Part shown: positions 1-64,000 of the stretch, piece by piece
How the letters are laid out: each line of letters opens with the position of its first letter
How positions within the stretch are numbered: position 1 is the stretch's first letter
Assembly: GCF_028368935.1 (NCBI RefSeq)
Contig: NZ_JAQNDK010000004.1
Span: forward strand, 1,116,001-1,180,000
Reading direction: 5' to 3'
Length of the DNA stretch: 64,000 nt
Origin: Sorangium aterium
Lineage (GTDB): Bacteria; Myxococcota_A; Polyangia; Polyangiales; Polyangiaceae
Notes under the pieces: model-generated
What the model was told of the DNA's origin: nothing
The model's database searches: none
Seen by the model: only the letters and a program-made list of their open reading frames with translations
Made by a program: the position numbers and the translations under genes

Positions 1-72
1 GAGGGCCCTTTCCGGGAGGGCCGCTCATGCTGCCGCGGCCGTTCCGGTGCCGAGGTGCGCCGGCGGCGGCGC

Positions 73-447
73 TCAGCGCAGGGCCTGCTCTGCGCTGGAC
101 GCCGCAAGCGCCTGACCGAGCCACCGCTCCAGCGTCGCGAGGTCGGTGCACGTCTCGATGCGCGCCGCATCCTCCGGGGCGAGCCCGAGCTGCCGGTGTG
201 CAAGCACGCGGCGCAGGGCCGCGCGCGCCTCGTCGAGGCGACCCTCGAGGCGGCCTTCGTCGACCAGACGCTGCTTCATCTTGGGATTGGCCGTGAGCAG
301 GACCTCCAGGATGCGGTCCTGACGCGCGTCGATCTCGGGATCGCCGGTCCTGGCGAACCGCCACAGGAGCTCCTCACGGGCCATCATCGACATGGGCAGG
401 TACTGTAGCATGGACAGCACCCATTCAAGCGGCCGGCGCGGCGCCAC
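73..447 (-). pseudogene. C-terminal fragment of an Rpn/PD-(D/E)XK nuclease-like protein
   Basis: The readable part encodes the tail typical of long Rpn-type or transposase-associated nucleases found in many copies in myxobacteria and cyanobacteria: a helical stretch with MSMMAREELLWRF, then DEGRLEGRLDEARAALRRVL, then a short helical end with TDLATLERWLGQAL. The catalytic N-terminal nuclease core is missing. The frame stays open upstream of the GTG at 447 for at least 25 codons without a good start or ribosome site, so the gene looks truncated at its 5' side near 480-540 rather than complete. The family is assigned from memory of the tail pattern only. Any function of the remnant is doubtful. 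Confidence 0.5.
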
Positions 448-594
448 CCAGCGGGCGAACTCGTCGAGCGGCTGCCCATTCGAAGCATGATGAAAGGTGC
501 AATTCTCGAACTGAAACGGAGCTGTCCCCGTAAAGCACCTGGCAGGTACGTTGCAGCCGGTATCTCGCCGTCAATGGCCTCGCGGACCCGCTGA

Positions 595-1686
<1,092 letters not shown>

Positions 1687-1774
1687 CGGCGCCCGCGCAC
1701 GGACGCATGACGGAACGCGCGAGCGACCGGTTCCTGGGGGAGCGCCGGGGTGGCTAGGGTATGCTCGGCGGCGG

Positions 1775-4700
1775 ATGCCCAGCTTGTCGCCGAATTCCTC
1801 CGGAGCCCCGCTCGGGCAGGGCGCCAGCCTCGGCCCCTTCCGGCTCGTCCGGCAGCTGGGCAGCGGCGGGTTCGCGCCGGTCTGGCTGGCCGAGGAGGTC
1901 TACGAAGGCAGGAAGCTCCGCGACGTCGCCATCAAGCTCTTCTTCGTACCAGAGCAGCTCGCGGGCTCCTCCGACGCGACGGCGGCGTGGCGAGACACGA
2001 TTCTCGACGAGGCGCAGGCGCTCTGCCGGGTCGAGCACCCGAACGTCGTGCGGTTCTATTCGTTCCAGCGCGACGACGCCCTCGGCGTGGTCGGCCTGGT
2101 GATGGAGTATGTGGCCGGCACGAGCCTCGATGAGCTCTCTCGCGAGGCCGGCCGGCTCCCCGAGCGCGTCGTCCTCGAAGCGGCGTCCGCCGTCGCCTGG
2201 GCGCTCTCCGCTGTGCACACCGCCGGGCTCGTCCATCGGGACGTCAAGCCCGCCAACGTCGTCCGGGGGTTGGGCGTCTACAAGCTGATCGATTTCGGGA
2301 TCTCCGGGGGAAACGCGCGGAGCTGGGTCGAGGGGGGGCGCACCGCCCCCACCGGGCCGCCGCCGACCGTGGCGGTCGACGGTTACTCCGGCACGGTGCT
2401 GGCCGAGGAGCCGGCCGGCGCGACCATGACCTTGAGCGTGCCCGTGGTCGCCGGCGGCGTCCGGGAGCTGGGCTCCGTGCTCGCGGGCACACCCGGCTAC
2501 ATCGCTCCAGAGTGCGCCGTCGGCCAGTCCGCCACGCCCGCCAGCGATCTCTACGCGCTCGGCGTCCTGATCTTCCGCCTGAGGACCGGCAGCCTCCCCG
2601 CCGAGATCGAGCGGCGCAGCGGAGAGCAGGCGCACTGGCTCTTCGTGCCGCGGCGGCCGGCTCCCCCGCTCGAGGCGCTCGTGCCCGACCCGACGACGGC
2701 GACCGGGCTCCTCTCTCGCCTCACCGCGACGCTGATCGCCCTGGATCCTCAGAGCCGCCCCCGGCACGCCGATCAGGTCGCGCGCGAGCTCGATCGCATC
2801 CTCGCCGCGCTCGATCCCGAGCTCGCCCCGCCAGGGAGCAAGGAAGGGTCGCAGCCGCCAGTTCGCGGGTCCGAGCGATCAGCGCGGCCGCTATCCGAGG
2901 ACCGCCCCGCGCGACCGCTACCCGAGGACCGCCCCCCGCGGCCGCCGCTTGAGGACCGTCCCGCGCGGCCGCCGCTCCTCGGGCGGCGGGCCGAGCTCGA
3001 CGCGATCGCGCGCGCTGCGCAGGCCGCGCAGGAGGGCCGCGTGCGCGGGATCGTGGTGGGCGGCCATCAGGGGATCGGGCGCAGCCGGCTGCTCGACGCC
3101 GCGGTCGAGCGCACCGGCTGGGACCTGCGCCACGTCGTCCGGCTCCGGTGCCTGCCGGAGCGACGCAGCCCGTTCTATCCGCTGCGCCGCGCCGCCGAGG
3201 AGCTCGTCGAGAGCGACGTCCCCGAGCTTCGCGCGCTCCCCGCGGCGCTGGAGCGGGCGCTGTCTCCGGCGCTGCTCCCCTCCGCGGACGAGGTCGCGCA
3301 CACGGTCGAGGCCATCGAGGACGCGCTGCTGCGGGCGAGCGCCCGCGAGCCGCTGCTGCTCCTCGTCGACGATCTGCAATGGGCCGACGCGGCGACGCTG
3401 GAGCTGATCAAGCTGCTCCTGCGGCGCGCCGCCGCGGAAGGGCAGGGCCGGCTGCTCGTTGTGGCGGCCGCGCGCAGCGAGCCGAGCCGGCCGGCGCCCC
3501 TGCGCGCCCTGCTGGGCGAGGTGCGCGCGCGGGTGTGCCCCGGGGTGGCCTACCTCGGCCTCGCGCCGCTCGATCTCGAGGCCGCCGCCGAGCTCGCGCA
3601 GGCGGTGGGCCGAGGCCTGCACCTGGAGGGCACGCTGGGCGGGGCCGCGGCGCCCGCCGCCCCGCTCGCGCCCGCGCTGGAGCGGGCCGTGGTCGCGACG
3701 TCCGGGGGCGTGCCCTTCTACATCGTGCACGCGCTCATGGCGTGGCACGAGAGCGGCGCCCTGGCGCTCGGCGACGGGAGCCTCTGCGCCGCGGACGACC
3801 GGGCCCTGCGGGGGGAGGTCCCCGGCGTGGCCGATCTGCTCGAGGCCCGGGTGGCCTCGTTCGCGGCCGACAGCGCCGCCGAGCGCAGCGCCCTGCGGAC
3901 CCTCGCCGCGGTGGCGCTCTGCGGCGGCGGGCTCGGCGTCGACGTGCTCCTGCGCGTCGTGGGGGACGACGAGCGCGCCGAGGCGGCGCTCGAGGCGCTC
4001 GTCGGCGCGGGCGTGCTGACGGCCTCCGGCGACGCGCAGGAGTACAGCTTCCCGCAGGAGATGCTGCGGCAGGCGGCGCTCCACCTGACGCAGCGGCGGC
4101 CGTGGTTCCAGCGGCTGCACAGGGCGCTGCTCGACGCGCTCGCGGAGGGCGCGCAGGGGCGCGTGGACGCGGGGCTCCTCGGCGCGGGCTACGAGCGGCT
4201 CGGCGCCGTGGCCGAGGCGCGCCGCTGGCTCGGCCGCGCGATGGCCGAGGCGGCCGCCGCAGGGCTCTTCGAGGAGGCGGCGGCGCTCGCGGATCGGCTG
4301 GCCGCGCTCGCGGCGGATCCCGAGGCGCGCGCCGGCCTGGAGATCGACGCGGTCCGGGCGCTCATCCAGGGACGGAAGCTCGAGGAGGCGAGCCGGCGGC
4401 TCGTGCGCTTCTCGGAGCACGCCGTCGTGGCGCGCGGCGGGCCGCTCGACGTGCGTCGGCGCATCCACCGGCTCGAGGTGGCGCGCGGACTCAGCGAGGC
4501 GGGGGCCGACGATCCGGGGCTGCTCGCCGACGCGGACGCGCTCGGCGAGGCCGCGCTCCGCTGCGAGGCGCGGATGGCGCTCGCGGGGGTGGCCGCCGGG
4601 GATCGCGCGATGGAGCTCGCGGGCGAGGCGGTGGAGCTCGCGGCGGGCGCGGGCCCCGCGGCCGAGCTCGCGGCCCGCGTGCTCCGGTGCGAGCTGAACT

Positions 4701-5431
4701 ACGCCCAGAACCGCCGCGATCACGGGCTGCTGGAGCGCGACCTCCAGCGCGCGCTCGCCATCGCGGCGCCGCTGGCCTCGGCGTGGCACAGGGTCCACAT
4801 CGGGGGCGATCTCGCGGTGCTCGAGGCCGAGCTGGGGCGGACCGGCGTGGCGATCGACCGGCTGCGCAGGCTCGTCGCCGAGGCCGAGCAGCAGGGGATG
4901 CGGGGCCAGCTCCGGCTGCTCCTGCAGAACCTCTCGGCCTTCCTGATGCGCGAGGGGCGCGCCGCCGAGGCGGCGGAGGTCGCGCAGCGGACCGCGGAGC
5001 TCGCGGCGCAGGACGGGGATCCCGCGCTCCGCGCGGCGGCGCTCTCGCTCCTGGCGGCGGCGCTCACGCGGGCGGGCCGGCCCGCCGCCGCGCTGGAGAG
5101 CGCGGATCAGGCCGAGCAGCTCCAGCGGGCGCGGGGGGACCGGTACCACGCGCTGACGCTGCTCCGGCGCGCCGAGATTCACTGGGAGCTGGAGCGGGTG
5201 GGGGACGCCCTGGAGGACGCGGTGGAGGCCCGGCGCGTGGCCGAGGAGCACGGCGACGACAGCATCGCCGCCGGCGCGCGCCTCTGGGCGGCGCTGCGCC
5301 GCGCGCAGCTCGGCAAGATCGATACGGAGCGCCGGCGGCTCGTCGGGGAGGTGCGCGCGTCGAGCCCGCGCGTCATCGGCCTCCTGCGGGGCCTCCTGCC
5401 GGAGATGGCGGCGTGGCTCGACGAGGGGTGA
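1775..5431 (+). CDS. Ser/Thr protein kinase fused to AAA-type ATPase and TPR repeats
   Basis: A 1218-residue cytoplasmic regulator. The kinase domain spans about residues 20-350: glycine loop GSGGFAPVW, VAIKLFF lysine, HRDVKPANVV catalytic loop, LIDFGIS (DFG) and GTPGYIAPE. An unusual insert of about 70 residues separates DFG from APE. A linker of repeated RPLPEDRP-type units leads to an ATPase region with a degenerate Walker A (GGHQGIGRSR, Arg where Lys is expected) and Walker B LLLLVDDLQWAD. The last 500 residues are alpha-helical TPR-like repeats. Kinase-ATPase-TPR fusions of this kind are known from myxobacteria and likely relay signals to unknown targets. Its 3' end is duplicated at 18703-18819. 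The 59652 gene has the same architecture. Confidence 0.92.
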   Translation: MPSLSPNSSGAPLGQGASLGPFRLVRQLGSGGFAPVWLAEEVYEGRKLRDVAIKLFFVPEQLAGSSDATAAWRDTILDEAQALCRVEHPNVVRFYSFQRDDALGVVGLVMEYVAGTSLDELSREAGRLPERVVLEAASAVAWALSAVHTAGLVHRDVKPANVVRGLGVYKLIDFGISGGNARSWVEGGRTAPTGPPPTVAVDGYSGTVLAEEPAGATMTLSVPVVAGGVRELGSVLAGTPGYIAPECAVGQSATPASDLYALGVLIFRLRTGSLPAEIERRSGEQAHWLFVPRRPAPPLEALVPDPTTATGLLSRLTATLIALDPQSRPRHADQVARELDRILAALDPELAPPGSKEGSQPPVRGSERSARPLSEDRPARPLPEDRPPRPPLEDRPARPPLLGRRAELDAIARAAQAAQEGRVRGIVVGGHQGIGRSRLLDAAVERTGWDLRHVVRLRCLPERRSPFYPLRRAAEELVESDVPELRALPAALERALSPALLPSADEVAHTVEAIEDALLRASAREPLLLLVDDLQWADAATLELIKLLLRRAAAEGQGRLLVVAAARSEPSRPAPLRALLGEVRARVCPGVAYLGLAPLDLEAAAELAQAVGRGLHLEGTLGGAAAPAAPLAPALERAVVATSGGVPFYIVHALMAWHESGALALGDGSLCAADDRALRGEVPGVADLLEARVASFAADSAAERSALRTLAAVALCGGGLGVDVLLRVVGDDERAEAALEALVGAGVLTASGDAQEYSFPQEMLRQAALHLTQRRPWFQRLHRALLDALAEGAQGRVDAGLLGAGYERLGAVAEARRWLGRAMAEAAAAGLFEEAAALADRLAALAADPEARAGLEIDAVRALIQGRKLEEASRRLVRFSEHAVVARGGPLDVRRRIHRLEVARGLSEAGADDPGLLADADALGEAALRCEARMALAGVAAGDRAMELAGEAVELAAGAGPAAELAARVLRCELNYAQNRRDHGLLERDLQRALAIAAPLASAWHRVHIGGDLAVLEAELGRTGVAIDRLRRLVAEAEQQGMRGQLRLLLQNLSAFLMREGRAAEAAEVAQRTAELAAQDGDPALRAAALSLLAAALTRAGRPAAALESADQAEQLQRARGDRYHALTLLRRAEIHWELERVGDALEDAVEARRVAEEHGDDSIAAGARLWAALRRAQLGKIDTERRRLVGEVRASSPRVIGLLRGLLPEMAAWLDEG

Positions 5432-5453
5432 TCGCATCGTCGGCTTGAGCGCC
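5315..5453 (+). repeat. left copy of a ~140-bp direct repeat flanking the accessory island
   Basis: This is the 3' end of the kinase gene plus about 22 bases after its stop. Aligned by eye to 18703-18841 it shows 9 differences in the 117 coding bases and 5 in the next 22, with a constant offset of 13388. After 5453 the two copies diverge. The two copies bracket the sigma factor, integron and IS region. Confidence 0.85.
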
Positions 5454-6182
5454 ACGGCCGGCTTAGAAGGCGCGTGACGATGCAAAGGCGGACGAGAAAG
5501 CGCCGGAGCGCGAGCACACCAGGGCCGGCGGAGTGCGATGGGCAACAGCGCGCGTGCGCATGCATTCCTCCACACGCTCACCCTTGTGGCGCGACGGGTA
5601 CCAAGCGGGCCAGCGGCCCGGGGGCGGCCCGCTAGAGCGAGGCGAGGAGGGGTCGAGGGCCAGCTCCTTGTCGCTTTCGCGGCGGCGCTCGCCGCGTGAC
5701 GCGCCGGTGCTACTTACGGATGCCACGGATCTTCTCTCACGAAATCGACACCCACCGGCCGGAAGCCCTGGTAGCCTCCAGCGCGGTGCTCGTCCTGTTG
5801 CGACATCGAGGCGCTCGCGCAGCGAAGGTCGTCGCTCGGGCGCGACTTTCCTCTTGACCCTGCACGGGCTCCTCGCGCGCACGCGCGTGCCACAGGTCGA
5901 CTCGCCGGGCCAAGAAAGCGGACGACGTCCACGAGCCGGCGCTGGTAGCCTCCCGGCCATGCCGATCGAACCGCCCGACCCGCTGAACCTCGCCCGCTTT
6001 TTCCAGCACTTCCTCGTCTTCATCGGCCTCGGGACCGCCGTGCTCCCCCGAGCCCTCCAGCGACCGCGCCGGCGCTACCGGAAGCCGTAGGAGGCGCGAG
6101 CTCGCCCCGGACACCTCCCGTGCTCCTGCACCGGAGGCGCGCCGTTTTTGGCCCGAAACGAAGCCCCGCGTACCGTCGGCGG
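5454..6182. other. about 730-bp stretch without a convincing gene
   Basis: Both strands have open frames here but none has family resemblance or a good start. One possible small gene runs from the ATG at 5959 to 6090 on the plus strand (43 residues, beginning MPIEPPDPLNLARFFQHFLV and ending in a basic RRRYRKP tail). It may be a relic. No clear promoter, repeat or RNA gene was seen. Confidence 0.4.
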
Positions 6183-6815
6183 GTGATCCCCTCGCTGTAC
6201 GGGCTCGCCGTCCTGTCGGCGGCCCTGGCCTTGGTCGTCGCGCGGTATCGCCCCGAGCACCGCCCCATCGCATGGCTCCTCGGGTACGGGGTTGTCTCCG
6301 ACGTCGTGCGTCGGGTCATCCGACTCTACGTCTTGCAGCCGGCGCGGGCCGAGCTCGGGGGAGCCCCATTCACGGGTTGGGTTCGCGTCGCCGGGCACGT
6401 CGAGAGCGCCTTGTTCGTCGGCTGGATGGCCGGGGTGGCGGCGCTCGCGGTGTGGACCTTCAGCCGTCGGCGCCCGTGGGGTGTGCTCACGGTGTACGTC
6501 GTGGCGATCGCGGGCCTTGCTGCCGGATACCCCACCTTCCGAGGTGAGCTCCTCGGCAAGGCCTACTTCGCCTTGCAGCTCGCGGCGCTTTGCACGTCCG
6601 TCGGCTGTCTGCTGCTGTGGTTCACCGGGAGGGAGCGGGCGAGGGTTCACCACGTCGCGACAGGCCTGATCATCATCACCGAGCTGTCGATGCTCGCGGG
6701 CCCCTACCGCTTCGGCGTCTTCACTGCTTGGGATCTCGCGCAGTCGATGCTGATCGCGCTGTACGTCACGATCGTTCCTGTTCAGGGGGTAGCGGTATGG
6801 CGACGGACGCAGTAG
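6183..6815 (+). CDS. multi-pass (about 7 TM) membrane protein of unknown function
   Basis: From the GTG at 6183 the protein has about 210 residues and alternates hydrophobic helices with short basic loops: LYGLAVLSAALALVVA, IAWLLGYGVVSDVV, VESALFVGWMAGVAALAVW, VLTVYVVAIAGLAAGY, LALQLAALCTSVGCLLLW-like, VATGLIIITELSMLAG and AQSMLIALYVTIVPVQGV. Seven segments are plausible. I recognise no enzyme or transporter family. The last 19 bases overlap the start of the sigma-factor gene, so the two are probably co-translated and may work together, for example as membrane partner and sigma factor. That link is inference from the overlap. The start is not certain. Confidence 0.7.
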   Translation: MIPSLYGLAVLSAALALVVARYRPEHRPIAWLLGYGVVSDVVRRVIRLYVLQPARAELGGAPFTGWVRVAGHVESALFVGWMAGVAALAVWTFSRRRPWGVLTVYVVAIAGLAAGYPTFRGELLGKAYFALQLAALCTSVGCLLLWFTGRERARVHHVATGLIIITELSMLAGPYRFGVFTAWDLAQSMLIALYVTIVPVQGVAVWRRTQ

Positions 6816-7417
6816 CGTTTACCCTCGCTCAGCTCGTCGTTTTCCTTCTCGCAATCGTCGTTCACAACCGGCGCTTCGCGCCAAGGCGCCTCACGTCTGC
6901 CGAGCTCGTCGCGCAAGCAGGCGTCGTCAGCGCCCTCGTAGCGCGCTACCTCCGAGGTCGCCGGGCGACACGCGAGGATGTCAAAGACCTCGCGCAAGAC
7001 GTGCTCCTCGCCGCGTGGGAGGCCAGCGAAGAGGACCGCTACCGCCCCGACCCGGACGTGCAGCCCGCAGAAGCGCTTCGTGTCTGGATACGGGCGCTGG
7101 CCTATCACCGCGTCCGCCATCACCTCGAAAGTGCCCGGGTGCAACGCGAGGAGATCGTCGCGACCCCGCCCCACGCCGAGCACGAGGCACCGACTCCTGA
7201 TCAGGCCATCGAGCGCGAGGAGCGGCGCCTTGCCTTCCTCGAGGCGCTGCACCAGCTACCCGTGCACGAGGGCGACGTGATCATTGCCCACGATATCTTC
7301 GAGATGTCGATCGAGGACGTGGCCGAGCAGCAAGACGCGCCGGTCAGCACGGCTTACAGGTGGCGCTCCCGCGGGATCGAGGCGCTGATCAGGGCGCTGC
7401 GGCCGCGGCGAGGGTGA
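6797..7417 (+). CDS. sigma-70 family (ECF-like) RNA polymerase sigma factor with hydrophobic N-terminus
   Basis: The ATG at 6797 is preceded by a GGGGG-rich ribosome site at about 6785 and overlaps the upstream membrane gene. The 206-residue product has a region 2 signature (REDVKDLAQDVLLAAWEA, then a 2.4-like VWIRALAYHRVRHHLES) and a region 4 helix-turn-helix (LHQLPVHEGDVIIAHDIFEMSIEDVAEQQDAPVSTAYRWRSRGIEAL). It should direct polymerase to a small regulon. Unusually, residues about 7-24 (AFTLAQLVVFLLAIVVHN) form a hydrophobic stretch ahead of region 2, which could tether the factor to the membrane or to the overlapping 7TM protein. A later start would remove it. No zinc-finger anti-sigma gene lies next to it. 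Confidence 0.8.
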   Translation: MATDAVAFTLAQLVVFLLAIVVHNRRFAPRRLTSAELVAQAGVVSALVARYLRGRRATREDVKDLAQDVLLAAWEASEEDRYRPDPDVQPAEALRVWIRALAYHRVRHHLESARVQREEIVATPPHAEHEAPTPDQAIEREERRLAFLEALHQLPVHEGDVIIAHDIFEMSIEDVAEQQDAPVSTAYRWRSRGIEALIRALRPRRG

Positions 7418-7474
7418 GCGACGGGCGGACCTGAACGCCTTGCCCCGCCGCGCGCCCACGGGCAGGCTTCCGTC

Positions 7475-8065
7475 ATGGGTCAGCCCGCCAAGAAGCAGCG
7501 CCGCGCCACGTACGCCGACCTCGAGGCCGTCCCGCCGAACAAGGTGGCGGAGCTCATCCGGGGCGTGCTCCACGTCATGCCCCGGCCGGCGCCGCGACAT
7601 GCGAACGCCGCGTCGTCGCTGGGGGCCGACCTGCACGGCGCCTTCCAGCGCGGACGAGGGGGCCCCGGCGGCTGGTGGATCCTGGACGAGCCCGAGCTGC
7701 ACTTCCCCGACCCGCACGCGCCTGGTGAGATCGACGCGCTCGTGCCGGACATCGCCGGCTGGCGCCGCGAGCGCATGCCCGAGCTGCCCGAGACGGCGTA
7801 CTTCGCGCTCGCCCCGGACTGGATCTGCGAGATCCTGAGCGCCTCCACCGAGGACGTCGACCGCGACGAGAAGATGCCGATCTACGCGCGCGAGGGCGTG
7901 CGGCACGCGTGGCTGGTCGACCCCATCCAGCGGACGCTGGAGGTGTACGTGCTCGGCGCGGATCGCCGCTGGGGACCTGCGGTCGTCCACCGTGACGCCG
8001 CCCGCGTCCGCGTCGAGCCATTCGACGCCGTCGAGCTCGATCTCTCGGTGCCCTGGGCGAGGTGA
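7475..8065 (+). CDS. Uma2 family (DUF820) PD-(D/E)XK nuclease-like protein
   Basis: A 196-residue protein with the full Uma2 pattern: an opening helix ATYADLEAVPPNKVAELIRG, then VMPRPAPRHANAASSLG, the strand-turn VPDIAGW (Asp92), ICEILS (Glu119) and DRDEKMPIYAREGVRHAWLVDP (Lys133). These match the PD-(D/E)XK catalytic core. Members are very abundant in myxobacteria, cyanobacteria and Deinococcus and are annotated as restriction-endonuclease-like; their biological role is not settled. The length is usual for the family. It stands alone, 57 bases after the sigma factor. Confidence 0.93.
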   Translation: MGQPAKKQRRATYADLEAVPPNKVAELIRGVLHVMPRPAPRHANAASSLGADLHGAFQRGRGGPGGWWILDEPELHFPDPHAPGEIDALVPDIAGWRRERMPELPETAYFALAPDWICEILSASTEDVDRDEKMPIYAREGVRHAWLVDPIQRTLEVYVLGADRRWGPAVVHRDAARVRVEPFDAVELDLSVPWAR

Positions 8066-8450
8066 CCTGCAGCCGCGCTGACGCGGGTGCTTCGGCCGCA
8101 GCGCCGGTGAGGGCGACGCTCAGGTCGTCAAGCCGATCAAGGCTTGTCATCCGGGCCTCTGGGACCCGCGAGTCCCCAATCGACGAGCGAATCGTGACCC
8201 CCGGCGGCGACCGCCGCTGGCAACCCGCTCTCCGTGAAGTTCTTCCCGACCGCCGGGCCACCGTCGGCCTTGGGAGCGCAAGGGCTGCGGCGATCTCGAG
8301 CGTCGTCGTCCGGTGTGGAGCCCGCACGATCACGCGTCGGTCTCCTTGACAAGGCGGGGCAACCGTAAGGTACGCTACCTTTCCACGATGCGTGGGGGCG
8401 GCACGACGGGGTGGGGTCGGAGCTCAAGGCGCTCCACGCTGAGGCGGCGG
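8066..8450. other. 385-bp gene-poor stretch between Uma2 gene and integron integrase
   Basis: No convincing gene. The only structured signal is the promoter/operator-like site at 8346-8381. A short open frame after it (from the ATG at 8389) runs into the 3' end of the integrase gene and resembles nothing known. It may be the stump of a gene cut off when the integron arrived. Confidence 0.45.
8346..8381 (+). promoter_or_regulatory. putative promoter with palindromic operator
   Basis: A perfect -35 hexamer TTGACA (8346-8351) is followed after 19 bases by TACGCT. Overlapping the -10 side is the perfect palindrome AAGGTA-CGC-TACCTT (8367-8381), the size and position of operators bound by TetR-like repressors. 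It points rightward, where no intact gene remains. Assigned from pattern only. Confidence 0.35.
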
Positions 8451-9401
8451 TCAGCGGTCAAGGGGGCTGATGACGTCGAGAAGGCCGCGGTCGATGACGT
8501 GGGTGTAGATCATTGTGGTCCGCACATCGTTGTGGCCGAGCAGCGTCTGGATCGTCCGGCGGTCGATGCCCGCCTCGAGCAGGTTGGTCGCGAAGCTGTG
8601 GCGGAGGGGTTGGCATGTCGCGCGCTTGGCGAGCCCCGCCGCGCGTCCGGCGTCGCGCACGGCCCTTTGCGCTGCCGATTCGTGCAGGTGGTAGAGGACC
8701 TGTCGGCCAGTCGCTGGATCGGTGCAAGGGCGAGAGGCGGGGAAGAGATATTGCCAGGCGAGGCTGGTGGCTGCTCTTGGCAGTTTCCCTCGGAGAGCGT
8801 GGGGCAGGTCGACCTCGCCGCGACCAGCCGCGAGCTCCTTCTCGTGCCGCCGCGCTACGGAGTCGAGCTGAGCGTGCAGCTCGTCGCGCGCTCAAGCGGG
8901 GAGCAAGGCCGGCCGATCGTGCTGCCCTTTCCCGCGGCGCACCATGATTTGCCGTCGATCGAGGTCGACGTCTTGGACGCGAATCGAAAGTGCTTCGAGG
9001 AGCCGGAGGCCGCTTCCGTAGAGGAGCTCGCCGATGAGCCGAACAGGCGGGACGAGGTGTTCGAGCAAGGTGAGCGTCTCATGCCGCGAGAGAACCGAGG
9101 GGAGATGCTCCGGCCGGCGTGCGCGTTCGAGCGCTTCGAGCCGGGGTATCTGCAGATCGAGAACCCACTTGTAAAGGAAGAGGAGCACGCACAGCGCTTG
9201 GTTCTGCGTGGATGCCGCGGTGCGGCGTGCGACTGCAAGCTCGTTGAGGAAAGCCGTGACCTCTTCCGCGCCCATCTGCGGTGGGTGCTTGCCGCTGTGG
9301 AAGCGGATGAATTGCCGGATCCAGTGGACAATTGCCTCTTCGGTGCGCTGAGAGCAATGCAGGCGTCGTATGGTGGCGCGTACGGCTTCGATGATGGCCA
9401 T
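8451..9401 (-). pseudogene. intI: integron integrase (IntI-type tyrosine recombinase), inactivated
   Basis: Reading in one frame from the ATG at 9401 gives 316 codons, the normal IntI length. The N-terminal SAM-like domain (RTEEAIVHWIRQFIRFH, STQNQALCVLLFLYKWVL) and the catalytic part (YGSGLRLLEAL with Arg133, RGKGQHDR with Lys158, [13 protein letters not shown] with Arg267, [16 protein letters not shown] with His290 and Tyr299) follow IntI order. The extra segment found only in integron integrases is present ([21 protein letters not shown], about residues 196-215). Two lesions occur. Codon 170 is TGA (8894-8892), most simply a CGA-to-TGA change. The catalytic HxxR histidine is replaced by Gln (TCQPLRHSF, Gln264). 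The enzyme is therefore very probably dead. It reads away from its cassettes, the normal integron layout. Confidence 0.92.
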
Positions 9402-9583
9402 GTGGATGGTCCTGCGTGCGCAGGGCCGGTTCGTCGGACACGCACTGGCCCTCATCGGCGCGAGGCGGGCGCGAGTTGCGGCGACCGGGGGATACGTCGA
9501 CCGGGCTCTGGTCGCTCGGGGCACCCAGCCGTCGGCGCGAATTTTGCGCGACGACACGCCGTCGCCGTCCGAGACCTAGCAAC

Positions 9584-9791
9584 GGGAATACGTAGTTACG
9601 CAGCGGCGGCCTATCTCCGTGATCCCGCAGATAGGCTGCGGAAGGTCGAGGCTATCTGTGGGATCACGGAGATAGGCCAGGACGGGCCGCGACTTGTCCT
9701 CGGGAATATGGAGATAGGGTGCCACGGTTCGCGGCCCACATGGGGAAATGCGTAGATATGTCGTGCATCACAGCTGATTGCGACGTTCGGC
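9584..9791 (+). other. attI: candidate attI recombination region
   Basis: The core GTTCGGC at 9785-9791 matches the integron crossover consensus GTTRRRY and equals the core of attC1 and attC2 downstream. Upstream lie three direct copies of a GGGAATAYGKAG-like motif (9584-9595, 9702-9713, 9743-9755), in the place where accessory integrase-binding direct repeats are known in class 1 attI. The first cassette begins right after the core. Insertion should occur between G9785 and T9786. The core is well supported by context; the role of the repeats is inference. Confidence 0.65.
9609..9677. repeat. inverted repeat upstream of intI (27-bp arms)
   Basis: The left arm at 9609-9635 and right arm at 9651-9677 pair with about two mismatches around a 15-base spacer (core CTATCTCCGTGATCCC against its complement). 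It lies between the integrase start and the attI core, where integrase and cassette promoters and integrase-binding repeats usually sit. It may be a regulatory hairpin or part of the attI structure. Confidence 0.7.
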
Positions 9792-9845
9792 AGATGAGCG
9801 TCGGCGCGGGCCATGCTCGCGCAGCCCGACCGTAAAGAGGAGAAC

Positions 9846-10049
9846 ATGTCGAAGCTGACTTGGGAGTGGATCGACGATAAGTGGCCGCACGGAGGGAAGC
9901 CCGACGGTTTCACCTACCGCGCGAAGGTGAGAGGTGGTTGGCTGGTTTCGGTGTGGGCCGGAACGCCGTCCAAGCACGAATCCGGTGGTGGCCTGACCTT
10001 CGTTCCGGATCCCGATCATGCCTGGGTTGTCGACACGAGAAAAGCGTGA
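9846..10049 (+). CDS. cassette 1, first gene: small hypothetical protein
   Basis: A 67-residue protein starting MSKLTWEWIDDKWPHGG, preceded by the strong ribosome site AAAGAGGAG at about 9834. It is rich in Trp and Gly with short beta-strand patterns (TYRAKVRGGWLVSVWAG, GGGLTFVPDPDHAW). This looks like a small compact beta domain. I do not recognise a family with certainty. It lies 55 bases after the attI core and 35 bases before the next gene in the same cassette, with no attC between them, so the two may be a functional pair. Confidence 0.75.
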   Translation: MSKLTWEWIDDKWPHGGKPDGFTYRAKVRGGWLVSVWAGTPSKHESGGGLTFVPDPDHAWVVDTRKA

Positions 10050-10084
10050 CGGTAACGTGGTTCTCGCAAAGGAGTGGCGTACCC

Positions 10085-10642
10085 ATGACGACTCTCGATC
10101 CCCTCGAAAAGCTCCGGCCCAGCGCTAAGCCGCGCATGATGGACCTCGTTCAACAGGCTGGGATCGATGTCGCGCCGTGGGCGTTTCGAGCAGATGGAAA
10201 GCCCGTCAAGGCCCCGGCCGCGAACCCCGCCTACTGCTACGAGTGGTGCTTCGTCGACAACGACCGTGTTGTGGTCAGTCTGTGGTTCGAACTCATGAGC
10301 CTTGCGGACGGCCGCGTAGTGCAGCGAGTGAACATGCGGGACCTTCGTCGGCGTGTCGAGCGAGCGAAACACCTTGACGCAGGCACTCGCACTGCGAACG
10401 TGCGTCGTGCGGTGGCGGTTGACTCGGCCGTCTTCCGAGCGTTTCGCGAAAGTCTACCGGTGCGCGCAATCGTGTGCGACGGCGACAGACGCGACCTCGA
10501 CGACGTTGCCAGACGGGATCCATCGAAAGTCGAACGACGATTGCTCGACGATTCGCCCTGGCACGTTACGGCATACGACATCCCCAGCGGCGACACGGTG
10601 ATCGCGCGAGATCAACCTCTCCTGACCGGGGTGCAATCCTGA
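10085..10642 (+). CDS. cassette 1, second gene: protein resembling a restriction-enzyme N-terminal targeting domain
   Basis: A 185-residue protein with ribosome site AAAGGAG at about 10068. Its opening (LEKLRPSAKPRMMDLVQQAG, then NPAYCYEWCFVDNDRVVVSLWFE and VNMRDLRRRVERA) recalls the N-terminal domain that precedes SRA or HNH nuclease domains in some McrA-like modification-dependent restriction enzymes. No HNH motif is present here, so it would be a free-standing version. The C-terminal half (VERRLLDDSPWHVTAYDIPSGDTVIARD) is unique to me. The family link is from memory and tentative. It ends 7 bases before attC1, the tight spacing expected of a cassette. Confidence 0.65.
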   Translation: MTTLDPLEKLRPSAKPRMMDLVQQAGIDVAPWAFRADGKPVKAPAANPAYCYEWCFVDNDRVVVSLWFELMSLADGRVVQRVNMRDLRRRVERAKHLDAGTRTANVRRAVAVDSAVFRAFRESLPVRAIVCDGDRRDLDDVARRDPSKVERRLLDDSPWHVTAYDIPSGDTVIARDQPLLTGVQS

Positions 10643-10649
10643 TAGAACT

Positions 10650-10735
10650 GCCGAACAAGCGGCTGGTGCTGCCGATGCACCGAGCCTCGCTCCGCTCGGC
10701 ACGGCGCCCCGCGGCACACCCGCATGTCGTTCGGC
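10650..10735 (+). other. attC: attC1 recombination site (cassette 1)
   Basis: An 86-bp imperfect palindrome opens with GCCGAAC (RYYYAAC consensus, 10650-10656) and closes with GTTCGGC (GTTRRRY, 10729-10735). The arms fold back (GCTGGTGCTGCCG against CGGCACACCCGC, central CCGAGCCTCGCTCCGCTCGG). This is the layout of integron 59-base elements. Confidence 0.9.
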
Positions 10736-10808
10736 GGGCAAGTGCGCTCCGATCCGCGGCGACGCTTGAACTGCAACTTGACTCACCCCCAAGTAGGAAC
10801 TGGACAAC

Positions 10809-11735
10809 GTGACCGAGCTCATTCCGTGGCTAAATGCGATGGTAACGCTCGTAACTGTCGTGTTGATGTTGGTGCGCTTTCGGCGAGTCGACATGCGTCA
10901 GACGAAGCTTCTCGACCATCAGGAGAAGGTCGCGCAGCTACAAGCGAACGAAAGTGTCGTCCGAACCGAGCACACGCTGAACGTGACGGTAGACATCGAT
11001 GTTATCGAGTGCGATACCCCGGGGGGGAAAGCCTGGATTCTTGAAACCAACGTCGAATTAGTAAATGCTGGGCGCGACACAACGTGCGTTCCGGCGGTCT
11101 ATGTTCGCGCGCGCGCGCTGATGGATCCCGAGCGCAACATCGGCACGGACGACGCGGGCTTCTATAATAGCGACTTCGATGCGCTGCCAAAGTGCGGTGC
11201 CCTATCAGAGCCTCGGAACCTGGCCGCACTTCCGAACTCAATCATTCAAATTGCCCCGGGTGAAGTCGAACAGTTCGTTCGGTGGGACTGGCTCGGACAG
11301 GGATTTGTTCAGAAGTTTCCGGTGCTGGTAGTTAACGTTGAGGTCTTCGGAGCCGACCATAAACTCCTTGGTCATTGGTCAAAGGGCGGCGAAGGCGAGG
11401 GTGATTATCGCCCAGGCTGGCTTGACTACGTAAATGGTCCGGAGCGTACCGATGACCGATTCCATAGGGCGATCGCGTTTTCGCGGGCATCGCCAAACGA
11501 TTCAAATGTAAGCAACGGATCGGTTAAGAGAGGCCAACGTGTCCTGTTGATTCCGGGTACGTCGAAGATCGACGTTCAGCGCACGGAGCAGTTTCGAGAG
11601 GTCTTGAACGGCGTAGTACAGTGGAGCCGGCAAATGACGATCGTTCTGAGCAACAAGATTAAGGGCGCCGCGGAGATGGCTGCACCGCCCGCATCGCTTA
11701 AGGATGCCGTCGCCGGGTCACAGAGGTCGACTTGA
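10809..11735 (+). CDS. cassette 2: hypothetical protein with N-terminal membrane segment
   Basis: A GTG start gives 308 residues. Residues about 3-22 (ELIPWLNAMVTLVTVVLMLV) form one membrane helix, followed by a basic stop-transfer (RFRRVD) and a short coiled-coil stretch (TKLLDHQEKVAQLQANESVV). The rest is a soluble beta-rich domain (LNVTVDIDVIECDTPGGKAW, FPVLVVNVEVFGADHKLLG) and a helical tail. It is probably a membrane-anchored cytoplasmic protein. I do not recognise the family. The DNA is less GC-rich than the host genes, as is usual for cassettes. The gene is 73 bases from attC1 and 50 from attC2, with a weak ribosome site. Confidence 0.75.
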   Translation: MTELIPWLNAMVTLVTVVLMLVRFRRVDMRQTKLLDHQEKVAQLQANESVVRTEHTLNVTVDIDVIECDTPGGKAWILETNVELVNAGRDTTCVPAVYVRARALMDPERNIGTDDAGFYNSDFDALPKCGALSEPRNLAALPNSIIQIAPGEVEQFVRWDWLGQGFVQKFPVLVVNVEVFGADHKLLGHWSKGGEGEGDYRPGWLDYVNGPERTDDRFHRAIAFSRASPNDSNVSNGSVKRGQRVLLIPGTSKIDVQRTEQFREVLNGVVQWSRQMTIVLSNKIKGAAEMAAPPASLKDAVAGSQRST

Positions 11736-11785
11736 CCAAGGGTAAACCGTTGGGCCTTGCGGCACGCCCGGTCTCGGCTGAGGCC

Positions 11786-11873
11786 GCCGAACAAGCCGTT
11801 GCTGACCGATGGTCCGGGCACCCGCGCTTCGCGCGGCAGCCAGCCCCGCGGCAGAACGGCCAAGTCGTTCGGC
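11786..11873 (+). other. attC: attC2 recombination site (cassette 2)
   Basis: An 88-bp palindromic site from GCCGAAC (11786-11792) to GTTCGGC (11867-11873), with central hairpin GCGCTTCGCGC. It is closely similar to attC3 over nearly its whole length (about 85% by eye), the within-array homogeneity typical of chromosomal integrons. Confidence 0.93.
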
Positions 11874-11984
11874 GGCAGAGCCCAGAGGCTGGTTCACAGC
11901 GAGGGCGACGACTCTTCCCGTGGCCTTACTTGACACGCAAAAAAGCCAAGCGGTTGATGTGCACGGCGGCAATAGGAGCAACAT

Positions 11985-12833
11985 ATGGCGGACTTGAGCC
12001 CGTACGAGCAGAACGCACACAGGGAAATCGACCTCTTCAAGAACCCACCTCGCTCTTGGCTTGGAGACGCGTGGGAGACTGTCAACAAGCCCATCCAGTG
12101 GGTCGGGGACGTCGCGTTTGACAATCCGGTCGGGACGGCGGTGACCAAGGCCGTCGCCGGCATCGTCAGTACCCTCAACGATGGCGCGTCGTGGAGCGTT
12201 CGCGCCGACGCTATATACGAGGAATTTCGCGCCAACGGTCACGCGGGCGTGCAGCGCGCCTCGGATCTGCACCATCTCGATATGGGGGACGTCGACAAGA
12301 CAGTCGGCTACCTCGCCGCGAAGTACAAGGTGATGGCGGGCGGGGAGGGCGCCGCTGCCGGCATGCTCGGTTTCCCCGGAATTGCTATCGACATTCCCGC
12401 CTTAGTCAGCCTCGCGCTACGGGCTGTCAATGAATACGCGACGTACTATGGATTCGACGTCGCGCTCGAGCATGAACGAGCCTTCGCGATGAGCATCCTT
12501 GGCGCAGCGTCGTCGCCAACCGTCGCCACGAAGCAGGTCGCAATGGCCGAGCTTACCAAGCTTTCGGTCTTGATCGCGCAACGCAAGACGTGGGCTGAAC
12601 TGCAGCGCTTGATCAGCGTCCAGGTGATCAAGAAGATCGCCCAAGCCCTAGGCATTCGGCTGACGAAGGCGAAGCTGGCACAGATCGTACCATTGGTCGG
12701 CGCGGGCGTCGGCGCCGGGTTCAATGCGTGGTACGTCGCAAATGTGACCGTAACCGCATACCACCTTTACCGAGAGCGCTTCCTCATCGAGAAGTACGGG
12801 CCCGATCTCTCTATCCCGGTGCGCTCCACGTGA
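11985..12833 (+). CDS. cassette 3: EcsC family protein
   Basis: A 282-residue protein with ribosome site AGGAG at about 11974. The beginning (LSPYEQNAHREIDLFKNPPRSWLGDAWETVNKPI) and the later AAGMLGFPGIAIDIPALVSLALRAVNEYATYYGFD and GAGVGAGFNAWYVANVTVTAYHLYRERFL match the EcsC family, named after the third gene of the Bacillus ecs locus. Such proteins have amphipathic and hydrophobic helices and are thought to act at membranes; their biochemical role is unknown. The length is normal and the gene looks intact. It sits 112 bases after the attC2 core and 48 before attC3. An EcsC protein as an integron cassette cargo is unusual to me. Confidence 0.85.
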   Translation: MADLSPYEQNAHREIDLFKNPPRSWLGDAWETVNKPIQWVGDVAFDNPVGTAVTKAVAGIVSTLNDGASWSVRADAIYEEFRANGHAGVQRASDLHHLDMGDVDKTVGYLAAKYKVMAGGEGAAAGMLGFPGIAIDIPALVSLALRAVNEYATYYGFDVALEHERAFAMSILGAASSPTVATKQVAMAELTKLSVLIAQRKTWAELQRLISVQVIKKIAQALGIRLTKAKLAQIVPLVGAGVGAGFNAWYVANVTVTAYHLYRERFLIEKYGPDLSIPVRST

Positions 12834-12880
12834 ACGCGTGAATTCCGTGAGGAGAGCACTGTGGTAGCCCGAACGCTGCC

Positions 12881-12967
12881 GCCGAACAAGCCGTTGCTGA
12901 CCGACAGTCCGGGCAACCGCGCTTCGCGCGGCAGCCCGGCCTGCGGCAGAACGGCCAGGCGTTGGGC
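12881..12967 (+). other. attC: attC3 recombination site (cassette 3)
   Basis: An 87-bp palindromic site from GCCGAAC (12881-12887) to GTTGGGC (12961-12967), both fitting the consensus. It has the central GCGCTTCGCGCGG hairpin and near-identity with attC2. Confidence 0.93.
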
Positions 12968-13641
12968 GGGCATTGGAGGAAACCGGAGGAGCTGTGGATG
13001 ATTCCAAGAATATGCTGACCTGGGAAGAAGCGACGCGCATGGCGTTCCAGCGCGAGAGCCGCGTCGAGCGGACTCCGCTCGGAGTGCGGATGGCATGCGT
13101 GGAACAAGCCGCAGTTCTGCTCGAATCATGGTGGCGCGCGAAAAACGATAGGCAGCTCGCTGCCAGTTACCGCTGGCTCGCCGGCCAAACACTGTCTCAC
13201 GTGATACTTTGGAAGTTCTCTGAAGCGTTCTCGACTGATAAGCGCCTCGGTGCACCATTCTGGAGTAAAGGCGCCGTCGCCTCTTTGCAACGGCACGGCC
13301 AGGCGACGACGCCGGCCTGGTTCAAGAGCCAGAACATGCCTACCGACGACGCATTGGTTCATGAGCACGTGTGCGAGCGCGGAGACCTGGTGGAGTGGCT
13401 ACTGGACCGCGGGGTTGAAGGTCTTCGGCGGGATGACTGCTGCGACCGCGAGATGCTTGGCACGTTGTTGTCGAAGCTCTGCGTCGGCTGCGTCGTAACC
13501 CGCGCGGAGCATAAGTGTCTGACCAAGAAGGCCGTCGGCGACTCCGATATGACTAATCCGTGGCTGCGCTATGGGCGCGCCAAACCTTCGGTAAGAGTAG
13601 TCATGCACGAGCGCGTCGCGGATGCAGCCGGAGGACAGCCA

Positions 13642-14593
13642 CTTAGAACCTATCCCAGTAGGGAGCACCTGGGATCTTGGGAGACTATGTTCAGGAACAT
13701 GCGGAGGTCCTGGCCAGACGTCTTGACATTGGCACGTGACGCGGCAGCCGCGGCAGATGAAGCAGTTCAAGGATGATGGCTGGAGGTTGCCCGACGCCAT
13801 CTGGACAGAGATGGAACCCTTACTGCCGCCGCGCAGGGCGCACCCGCTCGGTTGCCATAACCCGCGCGTGCCCGATCGCGTGGCCATGGACGCCATCTTC
13901 TTCGTCCTCCGGACGGGCTGCCAATGGGGGGCGCTCGATGCGACCGGTATCTGCAGCCATTCCTCAGCGCATCGACGATTCATCGAGTGGATCGAGGCGG
14001 GCGCGTTTCGGGAGTTCTGGCGCCGCGGGCTGCTGGCGTACGATGAGTTCATCGGCATCGACTGGAGCTGGTTGGCGATGGACGGGGCGATGAGCAAGGC
14101 CCCGCTCGGCGGGGAAAAAAACCGGGCCCAACCCCACCGATCGCGCCAAGAGGGGCGCCAAGCGCAGCTTGCTGACAGAGGCGTCGGGCGTCCCCGTGGG
14201 CGTCGCCGTGGCCGGAGCCAATCGCAACGACTTCAAGATGGCGCGCGAGACCATCGAGAGCATCCCGGTCGAACGCCCGCATCCCAGCGGGCGCAAGCCG
14301 CAGGGCATGTGTCTGGACAAAGGGTACGATTACGCTGAAGTACCGGCGCTGCTGAAGGAGTTCGGGTTCACGGCACACATCCGCCCGCGCGGTGAGGAGG
14401 CGCGCGAGATCAAGAAGGAGGCAGGCCGCAGAGCCCGCCGATGGGTCGTCGAGCGTTCCCATAGCTGGATGAACCGCTTTCGGGGAATCCTCATCCGGTG
14501 GTCGAAGCGTGCGGACACCTACCTCGCCCTTCTGCACCTCGCCTGCGGGGTCATCACCTGGCGTGCAGCCGGCCTACTGGGATAGGCTCTTAG
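13642..14593 (+). mobile_element. IS5 family insertion sequence (IS427-like group)
   Basis: A 952-bp element with imperfect terminal inverted repeats of about 21 bp: CTTAGAACCTATCCCAGTAG at the left and, read on the minus strand, CTAAGAGCCTATCCCAGTAG at the right. The pentamer CTTAG occurs at both junctions (13642-13646 and 14589-14593), consistent with a short target duplication. It encodes one frameshifted transposase. It lies inside the cassette 4 gene. Confidence 0.9.
13757..14585 (+). pseudogene. IS5 family transposase, interrupted by a +1 frameshift
   Basis: From the ATG at 13757 the protein starts MKQFKDDGWRLPDAIWTEME, followed by FFVLRTGCQWGALDATGICS and FIGIDWSWLAMDGAMSKAPL (first DDE aspartate). 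At a run of seven A (14115-14121) the frame breaks after GGEKN. One fewer A would give GGEKTGPNPTDRAKRGAKRS, the usual family sequence. The second frame carries GVPVGVAVAGANRND, MCLDKGYDYAEVPALL (second Asp) and RRWVVERSHSWMNRFRG (Glu). Either a one-base insertion killed the gene, or the run is a programmed slippage site as known in some IS5-group elements. Confidence 0.88.
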
Positions 14594-14691
14594 CGACGAC
14601 GGCATTGTCCGGCTACATCGCGACCTAATCATGGAAGCGCGCGTGTTCGCCGATGTTGCGCCTGCATGACGGCCATAGGGATTCTGCAGCC

Positions 14692-14753
14692 GCCCAACCC
14701 GCGCATGCAGCGGGCGGCGCTTCGGGCCGCCGCTGATGCGCTACTCGTCAGGC
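14692..14753 (+). other. attC: attC4, short and partly degenerate (cassette 4, end of array)
   Basis: A 62-bp palindrome from GCCCAAC (14692-14698) to GTCAGGC (14747-14753), with central GGCGGCGC-TTCG-GGCCGCC. The left core fits RYYYAAC; the right core has C instead of T at the third position of GTTRRRY. It starts 22 bases after the restored stop of the cassette 4 gene, which supports the call. No further attC follows. Confidence 0.72.
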
Positions 14754-14882
14754 GGGCGACGCGTGAGAGCGTCCCATGGGTCGACCAGCTGGGCGTCGAC
14801 CTGGCATGCCCTATCTTTCAGGGAGGTTGTCGCCTCCTCAGCCTGGCAGTCACCGCTCGCTCACGCCGGCGCGTCGGCGCGC

Positions 14883-15455
14883 TCACCACGAGAAGCGCAG
14901 CGTGACCTCATCAGCGTCTGGCTCGTCGAACGACCAGCCAGTCTGGGTCGCGTCGACCTGCTTGCCGGTCACTTGCTCCAGCGCACGGCCGGCGAAACCG
15001 ACGCACAGCGGTCCGAGGTGCTCGAACCCTGCGACCTCGGTCACGCGCAGTGTCACCTCGTTCCGCTCGATCTGCGAGGAGTCCACCCGCAGCGTCCCGC
15101 CGACCATATCCTGCGCCCAGAAGTCGGGGAACTTCCGGAGGAAGAGACGAGCGTTCATCACCCTGAGAAGCAGCTTCATCAAGGTGTTCGCTTCCTTCTC
15201 GAAGACCGTCCGGCCGCACCTCACGACGTCCAGGTAGCTCTGCGATGGCTCGTTGTGGACCTGGACGATGCCGCGCAGCACCTCGACGTAGTAGGCGCGA
15301 GGGTACCACGCCGTGGTGGACATGGTGGCCAGCGCCCTCCTGAGCTCCTGAGAGAGCCCGTGACGAACCCGGCGGACCCCAGCCTCGTCACACAGCACGT
15401 CCGAGTAGGCTGCTGCATTGAGTATCAGAGAGCCCCGGGTCATCGGTTCTTGCAT
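14883..15455 (-). CDS. myxobacterial conserved protein resembling the TIGR02265/DUF2378 paralogous family
   Basis: A 190-residue protein (alternative start 15443). Pattern: an N-terminal short segment TRGSLILNAAAYSDV, a helical half (GLSQELRRALATM, WYPRAYYVEVLRGIVQVHN), then SYLDVVRCGRTVFEKEANTL and FLRKFPDFWAQDMVGGTLRV, ending in a beta-rich part that finishes TLRFSW. This overall plan, with an ending in a strand plus Trp, resembles a family of about 190-residue proteins that occurs in many copies in myxobacteria and may be related to V4R/HNOB sensor folds. Function unknown. It reads against the cassettes and has no attC of its own, so it lies outside the array. Confidence 0.6.
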   Translation of the reverse strand: MQEPMTRGSLILNAAAYSDVLCDEAGVRRVRHGLSQELRRALATMSTTAWYPRAYYVEVLRGIVQVHNEPSQSYLDVVRCGRTVFEKEANTLMKLLLRVMNARLFLRKFPDFWAQDMVGGTLRVDSSQIERNEVTLRVTEVAGFEHLGPLCVGFAGRALEQVTGKQVDATQTGWSFDEPDADEVTLRFSW

Positions 15456-15729
15456 ACATGCGCTCTCGTGGAAGATCTCGCTGGCACAGCAGAAGAAGAG
15501 ATCAAAGGGTAGCCTCCGTCAAGGCGGCTTGACCCGACGAGGATCGGCCTGCCTCGATCCTCCAAGCTCGTGGTGCGATAGGAAGATGTCGGTGATCATC
15601 GCGTCCCGCGTCTGATCGGTGAAGACCGCGGCCCCATGATCGGCAGCGTTCACCGTTCACCGCCGGCACCTACGCCGATCTGGGCCACGCTCGCCTCCGC
15701 GGCGTAGACGTTACGCCCGCCGAAAAGTC

Positions 15730-15761
15730 GAAGGCCCGAGGGCTGCCACCCTCGGGCCTTC
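15730..15761. terminator. strong stem-loop, terminator-like
   Basis: Perfect 13-bp stem GAAGGCCCGAGGG / CCCTCGGGCCTTC with a 6-base loop CTGCCA. No T-run follows. It lies upstream of the accessory gene inside the IS21-type element and may shield it from outside transcription. Confidence 0.6.
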
Positions 15762-15840
15762 TGGAGCTCCGCGTTGCCGGAGTCCCTCACCTTCATCACA
15801 AGCCGGGCTCCAGGTCCAGAAAGCGGCGGCATGGAGCCCG

Positions 15841-16299
15841 TTGCCTTCGTCCGCCTACCGCCTCGCCCACTGCGCCCGCTGCCGCGTCCAGCTTCGCCTC
15901 TGCCGTCGCTGCGATCGCGGCCAGCGCCTCTGCCCCGACTGCCGCCCGCTCCGGCGTCGTGAGTCGCTCCGCCGCGCCGGCGCCGCCTACCAGACCCGGC
16001 CTCGCGCTCGCCGCCTCCATGCCGCTCGCCAGGCCCGGTATCGGGACCGGCAGCGGGACAAGTTCTCCGCGCAGAAAGTGACGCATCACGGGGTGACACA
16101 AGCCGCGGCCGCGTCGATGTCCCAGCTCGCGCCGGAGATCACCCCCGGCCGAAAGGACAACGATGACGATTGGATCCGAGATGTCGGCCGCTGCTCGCTC
16201 TGCGGAGCGCGACTTCCGCCCTGGGCCATGCGCGAGCGGCGCGCTCGGTCAGCTGTTCACCGACGCGCTCCCCGCGTCCCACAAGGGCCTCCGCGGTGA
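15841..16299 (+). CDS. Cys-rich zinc-ribbon-like accessory protein of the IS21-type element
   Basis: A TTG start gives 152 residues. The N-terminal half has a cluster of Cys pairs (HCARCRVQLRLCRRCDRGQR, LCPDC), then a very basic stretch (RRRESLRRAGAAYQTRPRAR, HAARQARYRDRQRDK) and KVTHHG. A second Cys pair follows (RCSLCGARLPPWAM). Proteins with this plan and a KVTHxG motif often sit directly upstream of IS21-like transposase genes in Proteobacteria, as I recall; their role is unknown but DNA or RNA binding is likely. It ends 12 bases before istA. The last 25 residues are low-complexity and the true end may differ. Confidence 0.55.
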   Translation: MPSSAYRLAHCARCRVQLRLCRRCDRGQRLCPDCRPLRRRESLRRAGAAYQTRPRARRLHAARQARYRDRQRDKFSAQKVTHHGVTQAAAASMSQLAPEITPGRKDNDDDWIRDVGRCSLCGARLPPWAMRERRARSAVHRRAPRVPQGPPR

Positions 16300-16311
16300 C
16301 GGGAGGCGGCG

Positions 16312-17799
16312 GTGATCGCGAAAGAGAAGGAGGCCGAGGTTCTGCGCCTCTACCACGGCGAGAAGTGGCCCGTGGGCACCATTGCCGCCCAGCTCGGGCT
16401 GCACCACACCACCGTTCAGCGCGTGCTCGGGCAAGCGGGCGTCGACCCGAAGGTCGTCGCGCCGCGCCCGTCGATGGTCGACCCGTTCGTGCCCTTCATC
16501 GTCGAGCAGCTCGGCAAGTATCCCTCGCTGCGCTCGAGTCGCCTCTTCGGCATGCTCAAGGAGCGCGGCTATCCGGGCGGTCCCGATCATCTGCGCCGGG
16601 TGATCGGCCGCCTCCGCCCCAAGAAGCCGGCGGAGGCATTCCAGCGGCTGCGCACGCTGCCCGGCGAGCAAGCGCAGGTCGACTGGGCGCACTTCGGCAA
16701 GCTGGCTGTCGGCCGGGCGCTGCGCCCTCTCTGGGCCTTCATCATGGTGCTCAGTTACTCGCGGCGGCTCTTCCTGCGCTTCTTCCCGGGCGCGGCGATG
16801 CCCTTCTTCGTGCGCGGGCACGTCGAGGCGTTCGCCGACTTCGATGGCGTCCCGCGCGTGCTGCTCTACGACAACCTCAAGAGCGCTGTCGTGGAGCGCC
16901 ACGGCGATGCGATCCGGTTCCACCCCACACTGCTGGCTCTGTCGGCGCATTACCGCTTCGAGCCGCGCCCCGTCGCCGTCGCCCGCGGCAACGAGAAGGG
17001 CCGCGTCGAGCGCGCCATCCGCTACGTCCGCGAGGCATTCTTCGAGGCTCGGACCTACGCCGACCTCGGCGACCTCAACCGACAAGCGACCGAATGGACC
17101 AGCTCCGCGGCGCTCGATCGCTCCTGGGTCGAGGACCGCGCCCGCACCGTGCGCCAGGCCTTTGACGACGAGCGCAGCGTGCTGCTCGGGCACCCTGACA
17201 CGCCGTTTCCAGCCCACGAGCGCGTCGAGGTCGAGGTCGGAAAGACCCCCTACGCGCGCTTCGATCTCAACGACTACTCTGTTCCCCACGACCGGACCAG
17301 CCGCACGCTCGTTGTCCTCGCCGACCTCGAACAGGTGCGCATCGCCGATGGCAACGAGATCATCGCGACCCACGTCCGCTCGTGGGACCGCGGCCAGCAG
17401 ATCGAGCAGCCCGAGCACCTCCAGCGCCTCGCCGACGAGAAGCGCCGCGCCCGCGAGCACCGCGGCCTCGATCGCCTCGCCCGCGCCGCCCGCAGCAGCC
17501 AGGCATTCCTCCGCATCGTCGCCGAGCGCGGCGGCAACGTCGGCAGCGCGATCGCCCGGCTCCTGCAACTGCTCGACGCCGTCGGCGCCGCCGACCTCGA
17601 AGAGGCCCTCGTCGAGGTGCTTGAGCGCGACACCATCCACGTCGGTGCCGTCCGTCAGGTGCTCGACCGCCACCGCTCCGAGCGCTGCTTGCCGCCTCCG
17701 GTCTCGATCCCCGTCACGCGCGGCCAGCACGCCAACCTCGTCGTCACGCCGCATTCGCTCGCCACCTACGACGCGCTGAAGAAGGACTCAACGCCATGA
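16312..17799 (+). CDS. istA: IS21 family transposase IstA
   Basis: A 495-residue transposase from the GTG at 16312. It has an N-terminal helix-turn-helix ([30 protein letters not shown]), then an rve integrase core with the DDE triad seen in [10 protein letters not shown] (Asp), [16 protein letters not shown] (Asp) and [18 protein letters not shown] (Glu), and a C-terminal beta-barrel part around [17 protein letters not shown]. It catalyses strand transfer of the element with the ATPase IstB. Its ATGA overlap with istB (17796-17799) couples translation. Length is normal and no lesions were seen, so the element may be active. Confidence 0.96.
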
Positions 17800-18557
17800 C
17801 CGACCTGACGCCCACCGAGACGAAGGCCCGCCTGAAGGGCCTCGGCCTGTTTGGCCTGCTCGCCTGCTGGGAGGAGCTCGCCGACAAGCCCTGGCTTCGC
17901 GAGGTGCTCGCCATCGAGGAGCGCGAGCGCCACAAGCGCAGCCTCGAACGCCGCCTCAAAAACTCCCGCGTAGCCGCCTTCAAGCCCATGGCCGATTTCG
18001 ACTGGTCCTGGCCCAAGAAAATCGACCGTGAGGCCGTCGACGACCTCTTCGCTCCCGGCTTCATCGCCACCGGCCACAACGCCGTGCTCGTCGGCCCCAA
18101 CGGCGTCGGCAAGACCATGATCCTCAAGAACGTCGCCCACCAGGCCGTCGTCCGCGGCCACACGGTCCGCTTCTCGACCGCGAGCGACATGCTCGCCGAC
18201 CTCGCCGCGCAGGAGTCCTCGGCCGCGCTAGCGCGCCGGCTGCACCGCTACACGGTTCCCACCCTTCTTTGCATCGACGAAGTCGGCTATCTCTCCTACG
18301 ATGGCCGCTACGCCGACCTGCTGTTCGAGGTCGTCACTCGTCGCTACGACGCGCAGAAGCCGATCCTGCTCAGCACGAACAAGGCATTCTCCGACTGGGG
18401 CCAGGTCTTCCCGCACGCCGCCTGCGTCGTCACGCTCGTCGACCGGCTCGTGCACCGCGCCGAGGTGATCGAGATCGAGGCCGAGAGCTACCGGCTCAAG
18501 GAAGCCAAGGAGCTGAGCGCCTCCCGCATCAAGCAGCGCCGCGCCAAGAAGCACTGA
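17796..18557 (+). CDS. istB: IS21 helper ATPase IstB
   Basis: A 253-residue AAA+ ATPase of the DnaC/IstB family. N-terminal region [20 protein letters not shown], a basic stretch [17 protein letters not shown], Walker [15 protein letters not shown], Walker [15 protein letters not shown], sensor motif [15 protein letters not shown], and an arginine-rich end with [20 protein letters not shown]. IstB regulates IstA and target choice. Intact length for the family. It overlaps the end of istA by four bases. Confidence 0.96.
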
Positions 18558-18702
18558 GCTACCTCTTCACCGGTGAACTTCACCGGCGTCGGATGCGGGT
18601 TTCACCGGCACCGGGCGCGGATTTCACCGGTGAACTTCACCGAACCCCCGCGGATTGCCGCGATCATCAACAAGGAAGACGAGCCCGAGCGCTCTCCTCG
18701 CC

Positions 18703-18819
18703 AGGATCGAGGCGGAGCGCCGGCGGCTCGTCGGGGAGGTGCGCGCGTCGAGCCCGCGCGTCATCGGCCTGTTGCGCGGCCTTCCGCCGGAGATGGCGGC
18801 GTGGCTCGACGAGGGATGA
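18703..18819 (+). pseudogene. 3'-terminal remnant of a kinase/TPR gene
   Basis: Thirty-eight codons plus stop ([20 protein letters not shown], then MAAWLDEG) match the last codons of the kinase gene at 1775-5431, 108 of 117 bases by eye. Nothing upstream resembles that gene: the sequence changes at about 18700, just outside the IS21-type element. It has no start codon and is clearly a fragment. The stop at 18817-18819 abuts the stop of the convergent lipoprotein gene. Confidence 0.9.
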
Positions 18820-18841
18820 TCACTTCGCCGGCTTGGGGGCC
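18703..18841 (+). repeat. right copy of the ~140-bp direct repeat flanking the accessory island
   Basis: Partner of 5315-5453 in the same orientation. Homology runs through the kinase stop and about 22 bases into the 3' end of the lipoprotein gene, so the left copy also carries a trace of that lipoprotein gene. The 13.4 kb between the copies is the mobile-gene-rich island. Confidence 0.85.
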
Positions 18842-19071
18842 GCCGCGCCCGGGGTGTAGTGCACGATGATGCCGCGGTCCTTGTTGCACTTCTGGACCTT
18901 CTCGTCCCACACGCAGCCCTCCGGACAGGGCTGCACGCCGGGATCGCCCGTGGGGCAGATCTCGGCCTCGCCCTCCTTCGCGGCGGGCTGCTCGGGCGCC
19001 TGCGCGCCTCCGCAGGCAGAGAGCATCCAGGCCAGGACGGGGAGCACCAGAACGATCGCCGATCGACGCAT
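18820..19071 (-). CDS. small Cys-containing lipoprotein
   Basis: The ATG at 19071 ([20 protein letters not shown]) is placed five bases after a perfect GGAGGT, which decides the start over the in-frame GTG at 19083. A signal peptide with lipobox LSAC is followed by an Ala/Glu-rich linker and a compact end with four cysteines ([28 protein letters not shown]) that could form two disulfides in the envelope. Ends in a short Pro/Lys tail. It starts 45 bases after the CHAT-protein gene and is probably co-transcribed with it. No family recognised. Confidence 0.85.
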
Positions 19072-19116
19072 GCAGACCTCCACGAGCCCGCGATGGGTGG
19101 GCTCCGGCGTCGACGT

Positions 19117-21942
19117 CTACCAATTCCGAGGCCTGCGGGGCCAGCGCTTCCGCGCGACGAGGACGAGCGCCGCGGCGAGCGCCGCGAGCGCGGGCGGAGC
19201 GCTCGGGCCGCCCTCGCCGGCCGCGCAGGCGCACCCGCGCGGGCTCGCCGCCACGCGCGGGAAGGTCGGCGCGACCTGCCTGCCGTCGAGCGCGGCGCCC
19301 TCGCCCGAGGTGATGAAGCCGGCCCACGCGTGCGGGTGCGGGCGCTCACGCCGGATCTCGAGCTGCGCCGACCGCAGCGCCTCGCTGCGCCCTCCGCCGC
19401 GCGCGAGCGCCGCGTAGTACGACGTCATGAGATCCCGCGTCGCCATGTCGCCGACCTTCCACAGGCTCATCACCTGCGTCTCCGCCCCGGCGAGGAGCAG
19501 CGCGCGGCGGAGGCCGTAGACCCCGTCGCCGCGCGGGACCTCGCCGAGGCCGGTCTCGCAGGCCGAGAGCACGACGAGCTGGGTCCCGTGGAGGTCCAGC
19601 GAGGAGATCTCGAGCGCGGTCAGGATGCCGTCGTCCTCGTCCGAGCTGCTCCGCCGCGCGTTGGCGCCGGCCAGCGCCAGGCCCGAGCGCAGGAGCGGGT
19701 TCTCGCTCCAGGCGGGGCCCTCGATCTCGGCGCCGCGGGTGCTCGCCGGATCGGCCAGGGAGCCCTGGTCCGGGAGGAAGAAGCCGTGCGTCGCGATGTG
19801 CAGCACGCGCGGCCGCTGCGCCCGCTTGAGGGCCTCCTCGGTGGCCGACGGGCCGGTCAGGACCGTCGCGCTGGCCAGCGCGCTCCGCACCGCCTCCGCC
19901 TCGCGCTCCGTGCCGGGCAGGGGCGGGAAGCGCGCCCCGGCCAGCTCGGCGGAGCGCAGGCCGCGCGTGGCGTCGTCATCCGGAGCGCGCTCGGAGAGGC
20001 TGCCGAACGCGGGATCGGCGATGACCAGCACGCCTCCACGCGGCGCTCCCCGCGGCGCCGCGGCGCCCGCGGTGCGCAGCAGATCGCGTCCGCTGGTCAA
20101 ATAGGTGAACGCGGCGCGCTCGATGAGATAGCCGCCGTCCTCGTCGACGAGCGCGGCGAACGGCACGAGGTTCAGCGCGCCGTCGGGGCTGAGGAGGAGC
20201 CAGCGCGCGGGGCCGAGGGCGGCCCGGATCGGCAGCATCACGAGCGCATCGAGGTGGCGCGCGCGCTCCCGGGGGTCGCGCTCCGGGTTCGAGAGGTCCC
20301 GCGAGAGCTCCGCGGCGGCCGCGTCGATGGCGGCGGCGTCGCCGAGATCCACCCCCGTGACGTCCCCGCGCCGCCCGACGACATAGGCCGCGTAGCGAGG
20401 CTTGCCCCACGTCGGCCTCACCGGCGGCCCGAACGGGTCGTGGGGCCGGTACTGGACGATCTCGACGAGCGCCGCGCCGTCGGGGATCGCCGCCTGCACG
20501 CCCTCGACGGTGATCGGCGGCTCCTTCGCGTCCGCCGGGCGCGCGGCGCGCGTCCGCGCGGCGAGCTGGAACTCGAGCCGCTGGCGCTCGGCCTCGAGCT
20601 GCTGCACCTCGCGCTGGTGCTCCTCGGCGGGGATGTCGATCGGGCCGCGCGTGATCGCGGTGGACAGCTTCGCGTCGAGCTGCGTGAGGGCGCCGAGGAG
20701 CGCCCGGCCCTCGGCGTCGAGGTCGCGCCGCAGCGCCGCGAAGCTCTCGGCGATGGCGTCGAGCGCGAGCCCCTTGCGCCGGAGGATCGACCGGAGGGCG
20801 AGCCGCGCGGCGGCCTGGTCGCGCGGGGCATGCTGGAGGTGCAGCGAGAGGGTCGCGTCGGTGTCGCGCTGGACGAGGCCCATGACCAGGCGCTTCTGCC
20901 GCTCGGAGCCCCTCGCCAGGTTGGCCCGGGCGCTCCGGTCCTGGAGGCCGGCGGCCCGCTCGCGCGTCCGCACGGCGACGGCGGCCCGGCCCTGCGCGAC
21001 GTACAGGTTCGCGAGGTGCCCCAGCGCGCGGACGATGGCCGGGTGATCCGGCGCGAAGAGCCGCTCGCGGATCACCAGCGCCTGGAGGAGCAGCGCCTCC
21101 GCCGCGGGATCGCCCTTGCGGGTGAAGAGCACGCCGAGCTCCTCCAGCAGATCGGCGCGCACCGCGCTCTGCGCCGGGAGCGCGGGCTCGAGCCGCGGGC
21201 GCAGGTCGAGGAGGCGCCGCTCGGCCTCCTCGACCTGCCCGCGCCGCAAGCAGAGCTGCGCGGCGCGCAGATCCGGGATCGCGTAGGCCCACCCCGAGCC
21301 GCCGTTGGCCTCTTTGAGGATCACGCGCATCCTGTCGAGCGCCTCCGCGAAGGAGCGCAGCGCGCGTTGCTCCAGGTACAGCCGCGCGAGCGAGTCGACG
21401 GCATAGAACTCGCCCCAGCCCTGGAGGAGCGGCTGGGCTCGCTTCAGGAGCTCCTCGGCGCTCTGGAGATCCCCGAGGTCGATGTAGACGTTGGCGAGCC
21501 GGGCATAGAGCATCCCTTCGTCGTTGAAGGAGGGCTGCTCGCGCGTCAGGCCCCGCACCAGCAGCGCTTCGGCCCGCGGGTAGTCGCCGTAGCCGAGGTA
21601 GAAATGCGCAAGCTCGTTGTCGAGCTCGGAGGTGCCCTCCAGCAGCGCAAAGTACCTGTCGGCGAGGGCGGCGCTCTCGGCCAGATCGTCCCTCTCCACG
21701 GCCGCTCTCCAGCGCTGGCGGGCCGCGGAGAGGTCCTCGCTCGCCTGCTCGGCGGGGCTCGGCTGCGCCGCGATCGGCGCGGGCCGGGCTGCCGAGACGA
21801 GCGCCGCCGCGGCGAGCGAGAGGAGCCGCGCGCGGGGGCGGGCGCCGCGCGACGAGGTTGACCCGAGCGGGGCGCGTTCTGCCGAGCGGCGGGAGCGAGG
21901 ATCGATGTCGCGGTCGGCGCGCTCGGGGCGGCGGGGTGGCAT
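19117..21942 (-). CDS. secreted TPR-CHAT protease-like protein with MYXO-CTERM-like tail
   Basis: About 941 residues from the ATG at 21942. A basic N-terminus and hydrophobic stretch (RARLLSLAAAALVSAARPAP) act as signal peptide. TPR-like repeats follow (LAHFYLGYGDYPRAEALLVR and others). The C-terminal third is a CHAT domain, a caspase-clan peptidase fold, with the His motif VLHIATHGFF and the Cys motif LVVLSACETGLGEV. It continues with GVYGLRRALLLAGAETQVMS, typical of the family. The very end is GCACAAGEGG, a hydrophobic helix PALAALAAALVLV and a basic RKRWPRRPR, the plan of the MYXO-CTERM surface-sorting signal. This would place a CHAT enzyme at the outer surface. Substrate unknown. Confidence 0.9.
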   Translation of the reverse strand: MPPRRPERADRDIDPRSRRSAERAPLGSTSSRGARPRARLLSLAAAALVSAARPAPIAAQPSPAEQASEDLSAARQRWRAAVERDDLAESAALADRYFALLEGTSELDNELAHFYLGYGDYPRAEALLVRGLTREQPSFNDEGMLYARLANVYIDLGDLQSAEELLKRAQPLLQGWGEFYAVDSLARLYLEQRALRSFAEALDRMRVILKEANGGSGWAYAIPDLRAAQLCLRRGQVEEAERRLLDLRPRLEPALPAQSAVRADLLEELGVLFTRKGDPAAEALLLQALVIRERLFAPDHPAIVRALGHLANLYVAQGRAAVAVRTRERAAGLQDRSARANLARGSERQKRLVMGLVQRDTDATLSLHLQHAPRDQAAARLALRSILRRKGLALDAIAESFAALRRDLDAEGRALLGALTQLDAKLSTAITRGPIDIPAEEHQREVQQLEAERQRLEFQLAARTRAARPADAKEPPITVEGVQAAIPDGAALVEIVQYRPHDPFGPPVRPTWGKPRYAAYVVGRRGDVTGVDLGDAAAIDAAAAELSRDLSNPERDPRERARHLDALVMLPIRAALGPARWLLLSPDGALNLVPFAALVDEDGGYLIERAAFTYLTSGRDLLRTAGAAAPRGAPRGGVLVIADPAFGSLSERAPDDDATRGLRSAELAGARFPPLPGTEREAEAVRSALASATVLTGPSATEEALKRAQRPRVLHIATHGFFLPDQGSLADPASTRGAEIEGPAWSENPLLRSGLALAGANARRSSSDEDDGILTALEISSLDLHGTQLVVLSACETGLGEVPRGDGVYGLRRALLLAGAETQVMSLWKVGDMATRDLMTSYYAALARGGGRSEALRSAQLEIRRERPHPHAWAGFITSGEGAALDGRQVAPTFPRVAASPRGCACAAGEGGPSAPPALAALAAALVLVARKRWPRRPRNW

Positions 21943-22012
21943 CGCGGAGCAGCGTAATCTGCCCCTGCGCGCCTCGTCGACCGTTCGGCTAGGCTCGCCG
22001 CCCTCGTCGCCC

Positions 22013-22879
22013 ATGCTCCGGTCTCGACTGATGATCCTCGCCGCCGCGGTCCTCTGGTCCACCGGAGGGGCGGCCATCAAGCTGATCTCTCTCAACGGGT
22101 GGCAGGTCGCCTCGGCCCGCGCGCTCATCGCGGCGCTCGCGCTGGGCCTGGCCATGCCGGGCGCGCGCCGTCTCCCCTCGTGGCGCACGCTCGGGGTCGC
22201 GGCGATCTACGCCGCGGTCATGGTGCTGTTCGTGCAGGCCACCAAGCTGACGACGGCGGCGAACGCGATCTTCCTGCAGTCCACCTCGCCCGTGTACGTC
22301 CTCTTGCTCAGCCCCTGGCTCCTGGGCGAGCGGCCCTCGCGCGGCGAGATGGTGGCGGCTCCCGTCTTCATCCTTGGCCTCGCGCTCTTCTTTCTGGATC
22401 AGCTCTCGGCGGGGCAGCTCCTCGGCAACGCCCTGGCGCTCCTCTCCGGGCTCGCGTTCGCGCTGTGCATCATGAGGTTCCGCGCCGCTCCGGACGACAA
22501 CCCCGCGGTGCTCGTCTGGGGCAACGTCCTCGCGTGGCTCGGCGCGCTGCCGATGGCCCTCGGCGGCGCGGCCCGCCCGGGGCTCGTCGACCTCGGGCTC
22601 CTCGTGTTCCTCGGCGCGGTGCAGATCGGCGTGGCGACCGCCCTGTTCAGCCGCGGCATGCGCCACACGCCGGCCGTCGAGGCCTCGCTGCTGGTGCTCC
22701 TCGAGCCGGTGCTCAACCCCGTCTGGGCGCTCCTGCTGGTCGGGGAGCGCCCCGGGATCTGGTCGACCGTGGGCGGCGCCGTCCTCCTCGGCGCCACGGC
22801 CTGGCGGGTCCTGCTGGCAGCGCGCGCCACGCCGCCAGAAGCGCCGGCGCCGAGCAGAGGGGTGAACGTCGACGCGTGA
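22013..22879 (+). CDS. EamA/DMT family inner-membrane transporter
   Basis: The ATG at 22013 begins MLRSRLMILAAAVLWSTGGA. Ten hydrophobic helices are arranged as two EamA repeats of about 140 residues; the second starts near LLGNALALLSGLAFALCIMR. Typical features include FLQSTSPVYVLLLSPWLLGE at the end of repeat one and EASLLVLLEPVLNPVWALLL in repeat two. Members of the drug/metabolite superfamily export small metabolites or amino acids; the substrate cannot be told. 288 residues is normal. The gene is divergent from the CHAT gene with only 70 bases between them. Its stop codon lies inside the first unit of the 14-bp tandem repeat. Confidence 0.92.
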   Translation: MLRSRLMILAAAVLWSTGGAAIKLISLNGWQVASARALIAALALGLAMPGARRLPSWRTLGVAAIYAAVMVLFVQATKLTTAANAIFLQSTSPVYVLLLSPWLLGERPSRGEMVAAPVFILGLALFFLDQLSAGQLLGNALALLSGLAFALCIMRFRAAPDDNPAVLVWGNVLAWLGALPMALGGAARPGLVDLGLLVFLGAVQIGVATALFSRGMRHTPAVEASLLVLLEPVLNPVWALLLVGERPGIWSTVGGAVLLGATAWRVLLAARATPPEAPAPSRGVNVDA

Positions 22880-22945
22880 ACGTCGACGCGTGAACGTCGA
22901 CGCGTGAACGTCGACGCGTGAACGTCGACGCGTGAACGTCGACGA
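22862..22945 (+). repeat. six tandem copies of a 14-bp unit
   Basis: The unit GTGAACGTCGACGC repeats six times in register (22862, 22876, 22890, 22904, 22918, 22932); the last copy differs at its final base. Each unit contains the palindrome CGTCGACG. The array starts in the last codons of the EamA gene and ends in the short gap before the convergent VWA gene. Confidence 0.97.
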
Positions 22946-23043
22946 GAGGGAGGAGGATCGAACCTGGCTGGATCAGGCCCGCCGCGGGGCGCGGCGAGCC
23001 GCTGGGACGGCGTCGCGGCCGCCTCGCGCGGCCGCGGCGCACC

Positions 23044-24153
23044 TCACTTCGCTTCGACCTTCACGTTGGCGTTCGCCTTGAAGCTCGCCTTCGCGCCCGC
23101 TCCGCCGCCGCCGCCGTCGTCCGCGGGCACGGTCGCCTTCAGCTCGAACGACGGCGGGGTGTTGGGATCGCACTCCGGCGGCGGCCCGAACCCGTCGGCG
23201 TTGAACTTCCACGACAGCGACCCCGAGGCCGACGGATCCTTCCGGATCGCCTTGATCTCCACCTCGTGCTCCCCCGCGCGCGCCGGCGTGCAGTACGAGA
23301 GCAGGTAGAAGCGCTTCATGTGCGCCTCGATCTTCGCCGCGATCTTGTCGAACGACTCCTTGACCTTCGCCTGGTCCGCCGCGAGCTCGGTCCCGTCGCG
23401 CCCGATCTCGTCGAGCCGCGCCTTCTCGATCTCGGCGCCGACGCCGACGACGAAGATCTGGTAGTTCTCGTAGTCTTCCTTCTTGAGCTCGTTCAGCATG
23501 TCCTCGCGGCTCACGCGGTTCGCGCGATCGGTGCCGTCCGAGAAGACGACGAGCGTGCCGAACTTGAGGGGGCGCCGGTCCTTGTCGAGCTGCTTCTTGA
23601 GCTCCCGGATGCCCTCCACCACGCCGCCGTGGAGGTTCGTCGACGTGTCCTTCGGCTTGTAGCTCCGGAGCCCCTCGAGCCCGCCCTGGACCGAGCCCTG
23701 CGCCTCGGTGAAAGGCACCACCGAGTGGATTTTTACCTCGCCGTCGAACGCGTAGACGCCGACCTTCTGGCTCTTGCCGACCCGGTCGCTGAACGACTGC
23801 GCGGCGTCGACGAGGGCGTCGGCCTGACCCGACTCGGTGATGCTGCCGCTCATGTCGACGAGCAGCATCGTGTACATGACCGCCGCGACCTCGGGGTTCT
23901 GGATGGTCTGCTTGCTCTCGAACTTCGAGACGAGCTCTTCGTCCTCGTAGATCTCGAAGTCCTCGGCCGTGAGGCCGCCCACCGGCTCGTCCTCGCCGGC
24001 ATCGACGCTGAAGAACACCCAGACGTTGTTCGGCTTCTTCTGGGCGGAGTTGATCCGGGTCACCCGCAGCCCGCCGCCGCACGCCACGCTCGACAGGGCG
24101 AACAGGGCGGCGAGCAGGATCCGGAACGCTGGAGAACAAAGGAGGATTTTCAC
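23044..24153 (-). CDS. VWA-domain lipoprotein
   Basis: A GTG start gives 369 residues. Signal peptide with lipobox (LLAALFALSSVAC), then a short beta segment (NNVWVFFSVDAGEDEPVGGL, a Calx-like or peptidase-associated strand pattern, and FEIYEDEE), then a von Willebrand A domain with the metal-ion site DMSGSITESG (DxSxS), later T in KDTSTNL and FSDGTDRAN. The C-terminal part is beta-rich and ends in a low-complexity GGGGGAGAKASFKANANVKV tail. VWA domains of this type bind protein partners through a metal ion. It is probably an envelope adhesion or scaffolding factor. It stands alone, convergent with the EamA gene. Confidence 0.88.
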   Translation of the reverse strand: MKILLCSPAFRILLAALFALSSVACGGGLRVTRINSAQKKPNNVWVFFSVDAGEDEPVGGLTAEDFEIYEDEELVSKFESKQTIQNPEVAAVMYTMLLVDMSGSITESGQADALVDAAQSFSDRVGKSQKVGVYAFDGEVKIHSVVPFTEAQGSVQGGLEGLRSYKPKDTSTNLHGGVVEGIRELKKQLDKDRRPLKFGTLVVFSDGTDRANRVSREDMLNELKKEDYENYQIFVVGVGAEIEKARLDEIGRDGTELAADQAKVKESFDKIAAKIEAHMKRFYLLSYCTPARAGEHEVEIKAIRKDPSASGSLSWKFNADGFGPPPECDPNTPPSFELKATVPADDGGGGGAGAKASFKANANVKVEAK

Positions 24154-24513
24154 GCGCGCGATTAGCGCGCATCGGACGCCGCGATGTCAATTCGCTGCCG
24201 CAGGTGGCCCCTCCCGCCGCGGCCGCCTCGCCGGGCGGGCACGGCCGCACGGCCGCGCCGGCGGAGGCGGCCCCACACCCCGAGGCGCTGGCCGCGCCGC
24301 GCGGGGCGGCCCCGCCGCGCCGCCCGCGCGGCCTCGCCAGACGCGCCGCCCGCGCGGCCGCCTCGCCGATCGTGCAGGGAGGCGCTCGCGCTGGTTTACT
24401 CCGGGAGGGAGACCGCCGTACATAGGCCCGCGCGCCTCGAAGACCGCGCGCGTCGCCTCCGGGCGCTCAGCGAGTTGGTCTCCCCGGGCCGATTTCCGTT
24501 ACCCTGTCGCCGC
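24154..24513. other. 360-bp upstream region of the chemosensory operon
   Basis: Lies between the divergent VWA gene and cheY. It is extremely GC-rich, with repeated GCCGCGC-type segments that could fold. The last 100 bases before the cheY start are less extreme and may hold the operon promoter, but no convincing -35/-10 or -24/-12 pair was found. No gene seen. Confidence 0.5.
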
Positions 24514-25053
24514 ATGGCACGCATCCTGATCGTCGAGGACTCGCCGGCAATGCGAGCGTACATCCGCTCGACGCTGGAGGACCGCGTGCTGGGGCTCGCG
24601 GGCGACGTCGACATCGTGGAGGCCGTGAACGGCTTCGACGCGCTCCGGCTCCTGCCGCGCGGGGCGTTCGACCTCGTGATCACCGACATCAACATGCCCG
24701 ACATCAACGGGCTCGAGGTGATCCGCTTCGTCCGGCAGAGCGACCGCTACCGGCACGTCGCGATCCTCATCATCTCGACGCAGGCGACCGAGCGAGACAT
24801 CCAGCGCGGGCTCCGCCTCGGCGCCGACCGCTTCCTCCCGAAGCCGTTCACGCCCGAGGCCCTGCGCGACGCGGTGGTCGCGAGCCTCGACGCGCGGACC
24901 GAGGCGCCGCAGGCCGGCGCCTCGCCGTCCGACGGCGCCGCCGGCGTCGACGAGCGCGCGGCCGCGCCCTCTCCGCGCGCAGAGGCCCCCCACGCGGAGG
25001 AGCCCGCGGCCCGCACCAAGCAGCCCGGCTCCGGCGAGGGAGGCGGCGGCTGA
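24514..25053 (+). CDS. cheY: CheY-like response regulator with Ala/Pro-rich tail
   Basis: The ATG at 24514 is chosen because the receiver fold starts at once (MARILIVEDSPAMRAYIRST). The receiver covers residues 1-125: acidic pair in VEDS, phospho-acceptor Asp58 in LVITDINMPDING, Ser/Thr in IISTQ and the conserved Lys in LPKPFTPEAL. After it comes a disordered tail of about 50 residues rich in Ala, Pro and Glu with no output domain. It should be phosphorylated by the CheA encoded next door. The stop TGA shares one base with the cheA start (25053), so translation is coupled. Confidence 0.93.
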   Translation: MARILIVEDSPAMRAYIRSTLEDRVLGLAGDVDIVEAVNGFDALRLLPRGAFDLVITDINMPDINGLEVIRFVRQSDRYRHVAILIISTQATERDIQRGLRLGADRFLPKPFTPEALRDAVVASLDARTEAPQAGASPSDGAAGVDERAAAPSPRAEAPHAEEPAARTKQPGSGEGGGG

Positions 25054-27317
25054 TGGTCGACAGCGGCGATCGGGCGCGCGAAGAGTTCTTCTCGGAAGCG
25101 CAGGAGATCGTCGAGGGGCTCGGGCGCGACCTCCTCGCGCTCGACGAGGCGGTGCGGACCAACAAGGTCGACCCCGACGTCATCAACGACGTCTTCCGCG
25201 CCGTGCACACCCTGAAGGGGCTCGCCGGGCTCTTCGGCGCGACCCGGATGGCCACCCTCTCGCACGAGCTCGAGGAGCTGCTCGACAACCTCCGCCTCGG
25301 GCGCATCGAGATCAACGCGTCGGTCCTCGACCTCCTGTTCCGCAGCGTCGAGCTCTACGGGCGCATCCTCCAGAACGAGAAGGACGGGCGCGACGCGCCG
25401 ATGCCCGAGGTCGACGACCTCCTGCGCCAGCTGCACCAGGACGCGGGCCCGAGCGCGGCCGGCCTCCCCGACGACAACTACGACCTCGATCCGGGGCTGC
25501 TCTCGGTGCTCACCGAGTACGAGGAGCACCGGCTGCGCACGAACATCGCGAGCGGGATGACCCTGTTCCGGCTCCGCGTGCAGTTCCACCTCGCCACGAT
25601 CGATCAGGCCCTCGACGACCTGAAGATCACCGCGAAGCCGTACGGCGAGATCATCACCTACCTGCCGACCGGCGCGGGCGCGGACCAGGACTCGATCGAG
25701 CTCGACATCCTGATGGCCTCGCGCGCGCCGCTCGAGGAGCTCCAGCGCGCGCTGCACCAGGCCGGCGCCGCCGTCGAGGAGATCCCGCGGCGCAACAACA
25801 ACGGCCACGGCCGGGTCGCCCCGCCGGGCATGCCGTCGATGTCCGCGGCGCTCCGGGGCGGCGCGCCGACCGGCGTGTCGCGGGCCGTCGACCTGACCGG
25901 CTCGATGTCGGCGGCGAGCCCGCCGTCGAGCGCGCGCGGCAACCGCAAGGGGGAGCTCAGCTCGATCCGCTCCGTCGCGCAGACGGTGCGGGTCGACATC
26001 CACAAGCTCGACCGGCTGATGAACATCGTCGGCGAGCTCGCCCTCGTCCGCTCCGCGCTCGGCCGCCTCGTCGAGCGGCTCCGCGCGGCGCCCACCGAGC
26101 GCGAGCTCTCCCTCGACCTCCACAGGCTCCAGCGCACGTTCGACCGGCACCTCGCCCAGATGCAGGCGGGCATCCTCGAGGTCCGGATGGTCCCGCTCGG
26201 GCAGGTCTTCGACAAGCTCGCGCGCGTCGTCCGCCAGATCAGCCGCGACGCCGACAAGCTCGTGAACCTCGTCATCACGGGCGCCGAGACCGAGGTCGAC
26301 AAGCTCATCGTCGAGGAGCTCAGCGACCCGCTCATGCACATGATGCGCAACGCCATCGACCACGGCATCGAGTCGAAGAGCATGCGCGAGGCGGTGGGCA
26401 AGCCGGCGGTCGGCACGATCGCGCTGAACGCCTTCCAGAAGGGCAACCACGTCGTCATCGAGATCGAGGACGACGGCAAGGGCATCGACGTCGACAAGCT
26501 GCTCGACGCCGCCCTGCGCCGCGGCGTCATGACCCCGGAGGACGCGCGGACGACGAGCTACCGCGAGGTGCTGAACCTCATCTTCCAGCCGGGCATCTCG
26601 ACCAAGACCGACGTCAGCGAGCTCTCGGGGCGCGGCGTCGGGATGGACGTCGTGAAGACGAACATCAGCAAGCTCGGCGGCGTCATCGACGTGCACAGCG
26701 AGCCCGGCATCGGCACCAAGATGACGGTCACGCTGCCGATCACGCTCGCGATCATCAGCGCGCTCATCGTCCGGGTCGCCGACAGGCTGTTCGCGATCCC
26801 GCTGACCAACGTGCAGGAGGCGGTCGCGCTCGACGAGGCCACGGTGCGCCAGATCGACGGCCGCGAGATGATCACGCTGCGCAACAGCACGCTCCAGCTC
26901 TGCTACCTGGCGCGGCTCTTCGGCCTGAACGAGGAGGAGGAGCTCAGCGCGCGCATCGCCGGCCTGCTCGGCGGCGCGCGCGGCGGCTCGGCGGCGCGGG
27001 CCGCGGTGGGCGGCGGGCGCCGGGGCGACGGCGGCCGCGCGACGCTCGGGCTCCAGGGGGGCAACAAGCGCAAGTACATCGTCGTGGCGTCGGTCGGCGC
27101 GCGCAGGCTGGGCCTCGTCGTGAGCACGCTCATCGGGCAGCAGGACGTCGTGATCAAGGCGCTCGGCCCGTCGCTCTCCTCGGTGCGCGGCTTCTCCGGC
27201 GCCACCGAGCTCGGCGACCAGCGCATCGCGCTCGTCCTCGACGCCCCGGCGCTCATCGAGGAGATCCTCCACGGCGGGGACCGGCAGCGCAACGATCCGC
27301 GGAGCACCCATGGCTAA
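25053..27317 (+). CDS. cheA: chemosensory histidine kinase CheA
   Basis: 754 residues with the full CheA order. The HPt (P1) domain carries His52 in VFRAVHTLKGLAG. A middle domain of about residues 145-250 (LSVLTEYEEHRLRTNIASGM) occupies the P2 place. The dimerisation helix is VRVDIHKLDRLMNIVGELAL; the ATPase has N box LMHMMRNAIDHGIE, G1 IEDDGKGIDVDK and G2 LSGRGVGMDVVKTN. The CheW-like C-terminus begins at IVRVADRLFAIPLTNVQEAV. A Gly/Arg-rich insert (SAARAAVGGGRRGDGGRATL) interrupts the CheW-like part. It autophosphorylates on His52 and passes phosphate to CheY and CheB. It overlaps cheW by eight bases. Confidence 0.97.
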   Translation: MVDSGDRAREEFFSEAQEIVEGLGRDLLALDEAVRTNKVDPDVINDVFRAVHTLKGLAGLFGATRMATLSHELEELLDNLRLGRIEINASVLDLLFRSVELYGRILQNEKDGRDAPMPEVDDLLRQLHQDAGPSAAGLPDDNYDLDPGLLSVLTEYEEHRLRTNIASGMTLFRLRVQFHLATIDQALDDLKITAKPYGEIITYLPTGAGADQDSIELDILMASRAPLEELQRALHQAGAAVEEIPRRNNNGHGRVAPPGMPSMSAALRGGAPTGVSRAVDLTGSMSAASPPSSARGNRKGELSSIRSVAQTVRVDIHKLDRLMNIVGELALVRSALGRLVERLRAAPTERELSLDLHRLQRTFDRHLAQMQAGILEVRMVPLGQVFDKLARVVRQISRDADKLVNLVITGAETEVDKLIVEELSDPLMHMMRNAIDHGIESKSMREAVGKPAVGTIALNAFQKGNHVVIEIEDDGKGIDVDKLLDAALRRGVMTPEDARTTSYREVLNLIFQPGISTKTDVSELSGRGVGMDVVKTNISKLGGVIDVHSEPGIGTKMTVTLPITLAIISALIVRVADRLFAIPLTNVQEAVALDEATVRQIDGREMITLRNSTLQLCYLARLFGLNEEEELSARIAGLLGGARGGSAARAAVGGGRRGDGGRATLGLQGGNKRKYIVVASVGARRLGLVVSTLIGQQDVVIKALGPSLSSVRGFSGATELGDQRIALVLDAPALIEEILHGGDRQRNDPRSTHG

Positions 27318-27846
27318 CCTCACCCGAAGGCCCGCCCGGATACCGGTCTCGAAGCGGAACTCGCGCGCGCAGGCGAGCGGCCCGCGGACCGAGTACCTCG
27401 CGTTCACGCTCGCGGGCGACACCTACGCCGCGCCCGTCTCGCTCGTGCGCGAGATCCTGAAGCCGCCCCCGCTCACCCCGGTGCCGCGCGCGCCGGACTC
27501 GACGATGGGCATCGTCAGCGTGCGCGGGCAGCTCGTCACCGTCATCGATCTGCGGCGACGGATGCGGCTGCACGAGAGCGCCGCGCAGCGGCGGGCGCGC
27601 ATCCTGCTCGTCGACGCGGCGAACGGCGAGACGCTCGGCCTCTTCGTCGACGAGGTCCAGCAGGTCTACCGGCTCGCCGACGCCGAGATCGAGCACGCCG
27701 CGACGGCGCTCGGGGGAGACGTGGCGGGCTACATCGCCGGCATCGCCCGGCCCATGCACGGGGCGAGCGCGTCGGATGGCACCCAGGGCGAGGCGCAGCC
27801 GCGCGTCATCATCCTGCTCGACCTGCAGGCCATACTCGCGTCCTAA
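27310..27846 (+). CDS. cheW: CheW coupling protein (first copy)
   Basis: 178 residues with a CheW/SH3-like fold: YLAFTLAGDTYAAPVSLVRE, VPRAPDSTMGIVSVRGQLVTVIDLRRRM (the receptor and kinase contact region) and TLGLFVDEVQQVYRLADAEI. A basic N-terminal extension of about 30 residues precedes the domain. CheW links CheA to a receptor. Its start overlaps the cheA stop by eight bases, which supports co-translation with CheA. A second CheW follows after 56 bases. No receptor gene lies in the cluster. Confidence 0.95.
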   Translation: MANLTRRPARIPVSKRNSRAQASGPRTEYLAFTLAGDTYAAPVSLVREILKPPPLTPVPRAPDSTMGIVSVRGQLVTVIDLRRRMRLHESAAQRRARILLVDAANGETLGLFVDEVQQVYRLADAEIEHAATALGGDVAGYIAGIARPMHGASASDGTQGEAQPRVIILLDLQAILAS

Positions 27847-27902
27847 GGGACGATTCGTCCGCGCCCGGGCGGCTCGTAGAGCCCGGGCGCTCGGAGGCTC
27901 AG

Positions 27903-28394
27903 ATGCCGTTGACTGGAGAGCGCAGCCGTCCCGACCCACAGAAGAGCCTCGTCGGCTTTGTGGTCGGCGACGTCCACTACGCGATCGACATCACGCGGGT
28001 CCGCGAAATCGTGAACCCGCTCGAGGTGACCACGCTGCCGCACACGCCCCCCGAGGTCGCCGGCGTCGCGAACCACCGCGGCGAGGTGGTGCCGGTCATC
28101 GAGCTCCGCGTGCGCTTCGGGCTGCCCCCGGTCGATCCGACCCGCAGCACCAAGTGGATCCTCGTCGACGTGGGGACGCACACGGTGGGGCTCGTCGTCG
28201 ACGCGGTGACCGAGGTCTTCGGGACGAGCGGCGATTACCGGCCGACGCCGCCGGTCGGCGGCAGCAGCGATCTGCGCGGCATCACGGGGGTGACGACCCA
28301 CGACGAGCGGATGATCTTCGTGCTCGACGTCGGGCGCTTCATCGAGCTCGCGCTCGCGCTCGCCGCGTCGGGCGCCCTCCTGGAGGCCCCGTGA
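27903..28394 (+). CDS. cheW: CheW coupling protein (second copy)
   Basis: 163 residues: LVGFVVGDVHYAIDITRVRE, TLPHTPPEVAGVANHRGEVVPVIELRVRF and TVGLVVDAVTEVFGTSG follow the CheW pattern and differ enough from the first copy to suggest a separate role, for instance binding another receptor or the HEAT protein. The GTGA overlap of four bases with the next gene couples its translation to the HEAT-repeat protein. Confidence 0.95.
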   Translation: MPLTGERSRPDPQKSLVGFVVGDVHYAIDITRVREIVNPLEVTTLPHTPPEVAGVANHRGEVVPVIELRVRFGLPPVDPTRSTKWILVDVGTHTVGLVVDAVTEVFGTSGDYRPTPPVGGSSDLRGITGVTTHDERMIFVLDVGRFIELALALAASGALLEAP

Positions 28395-30508
28395 GCCGCG
28401 CGTTCGACGATCTCGGTCCGTTCGAGGGCCCGCGCGCGGGCGACGCGGGCTCCTGGCCGGCCGAGCCCGAGTCCATCTCGCCCAGCGCGCGGAGCACGCC
28501 GATGCCGATCGCGGCCATCGCCGCGGCGCTCTCCGCGGACGACGCCGAGGAGCGCCGCCAGGCGGCCGCGCGGCTCGGCAGGGCCGACGTCGTCGAGGCG
28601 TTGCCGCTCCTGCTCCGCGCGCTCGGGGATCCCGACTGGCGCGTCCGCAAGGAGGCGACCTACGCCTGCCACCGGCTGATCCAGGCGGCGCCGACCTCTG
28701 CGCCGGCGCAGGCCGCCGAGGGGGAGCGGCCGGCCTCGCCCGGCGCCGGCGCCGAGGGGGAGCGGCCGTCCGCCCCGCAGCTCCTCGTCGCGGCGCTCCT
28801 CGACGCGCTCCAGAAGAGCGAGGACGTCGGCCTCAGGAACGCGGCCATCGAGGTGCTCGGCTACTGCGGGCGCGACGCCACGCCGGCGCTCGTCGACGCG
28901 CTCGGCGCGCTCGCTGGGGACGAGCGCAAGCTCGTCGTCGACGCGCTCGGCCGCACGCGCGACCCGGCGGCGCTCGACCCGCTCTACGCGGCGCTCGCCG
29001 AGCAGGACGACAACCTGCGCCAGAGCGCGATCGAGGCGATCGCCGGGATGGGGCTCATCGCGCGCGAGCGGGTGACGGACATCCTGTACGAGCGGCTCGC
29101 CGATCGGGATCGCTTCGTGCGGCTGACCGCGCTGAACGGGCTGAACGGGCTCGAGGCGCCCGTGCCGTGGCGGGTGCTCTCGTCGCTCATCGACGACCCG
29201 ATCCTCCGGCCGGCGGCGCTGGTCGCCGCGGCGCTCGCGGAGAGCCCGGAGGCGCCGCGGGCGCTCTGCGGGGCGCTCGCGACGGCGCGGGGCGGCGCGT
29301 TCGCGCAGCTCGTCCGGGCGCTCGCGCGGCTCGCCGAGGGGCCGCTCGCGTCGCACGCGGTGGACGCGCTCCGGGCGGCGCCGCCCGAGGTGGGCGCCCG
29401 CCTCGTGCAGGCCGCCGGCGCCGCGCCGGGCTCGGGCGGCGCGGAGCCCCCGTCGTGGCGCGGCCTCGGCGCGGATCCGGTGAGCGGGCGCGCCCAGGCG
29501 CTCTTGCTCGCGGCGATGGCGCGCGCCCCGGGCGCGGCCGACGCCGCGGTGCAGGCCATGATCGAGCCCGCGCTCGTCGAGACGGCGCAGCGCGCGCTGG
29601 GGCTGCTCGGCGCGGAGGCGCTGCCCTCGGTGCTGTCCTACCTCGAGCGCCACATCGATCCCGACCCGGATCTCTGGGAGGGCGTCGACGACGCGACGGC
29701 CGCGCTCCTCGACGGCGCCGTGGCGATCGCGGAGCAGGGCGCGCGCGAGGGCGCGCTTTCGGGCGAGCAGCCCGCCGTCGAGGCGACGCTCGCCGAGCTG
29801 CTCGGCGCGGTGCGGCGGTCGGTCCGGAGCCCCTCGACGCTCGTGGCGACCAGCGCGCTCTACGGGCTCGCGAAGATCGGGGCCGCCGTCGACTTCCCGC
29901 TCGTCGTCTCGCAGACGCGCGCGATCTCGCTGCCGGTGGCGCGCGCTGCGGAGAGCGCGCTCGCGGGGCTCACGGAGCGCTACCCCGAGACGGCGCGCGA
30001 GCTCGCGCGCGGGCTCGCGCTGGCGGAGGACACCCACCTCGCGGCGGCGATCGTGATCGAGGCGCTCGGCGACGCGGAGCCGGAGGAGATCGCGTTCCTC
30101 ACGAGCGTCGCGTCGGTGGGGGACGTGCGCGCGCGCCGGGCGGCCGTGACCGCGATCGCGGCGGCGGCGGGCGTCTCCGCGCTCGACGTGCTGAGCGTCT
30201 CCCTGGCAGACGAGGAGCGGGAGGTCCGGCTCGCCGCGGCGCGCGCGCTGGGCCGCCTGTACGCGTCGCTCCCGGACCGCGCGAGCGACGAGCGGGCGCG
30301 CGCGCGCGAGCTGCTCGGGCTGGTGCGCGCGTCGGGGGAGCCCGATCTCGTCGCGGCCGCGGCGCAGGGGGGCGCGCCGTTCCGCTCGGATCCTCCCTGG
30401 GGCGACGCCGCGGAGCGGCTGAGCGCGCCTGTGGCCATCGACGGCGGTGAGGGCGCGGCGTCCCCCTCGGGGGCGACCGGCGGGCCGCCGTCGGGGAAGG
30501 TGCTGTGA
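28391..30508 (+). CDS. HEAT-repeat protein of the chemosensory operon
   Basis: The GTG at 28391 overlaps the cheW stop and gives 705 residues; frames open far upstream but those are antisense-like and lie in cheW. The protein is all helical, with many HEAT/PBS-lyase-type units such as ERRQAAARLGRADVVEALPL, DWRVRKEATYACHRLIQ, RNAAIEVLGYCGRDATPALV, DNLRQSAIEAIAGMG and REVRLAAARALGRLYASLP. It should be a scaffold for protein contacts. HEAT-repeat genes have been noted in other myxobacterial che clusters. Here it lies between cheW and cheR with four-base overlaps on both sides, so it is an integral part of the pathway. Confidence 0.9.
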   Translation: MSRAFDDLGPFEGPRAGDAGSWPAEPESISPSARSTPMPIAAIAAALSADDAEERRQAAARLGRADVVEALPLLLRALGDPDWRVRKEATYACHRLIQAAPTSAPAQAAEGERPASPGAGAEGERPSAPQLLVAALLDALQKSEDVGLRNAAIEVLGYCGRDATPALVDALGALAGDERKLVVDALGRTRDPAALDPLYAALAEQDDNLRQSAIEAIAGMGLIARERVTDILYERLADRDRFVRLTALNGLNGLEAPVPWRVLSSLIDDPILRPAALVAAALAESPEAPRALCGALATARGGAFAQLVRALARLAEGPLASHAVDALRAAPPEVGARLVQAAGAAPGSGGAEPPSWRGLGADPVSGRAQALLLAAMARAPGAADAAVQAMIEPALVETAQRALGLLGAEALPSVLSYLERHIDPDPDLWEGVDDATAALLDGAVAIAEQGAREGALSGEQPAVEATLAELLGAVRRSVRSPSTLVATSALYGLAKIGAAVDFPLVVSQTRAISLPVARAAESALAGLTERYPETARELARGLALAEDTHLAAAIVIEALGDAEPEEIAFLTSVASVGDVRARRAAVTAIAAAAGVSALDVLSVSLADEEREVRLAAARALGRLYASLPDRASDERARARELLGLVRASGEPDLVAAAAQGGAPFRSDPPWGDAAERLSAPVAIDGGEGAASPSGATGGPPSGKVL

Positions 30509-31431
30509 ACCGGCGGCGGGACGACGAGATCCGCCTCTTGCCTGACGAGTTCCAGAGGCTGCGCGACCTGTTCAACAAGCACTGCGGGCTCCAGTTCGGG
30601 CCCGAGGCGCGCACGTCGATGGAGCGCCGGCTGCGAGAGCGGGTCGTCGAGCTCGGGCTCTCGTCGTTCGCGCAGTACCACGAGTACCTGCGCTTCCACA
30701 GCCGCGGGCGCGCCGAGCTCGACGAGGCGCTCGAGCTCATCACGGTCAACGAGACGTATTTCTTCCGGGAGGACTACCAGCTGCGCGCGCTCATGACCGA
30801 GCTCGTGCCCATGATCGTCAAGGCGGGGGGCGCCAGGGGCCGGCTGTCCATCTGGAGCGCGGGCTGCTCGACGGGCGAGGAGGTCTACTCGATCGCGATC
30901 GCCGCGCGGGAGTCGGGCGCCGCGGAGCGCCGCGAGGTCCGCATCTTCGGCAGCGACATCTCCCGCCGCTGCGTGATCGCGGCGCGCAGGGGGGTGTACG
31001 GCGCCTCGTCGTTCCGCGCGACGCCGCCTGAGCTCAAGCGGCGCTACTTCGTGGAGCGCCCGGACGGGTTCCACGTGGCGGACGAGCTGCGGGCGCTCTG
31101 CCAGTTCGGCCACCTGAACCTGCTCGACTCGTCGCGCGCGGCGGTGATCGGGCGCGTGGACGTCATCTTTTGCCGCAACGTCCTCATCTATCTGGACGAG
31201 GATTCGCGGCGCCGCGTGATCGACATCTTCTACGAGCGCCTCTCGTCCGGCGGCTTCCTCCTGCTGGGCCACTCCGAGTCGCTCCTCAACGTCACGACCG
31301 CGTTCGAGCTCGTGCACCTTCGGGAGGATCTCGTGTATCGCAAGCCGGCGGCCACGCTGCGTCTGGGGATCCCGGAGATCTCGCCCGATCGGGGCGGCCC
31401 GGACCGGGGCGGCGGGGAGGAGGGCGGATGA
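30505..31431 (+). CDS. cheR: chemoreceptor methyltransferase CheR
   Basis: 308 residues from a GTG start. The N-terminal helical domain (PDEFQRLRDLFNKHCGLQF, ERRLRERVVELGLSSFAQYH) is followed by the SAM-binding fold: ITVNETYFFREDYQ, WSAGCSTGEEVYSIAIAA (motif I), RIFGSDISRRCVIAARRGVY, VDVIFCRNVLIYLDEDSRRR and LLGHSES. CheR methylates glutamates of receptors using S-adenosylmethionine. No TPR extension is present. The gene overlaps the HEAT gene by four bases. Its presence implies a methylatable receptor encoded elsewhere in the genome. Confidence 0.97.
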   Translation: MNRRRDDEIRLLPDEFQRLRDLFNKHCGLQFGPEARTSMERRLRERVVELGLSSFAQYHEYLRFHSRGRAELDEALELITVNETYFFREDYQLRALMTELVPMIVKAGGARGRLSIWSAGCSTGEEVYSIAIAARESGAAERREVRIFGSDISRRCVIAARRGVYGASSFRATPPELKRRYFVERPDGFHVADELRALCQFGHLNLLDSSRAAVIGRVDVIFCRNVLIYLDEDSRRRVIDIFYERLSSGGFLLLGHSESLLNVTTAFELVHLREDLVYRKPAATLRLGIPEISPDRGGPDRGGGEEGG

Positions 31432-31524
31432 GGTGCCGACGAAGTCGAGGCTGCGCAGGCGACGGTTGGTCCCATGGCGCTCCGGGTGGGGTAGAATGAA
31501 CCTCCGGCGGAAGGTTTTGCGCTC

Positions 31525-32607
31525 ATGACATTCGCTCCCCTGCGCGTGCTCGTCGTCGACGACTCCGCGTACAACCGGCGCAACATCGCCGAGATCTTGA
31601 GCGGAAGCGACGAGATCGAGGTCGTGGGCAAGGCCGGTGACGGCGACGACGCGCTCCGTCAGGCCGCGCAGCTCCGGCCGGACGCGATCACGCTGGATCT
31701 CGAGATGCCGCGCATGGACGGCTTCACCTTCCTCCGCATCCTGATGGCGAGGCAGCCGACGCCCGTCATCATCGTCTCGAGCTACAGCCACAAGGAGAAC
31801 GTCTTCAAGGCGCTCGAGCTGGGCGCCGTCGACTTCGTGGCGAAGCCGGACCGGCAGTTCACGGCGGACGCGCAGATCCGGCGGGAGATCATCCAGAAGG
31901 TCCTGCTGGTGCGCTACCTCCGCCCCCGGTCGCCGATGCCGGCTGCGCCGGCCCCGGCGCGGGCGGCGCAGCCCGCGTCGCCGCGCGCGGTGCAGGAGTC
32001 GTCGCGGCTCGGCGTCTCGCTGCGCCACCTCGTGGCGGTCGGCTCGTCGACGGGCGGGCCCACGGCGCTCCTCGAGATCTTCAACCGGATCCCGGATCGC
32101 TTCCCCGGCGCGATCTTCATCGCGCAGCACATGCCGGACAAGTTCACCCGCACGTTCGCGGAGCGGCTCGATCGGAAGGGCGGCCTCCGGGTGGTCGAGG
32201 CGCAGAACGGCGAGCAGGTGGTGGCCCGCAAGGCCTATGTGTGCCCGGGTAGGATGTGCATGGAGATCGCGGTGACGCCGGGCAGCGGGGTCGGGTTGAG
32301 CGGCGACATCCGGATCCGGGTGGGGGCGCCGGCGCCCGGGGATCGGTACGTTCCGAGCGCGGACCGGCTGTTCCGGAGCGTGGCGCAGGTGGGCGGCAGC
32401 CGCGCGGTGGGCATCATCCTGACGGGGATGGGCGACGACGGGGTGAACGGCGCGCGGGCGGTCCGCGCGGCCGGGGGCACGGTGGTGGCCGAGAGCGAGG
32501 ACTCGGCGGTGGTCTACGGCATGCCCGGGGCCGCGGTGCGGGCCGGGGTCGTGAACGAGAGCCTGCCCTTCACGGCGATCGGCGACTTCATCGCGCTGCT
32601 CTCCTAG
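31525..32607 (+). CDS. cheB: chemoreceptor methylesterase/response regulator CheB
   Basis: 360 residues. Receiver domain at residues 1-125 with VVDDS and phospho-acceptor Asp58 ([13 protein letters not shown]). An Ala/Pro linker follows. The esterase domain has the catalytic Ser in [15 protein letters not shown], the His in [18 protein letters not shown] and the Asp in [17 protein letters not shown]. It removes methyl groups that CheR adds once phosphorylated by CheA. A 93-base gap before it holds a possible -10 (TAGAAT at about 31490), so it may have its own promoter. Its stop lies at the edge of a large hairpin. Confidence 0.97.
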
Positions 32608-32728
32608 CGGCGGTCACCCGCTTCGGATACGGGCCCATCTCGACGTTTTCGGTGCTCAGCGCACCGGAGTGCGCTTCCGCGCCGAAAACGCCGATCTGGA
32701 CCCGTCTCCTGTGCGGGTGACCGCCGCT
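32606..32728. repeat. 123-bp long hairpin after cheB
   Basis: Perfect 16-bp outer arms (AGCGGCGGTCACCCGC at 32606-32621 and its complement at 32713-32728) enclose a second, imperfect pairing of about 34 bases per side. That inner part includes the 9-base match CGTTTTCGG with its complement CCGAAAACG, and ACGGG with CCCGT. The loop is about 20 bases. The structure starts at the last base of the cheB stop codon region. It could be a bidirectional terminator, a MITE-like element or a structured RNA. No T-run follows. Confidence 0.9.
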
Positions 32729-32838
32729 CTGCGACGCTCGTAGCAGGGCGGGTGGGAACCGCTCTAGGGTGAGCTGGGTTCCAGCGGGCTGCCAAAGTTG
32801 ACCCCTCGGGCGCATCGTGAGACAGGTCGGTCGCTGAC

Positions 32839-35514
32839 ATGCGGATCCGACGCGCCGCACGCAGGCTTGTATGTCTTGGCTGGTGGGCCGCCCTCTCGGG
32901 CGTCGCTTTCGACGGCCTTGCGGCGCCTCCTTCGGAGGTAGCGGCGCCTGCGGCCGGTGCGAAGGCGGAGCCGGCAAAGGCGGAGCCGGCAAAGGCGGAG
33001 CCGGCGAAGGCCGACGCGAAGAAGGCGGAGCCGGCGAAGGCCGACGCGGCGAAAGCCGAGCCCGCGAAGGCGGAGCCGGCGAAAGCTGAGCCCGCGAAGG
33101 CGGAGCCGGCGAAGGCTGAGCCCGCGAAGGCAGAGCCGGCGAAAGCTGAGCCCGCGAAGGCGGAGCCGGCGAAGGCCGACGCGAAGAAGGATGGGTCGAC
33201 CGAGGGCAAGGCGGAGAAGCCTGCGCCGGTCAGGGTGGCGGCCGTGTCTGGCGGGAAGGGCGGCGCGAAGAGCGCGGCCAAGACGCCGGCGAAGGCCGCT
33301 GGGCGATCGAAGGCGTCGACGAAGAAGGGCGCGGCGAAGATCACGCGCAAGCCGGGGGAGCCCGGCGTGCCGGACGAGGCGGCGCGGCGGGTGATCGCGG
33401 GCACCGCGACGCCGGCCGGGGCGAGCACCGGCGAGTCGCCCGAGCTCCGCACGCTGCGCGCGATCGACCTGGCGCTGTTCCCCGGCGCGGCCCCGAGCGC
33501 CGGGCCCGCGTGGCCGGTCGACGGCACGCTCCTGCTCGGCGCGGGCGAGCCGCGCCTCGAGGTCTCCGGCCTGCCGCCTGCGGGCCTGCCCGCTCCGCCG
33601 GCGGAGGCGGCGGAGACCCGCGACATCTCCTGGCTGCGTCAGCTCGATCTGCCCGAGATCCCGGTCCGCTGGGACGGCCGGGTGGTGCGTTACCTCGAGT
33701 ACTACAAGGACGACCCGCGCGGCCGATCCGCCGTGGTCACGTGGATCAAGAAGAGCGGTCGCTACGGCGCCGCCATCCGCCGCATCCTCCGCGAGCAGGG
33801 GCTCCCGGAGGATCTCCTCTGGCTCTCGCTCGTCGAGAGCGGCTTCGACCCGACCATCCAGTCCCCGGCCGGCGCGGCCGGCCTCTGGCAGTTCATGCCG
33901 GAGGGGGCGCGCATCTATGGCCTCACCGTCGACCGCTGGGTCGACGAGCGCCTGGATCCAGAACGATCCACCCTGGCGGCGGCGCGGTACCTCACGGATC
34001 TCCGGCGGCGTTTCGGCGGCTGGGAGCTCGCGTTCGCGGCGTACAACATGGGGTACGGGGGGCTGCTCGCGTCGATCCGGAAGTACAACACGAACGACTT
34101 CTGGGAGCTGTCGCGGCTCGAGGCGGGGATGCCGCTCGAGACGGCGCTCTATGTGCCGAAGATCCTCGCGATCGCGATCGTGGCGCGGAACCCGTCGGTG
34201 TTCGGCTGCGACGACGTGGAGCTCGATCCGGCGGTGACGTTCGACAAGATCTCGCTCGGCTCCGGGGTGTCGCTGCAGGCGGTGGCGGCGGCGTCGGGCG
34301 CGGGGGCGCCGGAGATCGAGGCGCTCAACCCGCAGCTCGTGGCGAAGCGCACGCCGCCGTCGCCGGTGGACGCGAAGGAGCAGGCGCGCTGGGAGGTCCG
34401 GGTGCCTGCGGGGGCGGGGGCGCGCGCGGCGAAGTCGATGCCGAAGCTCCTGGAGCGCGAGCCGAAGCTGGAGCGCTACCTCGTCCGCTGGGGCGAGTCG
34501 CTCGACGACATCGCGACGTTCCGGCGGACGACGCGGTGGACGCTGCAGACGCTGAACGGCCTGCGGCCTGGCGAGCCGGTGCGCCCCGGGGCGCTGCTCT
34601 TCGTCCCGGCGGCCGAGGGCGTCGGGGCGGCGGCGGCCGAGCACCTGCTCGCGAGCGGCGCGCCGCTGTCGTCGGAGGGGAAGCCGGTCGTGGTGGTCCC
34701 GGCGCAGCGTTTCTCCTACGAGGGGCGCCGGCGGGTGTTCTACCGGGTGGTCGCGGGCGACGCGCTGCGCGATCTGGCGGCGGTGCTCTCGGTGACGCCC
34801 GACGAGATCTGCCGCTGGAACACGCTGGCGCCCGGGGCGTCGCTCCATGAGGGGATGACGCTCCAGCTGTTCGTCCCGAGGTCGCAGCGCAACGACGGCG
34901 TGTTCTTGCTCGACGAGGGCGACGCGCGCGTCATGGAGGTCGGCTCGGAGGAGTTCTTCGCGCATTTCGAGGGGCTGAAGGGGCGGAAGCGCATCGAGAT
35001 CGCGGTGCGGGAGGGGGATTCGTTCAGCAAGCTCGCGACCCGGTACGGCCTCAGCGTCGGCAGCCTGGAGCGGATCAACCAGCGCTCGAGGCGGAGCCCG
35101 CTGATGCCCGGGGATCGGCTGGTTGTGTACGTGCCGACCTCGCATCCGGACGACCCGACGCCGGTCGAGCCGCGCGAGGAGGAGGTCCGCGTGGCGTCGG
35201 CGCCGGCCGCGGGCGCGGTGGACGACGGCGACAAGGCGGCGGCCGAGCCGGTGAAGCCGGCGGTGCTCGTGACGCCCGTCGAGGCGGGCGCGGGCGACGG
35301 GAAGCCCGGCGGCGCCGGGACGGCGGGCGCGGGCGACCTGGCGGGAGCGACGCCGGAGGAGAAGAAGGCCGCTGAGGGCGAGAAGAAGCCGGCGGCGGGC
35401 GGAGCGGACGACAAGAAGCCGGCGGGGCGTGCCGCCGCGGAGCAGCCGGCGGGGCGCGCCAGGGGAGCGCAGGACAAGGAGAAGCCCGCGTCCGGCGCTG
35501 GCACCGCGCTGTGA
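32839..35514 (+). CDS. MltD-like lytic transglycosylase with three LysM domains
   Basis: 891 residues. A signal peptide ([20 protein letters not shown]) is followed by a Lys/Ala/Glu/Pro repeat linker (residues about 40-118). The SLT lytic transglycosylase domain has the catalytic Glu in [13 protein letters not shown], then [20 protein letters not shown] and [20 protein letters not shown]. Three LysM-like modules follow ([60 protein letters not shown]), which bind peptidoglycan. The C-terminal 120 residues are again Ala/Lys/Gly-rich. It cleaves the glycan strand to 1,6-anhydromuramic ends in the periplasm. MltD proteins usually lack so long an N-terminal repeat. Confidence 0.93.
32960..33190 (+). 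repeat. in-frame 15-bp repeats coding AKAEP
   Basis: About 14 tandem, slightly varied copies of a 15-base unit (GCGAAGGCGGAGCCG and relatives, some reading AKADAKK) lie inside the transglycosylase gene. The protein segment is highly charged and Pro-rich, reminiscent of wall-spanning or TonB-like linkers. Copy number probably varies between strains. Confidence 0.93.
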
Positions 35515-35562
35515 GGTCCGGGTGATCGGGCTTCCAGGGGGTGAGACCCCTGCGTCGCGGTC

Positions 35563-35928
35563 TCAGGTCTTGCCAGAGGGCGTCGCCCCGGTCTCGTCTC
35601 GCCCGTGGACGCCGGCGGGCGGGCTCGTCGCCTCCACGGCGGTGAACGGTTCGATGATCTTGTAGGAGTGCGACGCCCCTTTGGGGACCGTCCAGGAGTC
35701 GCCCGGCTCGAGGCGCACCATTTGCCCCTCGATGAGCAGCTCGGCCCGTCCAGCGATGACGAACCCTACGGTCTCGTAATCCCGCGCGGTCGGCTGTTTG
35801 GCGTCGCCTGGCGGCTCGCGTTCCCAGAGTCGCATCGAGACCTGGATCCCGGAGGCCAGGTATTTTTGTCCCATCTGGCCTTTCGGAGAGCGGCCGGAGG
35901 AGACCTTCATGATGGTTGTGTCGCTCAT
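35563..35928 (-). CDS. small cupin-domain protein
   Basis: The ATG at 35928 gives 121 residues (MSDTTIMKVSSGRSPKGQMG). The single cupin barrel is seen in YETVGFVIAGRAELLIEGQM, VRLEPGDSWTVPKGASHSYK and IIEPFTAVEATSPPAG. Only one of the usual metal-binding His residues is recognisable (GASHSY); the HxH pair of motif 1 is missing, so a metal-dependent activity is doubtful and a ligand-binding role more likely. It is transcribed away from the kinase cluster. The longer open frame upstream (to 36531) is antisense to the kinase and was not used. Confidence 0.85.
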   Translation of the reverse strand: MSDTTIMKVSSGRSPKGQMGQKYLASGIQVSMRLWEREPPGDAKQPTARDYETVGFVIAGRAELLIEGQMVRLEPGDSWTVPKGASHSYKIIEPFTAVEATSPPAGVHGRDETGATPSGKT

Positions 35929-36289
35929 GTGCGCCTCGCTTTCCTCCACGAGTGATTCCCCGGGTTTGGCGGCGAGCGTGGGTCCGCGCCTGGCTGGAGC
36001 GAATCGGGCCTCTCCCTCTTTCCTCGTCGGTGTTCTTCGTGCGTTCGTCTTCGCAGGGAACGTATCGCGCCAGGGAGAACTGCTGTAGGATGCCCCGCAC
36101 AGGAGGCTGACCCGTGGACCTGGGGACCGGATGTCACGTCGCACGGGCGCGGGTGGATGGCGGATCGCGCGGCGCGAGCGCTGGGCGGTGGGGGCCTCGT
36201 GGGGGCGCCGGTGCACGCCTCGCGCTGCTGGTCGCGGCCGTCCGTGCGGTCTCCGTGATGGGGGGGCGTGCCGCGCTTCCGGAAAGCCG
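35929..36289. other. 361-bp divergent intergenic region between cupin and first tandem kinase
   Basis: Must contain the promoters of the cupin gene (minus) and of the first kinase (plus). Open frames pass through it on both strands but none looks coding. No clear sigma-70 or sigma-54 boxes were found. Confidence 0.45.
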
Positions 36290-38782
36290 ATGATGCCCTC
36301 GCCGAAGAGCTCGACATTGCTCGCGTCCGGTGTGCTGATCGACAAGAAGTACCGGCTCCTGCGCCAGATCGGCGAGGGGGCGATGGGCGTCGTCTGGGCG
36401 GCGGTGAACGTGGCGACCGCCCGCGAGGTGGCGCTGAAGCTGATCCACCGGCCGGAGACCGAGTTCCGGCTGCGGCTGCAGCGCGAGGCGCGCAACAGCG
36501 GGGCGCTGCGGCACCGGAACGTCATCGACATCTACGACATGGGGGAGACCGAGGCCGGGGAGCCGTTCCTGGTGATGCAGCTGCTCACGGGGGAGACCGT
36601 GGCCGAGCTGCTCGCGCGGCGGCGTCGGCTCGACCCGCCCGTGGCGGCGTCGATCGGGCGGGACGTGGCGAGGGGGCTCGCGGCGGCGCACGCGATGCAC
36701 ATCATCCACCGCGATCTGAAGCCGGCGAACATCTTCCTGCACCGCGAGCCGGACATGGACGAGCCGGTGGTGAAGGTGCTCGATTTCGGGGTCGCCAAGA
36801 ACCTCTCGGTCAACGACGGCCTGCACACGGTGCAGGGCGGCGCGGTGGGGTCGCCCCTCTACATGAGCCCGGAGCAGGTGAGGGCCGAGCCGAACGTCGA
36901 TCACCGGGCCGACATCTGGGCGCTCGGCGTGGTGTTGTTCGAGATGCTGACGGGCATGCGCCCGTTCCAGGGGGACGCGCAGGCGGTGTTCATGGGGATC
37001 TTGACCGGCGAGATCCCCACCGTGTCCAAGTACCTGAGGCGGGTGGACCAGGGGCTCGTCGACCTGATCGCCCGCTGCATGCGCAGGGATCGCGCGGAGC
37101 GGATCGGCTCTGCGGCGGAGGTCGCGGCGCTGCTCGATCGGTACACGGAGCGCGGCGTGGGCCCGGGCAGGGACGCGGCGCTGCGGCAGTCGTCGCCGGA
37201 GGGGCGGGAGGCGCCCCCGGACGAGGACGTGGACGCCGGCTGGCAGGAGTCGCAAGGCGGCACGGTGGCGCTCGCGGCGCAACCCGGGTCGGCGCTCGCG
37301 GCGCAGCCTGCGTCGGTGGCGCAACCCGGGTCGGTGGCGCAACCCGGGTCGGCGCTCGCGGCGCAGCCTGCGTCGGTGGCGCAACCCGGGTCGGTCGTGA
37401 ACCGGCCGGGGAGCGTCGAGGTGGGCGCGGGAGCGCTGCCGCTGGCGCTGCTCGGTGGGGGGCCGCGGGCCCCGGTTCCGGTGCAGGAGTCGCCTGAGGC
37501 GCACAGGTCGCCGTCGCTGGGGCCGGGGCAGGTGGCTGCGGGACCAGCGTCGGGCATGAGCCGCGTGGCGGATGAGGGGCCAGCGTCGGGAGCCGGCCAT
37601 GCGGCGGGCGCGGTTCCTCGGCGTCCGGGCAGCTCGGGCCAGCACCTGGCCGCGGCGTCCGTGGTGCGCGCCCCGCGGGACGAGGACGTGGCGACCTTGC
37701 CCCTCACGCGGCAGAACGCGGATGCGGCCGGGCCCGCGGGGCCGCTCCCTGGGTCGGGGGCGTATCCGGCGGCGGGGCCTGCCGCCGCTGCGCCGCGGAC
37801 GTCGTCGTCGGTGGCGGCGTTTGCAGCGCCGGAGCCGTCCCAGGCGAGCGCGGCGCAAGCCGCTCCGGTGCAGCCTGCGCCCGTGGCGGCGCCGCAGCAG
37901 GGCTCCTGGGCGATGACGGTGCGCATGAACGCACCGCCGATGCCCGAGGGCCGGGTGGGGCCGGGTGGCCTCGGCCCTGCTGGCGCGCTGCCGCCGGGAG
38001 GCATCGCCGCGCAGCCGAGCTGGAGCTCGGCGCCGGCCGCGAGGCCCGGCCCGGAAGCGGGCGCGAGCGCCTCGGACTCCAGGCCGGGCGGGGCCACGGC
38101 AACGGGCGCGCCGCGGCAAGCGGGAAGCTCGTCGACGACCCCGCTCGTCTCGAACCACCCGTCGGTCCACCAGGTCGGGGTGCACCAGGCCCAGGACGCT
38201 CACGAGCGGGCCCCGCACGGTGAGGAACCGAGGCGCAAGCGTACGGCCGCGACGCTCGCGATCGTGGCTGCCGCGCTGTCGCTGATCGTCGTGGGCATGC
38301 TCATCTCGCTGAGGTCGCCGGGGCCATCGTCGGCCGCGCCGGAAGCGTCCGGGAGCGCGATGCCGTCATTGGACCGCGCCGGAGACACGGTCGCCGCGCC
38401 GGAGCGCGGGGAAGCGCCGCCGCGGAACGAAGAGCCCTCGGCGCAGGAGCCCTCGGTGCCATCCGCGGAGGCGCCGCCGGGCTCCTCGGCGTTGGCGCCG
38501 CCCGTGCCGTCGGCGCCGAGCGCCCTTCCGGCGAGCAGCGCAGCCGCTGCGGCGGCGCCAGGAGGCGGGGCGGGCGCGGTGGCGCCAGGCGGCGGGGCGG
38601 GCGCGGCGGCGGGGACGGCGAGCGGCGCGAAGCCGGGCAGCTCGACGCTCGGGGCGCCTCCCGCGACATCGCAGCCTGCGACGTCGCAGCCCGCGAAGGC
38701 TGCGCCGCCCCCGGCCCCGGCCTCGTGCGCTCATCTCAGGTTCTTGGCGAAGAAGCAGTGCGAGGCGAAGCTCAAGAAATAG
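36290..38782 (+). CDS. membrane-anchored Ser/Thr kinase, tandem copy 1
   Basis: 830 residues from ATGATG at 36290. Kinase domain at residues about 20-285: GEGAMGVVWAAVN, VALKLIHRPE (Lys), IIHRDLKPANIFLH, VKVLDFGVAKNLSV and GSPLYMSPEQVRAEPNVDHR. A long Ala/Pro/Gln linker with tandem repeats follows. One membrane helix lies near residues 652-674 (LAIVAAALSLIVVGMLISL), then a periplasmic tail of about 155 residues that ends CAHLRFLAKKQCEAKLKK. The kinase acts inside, and the tail with two cysteines may sense envelope signals. The catalytic domain is close to that of the third kinase (40641), suggesting duplication. Confidence 0.94.
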   Translation: MMPSPKSSTLLASGVLIDKKYRLLRQIGEGAMGVVWAAVNVATAREVALKLIHRPETEFRLRLQREARNSGALRHRNVIDIYDMGETEAGEPFLVMQLLTGETVAELLARRRRLDPPVAASIGRDVARGLAAAHAMHIIHRDLKPANIFLHREPDMDEPVVKVLDFGVAKNLSVNDGLHTVQGGAVGSPLYMSPEQVRAEPNVDHRADIWALGVVLFEMLTGMRPFQGDAQAVFMGILTGEIPTVSKYLRRVDQGLVDLIARCMRRDRAERIGSAAEVAALLDRYTERGVGPGRDAALRQSSPEGREAPPDEDVDAGWQESQGGTVALAAQPGSALAAQPASVAQPGSVAQPGSALAAQPASVAQPGSVVNRPGSVEVGAGALPLALLGGGPRAPVPVQESPEAHRSPSLGPGQVAAGPASGMSRVADEGPASGAGHAAGAVPRRPGSSGQHLAAASVVRAPRDEDVATLPLTRQNADAAGPAGPLPGSGAYPAAGPAAAAPRTSSSVAAFAAPEPSQASAAQAAPVQPAPVAAPQQGSWAMTVRMNAPPMPEGRVGPGGLGPAGALPPGGIAAQPSWSSAPAARPGPEAGASASDSRPGGATATGAPRQAGSSSTTPLVSNHPSVHQVGVHQAQDAHERAPHGEEPRRKRTAATLAIVAAALSLIVVGMLISLRSPGPSSAAPEASGSAMPSLDRAGDTVAAPERGEAPPRNEEPSAQEPSVPSAEAPPGSSALAPPVPSAPSALPASSAAAAAAPGGGAGAVAPGGGAGAAAGTASGAKPGSSTLGAPPATSQPATSQPAKAAPPPAPASCAHLRFLAKKQCEAKLKK
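37280..37393 (+). repeat. imperfect tandem repeat in kinase linker
   Basis: Two long copies plus partial copies of a unit starting GCAACCCGGGTCGG and continuing through GCGCAGCCTGCGTCGG, in frame, coding AQPGSALAAQPASV-type repeats in the cytoplasmic linker. Confidence 0.9.
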
Positions 38783-38948
38783 ACTCGACCTCTCCGCGGC
38801 GCGGGCCGCCCCTCCCGAGGTGGCGCCACGGTCGCGCCGCGATTCCCGGGCAGCGGCGAAGCGGCGACGATCACGCGCGCTGAGCGCGCGTCTACAGCGG
38901 AGGTGTCGGAGCGGTTTGGCGCTCTGCGAGCCCGGCCAGCGGCTTTTC

Positions 38949-38978
38949 TTGACGGTGCGTTGCCTCACCTGCGACACT
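38949..38978 (+). promoter_or_regulatory. putative sigma-70-type promoter of the second tandem kinase
   Basis: TTGACG (38949-38954), an 18-base spacer and GACACT (38973-38978), in the 251-bp gap before the kinase gene at 39034. The leader would be about 50 bases. Pattern only. Confidence 0.4.
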
Positions 38979-39033
38979 TCTTCCCAGGCACCGTCGACCT
39001 GCTGCCACGTCCGTCCTCCAGCGAGACCACCCC

Positions 39034-40635
39034 ATGCAGTCCCCTTCGGCCCCTGCCGCGCCGCCGCCAGGTGCGCTCATTTGCGGCAAGTACCGCCTTC
39101 TCCGGCGGATCGGCGAAGGGGCGATGGGCGTCGTCTGGGCAGCGCACAACGAGGCTACCTCTCGCGAGGTCGCGCTCAAGCTGCTGGTGCGGCCCGACCC
39201 GGAGCTCCGCGTCCGGCTGCTGCGGGAGGCGCGCGCCTGCGGCGCCGTGAGCCACCGGAACATCGTCGATATCTACGATGCTGCCGAGACGGAGAACGGC
39301 GACCCGTTCCTCGTCATGCCGCTGCTCTCCGGAGAGACGCTCTCGTCCTTGCTCAAGCGCAAGCGCAAGCTGGAGATCCACGATGCCTCACGCATCGCTC
39401 GGGACATCGCGCGCGGCCTCTCCGCCGCGCACGAGCGGGGCATCATCCACCGCGATCTGAAGCCGTCCAACATCTTTCTTCACACCGAGCCTGGCGACAG
39501 CGATGCCACCGTCAAGATACTCGACTTCGGCGTGAGCAAGTTCCTCGCGGGTCCTCAACAGGCGAGGACCGCGACAGGCATCCTCATCGGCTCGCCGGCG
39601 TACATGAGCCCGGAGCAGGTGCGGGCGCAGAGCGATATCGACACGCGCGCGGACCTCTGGGCGCTCGGCGTCGTGATGTTCGAGATGCTCACGAGCTGGC
39701 GGCCGATCCAGGGCAAGGCGCATGAGCTCCTGAGAAACGTGCTGCACGGCGACATCCCGGCGGTGTCCCAGTCCGTCTGGCAGATCGATCCCGGCCTCGA
39801 TGCCCTCGTGACACAATGTCTCCAGCGCGATCGCGAGAAGAGACCGCGCTCGGCGGCCGAGGTCGCGGCGGCGCTCGAGCCGTTCGTCACGCCGCCGGCG
39901 CCGCAGCGCGTGCCCTCGAGGCCGGGGTCGTCGCCGGACCTGCGGCACGAGATCCCGCAGCAGCTCGGGCGAGGGTCGTGGGGTGGGGCGGCTCCTGGGC
40001 GATCGCCGACGCCGGCGACCGGGACGCCGCTCCCGGCGTCCATGGCGCATCTGCAGGCCCTGCCGGGACACCCGAACACGCCGGTGTCAGGGCCTCGAGG
40101 GGCGATCGCGGCGCCGGCGCAGCCGGCGGTGGTCCCGTGGCCGGCGCGGCCGTCGGCGGGCGCGTGGCCGGAGCAGCCGGCGGCGGGCGGGGGCATGGCG
40201 ACACCGGGGCAACCGGGGCATCGGGAGCGGATGCCGAGCAATCCTCTGCTGGGGGACCGCGGGACGCTCAAGATGTCACCGGAGCAGGCGGTCGCCTATC
40301 GATCACCGGCCAGCGCGCCGCTGGCGCGTCCGGGCGCTCCCCTCGATCAGGCGCTGTCGCTCGGCGGTACGGTGCCGCTCGATCCGCTCCGCGAGCTGAA
40401 GAGGCCGCCTTCTGTGCCCGTCCGCTCGCCTGTCGTGTGGATCGCGATGGCCGTGGTCTCGGCGGCGATCCTCCTGGGGATCGGCATGGCCGCGGGGTAT
40501 CTCTTGCGGCGCGGTGAGGTGGAGCTCCCGAGGGACCCCGGCGGAGAGCGTGCTACCTTCCGCGCCGTCCTCTCGTTTGCGATAGGTAAAGCGACCTCGC
40601 CCATCGCGGCGATGCGCCTCGACCCACCCTGCTGA
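39034..40635 (+). CDS. membrane-anchored Ser/Thr kinase, tandem copy 2
   Basis: 533 residues. The kinase domain starts at ICGKYRLLRRIGEGAMGVVW, with [38 protein letters not shown] and GSPAYMSPEQVRAQSDIDTR. It lacks the GGAV insert of its neighbours after the DFG. A Pro/Ala-rich linker leads to one membrane helix near residues 473-495 (VVWIAMAVVSAAILLGIGMA) and a short outside tail of about 35 residues, without the Cys pair of the other two. It is the most divergent of the three. It ends five bases before the next kinase gene, so the two are an operon. Confidence 0.94.
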   Translation: MQSPSAPAAPPPGALICGKYRLLRRIGEGAMGVVWAAHNEATSREVALKLLVRPDPELRVRLLREARACGAVSHRNIVDIYDAAETENGDPFLVMPLLSGETLSSLLKRKRKLEIHDASRIARDIARGLSAAHERGIIHRDLKPSNIFLHTEPGDSDATVKILDFGVSKFLAGPQQARTATGILIGSPAYMSPEQVRAQSDIDTRADLWALGVVMFEMLTSWRPIQGKAHELLRNVLHGDIPAVSQSVWQIDPGLDALVTQCLQRDREKRPRSAAEVAAALEPFVTPPAPQRVPSRPGSSPDLRHEIPQQLGRGSWGGAAPGRSPTPATGTPLPASMAHLQALPGHPNTPVSGPRGAIAAPAQPAVVPWPARPSAGAWPEQPAAGGGMATPGQPGHRERMPSNPLLGDRGTLKMSPEQAVAYRSPASAPLARPGAPLDQALSLGGTVPLDPLRELKRPPSVPVRSPVVWIAMAVVSAAILLGIGMAAGYLLRRGEVELPRDPGGERATFRAVLSFAIGKATSPIAAMRLDPPC

Positions 40636-40640
40636 GCTCG

Positions 40641-42617
40641 ATGTCCACTTCCTTCACGCAGATCGCTGCCGGCCTGGTGATTGCCGAGAAGTACAAGCTG
40701 GTGCGGCGGCTGGGAGAGGGATCCATGGGCGTCGTGTGGGCGGCGCTCAACCTGTCCACCTCGCGTGAGGTGGCGTTGAAGCTGATTCACCGCCCGGATC
40801 CCGAGCTCCGGAGGCGGCTCCAGCGCGAAGGGCGCAATGGCGGGGCGCTGCGGCACCGCAACGTCATCGACATGTATGACATGGGGGAGACCGAGTTCGG
40901 CGAGCCCTTCCTGGTGATGCAGCTGCTCACCGGAGAGACGCTCGCGGACCTGCTCGTGCGCAGGCGGCGGCTCGACGCGGACGTGGCGGCGTCGATCGGG
41001 CGAGACGTGGCGAGGGGGCTCGCGGCGGTGCACGCGCTGCACATCGTCCACCGCGATCTGAAGCCGGCGAACATCTTCCTGCACCGCGAGGCCGACGCGG
41101 ACGAGCCGGTGGTGAAGGTGCTCGATTTCGGGGTCGCGAAGAACCTCTCCGTGAATGACGGCATCCGCACGGCGACGGGCGGCGCGGTGGGATCGCCGCT
41201 TTACATGAGCCCGGAGCAGGTGAGGGCCGAGCCGAACGTCGACCACCGGGCCGATATCTGGTCGCTCGGCGTGGTGCTGTTCGAGATGCTGACGGGCATG
41301 CGGCCGTTCCAGGGGGACGCGAGGGCGGTCTTCACCGGCATCCTGACGGGCGAGATGCCCAAGGTCTCCCGCTACGTGCGGCGGGTGGACCCGGGGCTCG
41401 TGGAGCTCGTGGCGAGGTGCATGGCGCGCCACCGGGACGAGCGGATCGGATCGGCGGCGGAGGTGGCGGACCTCCTCGAGGGGTACACGGCTGCGGGCGC
41501 GAGGGCGGGATTTGCCGTCGGGGGCGGGGGTGGGGGGCAGATGGCGGCCATGGAGGCGCACGCATTTCCCGGCGCGGCGGCGTCAGGGGCGCCGGTGTCG
41601 CCGATGGCGAGCGGGGTGCCGCCGGCGGGGGTGCCGGTGTCGCCGATGGCGAGCGGGGTGCCGCCGGCGGGGGTGCCGGTGTCGCCGATGGCAAGCGGCG
41701 CGCCGGTGTCGCCGATGGCGAGCGGGGCGCCGGTGTCGCCGATGGCAAGCGGCGCGCCGGTGTCGCCGATGGCGAGCGGGGCGCCGGAGCGGGAGTGGAA
41801 CGCCGAGCTGACCCAGAGGCTCGAGCCGGAGGCCATGGCGAGCGCTGAGGCAGCGCTGGGCGCGTCGCCCGCGTGGGGCCACGGTGAGCCGGGGAAATCG
41901 ACGACCGCGCCGCTCGTGTCCGGCCCTCAGGCAGGCCGAGGCGCGCAGCCGTCGCCCTGGGCAGCGCGCGCCACGCCGGTGCCTCTGCAGGCGCCGCAGA
42001 CGCCGCCGCGGCGGCAGGGAGGCTGGAAGCACCTTCCTGGCCCGGCCATCGCGGCGCTCGCCGCCGGCGCGGCTGGTCTGGTCGGCGCAGCGCTCTTCCT
42101 CGTGTTGCGCTCGCCAGCGCCGCCCGAGAACGCGGCCGGGATCGAGACGATGCCGGAGGCCGGGCTCGAGAGCGCCGCGAGCGCGGAAAGGCCGCCGGAC
42201 CCGCCGCCTCCGCCGGCGACCGCTGTGCCGCAGGCTTCGGCGGCGGCTGAGCCGCCCAGCGTGGATGAGCCGGTGGATGCCGGTGGGGCGAACAGCGCGC
42301 CGGACGCGGGGCCGGAGGGCGTGGAGCCGGCGTCGGTCGAGCGGAGTCAGCCGGCGGTGGAGGCGCCGAATCCGCCGGCGGCGGTGTCGGCGGTCGCGGC
42401 GTCGCCACCTGCTGCGGCGCCTGCGCCGGCGCGGTCGGTCGTCGCGGCGCAGCCCCGGATTCAGCCTCCGGCGCAGCCTGCGCCCGCAGCGTCGCGGCCT
42501 GCACAGCCACCGGCGGTCCGGCGGCAACCCGCGGATCCGTGCGCGGGCAAGACAGGGTTCATGCGGGCGAACTGCCTGCGGGACCAGGCGAAGAAGAAGG
42601 ATCCCTACGCTCCCTGA
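40641..42617 (+). CDS. membrane-anchored Ser/Thr kinase, tandem copy 3
   Basis: 658 residues. Kinase motifs: GEGSMGVVWAALN, VALKLIHRPD, IVHRDLKPANIFLH, VKVLDFGVAKNLSV and GSPLYMSPEQVRAEPNVDHR, nearly the same as copy 1. The linker contains in-frame PVSPMASG repeats. One membrane helix near residues 472-494 (IAALAAGAAGLVGAALFLVL) is followed by a periplasmic tail of about 160 residues ending CAGKTGFMRANCLRDQAKKK. The terminal Cys-x(n)-Cys with lysines matches the style of copy 1 and may be a small disulfide-closed sensor. It begins five bases after copy 2. Confidence 0.94.
   Translation: MSTSFTQIAAGLVIAEKYKLVRRLGEGSMGVVWAALNLSTSREVALKLIHRPDPELRRRLQREGRNGGALRHRNVIDMYDMGETEFGEPFLVMQLLTGETLADLLVRRRRLDADVAASIGRDVARGLAAVHALHIVHRDLKPANIFLHREADADEPVVKVLDFGVAKNLSVNDGIRTATGGAVGSPLYMSPEQVRAEPNVDHRADIWSLGVVLFEMLTGMRPFQGDARAVFTGILTGEMPKVSRYVRRVDPGLVELVARCMARHRDERIGSAAEVADLLEGYTAAGARAGFAVGGGGGGQMAAMEAHAFPGAAASGAPVSPMASGVPPAGVPVSPMASGVPPAGVPVSPMASGAPVSPMASGAPVSPMASGAPVSPMASGAPEREWNAELTQRLEPEAMASAEAALGASPAWGHGEPGKSTTAPLVSGPQAGRGAQPSPWAARATPVPLQAPQTPPRRQGGWKHLPGPAIAALAAGAAGLVGAALFLVLRSPAPPENAAGIETMPEAGLESAASAERPPDPPPPPATAVPQASAAAEPPSVDEPVDAGGANSAPDAGPEGVEPASVERSQPAVEAPNPPAAVSAVAASPPAAAPAPARSVVAAQPRIQPPAQPAPAASRPAQPPAVRRQPADPCAGKTGFMRANCLRDQAKKKDPYAP
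41584..41790 (+). repeat. in-frame repeats coding PVSPMASG
   Basis: Two interleaved unit lengths (27 and 45 bases) built on GCCGGTGTCGCCGATGGCGA are repeated six times inside the kinase linker; several copies are near-identical at DNA level, so the array is probably young and variable. Confidence 0.93.
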
Positions 42618-42674
42618 GCGGTGTTGCGCGCGGGGGCGAGGACGAGACGGCGGCGGGAATCATGGCGCCGGTGC

Positions 42675-44372
42675 TCACCGAGACGAGAAATCCAGGAGCA
42701 TGCTGGCCTGACCCGCACCGCCCTCATGGTCGACATCGCTGCCAGCGCCGCCTGCGCCGGGCACGCCCAGTTGGACCATGACGCCATCGAGGGACGGGAC
42801 GGTGTCCGGCGTGCCCAGGAAGGCGATGGCGAGGGAATGGCCGCCCTGACCGCCGCCGCCCCGGCCGCCGGAGCCTCCCTGGCCTCCCTGCCCGCCGCGG
42901 CATCCTTCGATCACATCATTGCCCCGACCCATCCCGCCCGGCCCTCCATACGCGCCAGGCCCGCCGTCCTGGCCGCCGGTGCCGTCGCCGCCATTGCCAC
43001 CCTTACGCGCGATCAGCCGGACACCGTCACGGAACGTGAGTGTTGCGTTGACGCTCACCAGGGCGATGCTCGACCCGCCGGGAGAGCCACCCCTGCCGCC
43101 AGCACCGCCGCAGCCACCCGTGCCGCCGTTGCCGCCGCTGGCGCCGCCACGGGTGCCAAAAGGGCATTGGGTGCTCCCGCGGGTGCCGCCGCCACCCCCG
43201 CCCCCCTGGGCAGTCTTCCCGCGTTGGCCGTCGCCGCCGGACAACCCGGCGTAGCCGGCGCTGGAGAGCTGGCCGATGCCGTGTGCCCCTGCGCCCGGTG
43301 CGCCGTCCTCACCCGCTCTGCCTGACTGGCCCTGGGTACACCCTCTGCTTTCGGCAACGTATGCGCCAGCGTTGGGATTGTCCTCCCCACCGGGAGAACC
43401 GCTGCCGCCATCGGTCGCGCGGTCCTCGAGGCCACGCCCGCCCCTCCCGCCGGTCGAGTCGTCGGAGGTGTCCGCAGTACCGCACGTATCGGGCTGCGGC
43501 GCGGCAGTGGATACGTCGTTTGCCGAGCATGCAGCGTTCCCCCGGGTGCCCTGGGGGAGTCGCGCGGGTTGCGGAGGAGGGGCCGCCCCCGGGGCACCGG
43601 GCGCCGCATCGCCCGCCTCGAAGGTGCACCGAGCCAGGTCGATGGCGCAGCGCTCGGCGATCGCTGCGATGGCGGAGGTCCCCGCGTCGTCCGGATCGAT
43701 CGCCGGAGCGATGACATGGAGATTCTCCAGGTGCACCGTCTCGCCTTCGGCGCGCATGGCCAGGGGCACAACCCCGGGCGGCGCCGTGAGGGTGGTCTTG
43801 TTGGCCTCCCCCCATTGCCAATGAGCGTCGCAATCGAGGCCACCGTAGAGGGTGATCCCCGCCGTCACGGTGAGCGATTCGTTGAACGTCTGGGCGCACG
43901 CGTACACGCGGCGCGCCTCCTTGTCCTCGATCTGCGCGGCGCGCTGGATGGCGTCCGCGAGCGTCTTCACCGGCGCATCCGGGCTCCCGTCACCCCCGTC
44001 GGCCGCCGTGGCCGACACGAACACGCCGCAGGTCGCGTCCGCGCTCCAGCGCTGCCTGTCGCTGGGCACGCACCCCACGGGCGTCGGCCCTCCCCCGGCA
44101 CCCCCGGCCCCGGTGGCACCTCCGCTCCCGGCCGCGCCTCCGGTCCCGCCGGCGCCGCCGGTCCCCGTGGCACCTCCGCTCCCTGATGCGCCGCCGGTCC
44201 CCGCGCCCTCAGCCTCTCCACCCACCCCGCGCCCGCCGCCGCATTCATGCAGCTCGCTACAGTCGGGGCCGAGGCAGCTCGCCGCTGGGAGCACCGCTGC
44301 GATCGAGGCCAGGGTCAGCGTCGAGGCCCCACACGCGGCAAGCCGCATCGCCCTCTGTGTTCGTCGGTTCAT
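42675..44372 (-). CDS. glycine-rich beta-helix-like lipoprotein, copy 2
   Basis: The ATG at 44372 begins MNRRTQRAMRLAACGASTLT; the signal peptide ends in a lipobox around PAASC. A GTGGASGSGG-type linker precedes a domain with SPDAPVKTLADAIQRAAQIE, RRVYACAQTFNESLTVTAGI and TLYGGLDCDAHWQW, the pattern of right-handed parallel beta-helices (DUF1565-like). The C-terminal half is a long glycine-rich region (GGNGGTGGCGGAGGRGGSPG, GGQGGSGGRGGGGQGGHSLA) like PE_PGRS or collagen-like surface proteins. Probably exposed on the outer surface. It starts 11 bases after its PEGA partner and is paralogous to 45743-47362. Confidence 0.88.
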   Translation of the reverse strand: MNRRTQRAMRLAACGASTLTLASIAAVLPAASCLGPDCSELHECGGGRGVGGEAEGAGTGGASGSGGATGTGGAGGTGGAAGSGGATGAGGAGGGPTPVGCVPSDRQRWSADATCGVFVSATAADGGDGSPDAPVKTLADAIQRAAQIEDKEARRVYACAQTFNESLTVTAGITLYGGLDCDAHWQWGEANKTTLTAPPGVVPLAMRAEGETVHLENLHVIAPAIDPDDAGTSAIAAIAERCAIDLARCTFEAGDAAPGAPGAAPPPQPARLPQGTRGNAACSANDVSTAAPQPDTCGTADTSDDSTGGRGGRGLEDRATDGGSGSPGGEDNPNAGAYVAESRGCTQGQSGRAGEDGAPGAGAHGIGQLSSAGYAGLSGGDGQRGKTAQGGGGGGGTRGSTQCPFGTRGGASGGNGGTGGCGGAGGRGGSPGGSSIALVSVNATLTFRDGVRLIARKGGNGGDGTGGQDGGPGAYGGPGGMGRGNDVIEGCRGGQGGQGGSGGRGGGGQGGHSLAIAFLGTPDTVPSLDGVMVQLGVPGAGGAGSDVDHEGGAGQASMLLDFSSR

Positions 44373-44383
44373 GGTTCCTCGGC

Positions 44384-45442
44384 TCAGAACACGCCGCCGG
44401 CGACGAGCCCGCCGCCGCCTGGCATCACGAGCGGAAAGAGATGCACCCGCTGCTCGGGCTCGCTCGGCGCTCCAGCGAGCCATGTGTAGCCGAGCGTCCC
44501 CACCGCGCTCGCGCCTGCGCCGATGAAGCTCCAGAGCGCCAGGTTGCTGAAAAGATACTGGTCGTCGACCAGCGAGCGCAGCTTGCTGCACTGCTGCTTC
44601 TGGTCGCTGCCAGCGGGGGTCGCGCAGTTGACGGATCCGGCCTCCATGGCGTCGATCACGCTGTTCTGCCGCGCCGCGTCGCTCGCTTTGCCGTTGGCGA
44701 CGAGCGTGAACACGACGCCCGCGACCGTTCCGACGCCGGTCGCGATGCCGCCTCCGACGAGCACCGCGGTCCTCCCGCCGCCCTGCGACACCCCGGGCGC
44801 CGGCGAGGCGCTCCGTTCAGCACCGGCGCCCCTCGCGTCCGGCGCCGGAGGGCGCTCCAGCGCGATGACCACCGTCTCCGTGCCCCCCGCGGGCGCGTCG
44901 ACCGGCCGGGTCTGGGACACATACCCGTCGAGCTTCGCTCCCACCTCATGCCGTCCCGGATCGAGGAACACGGGATCCGCGAGCGGCGCTCGCCCGACGA
45001 TCGCCCCGTCGACCGTCACCTCGGCGCCGCCCGGCGCGACCTCCACGGTGACGGCCGCGACCTGCGCCCGCGCCTCCTGCAGCGACACCTCCGCGCGCTG
45101 CCGCTCCTGGACCTTCGTCGCGGGGACCTCGCGGAGGTAGCGCGTGAGGTACTCGGCCGCGTCGCGCGGCTTGCCCACCCGGAGGCAGGCCACGCCCAGG
45201 TTCGAGGCGATCTGGTAGTGCGGCTTGAGGCCCCACGCCGCGAGGAACGCCGCGTGCGCCTCGGCCCACTTCCCCGCGTTGGCCGCCTTCACCCCGTCTG
45301 CGAAGAGCTGGCGCGCCCTGTCCGTCAGCGCGTCGCTCTCCTGCGCCTCGGCCCGAGGGGGCGCCGGCTGCGCCTCGGCGGCGGGCGCCAGCAAGGCGAT
45401 GACTACGCTCAGGGTCCACGGCAGCGGGCGGTTCCTCATCAT
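44384..45442 (-). CDS. PEGA-domain TPR protein, copy 2
   Basis: 352 residues with signal peptide (LPWTLSVVIALLAPAAEA). A TPR-like helical part (QLFADGVKAANAGKWAEAHA, YQIASNLGVACLRVGKPRDA) is followed by a PEGA domain (TVEVAPGGAEVTVDGAIVGR, DPVFLDPGRHEVGAKLDGYV), a small beta fold common in envelope proteins. Two hydrophobic helices follow (TAVLVGGGIATGVGTVAGVV, LALWSFIGAGASAVGTLGYT) with a loop holding two Cys between. The protein ends in GGGLVAGGVF; a C-terminal Phe as in outer-membrane proteins may be chance. It forms a two-gene unit with 42675-44372. Confidence 0.88.
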   Translation of the reverse strand: MMRNRPLPWTLSVVIALLAPAAEAQPAPPRAEAQESDALTDRARQLFADGVKAANAGKWAEAHAAFLAAWGLKPHYQIASNLGVACLRVGKPRDAAEYLTRYLREVPATKVQERQRAEVSLQEARAQVAAVTVEVAPGGAEVTVDGAIVGRAPLADPVFLDPGRHEVGAKLDGYVSQTRPVDAPAGGTETVVIALERPPAPDARGAGAERSASPAPGVSQGGGRTAVLVGGGIATGVGTVAGVVFTLVANGKASDAARQNSVIDAMEAGSVNCATPAGSDQKQQCSKLRSLVDDQYLFSNLALWSFIGAGASAVGTLGYTWLAGAPSEPEQRVHLFPLVMPGGGGLVAGGVF

Positions 45443-45742
45443 GGTAAGTCCGGCGTTGCTTCAGGCAGCTGCGTCGGGCGCAAGGGAAGGGTACGGCAGC
45501 ACCTTGCCTACCCTGGAGCTCGAACCGTACCTCTTCTGTGCGATCAGGGAAGCATTTGATGCTCCCGTTTCATACAGGGCGTGATGGTGCAGCAGCTCCG
45601 CAGCGTCCCGCGGCCGTTCCTGCGTCGCAAGGGTGTTGACGCGCGGCTTCATGCATGGAGAGGCACGCCCGGAGCACCGGAGGCGGCTGCTTCCGTCTTG
45701 AGCTCGTCCTCCTGGTTCAAAGGTCAACGTGGCCCGTGGATT
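45443..45742. other. 300-bp gap between the two PEGA/glycine-rich units
   Basis: No convincing gene; an 88-codon frame on the minus strand has no family resemblance. It may hold a separate promoter for the second unit. No strong hairpin found. Confidence 0.4.
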
Positions 45743-47362
45743 CTAATCGTCTGATCGAGAGGTGGTCGAGCAAGGCGTATTTTTAGCAAAATCCCAGCAC
45801 TCTTGGACGAGGCCGTTCGCGCCTGATGCACCGTTGTTCGGAGCAGCGCCCGCCCCTGGGCCGCCCGTACCTGCATCGCCGGGGGTGAATGAGCCCGGGC
45901 TGATCACCCGCAACCCTTTCCCGCGGAAGGCGATGCCGAGCGAGTGACCGCCATGGCCACCGCCGCCCGGGCCGCCATTGCCGCCCGGCCCACCGCGCCC
46001 GCCCTCGCAGCTCTCCTTGGCATCACCCGCCCGGGCCCCAAAGGCGCCACCTAAGCTCCCGTTTCCACCTAGCTGGCCTTCTCCTCCCGGCCCGCCATTC
46101 CCGGCATCACCAGCAACAAGGCTCACTCTGTCGAGAGAGACCGTCGCATCGACAACGACAAATGCGATGCTGGAGCCTCCGGGATGCCCCCCGTCGCCCC
46201 CTTGACCCCCACAGCCCCCGCTGCCCCCTGCGCCGCCGCTGGCGCCGGGCAGCAAGACCTTGACGCTACCTGAACACGCCGCAGCGGTCCCCCTGGCGCC
46301 GCCTCCGCCGCCCCCGCCTTGACCAGGCTTGCCGGTGCCACCTTGCTGTGCGAGCACCCCGGTGTAGCCATTCGCATCGACGGTGCCCAGGCCTTCGGAA
46401 GGACCGGCTGGCTTACCGGGATCACCGGCGGCGCCATTCTTACCATCCGTGCACGACTGGTCAGCCGTTTCCTTGATTCCGCCCGCTCCTTCGGCCGGCT
46501 CGGATGTGGCCGGCTTGCCGGACGTGCCGTCGCCGGCGTCGGAGCGCTCGGGACTCGTGGTGGTACCCGTCACGGTACCGCCATCGCCCCCGTTCCCTCC
46601 TTCGGATTCCCCACCCGCACACCGTGTGATTGGACCCGCTGGTCCACCGTGCGTAGCTCCTGGGCTGCATACCGCCAGGCCCGGATCGCCATTGATGCCG
46701 TCAAGCGTCGAATCGCGCGGGATGGCGCGCGCCTGCGCTCCACTCTTGGCATTGCCGGCCTCGAGCCTGACGTTGACGATGTCGATCGTCCCGCCGTTCG
46801 TCAGCAGCGCGGTCGACGACTTCCCCGGAGAGTCGGCGTCCGCGGCGACGACGTCGACGTTTTCCAGCCGATTGTTGCCGCCGTTCAGCGTGAGGGCAAT
46901 GACGTCAGCCCCTCCCTGGAGCGTCGTCCGCGCGTCGGGTGACCAGGTCCAGGCTCCGTCGCAGGCCGTGAAGCCACCGTAGATCTTCACTCCACCGTTG
47001 AAGGTCACGCCGGTGGCCTCGGAATACGTCTCTCCCATCTCGCCGCACGCATAGACCCGCTTCGGGTTCTTCGCGGCGGCCTGGGTGAAGCTCTTGAACG
47101 GCTGTTCCTTGCTACCGTCCCCACTGGCGGCCGCGCTCGACCGCACGAAGACTCCACAGGATCCGTCCGGAGGTAAGCTCTTGTCGGTGAGGTCGCAGTT
47201 CTTCGCCGGGTCGGGTTGGCCACCTGCATCACCGCCTGCGGTGCAAGCGGGGCCTTCGCAGCCCTCGGCTGGATCATAGCGGACCACGCATCCGACCGCC
47301 TCGGCGCCCATGGCTGCTATCCCCAGAAAGAGCGCAGCAGCGAGACGGGCACGATGACGCAT
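45743..47362 (-). CDS. glycine-rich beta-helix-like lipoprotein, copy 1
   Basis: The ATG at 47362 (MRHRARLAAALFLGIAAMGA) is preceded by GGAG; the signal peptide ends at AEAVGC. Next come SKEQPFKSFTQAAAKNPKRV, YACGEMGETYSEATGVTFNG and GVKIYGGFTACDGAWTWSPD, aligned in order with the same segments of copy 2, then NNRLENVDVVAADAD. The second half is glycine-rich (GGTGKPGQGGGGGGGARGT, GGSGGCGGQGGDGGHPGGSS, GGHSLGIAFRGKG). The pair of copies shares the motif GGSSIA[FL]V and GGHSL[GA]IAF, so they are true paralogues. It follows its PEGA partner after 31 bases. Likely surface-exposed; function unknown. Confidence 0.88.
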   Translation of the reverse strand: MRHRARLAAALFLGIAAMGAEAVGCVVRYDPAEGCEGPACTAGGDAGGQPDPAKNCDLTDKSLPPDGSCGVFVRSSAAASGDGSKEQPFKSFTQAAAKNPKRVYACGEMGETYSEATGVTFNGGVKIYGGFTACDGAWTWSPDARTTLQGGADVIALTLNGGNNRLENVDVVAADADSPGKSSTALLTNGGTIDIVNVRLEAGNAKSGAQARAIPRDSTLDGINGDPGLAVCSPGATHGGPAGPITRCAGGESEGGNGGDGGTVTGTTTSPERSDAGDGTSGKPATSEPAEGAGGIKETADQSCTDGKNGAAGDPGKPAGPSEGLGTVDANGYTGVLAQQGGTGKPGQGGGGGGGARGTAAACSGSVKVLLPGASGGAGGSGGCGGQGGDGGHPGGSSIAFVVVDATVSLDRVSLVAGDAGNGGPGGEGQLGGNGSLGGAFGARAGDAKESCEGGRGGPGGNGGPGGGGHGGHSLGIAFRGKGLRVISPGSFTPGDAGTGGPGAGAAPNNGASGANGLVQECWDFAKNTPCSTTSRSDD

Positions 47363-47393
47363 TCTGAATCTCCTCTGTTCCACGTACCCCAGC

Positions 47394-48446
47394 TCAGAAC
47401 GTTCCGCTGACCAGGAGCCCGGAAGCCCCCGTTCCCAGGAGCGGCACCACTTGCACGGCCGGACGCGATTCGGTCGGCCTCACCGTCACGAGCCCATAAA
47501 CAAGCGTTCCAACCCCGATGGCTCCGCCCGCCACAAAGCTCCAGAACGCTGAGTTCGTGAGATCCACCTTGGCGAACACGGTGTCCTTCAGCTTCGCGCA
47601 TTTTGACGAGCTGATGTCAGGACACGAGGCGAACCCGTCGCCTTCCACGACCAATTCCTGCCTGAGCTTCTCGGCGTCCCCCGCCCGCCCGTTGGCCAGA
47701 ACCGTGAGCACCACGCCCGCCGCTACGCCCGCGCCGGCCGCGATCCCGCCGCCCACGAGCACCGCCGTCCGCACCTTGTCGCGCGGCATCTCTGACCTCG
47801 GAGGAATCGACGTGCCGACGCTCCCTCCGATCTCGGCGGACGGCGTGCGCTCAAGCTGCAGGGCCACTGTCTCCGTGCTCCCCGCCACCGTTGCAATCGG
47901 CCGCATGGCAGGCGCGTGCCCATCGAGCTTCGCGCCGATCTCATGCTTCCCTGGATCGAGAAACACCGGATCCGCCAGCGGCGCCTTGCCCACGACCGCC
48001 CCGTCGACGGTCACCTCCGCCCCTGCCGGCGCCACCCGCACCGTGACGGACGCGATCTTCGCGAGCGCCTCCTTCAGCGACGCCTCCGCGCTCTGTCGCT
48101 CCTTCACCTTTGTGGCAGGCGCCTCGCGGAGGTACCGCGTCAGGTACTCCGCGGCTTCGCGGTTCCTGCCCAGCTTCACGCAGGCCACCCCCAGGTTCGA
48201 GGCGATCTGATAATGCGGCTTGATGGCCCACGCCGCGAGGAACGACGCACGCGCATCGGCCCATTTCCCTGCCGCTGCAGCCTGTCTCCCCTCTTCATAG
48301 AGCTGCCGCGCCTTGTCCGTCAGCGCGTCGGTCTCCTCAGCGACGGCCTGGGTGGCCGGCTGTTGCGCGCCGGCCACCTGCGCCGTCAACGCCACGGCCA
48401 TGCTCCAACTCCATAGCAGCGGACGCTTCTTCATCGTCGGAGTCAT
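47394..48446 (-). CDS. PEGA-domain TPR protein, copy 1
   Basis: 350 residues (or 346 from the ATG at 48434). Signal peptide (LLWSWSMAVALTAQVAGA), TPR-like part (QLYEEGRQAAAAGKWADARA, YQIASNLGVACVKLGRNREA) and PEGA domain (TVRVAPAGAEVTVDGAVVGK, DPVFLDPGKHEIGAKLDGHA), then two hydrophobic helices separated by a loop with two Cys (FASCPDISSSKCAKL). It ends in GLLVSGTF. Very close to copy 2 across the whole length. The start codon shares TGATG with the stop of the preceding gene, so it is translated from the same message as the GTPase partner. Confidence 0.88.
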   Translation of the reverse strand: MTPTMKKRPLLWSWSMAVALTAQVAGAQQPATQAVAEETDALTDKARQLYEEGRQAAAAGKWADARASFLAAWAIKPHYQIASNLGVACVKLGRNREAAEYLTRYLREAPATKVKERQSAEASLKEALAKIASVTVRVAPAGAEVTVDGAVVGKAPLADPVFLDPGKHEIGAKLDGHAPAMRPIATVAGSTETVALQLERTPSAEIGGSVGTSIPPRSEMPRDKVRTAVLVGGGIAAGAGVAAGVVLTVLANGRAGDAEKLRQELVVEGDGFASCPDISSSKCAKLKDTVFAKVDLTNSAFWSFVAGGAIGVGTLVYGLVTVRPTESRPAVQVVPLLGTGASGLLVSGTF

Positions 48447-50206
48447 CAGAACTCTGGCTTCCCTTCGGGGAGAGGCGGCTCGGAGGTGCGCGACGGCGGC
48501 ACCTTACCCGCTCTCGGCTTCGGGTCAATGCGCCCCGTCGCGGCCCCACCTACCTTGGTGTTCCTTGTCCGCCCCGACGACTGCGTCTTCGGCTGGGGCT
48601 CATCCTGCTGCGGCTGCTCCTGCCCCGCCTGCGGCTTCGCCGTCGCCTCCGGCCGCGCCGTCGTGGAGGGCGAGCCTGTCGTCGCCGCCGCGCCGGACTC
48701 GGCGCTCGGCCCCGGCGCCGCCGCGCTCCCCGCAGGCAGCGCCACGCCCGGCGCCGTCGCTTCCGGCGCCGCCGTCCCGCCCCCGGGCGTTCCCTGCGAT
48801 ACCAGCACCGCGACCATGCCCGCCACGGCCACGAAGCCGAGCCCCGCGACGGCCCATATCCACGTCCGCGACGACGCCGGCTTCTCCACGATGACCGGGA
48901 TCTCGTCGCGCTCCTCCCCGCCGACGCTCGGCAGCGGCGCCGCCGCCGGCGCGCTCCACGCCCCGCCGCTCGCCGCCCGCCCCGCAACGCCGCCCGCCGC
49001 CCGCGCCGGAACGGCGTTCCCCGGGCCCGCCTGGCCCATCCGCACGGGCCCCGTGCCCCCGGCCTCGCCCGCCGTCAGCGCCGCGCTCCCGAGCAGCTTC
49101 TCCGAATCGATGACCAGCGTCCCCTTCGGCCCGACCTGCTGCGACGCCGGCCCCGCCCCGACGCCCTTCTGCGACGGCGGCATCGACCCCGGCGCCCGCC
49201 GCTCCTGCAGCGCCACCCCCGACATCGCGCCCGCCACGCCAAGCGGCCCCGTCCCGCCCTGCTGCGCCGCCAACCGCTCGCGCCATCCGCCGGCGAACTG
49301 CGGCTTCTCCTCCACCTCGCCCTGCGGCCGCGCCCCGAACATCCCCCGCGCGATCTCCGCCTCGTCCTCCGCGACCTCCTCGATCCGGATCAGCACCCCG
49401 TGCCGATCCTCCATCGTGACGTCGCGCTCTCGCACGAACCGCACCGAGACCCCGCCCGGGATATCCGCCTCCCGCCCGCTCGTGATCGACGTCCACTTGA
49501 TGTTCGACCGGTACAGCACCGTCGCGATCTTCGCCGCCGCGAGCGCGATCGACCCGAAGGGCTCATCCGGCTTGTGGACGATCACCACCCGCTTCGGCTG
49601 CGCCCCCTCGTCGGCCACCCAGTCCCACGTCGCGCCGCTCCGCCGGAGATACGGCAGATCGCCGAACTCCTCGACATACCGCTCCAGCACGTGCGCCACC
49701 CGCTCCGGCGCCTCCCGCACCGCACTCACGTACTCGCGGTAGAACATGCCCGCCGACGAGTTGACCTCCGTCGCGTTCATCACGTGCCGGTAAAACGTCG
49801 CCGCTGCCTCGAGCAGCGTCGTATACCCGAGGTCCCGATCCACCGCGACGATCCCGTGCGCGAACGGCGGGTTTCCCCGCCCGGCGTGGTCGACTGTCCC
49901 GCCGATCCGGAACCCGAAGATGAGCCCCATCGCCCCGTGGCCAGGCTCGTGCTGCGTGTCATCCCTCGACAGGTTGCCGATCGCGAACGCGTGCGTCGCC
50001 CCCGTCGCAGGCTCGATGTACTTCATCAGCCGCGCGAGGTGGCTGAACTGCGTCGTCGTGAGGGGCCCTTGCGGCACCTCCGGGCAGTACATGAAGTCGA
50101 TCTGGTGCCCCGGGATGTTCCCGTGCAGCACGTGGTACCACGCCGCGTCCGCCGGCGCGCGGTACCGCGGGATCACATACCCCGAAGCGCCCTCGCTACC
50201 GTACAT
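48446..50206 (-). CDS. single-pass membrane protein, partner of the small GTPase
   Basis: 586 residues. The cytoplasmic N-terminal domain of about 250 residues is compact (YHVLHGNIPGHQIDFMYCPE, THAFAIGNLSRDDTQHEPGH, AMGLIFGFRIGGTVDHAGRG, FAHGIVAVDRDLGYTTLLEA). It recalls, without proof, the N-terminal domains of GTPase-associated proteins in bacterial conflict and signalling systems. A linker, one membrane helix (residues about 448-470, WIWAVAGLGFVAVAGMVAVL) and a Pro/Ala/Gln-rich periplasmic tail of about 116 residues follow. Its start overlaps the GTPase gene by 11 bases, which argues that the two products form a complex. I do not recognise an established family. Confidence 0.75.
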   Translation of the reverse strand: MYGSEGASGYVIPRYRAPADAAWYHVLHGNIPGHQIDFMYCPEVPQGPLTTTQFSHLARLMKYIEPATGATHAFAIGNLSRDDTQHEPGHGAMGLIFGFRIGGTVDHAGRGNPPFAHGIVAVDRDLGYTTLLEAAATFYRHVMNATEVNSSAGMFYREYVSAVREAPERVAHVLERYVEEFGDLPYLRRSGATWDWVADEGAQPKRVVIVHKPDEPFGSIALAAAKIATVLYRSNIKWTSITSGREADIPGGVSVRFVRERDVTMEDRHGVLIRIEEVAEDEAEIARGMFGARPQGEVEEKPQFAGGWRERLAAQQGGTGPLGVAGAMSGVALQERRAPGSMPPSQKGVGAGPASQQVGPKGTLVIDSEKLLGSAALTAGEAGGTGPVRMGQAGPGNAVPARAAGGVAGRAASGGAWSAPAAAPLPSVGGEERDEIPVIVEKPASSRTWIWAVAGLGFVAVAGMVAVLVSQGTPGGGTAAPEATAPGVALPAGSAAAPGPSAESGAAATTGSPSTTARPEATAKPQAGQEQPQQDEPQPKTQSSGRTRNTKVGGAATGRIDPKPRAGKVPPSRTSEPPLPEGKPEF

Positions 50207-51215
50207 TGGGCCTGACCTGCTGCGGCACCGGCGGGGCAGGGAGCGCCGCGGTCCGCGACAACGCCGAGCTCCCGCTGATGTCCTGCTTCATTCGCTGCAG
50301 GAGCTGAGGATCATACGCGTTCTTCGGGAGGATCTTCTCCACGAAGTGCGAGAACAGGTGATGTGTGCTGTGCCCGTAGCTCGCCGACCCGACGAGCACG
50401 CGAATGTCGATGTTGTTCTTGTACCGCTCCAGGCTGTCGATGAGCGACTTGTAATAGCCGCGCGCCTCCCGCTCCACCTCGGCCGGCGTCCCGGAGAGAA
50501 CATCGGACTTGTTGATGAAGAGCACGACCGCCTTGCACGAGGCCAGCGTCTTCGGGCTGAAGAAGAACTGCAGCGACTGCGGCTGAAACTCCCGGAGCTG
50601 CTCCTGGATCCTCGCCGGCTCGATCTTCTGACCGTCCTTGCCCGCCAGATCCACGACCATCAGGAGCCCATGGATCTCCTCCATGATGAGCTCCTGCTGC
50701 GCGTCCACGATGTGCTCGCCGCCCCAGTCGCCGATCTCGAACACGTGCTCTGTCAGCACCTCTTTCGTGAGGACGTGGCTGACAGTCCGCTCGTAACGCT
50801 CGATCTTCGTCCCCTGCAGCGTGCCCAGATCCACGAGGGGATTCGCCCACTTGAGCGTGAGCGACGTCTTGCCGGTCCACTTGATGCCGAGCGTCAGGAT
50901 CTTGTACCGCTTCTGCGTGATCTTCGGCCGGCTCTCGAGCTCGCTCTTGTACCAGTCGATCTCCTTCTGCTGGGCATCGAGCCAGTCGACCTTCTGGCGA
51001 TCGTCGTTCCTCGCGAGCTCGAGCGCCTGCTGGAGCTGCCCGTACTGCGCCCTCATCTGATCGAGCTGGCCCTTGGCCTGCCGGAGCGCCTCGATGTGCT
51101 GGTTCGCGTCCTGGAGCTGCCGCTTCAGCTGCGTGGCCTGCATCAGCAGGAACACGGCGCCTGCGCCGCACGCCACCGCAATCAACCCGAGCACTATCGG
51201 TAGAACAACCTGCAT
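50196..51215 (-). CDS. membrane-anchored Ras-like small GTPase with coiled coil
   Basis: 339 residues. An N-terminal membrane helix (residues 3-25, VLPIVLGLIAVACGAGAVFL) is followed by a coiled coil (residues about 28-75, LQDANQHIEALRQAKGQLDQ). The GTPase domain has G1 GIKWTGKTSLT (110-120), switch region LGTLQGTKIER, G3 as DWGG (163-166) and G4 NKSD (235-238), with SASYGHS as a possible G5. A short Pro-rich tail ends the protein. It should bind and hydrolyse GTP at the inner membrane as a switch. A trans-membrane anchor is unusual for Ras-like proteins, which include the myxobacterial polarity switch MglA. Confidence 0.88.
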   Translation of the reverse strand: MQVVLPIVLGLIAVACGAGAVFLLMQATQLKRQLQDANQHIEALRQAKGQLDQMRAQYGQLQQALELARNDDRQKVDWLDAQQKEIDWYKSELESRPKITQKRYKILTLGIKWTGKTSLTLKWANPLVDLGTLQGTKIERYERTVSHVLTKEVLTEHVFEIGDWGGEHIVDAQQELIMEEIHGLLMVVDLAGKDGQKIEPARIQEQLREFQPQSLQFFFSPKTLASCKAVVLFINKSDVLSGTPAEVEREARGYYKSLIDSLERYKNNIDIRVLVGSASYGHSTHHLFSHFVEKILPKNAYDPQLLQRMKQDISGSSALSRTAALPAPPVPQQVRPNVR

Positions 51216-51380
51216 GGCTTACAATCCTCGCGCCCCGCCGGGCGGGCTATCCCACCCTTGTCCTGTCCCGCGCGGCCGGAAGAACGACGAGCGCGGGCCG
51301 GCCTGGATCCTGAGAACGCATCAGACCACGGCTCGCCGCAGCGTACAAGTCCGAGGTAATCCCCAGCACGAGCCATTACT

Positions 51381-51412
51381 TCATCGTCCGCCATCGTCCG
51401 CCATCGTCCGCC
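51381..51412. repeat. three tandem copies of a 10-bp unit in the GTPase operon upstream region
   Basis: CATCGTCCGC occurs three times in register within the 276-bp gap (51216-51491) between tsaD and the GTPase gene. That gap must hold the promoter of the six-gene unit; the repeat may be a protein-binding array. No other feature was recognised in the gap. Confidence 0.75.
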
Positions 51413-51491
51413 ACCGGACGTCATGTCCCCACGCACACAGGGCCCGCGTCCTCCGCGCCCTCGCGCCGCTCCCGCTACGGGCCTGTCCCGA

Positions 51492-52562
51492 TCACCTCGC
51501 GCCACCGCCCTTGCGGGTCACCCGCGGCAGCGCCGTCCTCGTCTCGGGCGCGAGATCCAGCGTGTCCCGCTCCCCGGCCGCGAGCCGCAGCGCGCCCGCA
51601 TACGCGATCATCGCCCCATTGTCCGTGCAGCTCGCGAGCGGCGGCACGAACAGCGCGAGGCCCCGACGCTCGCACGCCGCGGCCATCTTCGCGCGGAGCC
51701 CCTGGTTCGCAGCGACCCCACCGCCGAGGACCACCCGCTCGATCCCCTCGGCCCGGGCGGCCCGCACGGTCTTCTGCACGAGCGCGTCGACCACCGCCCC
51801 CTGGAACGCCGCGCACAGGTCGCGGAGCGCCTGCCCCTCCGGCCGCCCCCGCTTCGCCACGTGGCGCGCGACCGCGCTCTTGATGCCCGAGAAGCTGAAC
51901 TCGAGCGACTCCTTGCGCGCCATCAGCGCCGGCACCGCGTCCGCCGCGGCCGCCGCGTCTCCCCCGGCCGCGAGCCGATCGACCACCGGCCCGCCCGGGT
52001 ACCCGAGGCCGAGCAGCTTCGCCACCTTGTCGAACGCCTCGCCCGCCGCGTCGTCGCGCGTCGCGCCGAGCTCCCGGATCGCGCCGATCGCCGGGCCGTC
52101 CACCCGGTAGATCGCCGTGTGCCCGCCCGAGGCGAGCAGCGCCACGTAGGGGAACGACGGCCGCTCATGCTCGTCGCCGAGAGGCGCGCCGCCCCGCCGC
52201 AGGAACACCGCGAGCAGGTGCCCCACGAGGTGATCGACGCCCACGAGCGGCTTGCCCGCGGCCCACGCGAGCCCCTTCGCGGCCTGCAGGCCGACGAGCA
52301 GCGCCCCGGCGAGCCCCGGCCGCGACGTCACCGCCACGCCGTCGAGATCCGCCGCCGAGACGCCCGCGCGCGAGAGCGCCTCGCGCACCACCGGGACCAC
52401 CGCGCGCGCGTGATCGCGCGCCGCGACCTCCGGCACGACGCCCCCGTAAGGCGCGTGCAGCGCCACCTGGCTGCGCACCACGTCGGAGAGGACGTCGCCT
52501 CCCTCGGTGACCACCGCCGCCGCCGTCTCATCACACGATGTCTCGATGCCTAGAACCCGCAT
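51492..52562 (-). CDS. tsaD: tRNA N6-threonylcarbamoyladenosine synthase subunit TsaD
   Basis: 356 residues from the ATG at 52562 (MRVLGIETSCDETAAAVVTE). Conserved signatures: VVPEVAARDHARAVVPVV, the metal-binding HxxxH (His111 and His115, VDHLVGHLLAVF), YVALLASGGHTAIYRV, GEAFDKVAKLLGLGYPGGP, LEFSFSGIKSAV and VVLGGGVAANQGLR. TsaD transfers the threonylcarbamoyl group to A37 of tRNAs reading ANN codons, together with TsaB, TsaE and TsaC, none of which is here. It is an essential housekeeping gene. It overlaps the upstream lipoprotein gene by 13 bases. Confidence 0.98.
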   Translation of the reverse strand: MRVLGIETSCDETAAAVVTEGGDVLSDVVRSQVALHAPYGGVVPEVAARDHARAVVPVVREALSRAGVSAADLDGVAVTSRPGLAGALLVGLQAAKGLAWAAGKPLVGVDHLVGHLLAVFLRRGGAPLGDEHERPSFPYVALLASGGHTAIYRVDGPAIGAIRELGATRDDAAGEAFDKVAKLLGLGYPGGPVVDRLAAGGDAAAAADAVPALMARKESLEFSFSGIKSAVARHVAKRGRPEGQALRDLCAAFQGAVVDALVQKTVRAARAEGIERVVLGGGVAANQGLRAKMAAACERRGLALFVPPLASCTDNGAMIAYAGALRLAAGERDTLDLAPETRTALPRVTRKGGGAR

Positions 52563-53140
52563 GTCCCTGTCCGCCGCGTCAGCCTGAAATTGCCAAACAC
52601 CTGCCGCTGCCCCGCCGCCTCTGCCTCGCTCGACGCGAGCGGCGCCCGGCCCGGCCGGAGCAGGCGCACCTCGACCGACTCGTCCGTGCGCAGCGATAGC
52701 ACCGCGAGCAGCGGCTCCGCCTCTGGCTCCGCCGCGTCGACCGCGTAGATAGCGTTGCGCTCCCGGCCCTCCCCGAACTCCAGCCGCGACAGCGGATCGT
52801 GGGAGAGCGCGCCGATCGGCCGCAGCGGCGCGCCGTCGAGGAGGCGCCGCTCGGCCGTGGCCCCGTCGGGCGCCTCGTAGGTCCACAGCGCGCCCGGCGG
52901 CTCTGGCCCGTCGAGCGCGTCCGCGTCGAGCGTGAGCCGCATCTGCACCCGCGGGCTCAGGCCGGTGCGGAACGCGCCGCCCAGCGTGATCGCGCCGCAG
53001 TACGCCTCCCCGTCGGCCGTCGAGAACCGGCTCAGGTCGTCGCAGCCGGCCGCCCCGCCGGCGCTCATCGCGCCGGCGAGGGCGAGCAGCGCGAGCCGCA
53101 GCGCGACGCGCCGCGGCCCGGGCGGAGCGGCGCGGCTCAA
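52550..53140 (-). CDS. lipoprotein of unknown function between TPR/HEAT gene and tsaD
   Basis: A TTG start at 53140 overlaps the stop of the upstream gene (TTGA) and gives 196 residues with an excellent lipoprotein signal: PRRVALRLALLALAGAMS and lipobox GGAAGC. The mature part has a Cys in GEAYCGAITLGGAFRTG, beta strands (VQMRLTLDADALDG, LWTYEAPDGATAERRLLDG, LLAVLSLRTDESVEVRLLR) and a final Cys (TGTCGF) that could form a disulfide. No family recognised. Frames open far upstream on this strand belong to the antisense-like shadow of the TPR/HEAT gene; the signal peptide fixes the start. It is translationally coupled on both sides. Confidence 0.82.
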   Translation of the reverse strand: MSRAAPPGPRRVALRLALLALAGAMSAGGAAGCDDLSRFSTADGEAYCGAITLGGAFRTGLSPRVQMRLTLDADALDGPEPPGALWTYEAPDGATAERRLLDGAPLRPIGALSHDPLSRLEFGEGRERNAIYAVDAAEPEAEPLLAVLSLRTDESVEVRLLRPGRAPLASSEAEAAGQRQVFGNFRLTRRTGTCGF

Positions 53141-56100
53141 GGCGCGGCGCTCCGCATCAGCTCGGCCGCGGTCTGGCGGACGCGCGGCTCGGGATCGCTC
53201 GCCGCGAGCTGCCGGAGCACCGGCGCCGCCGCCGCGCGGTCCGCGGAGGCCAGGGCGCGGGCCGCCGCCTCGCGCACGAGGGCATACGCGTCGGCGCGGG
53301 CCGCCTCGCCGAGCGTCTCCGCGACCTGGCTCGGCCTGCCGCCGCCCGCGCCCCCGCCCGGCGCGCCGAGCCGACCCAGCGCCTCCGCCGCGCGCACGCG
53401 CAGCGGCCAGCTCGACGAGGACCGCAGGAGCTCCGAGACGGCCGCGATCGTCGGCCCGTGCCGGACCGCGCCGAGCGCCGAGAGCGCCGCGCGCCGCACG
53501 CTCTCCTCGGGATCGCCGAGCGCGTCGACCACCGCGGCCTGCGCCTCCGGCTCGGGCCGGGTCGCGAGCAGCTCGACCGCGCGCGTGCGCACCTCGATCG
53601 CCGGGTGCCGCACGAGCGCCACGAACCCGCTCACCACCGCCGCGGCGATCCCCTCCACGGCGGCCTCCACCTGCCGCCTCGGCTCCGGGGCGAGCGCCGC
53701 GCGCCCGTCCGTGAAGGGCGCGAGCCCGAGCGCCGCGGCGCCCACGCCGGCGCCGCGATCGCCGCCCGACACGGCCGCGCCGCGCGACAGGATCGCGTCC
53801 GCGACGACCAGGGCCCGCTCGGGAGACGTCGCGACCGCGGCGACCGCGGCCTTCTGCAGCGCCGGGCCGAGCGCAACGAGCGCCGCCGCGCGATCCTCCG
53901 GGCCGGGCGGATCGGGGTCGAGCCCCGCGAGCGCGTCCTTCACCGTCAGCGCGCCGTCCGGCACCGGCAGCGGCTCGCGCGTGCGCGGGTACGCGCGCCG
54001 CGTGAGCGCGACCGCCGCCGACACCGCGGCGGCGCGCAGCCCCTCGTCGGACGAGAACGCGCCGGCCGCGATCGCCTGCGCGGCCCCGCTCGCGGCGACC
54101 GCCTCGGCCTCGCCGGCGCCGCCGCCGCTGTGTCCCGCGCTGCCGCCGCCGTCGCCGAGCCGCGCGAGCGTGATCAGCGCCGCGCGGCGCAGCTCCGGCT
54201 CGCTCGAGTCGGCGAGCGACATGAACAGCGCGGGCCCCTCGCCGCCGCCCCCGAGCTCGCCCAGCGCGCGGACCGCGGCCGCGCGCGGCATGGAGCCGGC
54301 CTCGGGCGCCCTCGCGACCGCGGACAGCGCCGCCGCGTGCTTCCGGTCGTGCGTCAGCCCGAGGCCGAGCGCCGCGAGCGCCCGCACCTCCGGCGCCGGC
54401 GACGACAGGAGCCGCGCGAGCAGCGCCTCCGCCTTCGCCGCCGGCCGCCCGCCGCCCGCCGCGAGCCGCGCCACGCCCCAGGTCGCGGCGACCGCGACCG
54501 CGTCGTTCGGCAGCACGCTCGCGGCCGCGTCCCTCGGCGCGAGCATCTGCTCGTAGCGCTCCAGCATGGCCGGGTCGCGCAGCGCGCCGCACGCGATCAT
54601 CGCGCGGGCGCGCAGGCCCTTGTCCGCCTGGCCGATCGCGAAGTTGTAGAGCGCCGGCCCGGCGCCCTTGTTCTCGACGTAGGCCAGCACCTCGATCGCG
54701 ACCTTCTGCTGCGACTCCTTCTCGTCCGCGAGCGCGTCGAGCAGCGGCTTCACGGCGCGGGCGCCGATCTTCGCGAGCTCCGCGCGCGCCGCCGCGCCCC
54801 CCGCGCGGCCCTCGCCGCGGACCTTCTGCATCAGCGGGAAGGTCATCGCGCCGTAGAGCTCCACGAGCAGCCGCCGGTAGAGCGGCTTCTGCGGGTTGCC
54901 GACCGCGACCGGGAGGAGCTCGCGCTCGAGCACCTCGAGCGAGCCCCGGCCGAGGTTCACCTGCATCGACATCCGCGCCGCGCGCGCGACGAGCTCCTCG
55001 TCGTTCGACGCCCGCACCACCCGGCGGAAGAGCCGGTCGGCCTCCTCGGCCTGCCCCGCCGTGAGCAGCAGCTCGGCGAGGTCGAAGTACACGGGGAACA
55101 GCCGGTCGTTCTTCGCGAGGGCCTGCCGGTACTCGGCGATCGCGCGCGGGAAGTCCTGCCGCCGGCGGTACATGTCGCCGAGCTTCTGGTGGCCGCTCGC
55201 GTCCTCGGGCGACAGCTCGACGGCCCGCGCGGCGTACCGGATCGCGTCGTCGTCGCGGTACAGCTCCGCGGCGTACTGCGCCATGCGCTGGTAGAACTCG
55301 CGGGCCCGCTTCGGGTTCACCTCGACGAGCTTGCCCAGCACGTCGATCGCGCCGAGGAGGTTCTGCTGGAGCACGAGCACGCGCTCCAGCGCGAGGAGCG
55401 AGTCCTCGTCCCCCGGCGCGGCCTGGACCAGCCTCCGGAGCGTGGCCTCGGCGTCGGGCAGCCGGTGCAGCTTGCGCTGCACCTCCGCGAGCAGCCGCCC
55501 CGCCTCCAGGTCGGGCGGGGTCGCGTTGAAGCGCGCGCCGAGCGGCGCGACGCGGCTCGGCAGCTCGTGGGTGAGCGACCAGAGGCTGACGATGTGGGTG
55601 CGCGCCTCGCGCGCGAGCAGCTTGTCGTTGCCCGCCCCGGCGAGCAGCTGCTCCCAGAGCTCGCGCGCCTCCGTGTAGCGCGGCCCGGCGTTGCCGAGCG
55701 CGCTCGCGGTGCGCTCCAGCGCGATCGCGAGCGCCTTCTTGTAGCGGCTGTTCGCGGGCTCGAGCTGCGCGGCCTCCCGGAGCGCGGCGAGCGCCTCCGC
55801 CACCATGTCGTGGTCGAGGTACACCTCGCCGAGCGTGGCCGCGGCGCGCGCCCGGCTCGGCACGACCTGCTTGATGCGCGCCCACGTCTCCAGCGCCTTC
55901 TTCTTGTCGCCGGCCTGGAAGTACCGGTCGCCCAGGTCGACGAGGTGGCTCGGATCGCCGCCCGCGGCCCCGGCGAGCCGCTGGAGCACCTTGAGGGCCC
56001 GGTCCTTCTCCTCCACCCGCTCGTAGAAATCGGCGACGGCCGCGAGCGTCTCGGCCTCGTCCGCGACGCGCCCCTCGAGCTGGGTGAGCAGCGCGAGCGC

Positions 56101-57420
56101 CTTGGGCCGGTCGCCCCGCTGGATGAGCGTCTCGCACAGCTCGAAGACGAAGTCCGCGTTGCCCGGGGCCGCCTTGATCAGGAGCTCGTACTCGCGGATG
56201 GCGGCGTCGAGCTCGCCGGCGGTCTGGAGCAGGTGGACGAGCCGGAGCCGCGTGTCGATGTGCTTGCCGTCGAGCGCGAGGGCCCTCCTGTAGATCCCGA
56301 TCGCCTTGTCGACGTCGCCGGTCTCCTCGTACAGGGCGCCCAGGGTCGCGAGCCGCTGGAAGTCCTGCCCCTTCTCGGCCTCGAGGATGGCGATGAGCTC
56401 CGCGAGCTTGCCCTCGGCGCGGAACGCGTCGGTCATGATGAGCAGGATCTCGGCCCGCACCCCGGCGGCGCTGCCGGCGATGGCGAGCGCCCGCTTCAGC
56501 ACGGCGAGCGCCTCGTCCATCTTCTTCTGCCTGGCGAGCGACTGCCCGAGATCGCGCAGCGCCGGCGCGAGCGCCCGGTTGTCGCCTGCCGCGGCCTTCA
56601 CGAGCTCGCGGAACTCGGCCTCGGCGCGCGCGTGGTGCCCGCGCGCGGAGAGCTCGCGCCCGAGCTCGGCCTTCACGAAGAGCGAGCCCTGCGCGTTCTT
56701 CACGAGCGCGTCGTGCTGCGCCTTGGCCGCGTCGAAGTCGGAGAGGTCGAGGCAGAGCGCGAGCAGCGTGCGCCGGGTCTGCTCGACGTCCGCGGGGACC
56801 TTGAGCAGCGGCAGCGCCTTCTCGTAGTGCGCGCGCGCGCGGGCCTTGTCGCCGCGATCCGCCTCGAGCTGGGCGAGCGCCATCATGGCCGCCGGGTCCC
56901 CGGGCCGGTCCGCGATGGCGGCCTCGTACGTCTTGATGGCGTCGTCGTAGCGCCCGTCCTGCTTGTAGACGCCGGCGAGCACGACCTTGGAGGCCCAGGC
57001 GTCGGCCCCGGGCTGCGCGGCGCGGCGCTCGAACTCCTCGACGAGCTTCTTCAGGTTCCCGTCGCGCTCGCGGTAGAGCTGGGCGAGGCGCTGGAGCGGG
57101 AAGGGCGCGCTCGGCTGGCTCATGACGATGGCCGTGTAGCGCGCGATCAGCGCGTCGCTCGACGGGCCGCCCCGCTTCCCGTCGCCGGCCTCGGCCGGCT
57201 CCGGCTTCGCCTGCGGCGGCTTCGCGGGCTGCGGCCGCGCGGCGGGGCCGGGCTTGCCACCGCCGCCGGGCTTGCCGCCGCCGGGCTTGGGGGCCTTCGG
57301 CCTGGGCCGCTTGCCGCGGCCGGACGGATCGAAATCCGCGGCCTCGGCGTGCGGGATCGCGAGCGTCGCGGCCGCGGGGATCAGGACCGCGAGGCAGCCG
57401 ACCAGAACGTGGGATCGCAC
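53137..57420 (-). CDS. giant exported TPR plus HEAT repeat protein
   Basis: The GTG at 57420 begins a signal peptide (RSHVLVGCLAVLIPAAATLA, then PHAEA), which decides the start. 1427 residues. After a Lys/Pro/Gly-rich segment come at least 15 TPR units covering about residues 100-850 (DAWASKVVLAGVYKQDGRYD, GALYEETGDVDKAIGIYRRA, ASGHQKLGDMYRRRQDFPRA). The rest is HEAT-like (AVKPLLDALADEKESQQKVA, PEVRALAALGLGLTHDRKHA, SVRRAALSALGAVRHGPTIA, PRVRQTAAELM). It is a periplasmic or secreted scaffold, perhaps for envelope assembly. The fusion of two solenoid types in one exported protein is uncommon. It overlaps the lipoprotein gene by four bases. Confidence 0.9.
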   Translation of the reverse strand: MRSHVLVGCLAVLIPAAATLAIPHAEAADFDPSGRGKRPRPKAPKPGGGKPGGGGKPGPAARPQPAKPPQAKPEPAEAGDGKRGGPSSDALIARYTAIVMSQPSAPFPLQRLAQLYRERDGNLKKLVEEFERRAAQPGADAWASKVVLAGVYKQDGRYDDAIKTYEAAIADRPGDPAAMMALAQLEADRGDKARARAHYEKALPLLKVPADVEQTRRTLLALCLDLSDFDAAKAQHDALVKNAQGSLFVKAELGRELSARGHHARAEAEFRELVKAAAGDNRALAPALRDLGQSLARQKKMDEALAVLKRALAIAGSAAGVRAEILLIMTDAFRAEGKLAELIAILEAEKGQDFQRLATLGALYEETGDVDKAIGIYRRALALDGKHIDTRLRLVHLLQTAGELDAAIREYELLIKAAPGNADFVFELCETLIQRGDRPKALALLTQLEGRVADEAETLAAVADFYERVEEKDRALKVLQRLAGAAGGDPSHLVDLGDRYFQAGDKKKALETWARIKQVVPSRARAAATLGEVYLDHDMVAEALAALREAAQLEPANSRYKKALAIALERTASALGNAGPRYTEARELWEQLLAGAGNDKLLAREARTHIVSLWSLTHELPSRVAPLGARFNATPPDLEAGRLLAEVQRKLHRLPDAEATLRRLVQAAPGDEDSLLALERVLVLQQNLLGAIDVLGKLVEVNPKRAREFYQRMAQYAAELYRDDDAIRYAARAVELSPEDASGHQKLGDMYRRRQDFPRAIAEYRQALAKNDRLFPVYFDLAELLLTAGQAEEADRLFRRVVRASNDEELVARAARMSMQVNLGRGSLEVLERELLPVAVGNPQKPLYRRLLVELYGAMTFPLMQKVRGEGRAGGAAARAELAKIGARAVKPLLDALADEKESQQKVAIEVLAYVENKGAGPALYNFAIGQADKGLRARAMIACGALRDPAMLERYEQMLAPRDAAASVLPNDAVAVAATWGVARLAAGGGRPAAKAEALLARLLSSPAPEVRALAALGLGLTHDRKHAAALSAVARAPEAGSMPRAAAVRALGELGGGGEGPALFMSLADSSEPELRRAALITLARLGDGGGSAGHSGGGAGEAEAVAASGAAQAIAAGAFSSDEGLRAAAVSAAVALTRRAYPRTREPLPVPDGALTVKDALAGLDPDPPGPEDRAAALVALGPALQKAAVAAVATSPERALVVADAILSRGAAVSGGDRGAGVGAAALGLAPFTDGRAALAPEPRRQVEAAVEGIAAAVVSGFVALVRHPAIEVRTRAVELLATRPEPEAQAAVVDALGDPEESVRRAALSALGAVRHGPTIAAVSELLRSSSSWPLRVRAAEALGRLGAPGGGAGGGRPSQVAETLGEAARADAYALVREAAARALASADRAAAAPVLRQLAASDPEPRVRQTAAELMRSAAP

Positions 57421-57562
57421 CTGGGTAGGGTAGATCGACCGTGCGCGGCGGGCCACGCGGAGCAGCGGCGGCGCCGGGAACGGGCGGGATCGGGGCGGCG
57501 CGGATGCGGGACATGCGAGGCCGCTGAGCTCAGCAGACGTCTTTCCAATTCCGGCCGCGCGC

Positions 57563-59415
57563 TTGACGCGCCGGGGGCGGCCGGGGACAGTCCCCGCGCG
57601 CCCTGGTAGCGCCGACACGATCACGTCGAGCGACAGCCCCCTGCGCGCCGCGAGTCGCCATGCCCTCGTCCCCGCCCTCGGCCAGTCCGATTTTCGCGAG
57701 CTCCGCCGCGCGGGCGCGGGTTATGTCGACAAGACCCCCTTCCTGGGACAGCTCCTCGCCGATCCTGCGCAGGTCGTCCTGTTCCCGCGGCCGCGCCGCT
57801 TCGGAAAGACACTGAACCTCTCCACCCTCGCGTATTTCCTCGGGAAGCGCGACGAGGACCTCTCCCCGCTGTTCCAGGATCTCGCCGTCTGGAACGACCC
57901 GGCGGCCCGCGAGCATTTCCAGCGGTACCCCGTCCTCTTTCTGACGTTCAAGGACATCAAGACCCTCTCCTACGAGACCACGCTGGACGCGATCCGTACC
58001 GAGGTGCAGCGCCTCTACAGCCAGCATCAACACCTGCTGAAGAGCGACGCGCTCCGCCCCGATGAGCGGCGACACTACGAGCACATGCTCCTCGGAGAGA
58101 TCTCCGAGGAAGACTGCCGTGGCTCACTGAGAGAGCTCTCCGATACCTCGCGCGCCACCACGGCCAGAAGGTGGCCATCCTGATCGACGAGTACGACACC
58201 CCCATCCAGTCCGGTTACCTGAACGGCTTCTTCGACGAGGTGACGCTGTTCTTCCGGAACTTCTTCTCTGCCGCCTTCAAGGACAACCCCTCTCTCTTCA
58301 AGGGGGCGCTCACGGGGGTGCTGCGGGTCGCCCGGGAGAACCTCTTCTCCGGCCTGAACAACGTCATCGTGTCGTCGATCCTGAGCGACCGCCGCTACGC
58401 GACCTCCTTCGGCTTCACCGAGGCCGAGGTCGCCAGCGTCCTGGAGCAAGCGCGGCCCGACGGCGTCTCCGCAGCGCAGCCGGCGCCGCTCCCGGATCCC
58501 ACGCTGCCGCGCCTCGAGGAGGTACGCGCGTGGTACAACGGATGCCGCTTCGGCGGCGAGGTCATCTACAATCCCTGGTCGATCCTCAACTGTGTGGCCA
58601 GCGGCGCCCTCCGGCCGTACTGGGTCAACACGGCCTCGACAGAGCTCCTCCAGCATCTCATCGCCCGGCGGGGGCTCGGGCTCTCGAGCGAGACCGAGGC
58701 GCTCCTGCGCGGCGAGCCCGTCGAGGCGCGCATCGACGAGAACATCGTCTTGCGCGATCTGGACCAGCAGCCGGAGGCGCTGTGGAGCTTCCTCCTCTTC
58801 TCCGGCTATCTCACCGCCACGGCGGTGTGGGAGGAGCTCGGCGAGGTCACCGCCTCGCTCGCCATTCCCAACCTCGAGGTCCGCGTCGCGTACCGCGATC
58901 TCTTCCGCTCCTGGCTCCGGCGCGGGCTCCCGGAGCGGAGGCACGCCGAGGCGCTGATCCGCGCGCTGCTCGACGGCGACGCCCCGTCGCTGGAGGCGCT
59001 GATCGAGCGGCTGCTCGTCACGGTGATGTCCTATCAGGACCCCGCCGGCCGGGAGCCGGAGAAGCTCTATCACGGCTTCATTCTGAGCCTCCTGGTGCAG
59101 CTCGAGGGGGATTACGACGTTCGCTCGAACCGCGAGTCTGGCCTCGGCCGCGTGGACCTGCTCGTGCGGCCGCGCGCGCCGGGCCGTCCAGGCGTCGTGC
59201 TGGAGCTCAAGGTGCCACAGCGAGGCGAGACCCCGGAGCAGGCGCTCCTGGCCGCGGCGCGGCAAGTCCGCGATCGACGTTACGCGGTGGAGCTGGTCGC
59301 CGCCGGCGCCGCCCCCGTGCATGAGCTGGTCGCGGTCTTCGACGGAAAGCAAGCCTGGGTGCGGCAGGTCGACGAGGCCCTCTCCGGCGCCAAGGACGGA
59401 CCCTCGCAGGGCTGA
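57563..59415 (+). pseudogene. AAA-ATPase-like / PD-(D/E)XK (DUF1703-type) gene with one frameshift
   Basis: The first frame from a TTG at 57563 encodes SDFRELRRAGAGYVDKTPFL and a phosphate-binding motif PRPRRFGKTLNLSTLAYFLG. The second, from about 58141, encodes RYLARHHGQKVAILIDEYDT (Walker B), then GGEVIYNPWSILNCVASGAL, SGYLTATAVW and the nuclease end GLGRVDLLVRPRAPGRPGVV, LELKVPQRG. Together they make a complete member of the AAA-like plus PDDEXK_9 family, abundant in gut and soil bacteria with unknown role. The frames join only if one base is added near 58140 (TCC to TCCC before GATACC), so a single-base deletion or a reading error breaks the gene. Confidence 0.88.
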
Positions 59416-59651
59416 TCGACTCGGGCAGACGTCGGGCACATCGTTGTTCGTTGTGGTGAGGCGCACAACCTTGGATCCGCCCTCGCCGCGCGCTCATCGC
59501 GCTGCGGTCCCTGAGGTTGCCTTGCTTACAGCACAATTTGCTGACGGGGAGCGCCGCCGTTCTGGATATCCTCGGTCACTGCGATGGGCTCGTCCGAAGC
59601 ACCCCACAGGCGAGCGCTGCGGCTCTCTGGGTCGTCTCGGGGGTACCGCTG

Positions 59652-62600
59652 ATGCGCGCTGGTGACATCGTCGCTGACCGCTTCGAGATCGAAGGTCACG
59701 CGACCTCCGGCGGCATGGCGCAGATCTTCCGCGCCCGCGATCGGCTCACGGGCGAGCCGGTCGCGCTGAAGCTCCTCCAGCGCACGGGCCCGCAGGAGTC
59801 GCACCGCTTCCGCCGGGAGGCGCACGCGCTCGCCGCGCTCCGTCACCCCGGGGTCGTCGGGTACGTCGCCCACGGCACGACCGAGGGCGGTGATCTCTAC
59901 CTCGCGATGCAGTGGCTCTCGGGCGAGACCCTCGCCGAGCGCTTGCTCCGCGAGCCGCTCACCGTCCCCGAGAGCCTCTCGCTCGGCGTGCGCGTCGCCT
60001 CCACGCTCGGCGCCCTCCACCGGCTCGGCGTCGTCCACCGCGACCTCAAGCCGAGCAACCTCCTGCTCGTCGGCGGCTCCGTCGACGAGGTCACCCTGCT
60101 CGACTTCGGCGTCGTGCGCGTCGCGGACGCCGGCCAGGAGCTCACCATGCCCGGCGTGATGCTCGGCACCCCCGGCTACATGGCCCCCGAGCAGGCGCGC
60201 GGCGAGGTCGCCATCGACGCCCGCGCCGACGTCTTCGCCCTCGGCTGCATCCTCTACCGCTGCCTCACCGGCCGGCCCCCGTTCGTCGGCAACGACGGCC
60301 TCTCGGTGCTCGTGAAGGTCCTCCTCGAGGATCCGCCGCGGCTCCGGGAGCTCCGCGGCGAGGTCCCGGCCGCGCTCGACGACCTCGTGACGCGCATGCT
60401 CGCCAAGGCCCCGCGCGACCGCCCCCGCGACGGCGCGGCCGTGGCCGCCGAGCTCGGGGCGCTCGGCGATCTCGCGCCTGGCTCGCGGCGCGGCGTCCCC
60501 CTGTCCATCGGCGGCCCCACGCCCGAGCTGACGACCGGCGAGCGCCGGATGATCTGCCTCCTCGTCGCCCGCGACGGCGCGCTCGACAGCGACGCCACCC
60601 GATCCGAGGGCGAGGACGCGCTCCGGGTGCGCGCGCTCAGCGCCCTGGCGGAGCGCCACCAGGGCCGCCTCGAGATCATCGAGGCGCGCTCTCCCGTCGT
60701 CGTGCTGTCGGGCCTCGTCGCGCCGACCGACCTCGCCGCCCGGGGGGCGCGGTGCGCGCTCGCGATGCAGGTGCTGCTCGGCGGCGCGCCCGTCGCGCTC
60801 GTCTCGGGGCGCGCCGAGATCACCGCCCGCTCTCCGATCGGCAAGCTCATCGACCAGGCCGCCGCGCTGCTCGCCGGCGACGAGGCGCGGCTCGGCGTCG
60901 TCCGCATCGACGACGTCACGGCCAGCCTGCTCGGCGCGCGGTTCGATCTCGGGTCGGATCACGCAGGCCACCTCCTGCGCGGCGAGTGCGACGACCTCGA
61001 GGCGGTGCCGCGCCTCCTGGGCAAGCCGACGCCGTGCGTGGGCCGTGACCGCGAGCTGTCGCTCCTGGAGGCGACCTTCGTCCAGTGCATCGAGGAGCAG
61101 ACCCCGTCCGCGGTGCTGGTGACGGCCCCCGCCGGCATGGGCAAGTCGCGCTTGCGCGTCGAGCTGCTCCGGCGCCTCCGGGCGCGGGACGAGCCGATGG
61201 CGGTCTGGATCGCGCGCGGCGACCCCATGAGCGCCGGCTCTGCCTTCGGCCTCCTGGCGCAGGTGCTCCGCCGCGCGCTCGGCGTCGCCGACGGCGCGCC
61301 GGCCGCAGCGGTGCATCGCAAGATCCGCGAGCGCGTCGGTCGCCACGGCGAGCGCGTCGCCCACGTCGCGCCCTTCCTCGGCGAGCTCGTGGGGACGCCC
61401 TTCCCGGACGAGGCCAGCGAGGCGCTCAGGGCGGCGCGGCGGAGCTCCGTGCTGATGGGCGATCAGCTGCACCTCGCGTGGGAGGAGTTCCTGCGCGCCG
61501 AGTGCGCGGCGCAGCCGGTGCTGCTCGTCCTCGAGGACATGCACTGGGGCGACCTGCCCACGGTGGGCATGATCAACAGCGCCCTCCGCAACCTGCGCGA
61601 CGCGCCGTTCATGGTGCTGGCGCTCGGCCGGCCCGAGGTGCGCGAGATGTTCCCGAAGCTGTGGGCCGGCCGCGGCCTGCAGGAGATCGAGCTCGCGGGG
61701 CTCTCGCGCCGCGCCAGCGAGCGGCTCGCGCGCCAGGCGCTCGGCGGCGCCGTCACCGACGAGATGATCGGCACGCTGGTCGAGCGGGCCGACGGCAACG
61801 CCTTCTTCCTGGAAGAGCAGATCCGTGCTGCCGCCGAGGGGCGAGGGGCCGCGCTGCCGGAGACGGTGCTGGCGATGGTGCAGGCGCGGCTCGAGGCGCT
61901 CGCTCCCGAGGCGCGGCGCGTCCTCCGGGCGGCGAGCGTCTTCGGCCAGAGCTTCCGGCCCGCCGGCGTCGCCGCGCTGCTCGGCGGTGCCGACGCCGAG
62001 GTGGCAGACTGGCTCGCCGAGCTCGTCGAGCGCGAGGTGATCGTCCAGAGGCGGCAGCCTGGCCGGGGCGGCGCGCACGGCGAGGGCTTCTCCTCCACGC
62101 CGTCCGCGCGCGGGGGGCCCGAGCGCGACGCCTCGCCGGCGCGCCGGGCCGCGGCGCTCGATCCCGGCCCTCCGATCGAGGCGCGCGCGGACGATCCCGA
62201 GTACAGCTTCCGGCACGGCCTCGTGCGGGAGGCGGCGTACGGGGCGCTGACGGAGTACGACCGGCGGCTCGGCCACCGGCTTGTGGCCGAGTGGCTCGAA
62301 GGGGAGGGGAAGGGCGACGCGGCGGAGCTCGCGGAGCACTTCGAGCGCGGCGCCGAGCCGGGGCGCGCGGCGGCATGGTACCGGCGCGCGGCGGAGCAGG
62401 CGCTGCGCGGCAACGATCTCCTCGCCGCGATTCGCCACGCCGAGCGCGGCCTCGCGTGCGGCGCGACCGGGGCAGAGGCGGGTGGGCTGCTCCTCGTCGA
62501 CGCGGAGGCCCGCGTGTGGCGTGGCGATTTCGCCGTGGCCGAGCAGCGCGCGCTCGAGGCCGTCGCGCTGTTCGAGCCGGGCTCGCCGTCCTGGTACTCC

Positions 62601-63650
62601 GCCGTGACCTGGGTGGTCATGGCCGCTGGCAAGCAGGGGGCCTTCGATCGCGTGGAGTCCTGGGTGGCGACGGCGCGGGGCGCGTCGCCCCGCGAGGGCG
62701 CGCTGACCGGGAGGGACGTCTGCCTCGTCGAGGGGGCCAACTGGCTCGCCTTCGGCGGCCGCTACGCTGTGGCGGACGGGATCATCGAGGCCCTCGAGCG
62801 CAGCGGGGAGGAGGAGCGGCCGCTCGACGTCGAGGTGCTCGCCAGGCTCTACGAGGCGCGCGCCATCCGCACCATGACCTCCGGCGATCTCGGCGCCTGC
62901 CTCGACGGCATCGAGGCGGCGCTCGCGGTGTTCGAGCGGAGCGGCGATCGCCGCAACGCGTGCTCGCTGCGGGTGAACCTGGGCGCCATCACCATGGAGC
63001 TCGGGGACTACGAGGGGGCCGAGGCCGCGCTGCGCGCAGCGCTCCGCGCGGCGGAGCAGATGGAGCTCACGGATCTGGCCGCGTTCGCCCGCAGCAACCT
63101 GGGCAACGTGATGATCGCCCGCGGCAACCTCGACGAGGCCCGGCGGGTCGAGGAGGAGGCGATCGCGACGTTCCAGCGGCTGGGCGATCCGAGGGCCGAG
63201 GGGATCGCCCGCGCGTACCTCGGGAAGGCGGCGCTGCTCGCCGGCGATCTTGGCGCAGCCGAGGCCGAGGCCCGCGCGGCCGCGGAGCTCCTGCAGAACG
63301 CGCCGCCGCTGCGCGCGGCGGCGTGGGCCCTCTCCGCGCGCGTCCTGCTCCGGAAGGGCTGTCCCGAGGAGGCGCTCGCGCTCTCTGGCGACGCGCTCTC
63401 CCTCCTGGAGTCGCTCGGCGCGGTCGAGGAGGGCGAATCGCTGATCCGGCTCGTGCGGGCCGAGGCGCTCTTCGCGAGCGGCCGGCAGGACGAGGCGCTC
63501 GCCGCGATCGCGCAGGCGCGCCACAGCGTGATGTCCCGTGCCGGGCAGATCTCGAATCCTCGCTACCGGGATCAGTTTCTGTCTGCGCTCGACAACGGCG
63601 AGACGCTCGCGCTCGCGGCGCAATGGCTCGGCGACCGAGACGCTCCATGA
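59652..63650 (+). CDS. Ser/Thr protein kinase fused to AAA-type ATPase and TPR repeats
   Basis: 1332 residues from the ATG at 59652 ([20 protein letters not shown]); an earlier in-frame start is less likely because the kinase fold begins here. Kinase motifs: [38 protein letters not shown] and [15 protein letters not shown] cyclase-like linker ([32 protein letters not shown]) recalls degenerate nucleotide-cyclase folds. The ATPase has a proper Walker [14 protein letters not shown] and Walker [13 protein letters not shown]. About 600 residues of TPR follow ([20 protein letters not shown] and others). Same architecture as 1775-5431, but with an intact Walker lysine. Cytoplasmic, likely a signalling hub. 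Confidence 0.94.
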
Positions 63651-63798
63651 GCTCGCGCTTCGCCGCACGTGGGATCTCCTGCTCGCAGCTCTTCCAGGAG
63701 CCGCGCGCCGCCCACGAGCGCGCCTGAACGGCCGTTTCCTCGCCGTTCTCACGACGTCGCCGCAGGTGCGGAATTTTAGGGTTCCTCCGGAAAAGTCG

Positions 63799-63827
63799 TT
63801 GAGGAAATTCCTGATGCGTGTTTCATT
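63799..63827 (+). promoter_or_regulatory. putative promoter of the last lipoprotein gene
   Basis: TTGAGG (63799-63804), 17-base spacer, TTCATT (63822-63827) in an unusually AT-rich stretch of this GC-rich window, just before a strong ribosome site GGAGGGGG (about 63832). Pattern only. Confidence 0.35.
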
Positions 63828-63842
63828 TGTGTGGAGGGGGCT

Positions 63843-64000
63843 ATGCAGTACCGTTTCAGACTCGCAATCTTGTTCCTGGGCCTGAGCGCCAACCATCTGC
63901 TGGCCTGTGTCGGCGAGGCGGACCCCCTGGAGGGAGACGGGGGCACGGCGGAGCAAGAGGTGGTGACGCGGAACGCGTTCACGAAGACAGCGCTCGTGGA
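63843..64000 (+). CDS. lipoprotein, 5' part only (runs off the window)
   Basis: The ATG at 63843 follows GGAGGGGG and begins MQYRFRLAILFLGLSANHLL; the signal peptide ends with lipobox LLAC. The visible mature part is acidic and Gly-rich (VGEADPLEGDGGTAEQEVVT). The frame is open to the end of the window (52 complete codons). The downstream domain cannot be seen, so no function is given. Confidence 0.8.
   Translation, partial: MQYRFRLAILFLGLSANHLLACVGEADPLEGDGGTAEQEVVTRNAFTKTALV

Follow-up and report, generated by a model that had tools for sequence, protein, structure and literature searches.

The best-studied Ras-like switches of bacteria use roadblock regulators. Rag/Gtr GTPases carry a C-terminal roadblock domain and form a heterodimer of two Rag subunits. 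The longin-type GTPase-activating proteins (GAPs) known to us are eukaryotic, and in human cells proteins of this kind turn nutrient-sensing switches off. According to parts of a preprint, most longin GAPs of eukaryotes consist of two longin-DENN proteins acting together, and an arginine finger in the beta4-beta5 loop has been proposed for DENN GAPs (PMC12803157).

The locus described here is from Sorangium aterium (assembly GCF_028368935.1, contig NZ_JAQNDK010000004.1, positions 1,116,001–1,180,000 of the forward strand). This 64,000-nt stretch is termed the window, and coordinates below refer to it. The reading preferred here, with a probability of roughly 0.5, is that the locus represents a unit in which a membrane GTPase, a GAP and a kinase form a switch linked to an envelope cassette that can be exchanged, the envelope being read by or set by the GTPase.

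Six-gene array and gene models

All six minus-strand open reading frames of the array that formed the original prediction are present in the window. They are separated by short gaps or overlaps, with one 300-bp gap between Gly1 and PEGA2. Three kinase genes adjoin the array and are convergent with it. The features are:

50196–51215, minus strand: GTPase of the Ras superfamily, 339 aa (Pfam Gtr1_RagA match, motifs, hydropathy)
48446–50206, minus strand: partner protein, 586 aa (AlphaFold model, structure matches, conservation, hydropathy)
47394–48446, minus strand: PEGA1, with a signal peptide (by eye), TPR, a PEGA domain and two hydrophobic stretches (Pfam, hydropathy)
45743–47383, minus strand: Gly1, glycine-rich secreted lipoprotein (composition, lipobox)
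44384–45442, minus strand: PEGA2, paralogue of PEGA1 (Pfam PEGA, E = 2e-6)
42675–44372, minus strand: Gly2, glycine-rich lipoprotein, 565 aa, with corrected start at 44372 (lipobox AASC)
40641–42617, plus strand: STK2, Hanks-type kinase, 658 aa, with a membrane helix at about 470–488 (Pkinase, E = 2e-46)
39034–40635, plus strand: STK1, Hanks-type kinase of the same clade, 533 aa (Pkinase, E = 2e-49)
36131–38782, plus strand: third kinase of the same clade, its domain starting at 36308, 79%–80% identical to STK2

The GTPase and partner genes overlap by 11 bp, and the sequence TGATG is common to the partner and PEGA1 genes; both junctions are as predicted. Gly2 most likely starts at position 44372, since the ATG there precedes a lipoprotein-type signal peptide and lies 11 bp after PEGA2; the span 42675–44372 replaces 42675–44591. 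For Gly1, an alternative start is possible at an ATG about 21 bp inside the open reading frame.

Pfam supports PEGA and TPR domains in both PEGA1 (PEGA, E = 3e-8; TPR_19, E = 7e-5) and PEGA2, which is 66% identical to PEGA1 over residues 2–200. Signal peptides were assigned by eye. Gly1 has 24% glycine, 15 cysteines and a lipobox-like site, AVGC; Gly2 has 25% glycine and the lipobox-like site AASC. Neither shows a Pfam match in the scan of nine window proteins (the longer Gly2 open reading frame was scanned). Two copies of a PEGA/TPR gene with a glycine-rich lipoprotein gene are present as had been proposed, apart from the span of Gly2. The order of the array exceeds chance, because GTPase, partner and PEGA genes are consecutive, in that order, in 6/6 main loci of Sorangium; one of these, L021, ends after its first PEGA gene.

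Membrane GTPase

The GTPase displays an N-terminal membrane helix by hydropathy (about residues 7–25), in agreement with the predicted membrane anchor, then a coiled-coil-like stretch and the G domain. The motifs G1 GxxxTGK(T/S), G3 DWGG, G4 NKSD and G5 GSA are kept across 19 loci. The residue that follows DWGG is Glu, at the position of the catalytic Gln in Ras.

The window protein passes the Pfam Gtr1_RagA profile with 25.2 bits (cut-off 22). Ten aligned relatives all match both Roc and Gtr1_RagA and nine match Arf (E up to 0.01), Roc and Arf scoring about equal to Gtr1_RagA. The single PDB sequence match at E up to 0.01 is RAP2A. No roadblock domain was found by Pfam, and the protein ends 25 residues past the Gtr1_RagA match. 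There is one GTPase gene per locus, unlike the Rag pairs of two subunits.

Pairing with the partner gene

The GTPase is found in all six genomes of the genus Sorangium. A search of 377 genomes of the phylum, with no more than five candidates scored per genome, yielded 15 partner loci and, distributed over 6 genomes, 12 GTPase loci, all of which immediately precede one of these partner loci. A partner match in another genome, G137 (E = 7e-4), lies opposite a predicted gene, was not recovered by the profile and was taken as chance.

The comparison set comprises 20 loci of the GTPase-partner pair, found in Sorangium, Minicystis, Byssovorax and a fourth genus. GTPase and partner distances are correlated (Pearson 0.95, Spearman 0.69; 19 of the 20 pairs used), and none of 2000 label permutations gave a value as high, although a correlation of this kind can be obtained from shared ancestry alone. 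The data support the GTPase and the partner as a paired, co-inherited unit.

A kinase clade beside the pair

The kinase clade has 27 entries from 15 GTPase-partner loci (support 99/98). Two more loci carry related kinases (58%–92% identity), and clade kinases are present near the pair in 17/17 judged loci. Within the source genome, which gave 151 kinase matches, the three kinases of the window alone attain 58% among the matches listed, and the rest show 46% or less (150 of 389 first-look candidates scored). Kinases outside the source genome were sampled solely beside the GTPase-partner pair. The kinase genes are part of the recurring unit, and this unit is larger than the six genes first described.

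Partner protein

The partner is predicted to have a longin-like domain and a small alpha/beta domain (about residues 1–295, presumably cytoplasmic), a linker, one membrane helix at 450–468, in keeping with the predicted single-pass protein, and a low-complexity tail of 118 residues. Two defence-system profile matches (Padloc, E = 0.004 and 0.027) are confined to the low-complexity tail and the coiled-coil part, and were not used. A GKPxF tail end, common in many partners, is missing from L032, L063, L065, L069, L070 and L072 among others, and was dropped as a conserved feature.

Analysis of the N-terminal domain, which the original prediction had suggested, gave no Pfam match in the window protein or in 12 family members, and no sequence relation to any PDB sequence was found. 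The AlphaFold model (mean pLDDT 85, pTM 0.84, five models agreeing at 80.6–85.0) replaces an earlier one with one good model of five. The model is of good confidence and the fold it predicts is longin-like: two strands are followed by a helix, after which come three strands and then helices.

Of the structure matches, TagF 9t0n ranks first (Z = 7.9, rmsd 4.4, 202 aligned residues, model range 20–284). TagF and longin/DENN entries fill the top 14 places (Z from 7.9 down to 5.0), and unrelated entries begin at 4.3. Foldseek gave a best E-value of 0.003 for this model. With the poorer first model, a histidine kinase (4r3a, Z = 5.5) appeared in the midst of the longin entries and scored higher than one TagF. 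Roadblock proteins are absent among the matches listed. All matches have Z below 8, a range where the tool warns of common arrangements, and the modelled likeness to TagF and to longin/DENN regulators of Rag and Arf GTPases is suggestive only.

R110 is located in the beta4-beta5 loop of the model, between strands 92–100 and 114–122. It is kept in 20/20 GTPase-coupled partners and in 0/3 uncoupled ones, a contrast between one related family and three distant proteins from draft genomes. This place in the model corresponds to the one suggested for the arginine finger of DENN GAPs, and R110 is a candidate for this role.

The partner may instead work as an adaptor or repressor in the manner of TagF, or serve the GTPase as exchange factor or effector, and not be its GAP; the locus would then be similar to the branch of type VI secretion control formed by kinase and TagF, with the kinase turning the pathway on and the TagF-like protein holding it off by binding. 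This is a possible though somewhat doubtful explanation. The best structure match agrees with it, as do the TagF and DENND10 entries, which cover both sub-domains of the partner, and TagF represses a type VI secretion pathway promoted by the kinase PpkA, as parts of one paper describe (PMC5995506). However, the word GTPase is absent from the main text of that paper, R110 tracks the presence of the GTPase, and a separate TagF_N protein is encoded elsewhere in the source genome (G000:C1). TagF homology of the partner was not significant by Pfam (12 members), nor by hhalign against proteins from ten of 15 TagF loci (probability 0.14%, the level of unrelated controls); in the five loci left out, the reading frame seemed wrong or the protein was a near copy.

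GAP1-N homology of the partner was suggested by a motif. The unit could be a divergent double-GTPase/GAP1 conflict system, with the PEGA proteins and lipoproteins as surface sensor or effector parts, but this is unlikely. The order, GTPase then partner, is the same, and an L075 GAP1-N2 protein has a GR...AH stretch that hhalign aligned, without significance, to DHAGR...FAH of the partner. Membrane helices and PEGA domains can occur in the described GAP1 systems, as can protein kinases in one theme, according to portions of PMC7159879. Against this, no partner scanned with Pfam has a GAP1 match, though three known GAP1-N2 controls were recognised, no GAP1-N2 match was found in the source genome, and profile comparisons (hhalign/HMMER), run against a single GAP1-N2 protein of the phylum and against three, were not significant, GAP1 scoring no higher than unrelated controls in hhalign. 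In a search with the partner profile over 634 sequences, 631 of which were controls, one GAP1 protein came 8th with seven controls ahead of it, a second came far lower, and the third was absent among the sequences reported. No GAP1 relatives were found in plasmids, and no FNIII match in the nine window proteins scanned. Neither the GTPase nor its aligned relatives have a Pfam match to a DO-GTPase-type G domain; the GTPase-like gene before the L160 GAP1 protein also gives no Pfam match of any kind.

PEGA/TPR and lipoprotein genes

A PEGA/TPR gene is present near the pair in 19 of the 20 loci, the 20th being truncated by a contig end, and no pair without PEGA genes was found among them. The distance is within 1.9 kb in 18 loci and 3.2 kb in L067. 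The layout varies, i.e. the PEGA gene is on the same strand as the pair in 6 loci and on the opposite strand, pointing toward the pair, in 13. A lipobox-bearing secreted protein follows the PEGA gene in 18/18 judged loci; it is glycine-rich in 10 and cysteine-rich in 8. The lipoprotein gene of L063 runs into unread bases.

The conserved neighbourhood that was to be searched for is found, with the addition of the kinases, which had gone unmentioned. The idea of one system joining switch and surface proteins stands in that the pair is co-inherited and accompanied by PEGA/TPR and lipoprotein genes at every judged locus; the glycine-rich type is not general. The data do not support a system built around a surface fibre rich in glycine, because the lipoprotein type varies and PEGA/glycine-rich pairs exist at five further places of the source genome where neither GTPase nor partner is present. 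An exporter of such a fibre is likewise unsupported. The surface genes therefore occur apart from the GTPase, but the reverse was not seen.

On the best reading, the PEGA and lipoprotein genes form a cassette that can be exchanged and amplified (2 to 4 copies within Sorangium), beside a core of GTPase, partner and kinase that stays constant. A neighbourhood by chance, in which a common duplicating envelope cassette of PEGA/TPR and lipoprotein genes has no functional link to the core, is quite improbable: the 52 PEGA matches in the source genome, the five separate pairs, the variable copy number and the two unrelated lipoprotein types would fit such a view, but the 19 loci compare with 4.2% of random places in the source genome lying within 8 kb of another PEGA gene, and TGATG joins the partner to PEGA1.

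Proposed mechanism

In the preferred switch, the Ras-like GTPase on its membrane helix, with Glu replacing the catalytic Gln, would cycle with the adjacent bitopic partner at the cytoplasmic membrane. The longin-like cytoplasmic domain of the partner would be the GAP of this GTPase and supply R110 as arginine finger. One or more bitopic Hanks kinases of the single clade may set the switch by phosphorylation. The long periplasmic tails predicted for partner and kinases may contact PEGA/TPR proteins and lipoproteins encoded at their own locus, and through this contact the envelope would be read by, or set by, the GTPase.

A more specific version is put forward only tentatively. It regards the partner as a bacterial longin-type GAP encoded in one operon with a Rag/Arf-like GTPase and served by a private Hanks kinase clade, i.e. 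an inner-membrane counterpart of Rag-GATOR/FLCN that reads the envelope via PEGA/lipoprotein cassettes.

A bacterial GTPase with a longin-like partner would be a small model for how longin GAPs work and arose. It would also assign a single clade, out of the large number of kinases in Sorangium, to one GTPase pathway. The loci suggest an undescribed route between the envelope and an internal switch in some large-genome soil myxobacteria.

Comparison with known systems

No published description of this locus was found in the titles and abstract openings searched. With its predicted longin topology and an alpha/beta domain after it, the partner resembles the longin GAP complexes of Rag and Arf GTPases (GATOR1, FLCN-FNIP2, SMCR8-C9orf72) and the DENN GAPs, such as Avl9, that are proposed to be monomeric; its loop arginine has the position proposed for DENN GAPs, and the GTPase adjoining the partner has a Gtr1_RagA match. 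The partner differs in that it is bacterial and membrane-anchored, is encoded by one gene per locus as against the mostly two-protein eukaryotic GAPs, and has no detectable sequence similarity to them.

TagF, the best structure match, also works beside a Hanks-type kinase pathway (PMC5995506, in part), but no sequence relation was found between it and the partner, which adds a membrane helix, a tail and an adjacent GTPase. The DO-GTPase/GAP1 systems share a GTPase gene directly before the partner gene, together with membrane and PEGA links (parts of PMC7159879); the partner differs from them in its lack of a GAP1-N2 profile match.

The MglA-MglB, Rup and conservon systems are similar in that a small GTPase and a regulator gene are tied to signalling proteins, as set out in sections of PMC4316618. 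A protein of the roadblock type is used by MglA and by the conservons (same source, in part), and none was found in the nine window proteins or 12 partners. Unlike in those systems, the GTPase of the present locus carries a membrane helix and is accompanied by a Hanks-type kinase.

Gene array in the window

The window is on contig G000:C4 of the 13.5-Mb Sorangium aterium genome (G000). A check of its open reading frames bears out the six minus-strand genes of the original prediction, each in its place.

Genes of the array and neighboring kinases (window coordinates)
50196–51215, minus, GTPase
48446–50206, minus, partner
47394–48446, minus, PEGA1
45743–47383, minus, Gly1
44384–45442, minus, PEGA2
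42675–44372, minus, Gly2
40641–42617, plus, kinase STK2
39034–40635, plus, kinase STK1, before STK2
36131–38782, plus, third related kinase, before STK1

The GTPase and partner genes overlap by 11 bp, the partner and PEGA1 genes have TGATG in common, and a 300-bp gap is found directly before PEGA2. The most likely start of Gly2 is at 44372, 11 bp downstream of PEGA2, and the convergent STK2 gene ends 57 bases past Gly2. The STK2 linker contains a tandem repeat of a short SGAPVSPMA-like unit (41589–41786); antisense frames are also open here, which is common in this high-GC DNA.

In the GTPase, an N-terminal membrane helix and a coiled-coil-like stretch precede a G domain, whose motifs GxxxTGK(T/S), DWGGE, NKSD and GSA are retained in 19 loci. 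The position of the catalytic Gln of Ras is Glu. The protein is above the Pfam cut-off for Gtr1_RagA, but Roc and Arf profiles score about equally in its relatives and RAP2A is the sole PDB sequence match (E = 0.006); thus it can be placed only in the Ras superfamily, not within it. PEGA1 and PEGA2 both have TPR and PEGA domains (Pfam) and, by eye, putative signal peptides. Their C-termini are of a short G-x-F type (VSGTF and AGGVF, respectively) and may resemble an outer-membrane strand signal. Gly1 and Gly2 contain 24%–25% glycine and lipobox-like sites.

Phylogenetic conservation of the GTPase-partner pair

The GTPase is present in all six genomes of the genus Sorangium. A pattern-based scan of a genome collection, which is sensitive to close relatives only and may omit the window's own record, yielded 8 loci, all in Sorangium, Minicystis or Byssovorax. 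In profile searches of 377 phylum genomes, with at most five candidates scored per genome, the GTPase was detected at 12 loci of 6 genomes (E up to 1e-8) and the partner at 15 loci of 9 genomes. Each of the 12 GTPase genes is directly upstream of a partner gene. Three partner loci lack a GTPase; they come from draft genomes (G068, G174 and G334) and are distant, with 21%–26% identity. Distant partner homologs in genomes where no GTPase was found (L029 13466–14584, L030 14233–15754, L073 8908–10425) belong to two other families of the phylum and have no R110 loop.

Coupled loci compared (partner with adjoining GTPase gene, n = 20)
Sorangium main loci (6): window, L021–L025
Second copies (2): L026, L032
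Minicystis: L027
Byssovorax: L028 (L074 is the same contig)
Further genus g141 (10): L063–L072

A PEGA gene adjoins the pair in 19 of the 20 loci; in L065 the contig stops 370 bp after the partner. The PEGA genes are on the same strand as the pair in the six Sorangium main loci and on the opposite strand, facing it, in 13. The gap is below 1.9 kb in 18 loci. In L067 it is 3.1–3.2 kb, and a weaker PEGA-like gene is nearer to the pair than the one counted. As a baseline for the window's own genome only, 4.2% of random places are within 8 kb of one of 40 other PEGA genes (52 matches clustered by hand). Sorangium arrays have from two PEGA/lipoprotein pairs (window, L023, L025) to four (L022 with L155, L024 with L156).

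Variation of the lipoprotein

In 18 of 18 loci, a count that omits L021 and L065 (contig ends), the PEGA gene is followed by a gene for a secreted protein whose lipobox-like site was judged by eye. The protein is glycine-rich in ten (window, L022–L025, L026, L064, L066, L068, L071), with 24%–25% Gly and about 3% Cys where computed, and cysteine-rich (7.5%–14% Cys) in eight (L027, L028, L032, L063, L067, L069, L070, L072). In addition, 6 of the 34 PEGA stretches taken from the window's own genome carry PEGA and glycine-rich pairs but neither GTPase nor partner (L091, L098, L107, L108, L109, L116; five places, as L108 adjoins L109). Gly1 is less conserved than the GTPase between the window and L023 (77% against 91% identity) or L025 (66% against 90%). 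The presence of a lipoprotein is thus constant and its kind varies, so the glycine-rich surface fibre that the GTPase had been proposed to control is not the common denominator.

L107, L108 and L109 (G000:C5 943000–959000, C2 2245000–2271000) are same-strand arrays of PEGA and glycine-rich pairs. Kinases of another clade precede them, and the two kinase domains of L108 are identical across the tree's columns.

Kinases beside the pair

The coupled loci and the 34 PEGA stretches together supplied 62 kinase domains for a tree; kinases of other genomes were taken only from beside the GTPase-partner pair. A clade of 27 kinases (support 99/98) consists entirely of neighbors of such pairs, from 15 loci; eight other flank kinases are outside it. 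The So0157-2 and So ce26 arrays also carry, at their far ends, kinases 58%–92% identical to STK1/STK2. This type is therefore near the pair in 17 of 17 loci (15 by clade plus these two), L021, L023 and L026 being omitted (contig ends); in L023 an STK2-like kinase is still visible by its C-terminal portion. Within the window's genome, identity to STK2 is 100, 80 and 58% for the three window kinases and at most 46% for every other kinase among the matches listed (at least 151 matches; of 389 first-look candidates, 150 were scored). In Byssovorax (L028, 12404–13279) the gene directly after the partner encodes a second kinase, which is highly divergent.

Predicted fold of the partner

No Pfam family matches the partner at E up to 1, and 12 family members gave just two stray matches, one member each (best E = 0.018). 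A single membrane helix (positions 450–468), whose hydropathy signal is weak in L064 and L068, is followed by a 118-residue tail (88–142 residues across the 20 coupled partners). AlphaFold2 gave one good model of five with 12 sequences, and with 23 sequences five agreeing models (mean pLDDT 80.6–85.0, pTM 0.84). The modeled order is two strands, a helix, three strands and helices, which we take to be that of a longin domain, then a small alpha/beta domain.

In a second structure comparison the top 14 entries are TagF or longin/DENN entries (Z = 7.9–5.0), and unrelated folds appear from Z = 4.3 downward.

Structure matches of the partner model
TagF: 9t0n, Z 7.9; 6iz8, Z 5.4
Lst4 longin domain: Z 7.8
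Lokiarchaeal roadblock-longin protein: Z 7.3
FLCN, GATOR1/SEA and C9orf72-SMCR8 complex entries (matches named by complex, not subunit): Z 6.9–6.1
Complex with DENND10: Z 5.0, rmsd 7.2
PA0076 (presumably a TagF): row 15, Z 4.9

When the first model was compared, a histidine kinase (Z = 5.5) ranked amid the longin/TagF entries. Foldseek matched the partner to TagF at E = 3e-4 (first model) and 0.003 (second). All Z values are below 8, a range that may reflect a common arrangement, and the partner profile gave zero matches to PDB sequences at E up to 10. The models suggest that the partner is likely longin-like, a resemblance that may or may not reflect homology. The grouping of 9t0n and 6iz8 with longin/DENN entries, as matches of one model, hints that TagF may itself be longin-like.

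Arginine 110

The longin-domain arginine of SMCR8 is described as its catalytic finger (PMC8213707), and for monomeric DENN GAPs a preprint proposes an arginine finger between longin strands beta4 and beta5 (PMC12803157). R110 of the partner, in the motif DHAGR, is placed by the model between strands 92–100 and 114–122. It is kept in 20 of 20 coupled partners; in the uncoupled ones the loop is shortened and R110 is lost (3 of 3). R124 and R245 are kept without exception in the 23 partners, irrespective of GTPase presence, and may thus have a role in the fold or another function.

GAP1-N2 proteins occur in two genomes of the phylum (L160 66–3369, L161 1399–2607, L075 1–879). One directly follows a gene with a GTP-binding-like P-loop and without a Pfam match. 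On visual inspection, the N-terminal region of the GAP1-N2 proteins might also be longin-like and have a GR loop; comparisons of their sequences with the partner were negative.

Proposed unit and comparison with known systems

The conserved unit likely consists of a GTPase, a GAP-like partner and a kinase, located in the cytoplasmic membrane and with periplasmic tails. It would be coupled to PEGA/TPR and lipoprotein genes, which are exchangeable. We infer GAP activity, phosphorylation and periplasmic contact. Inward sensing would be preferred over outward signaling, since the core, which is constant, lies in the cytoplasm and the part that varies lies outside.

A literature search did not find this GTPase-partner-kinase locus described. 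Bacterial GTPase-regulator pairs already described include MglA-MglB, Rup and the conservons (PMC4316618), and DO-GTPase/GAP1 (PMC7159879). The present unit is set apart by the family of its partner, by its anchoring in the membrane and by its clade of kinases.
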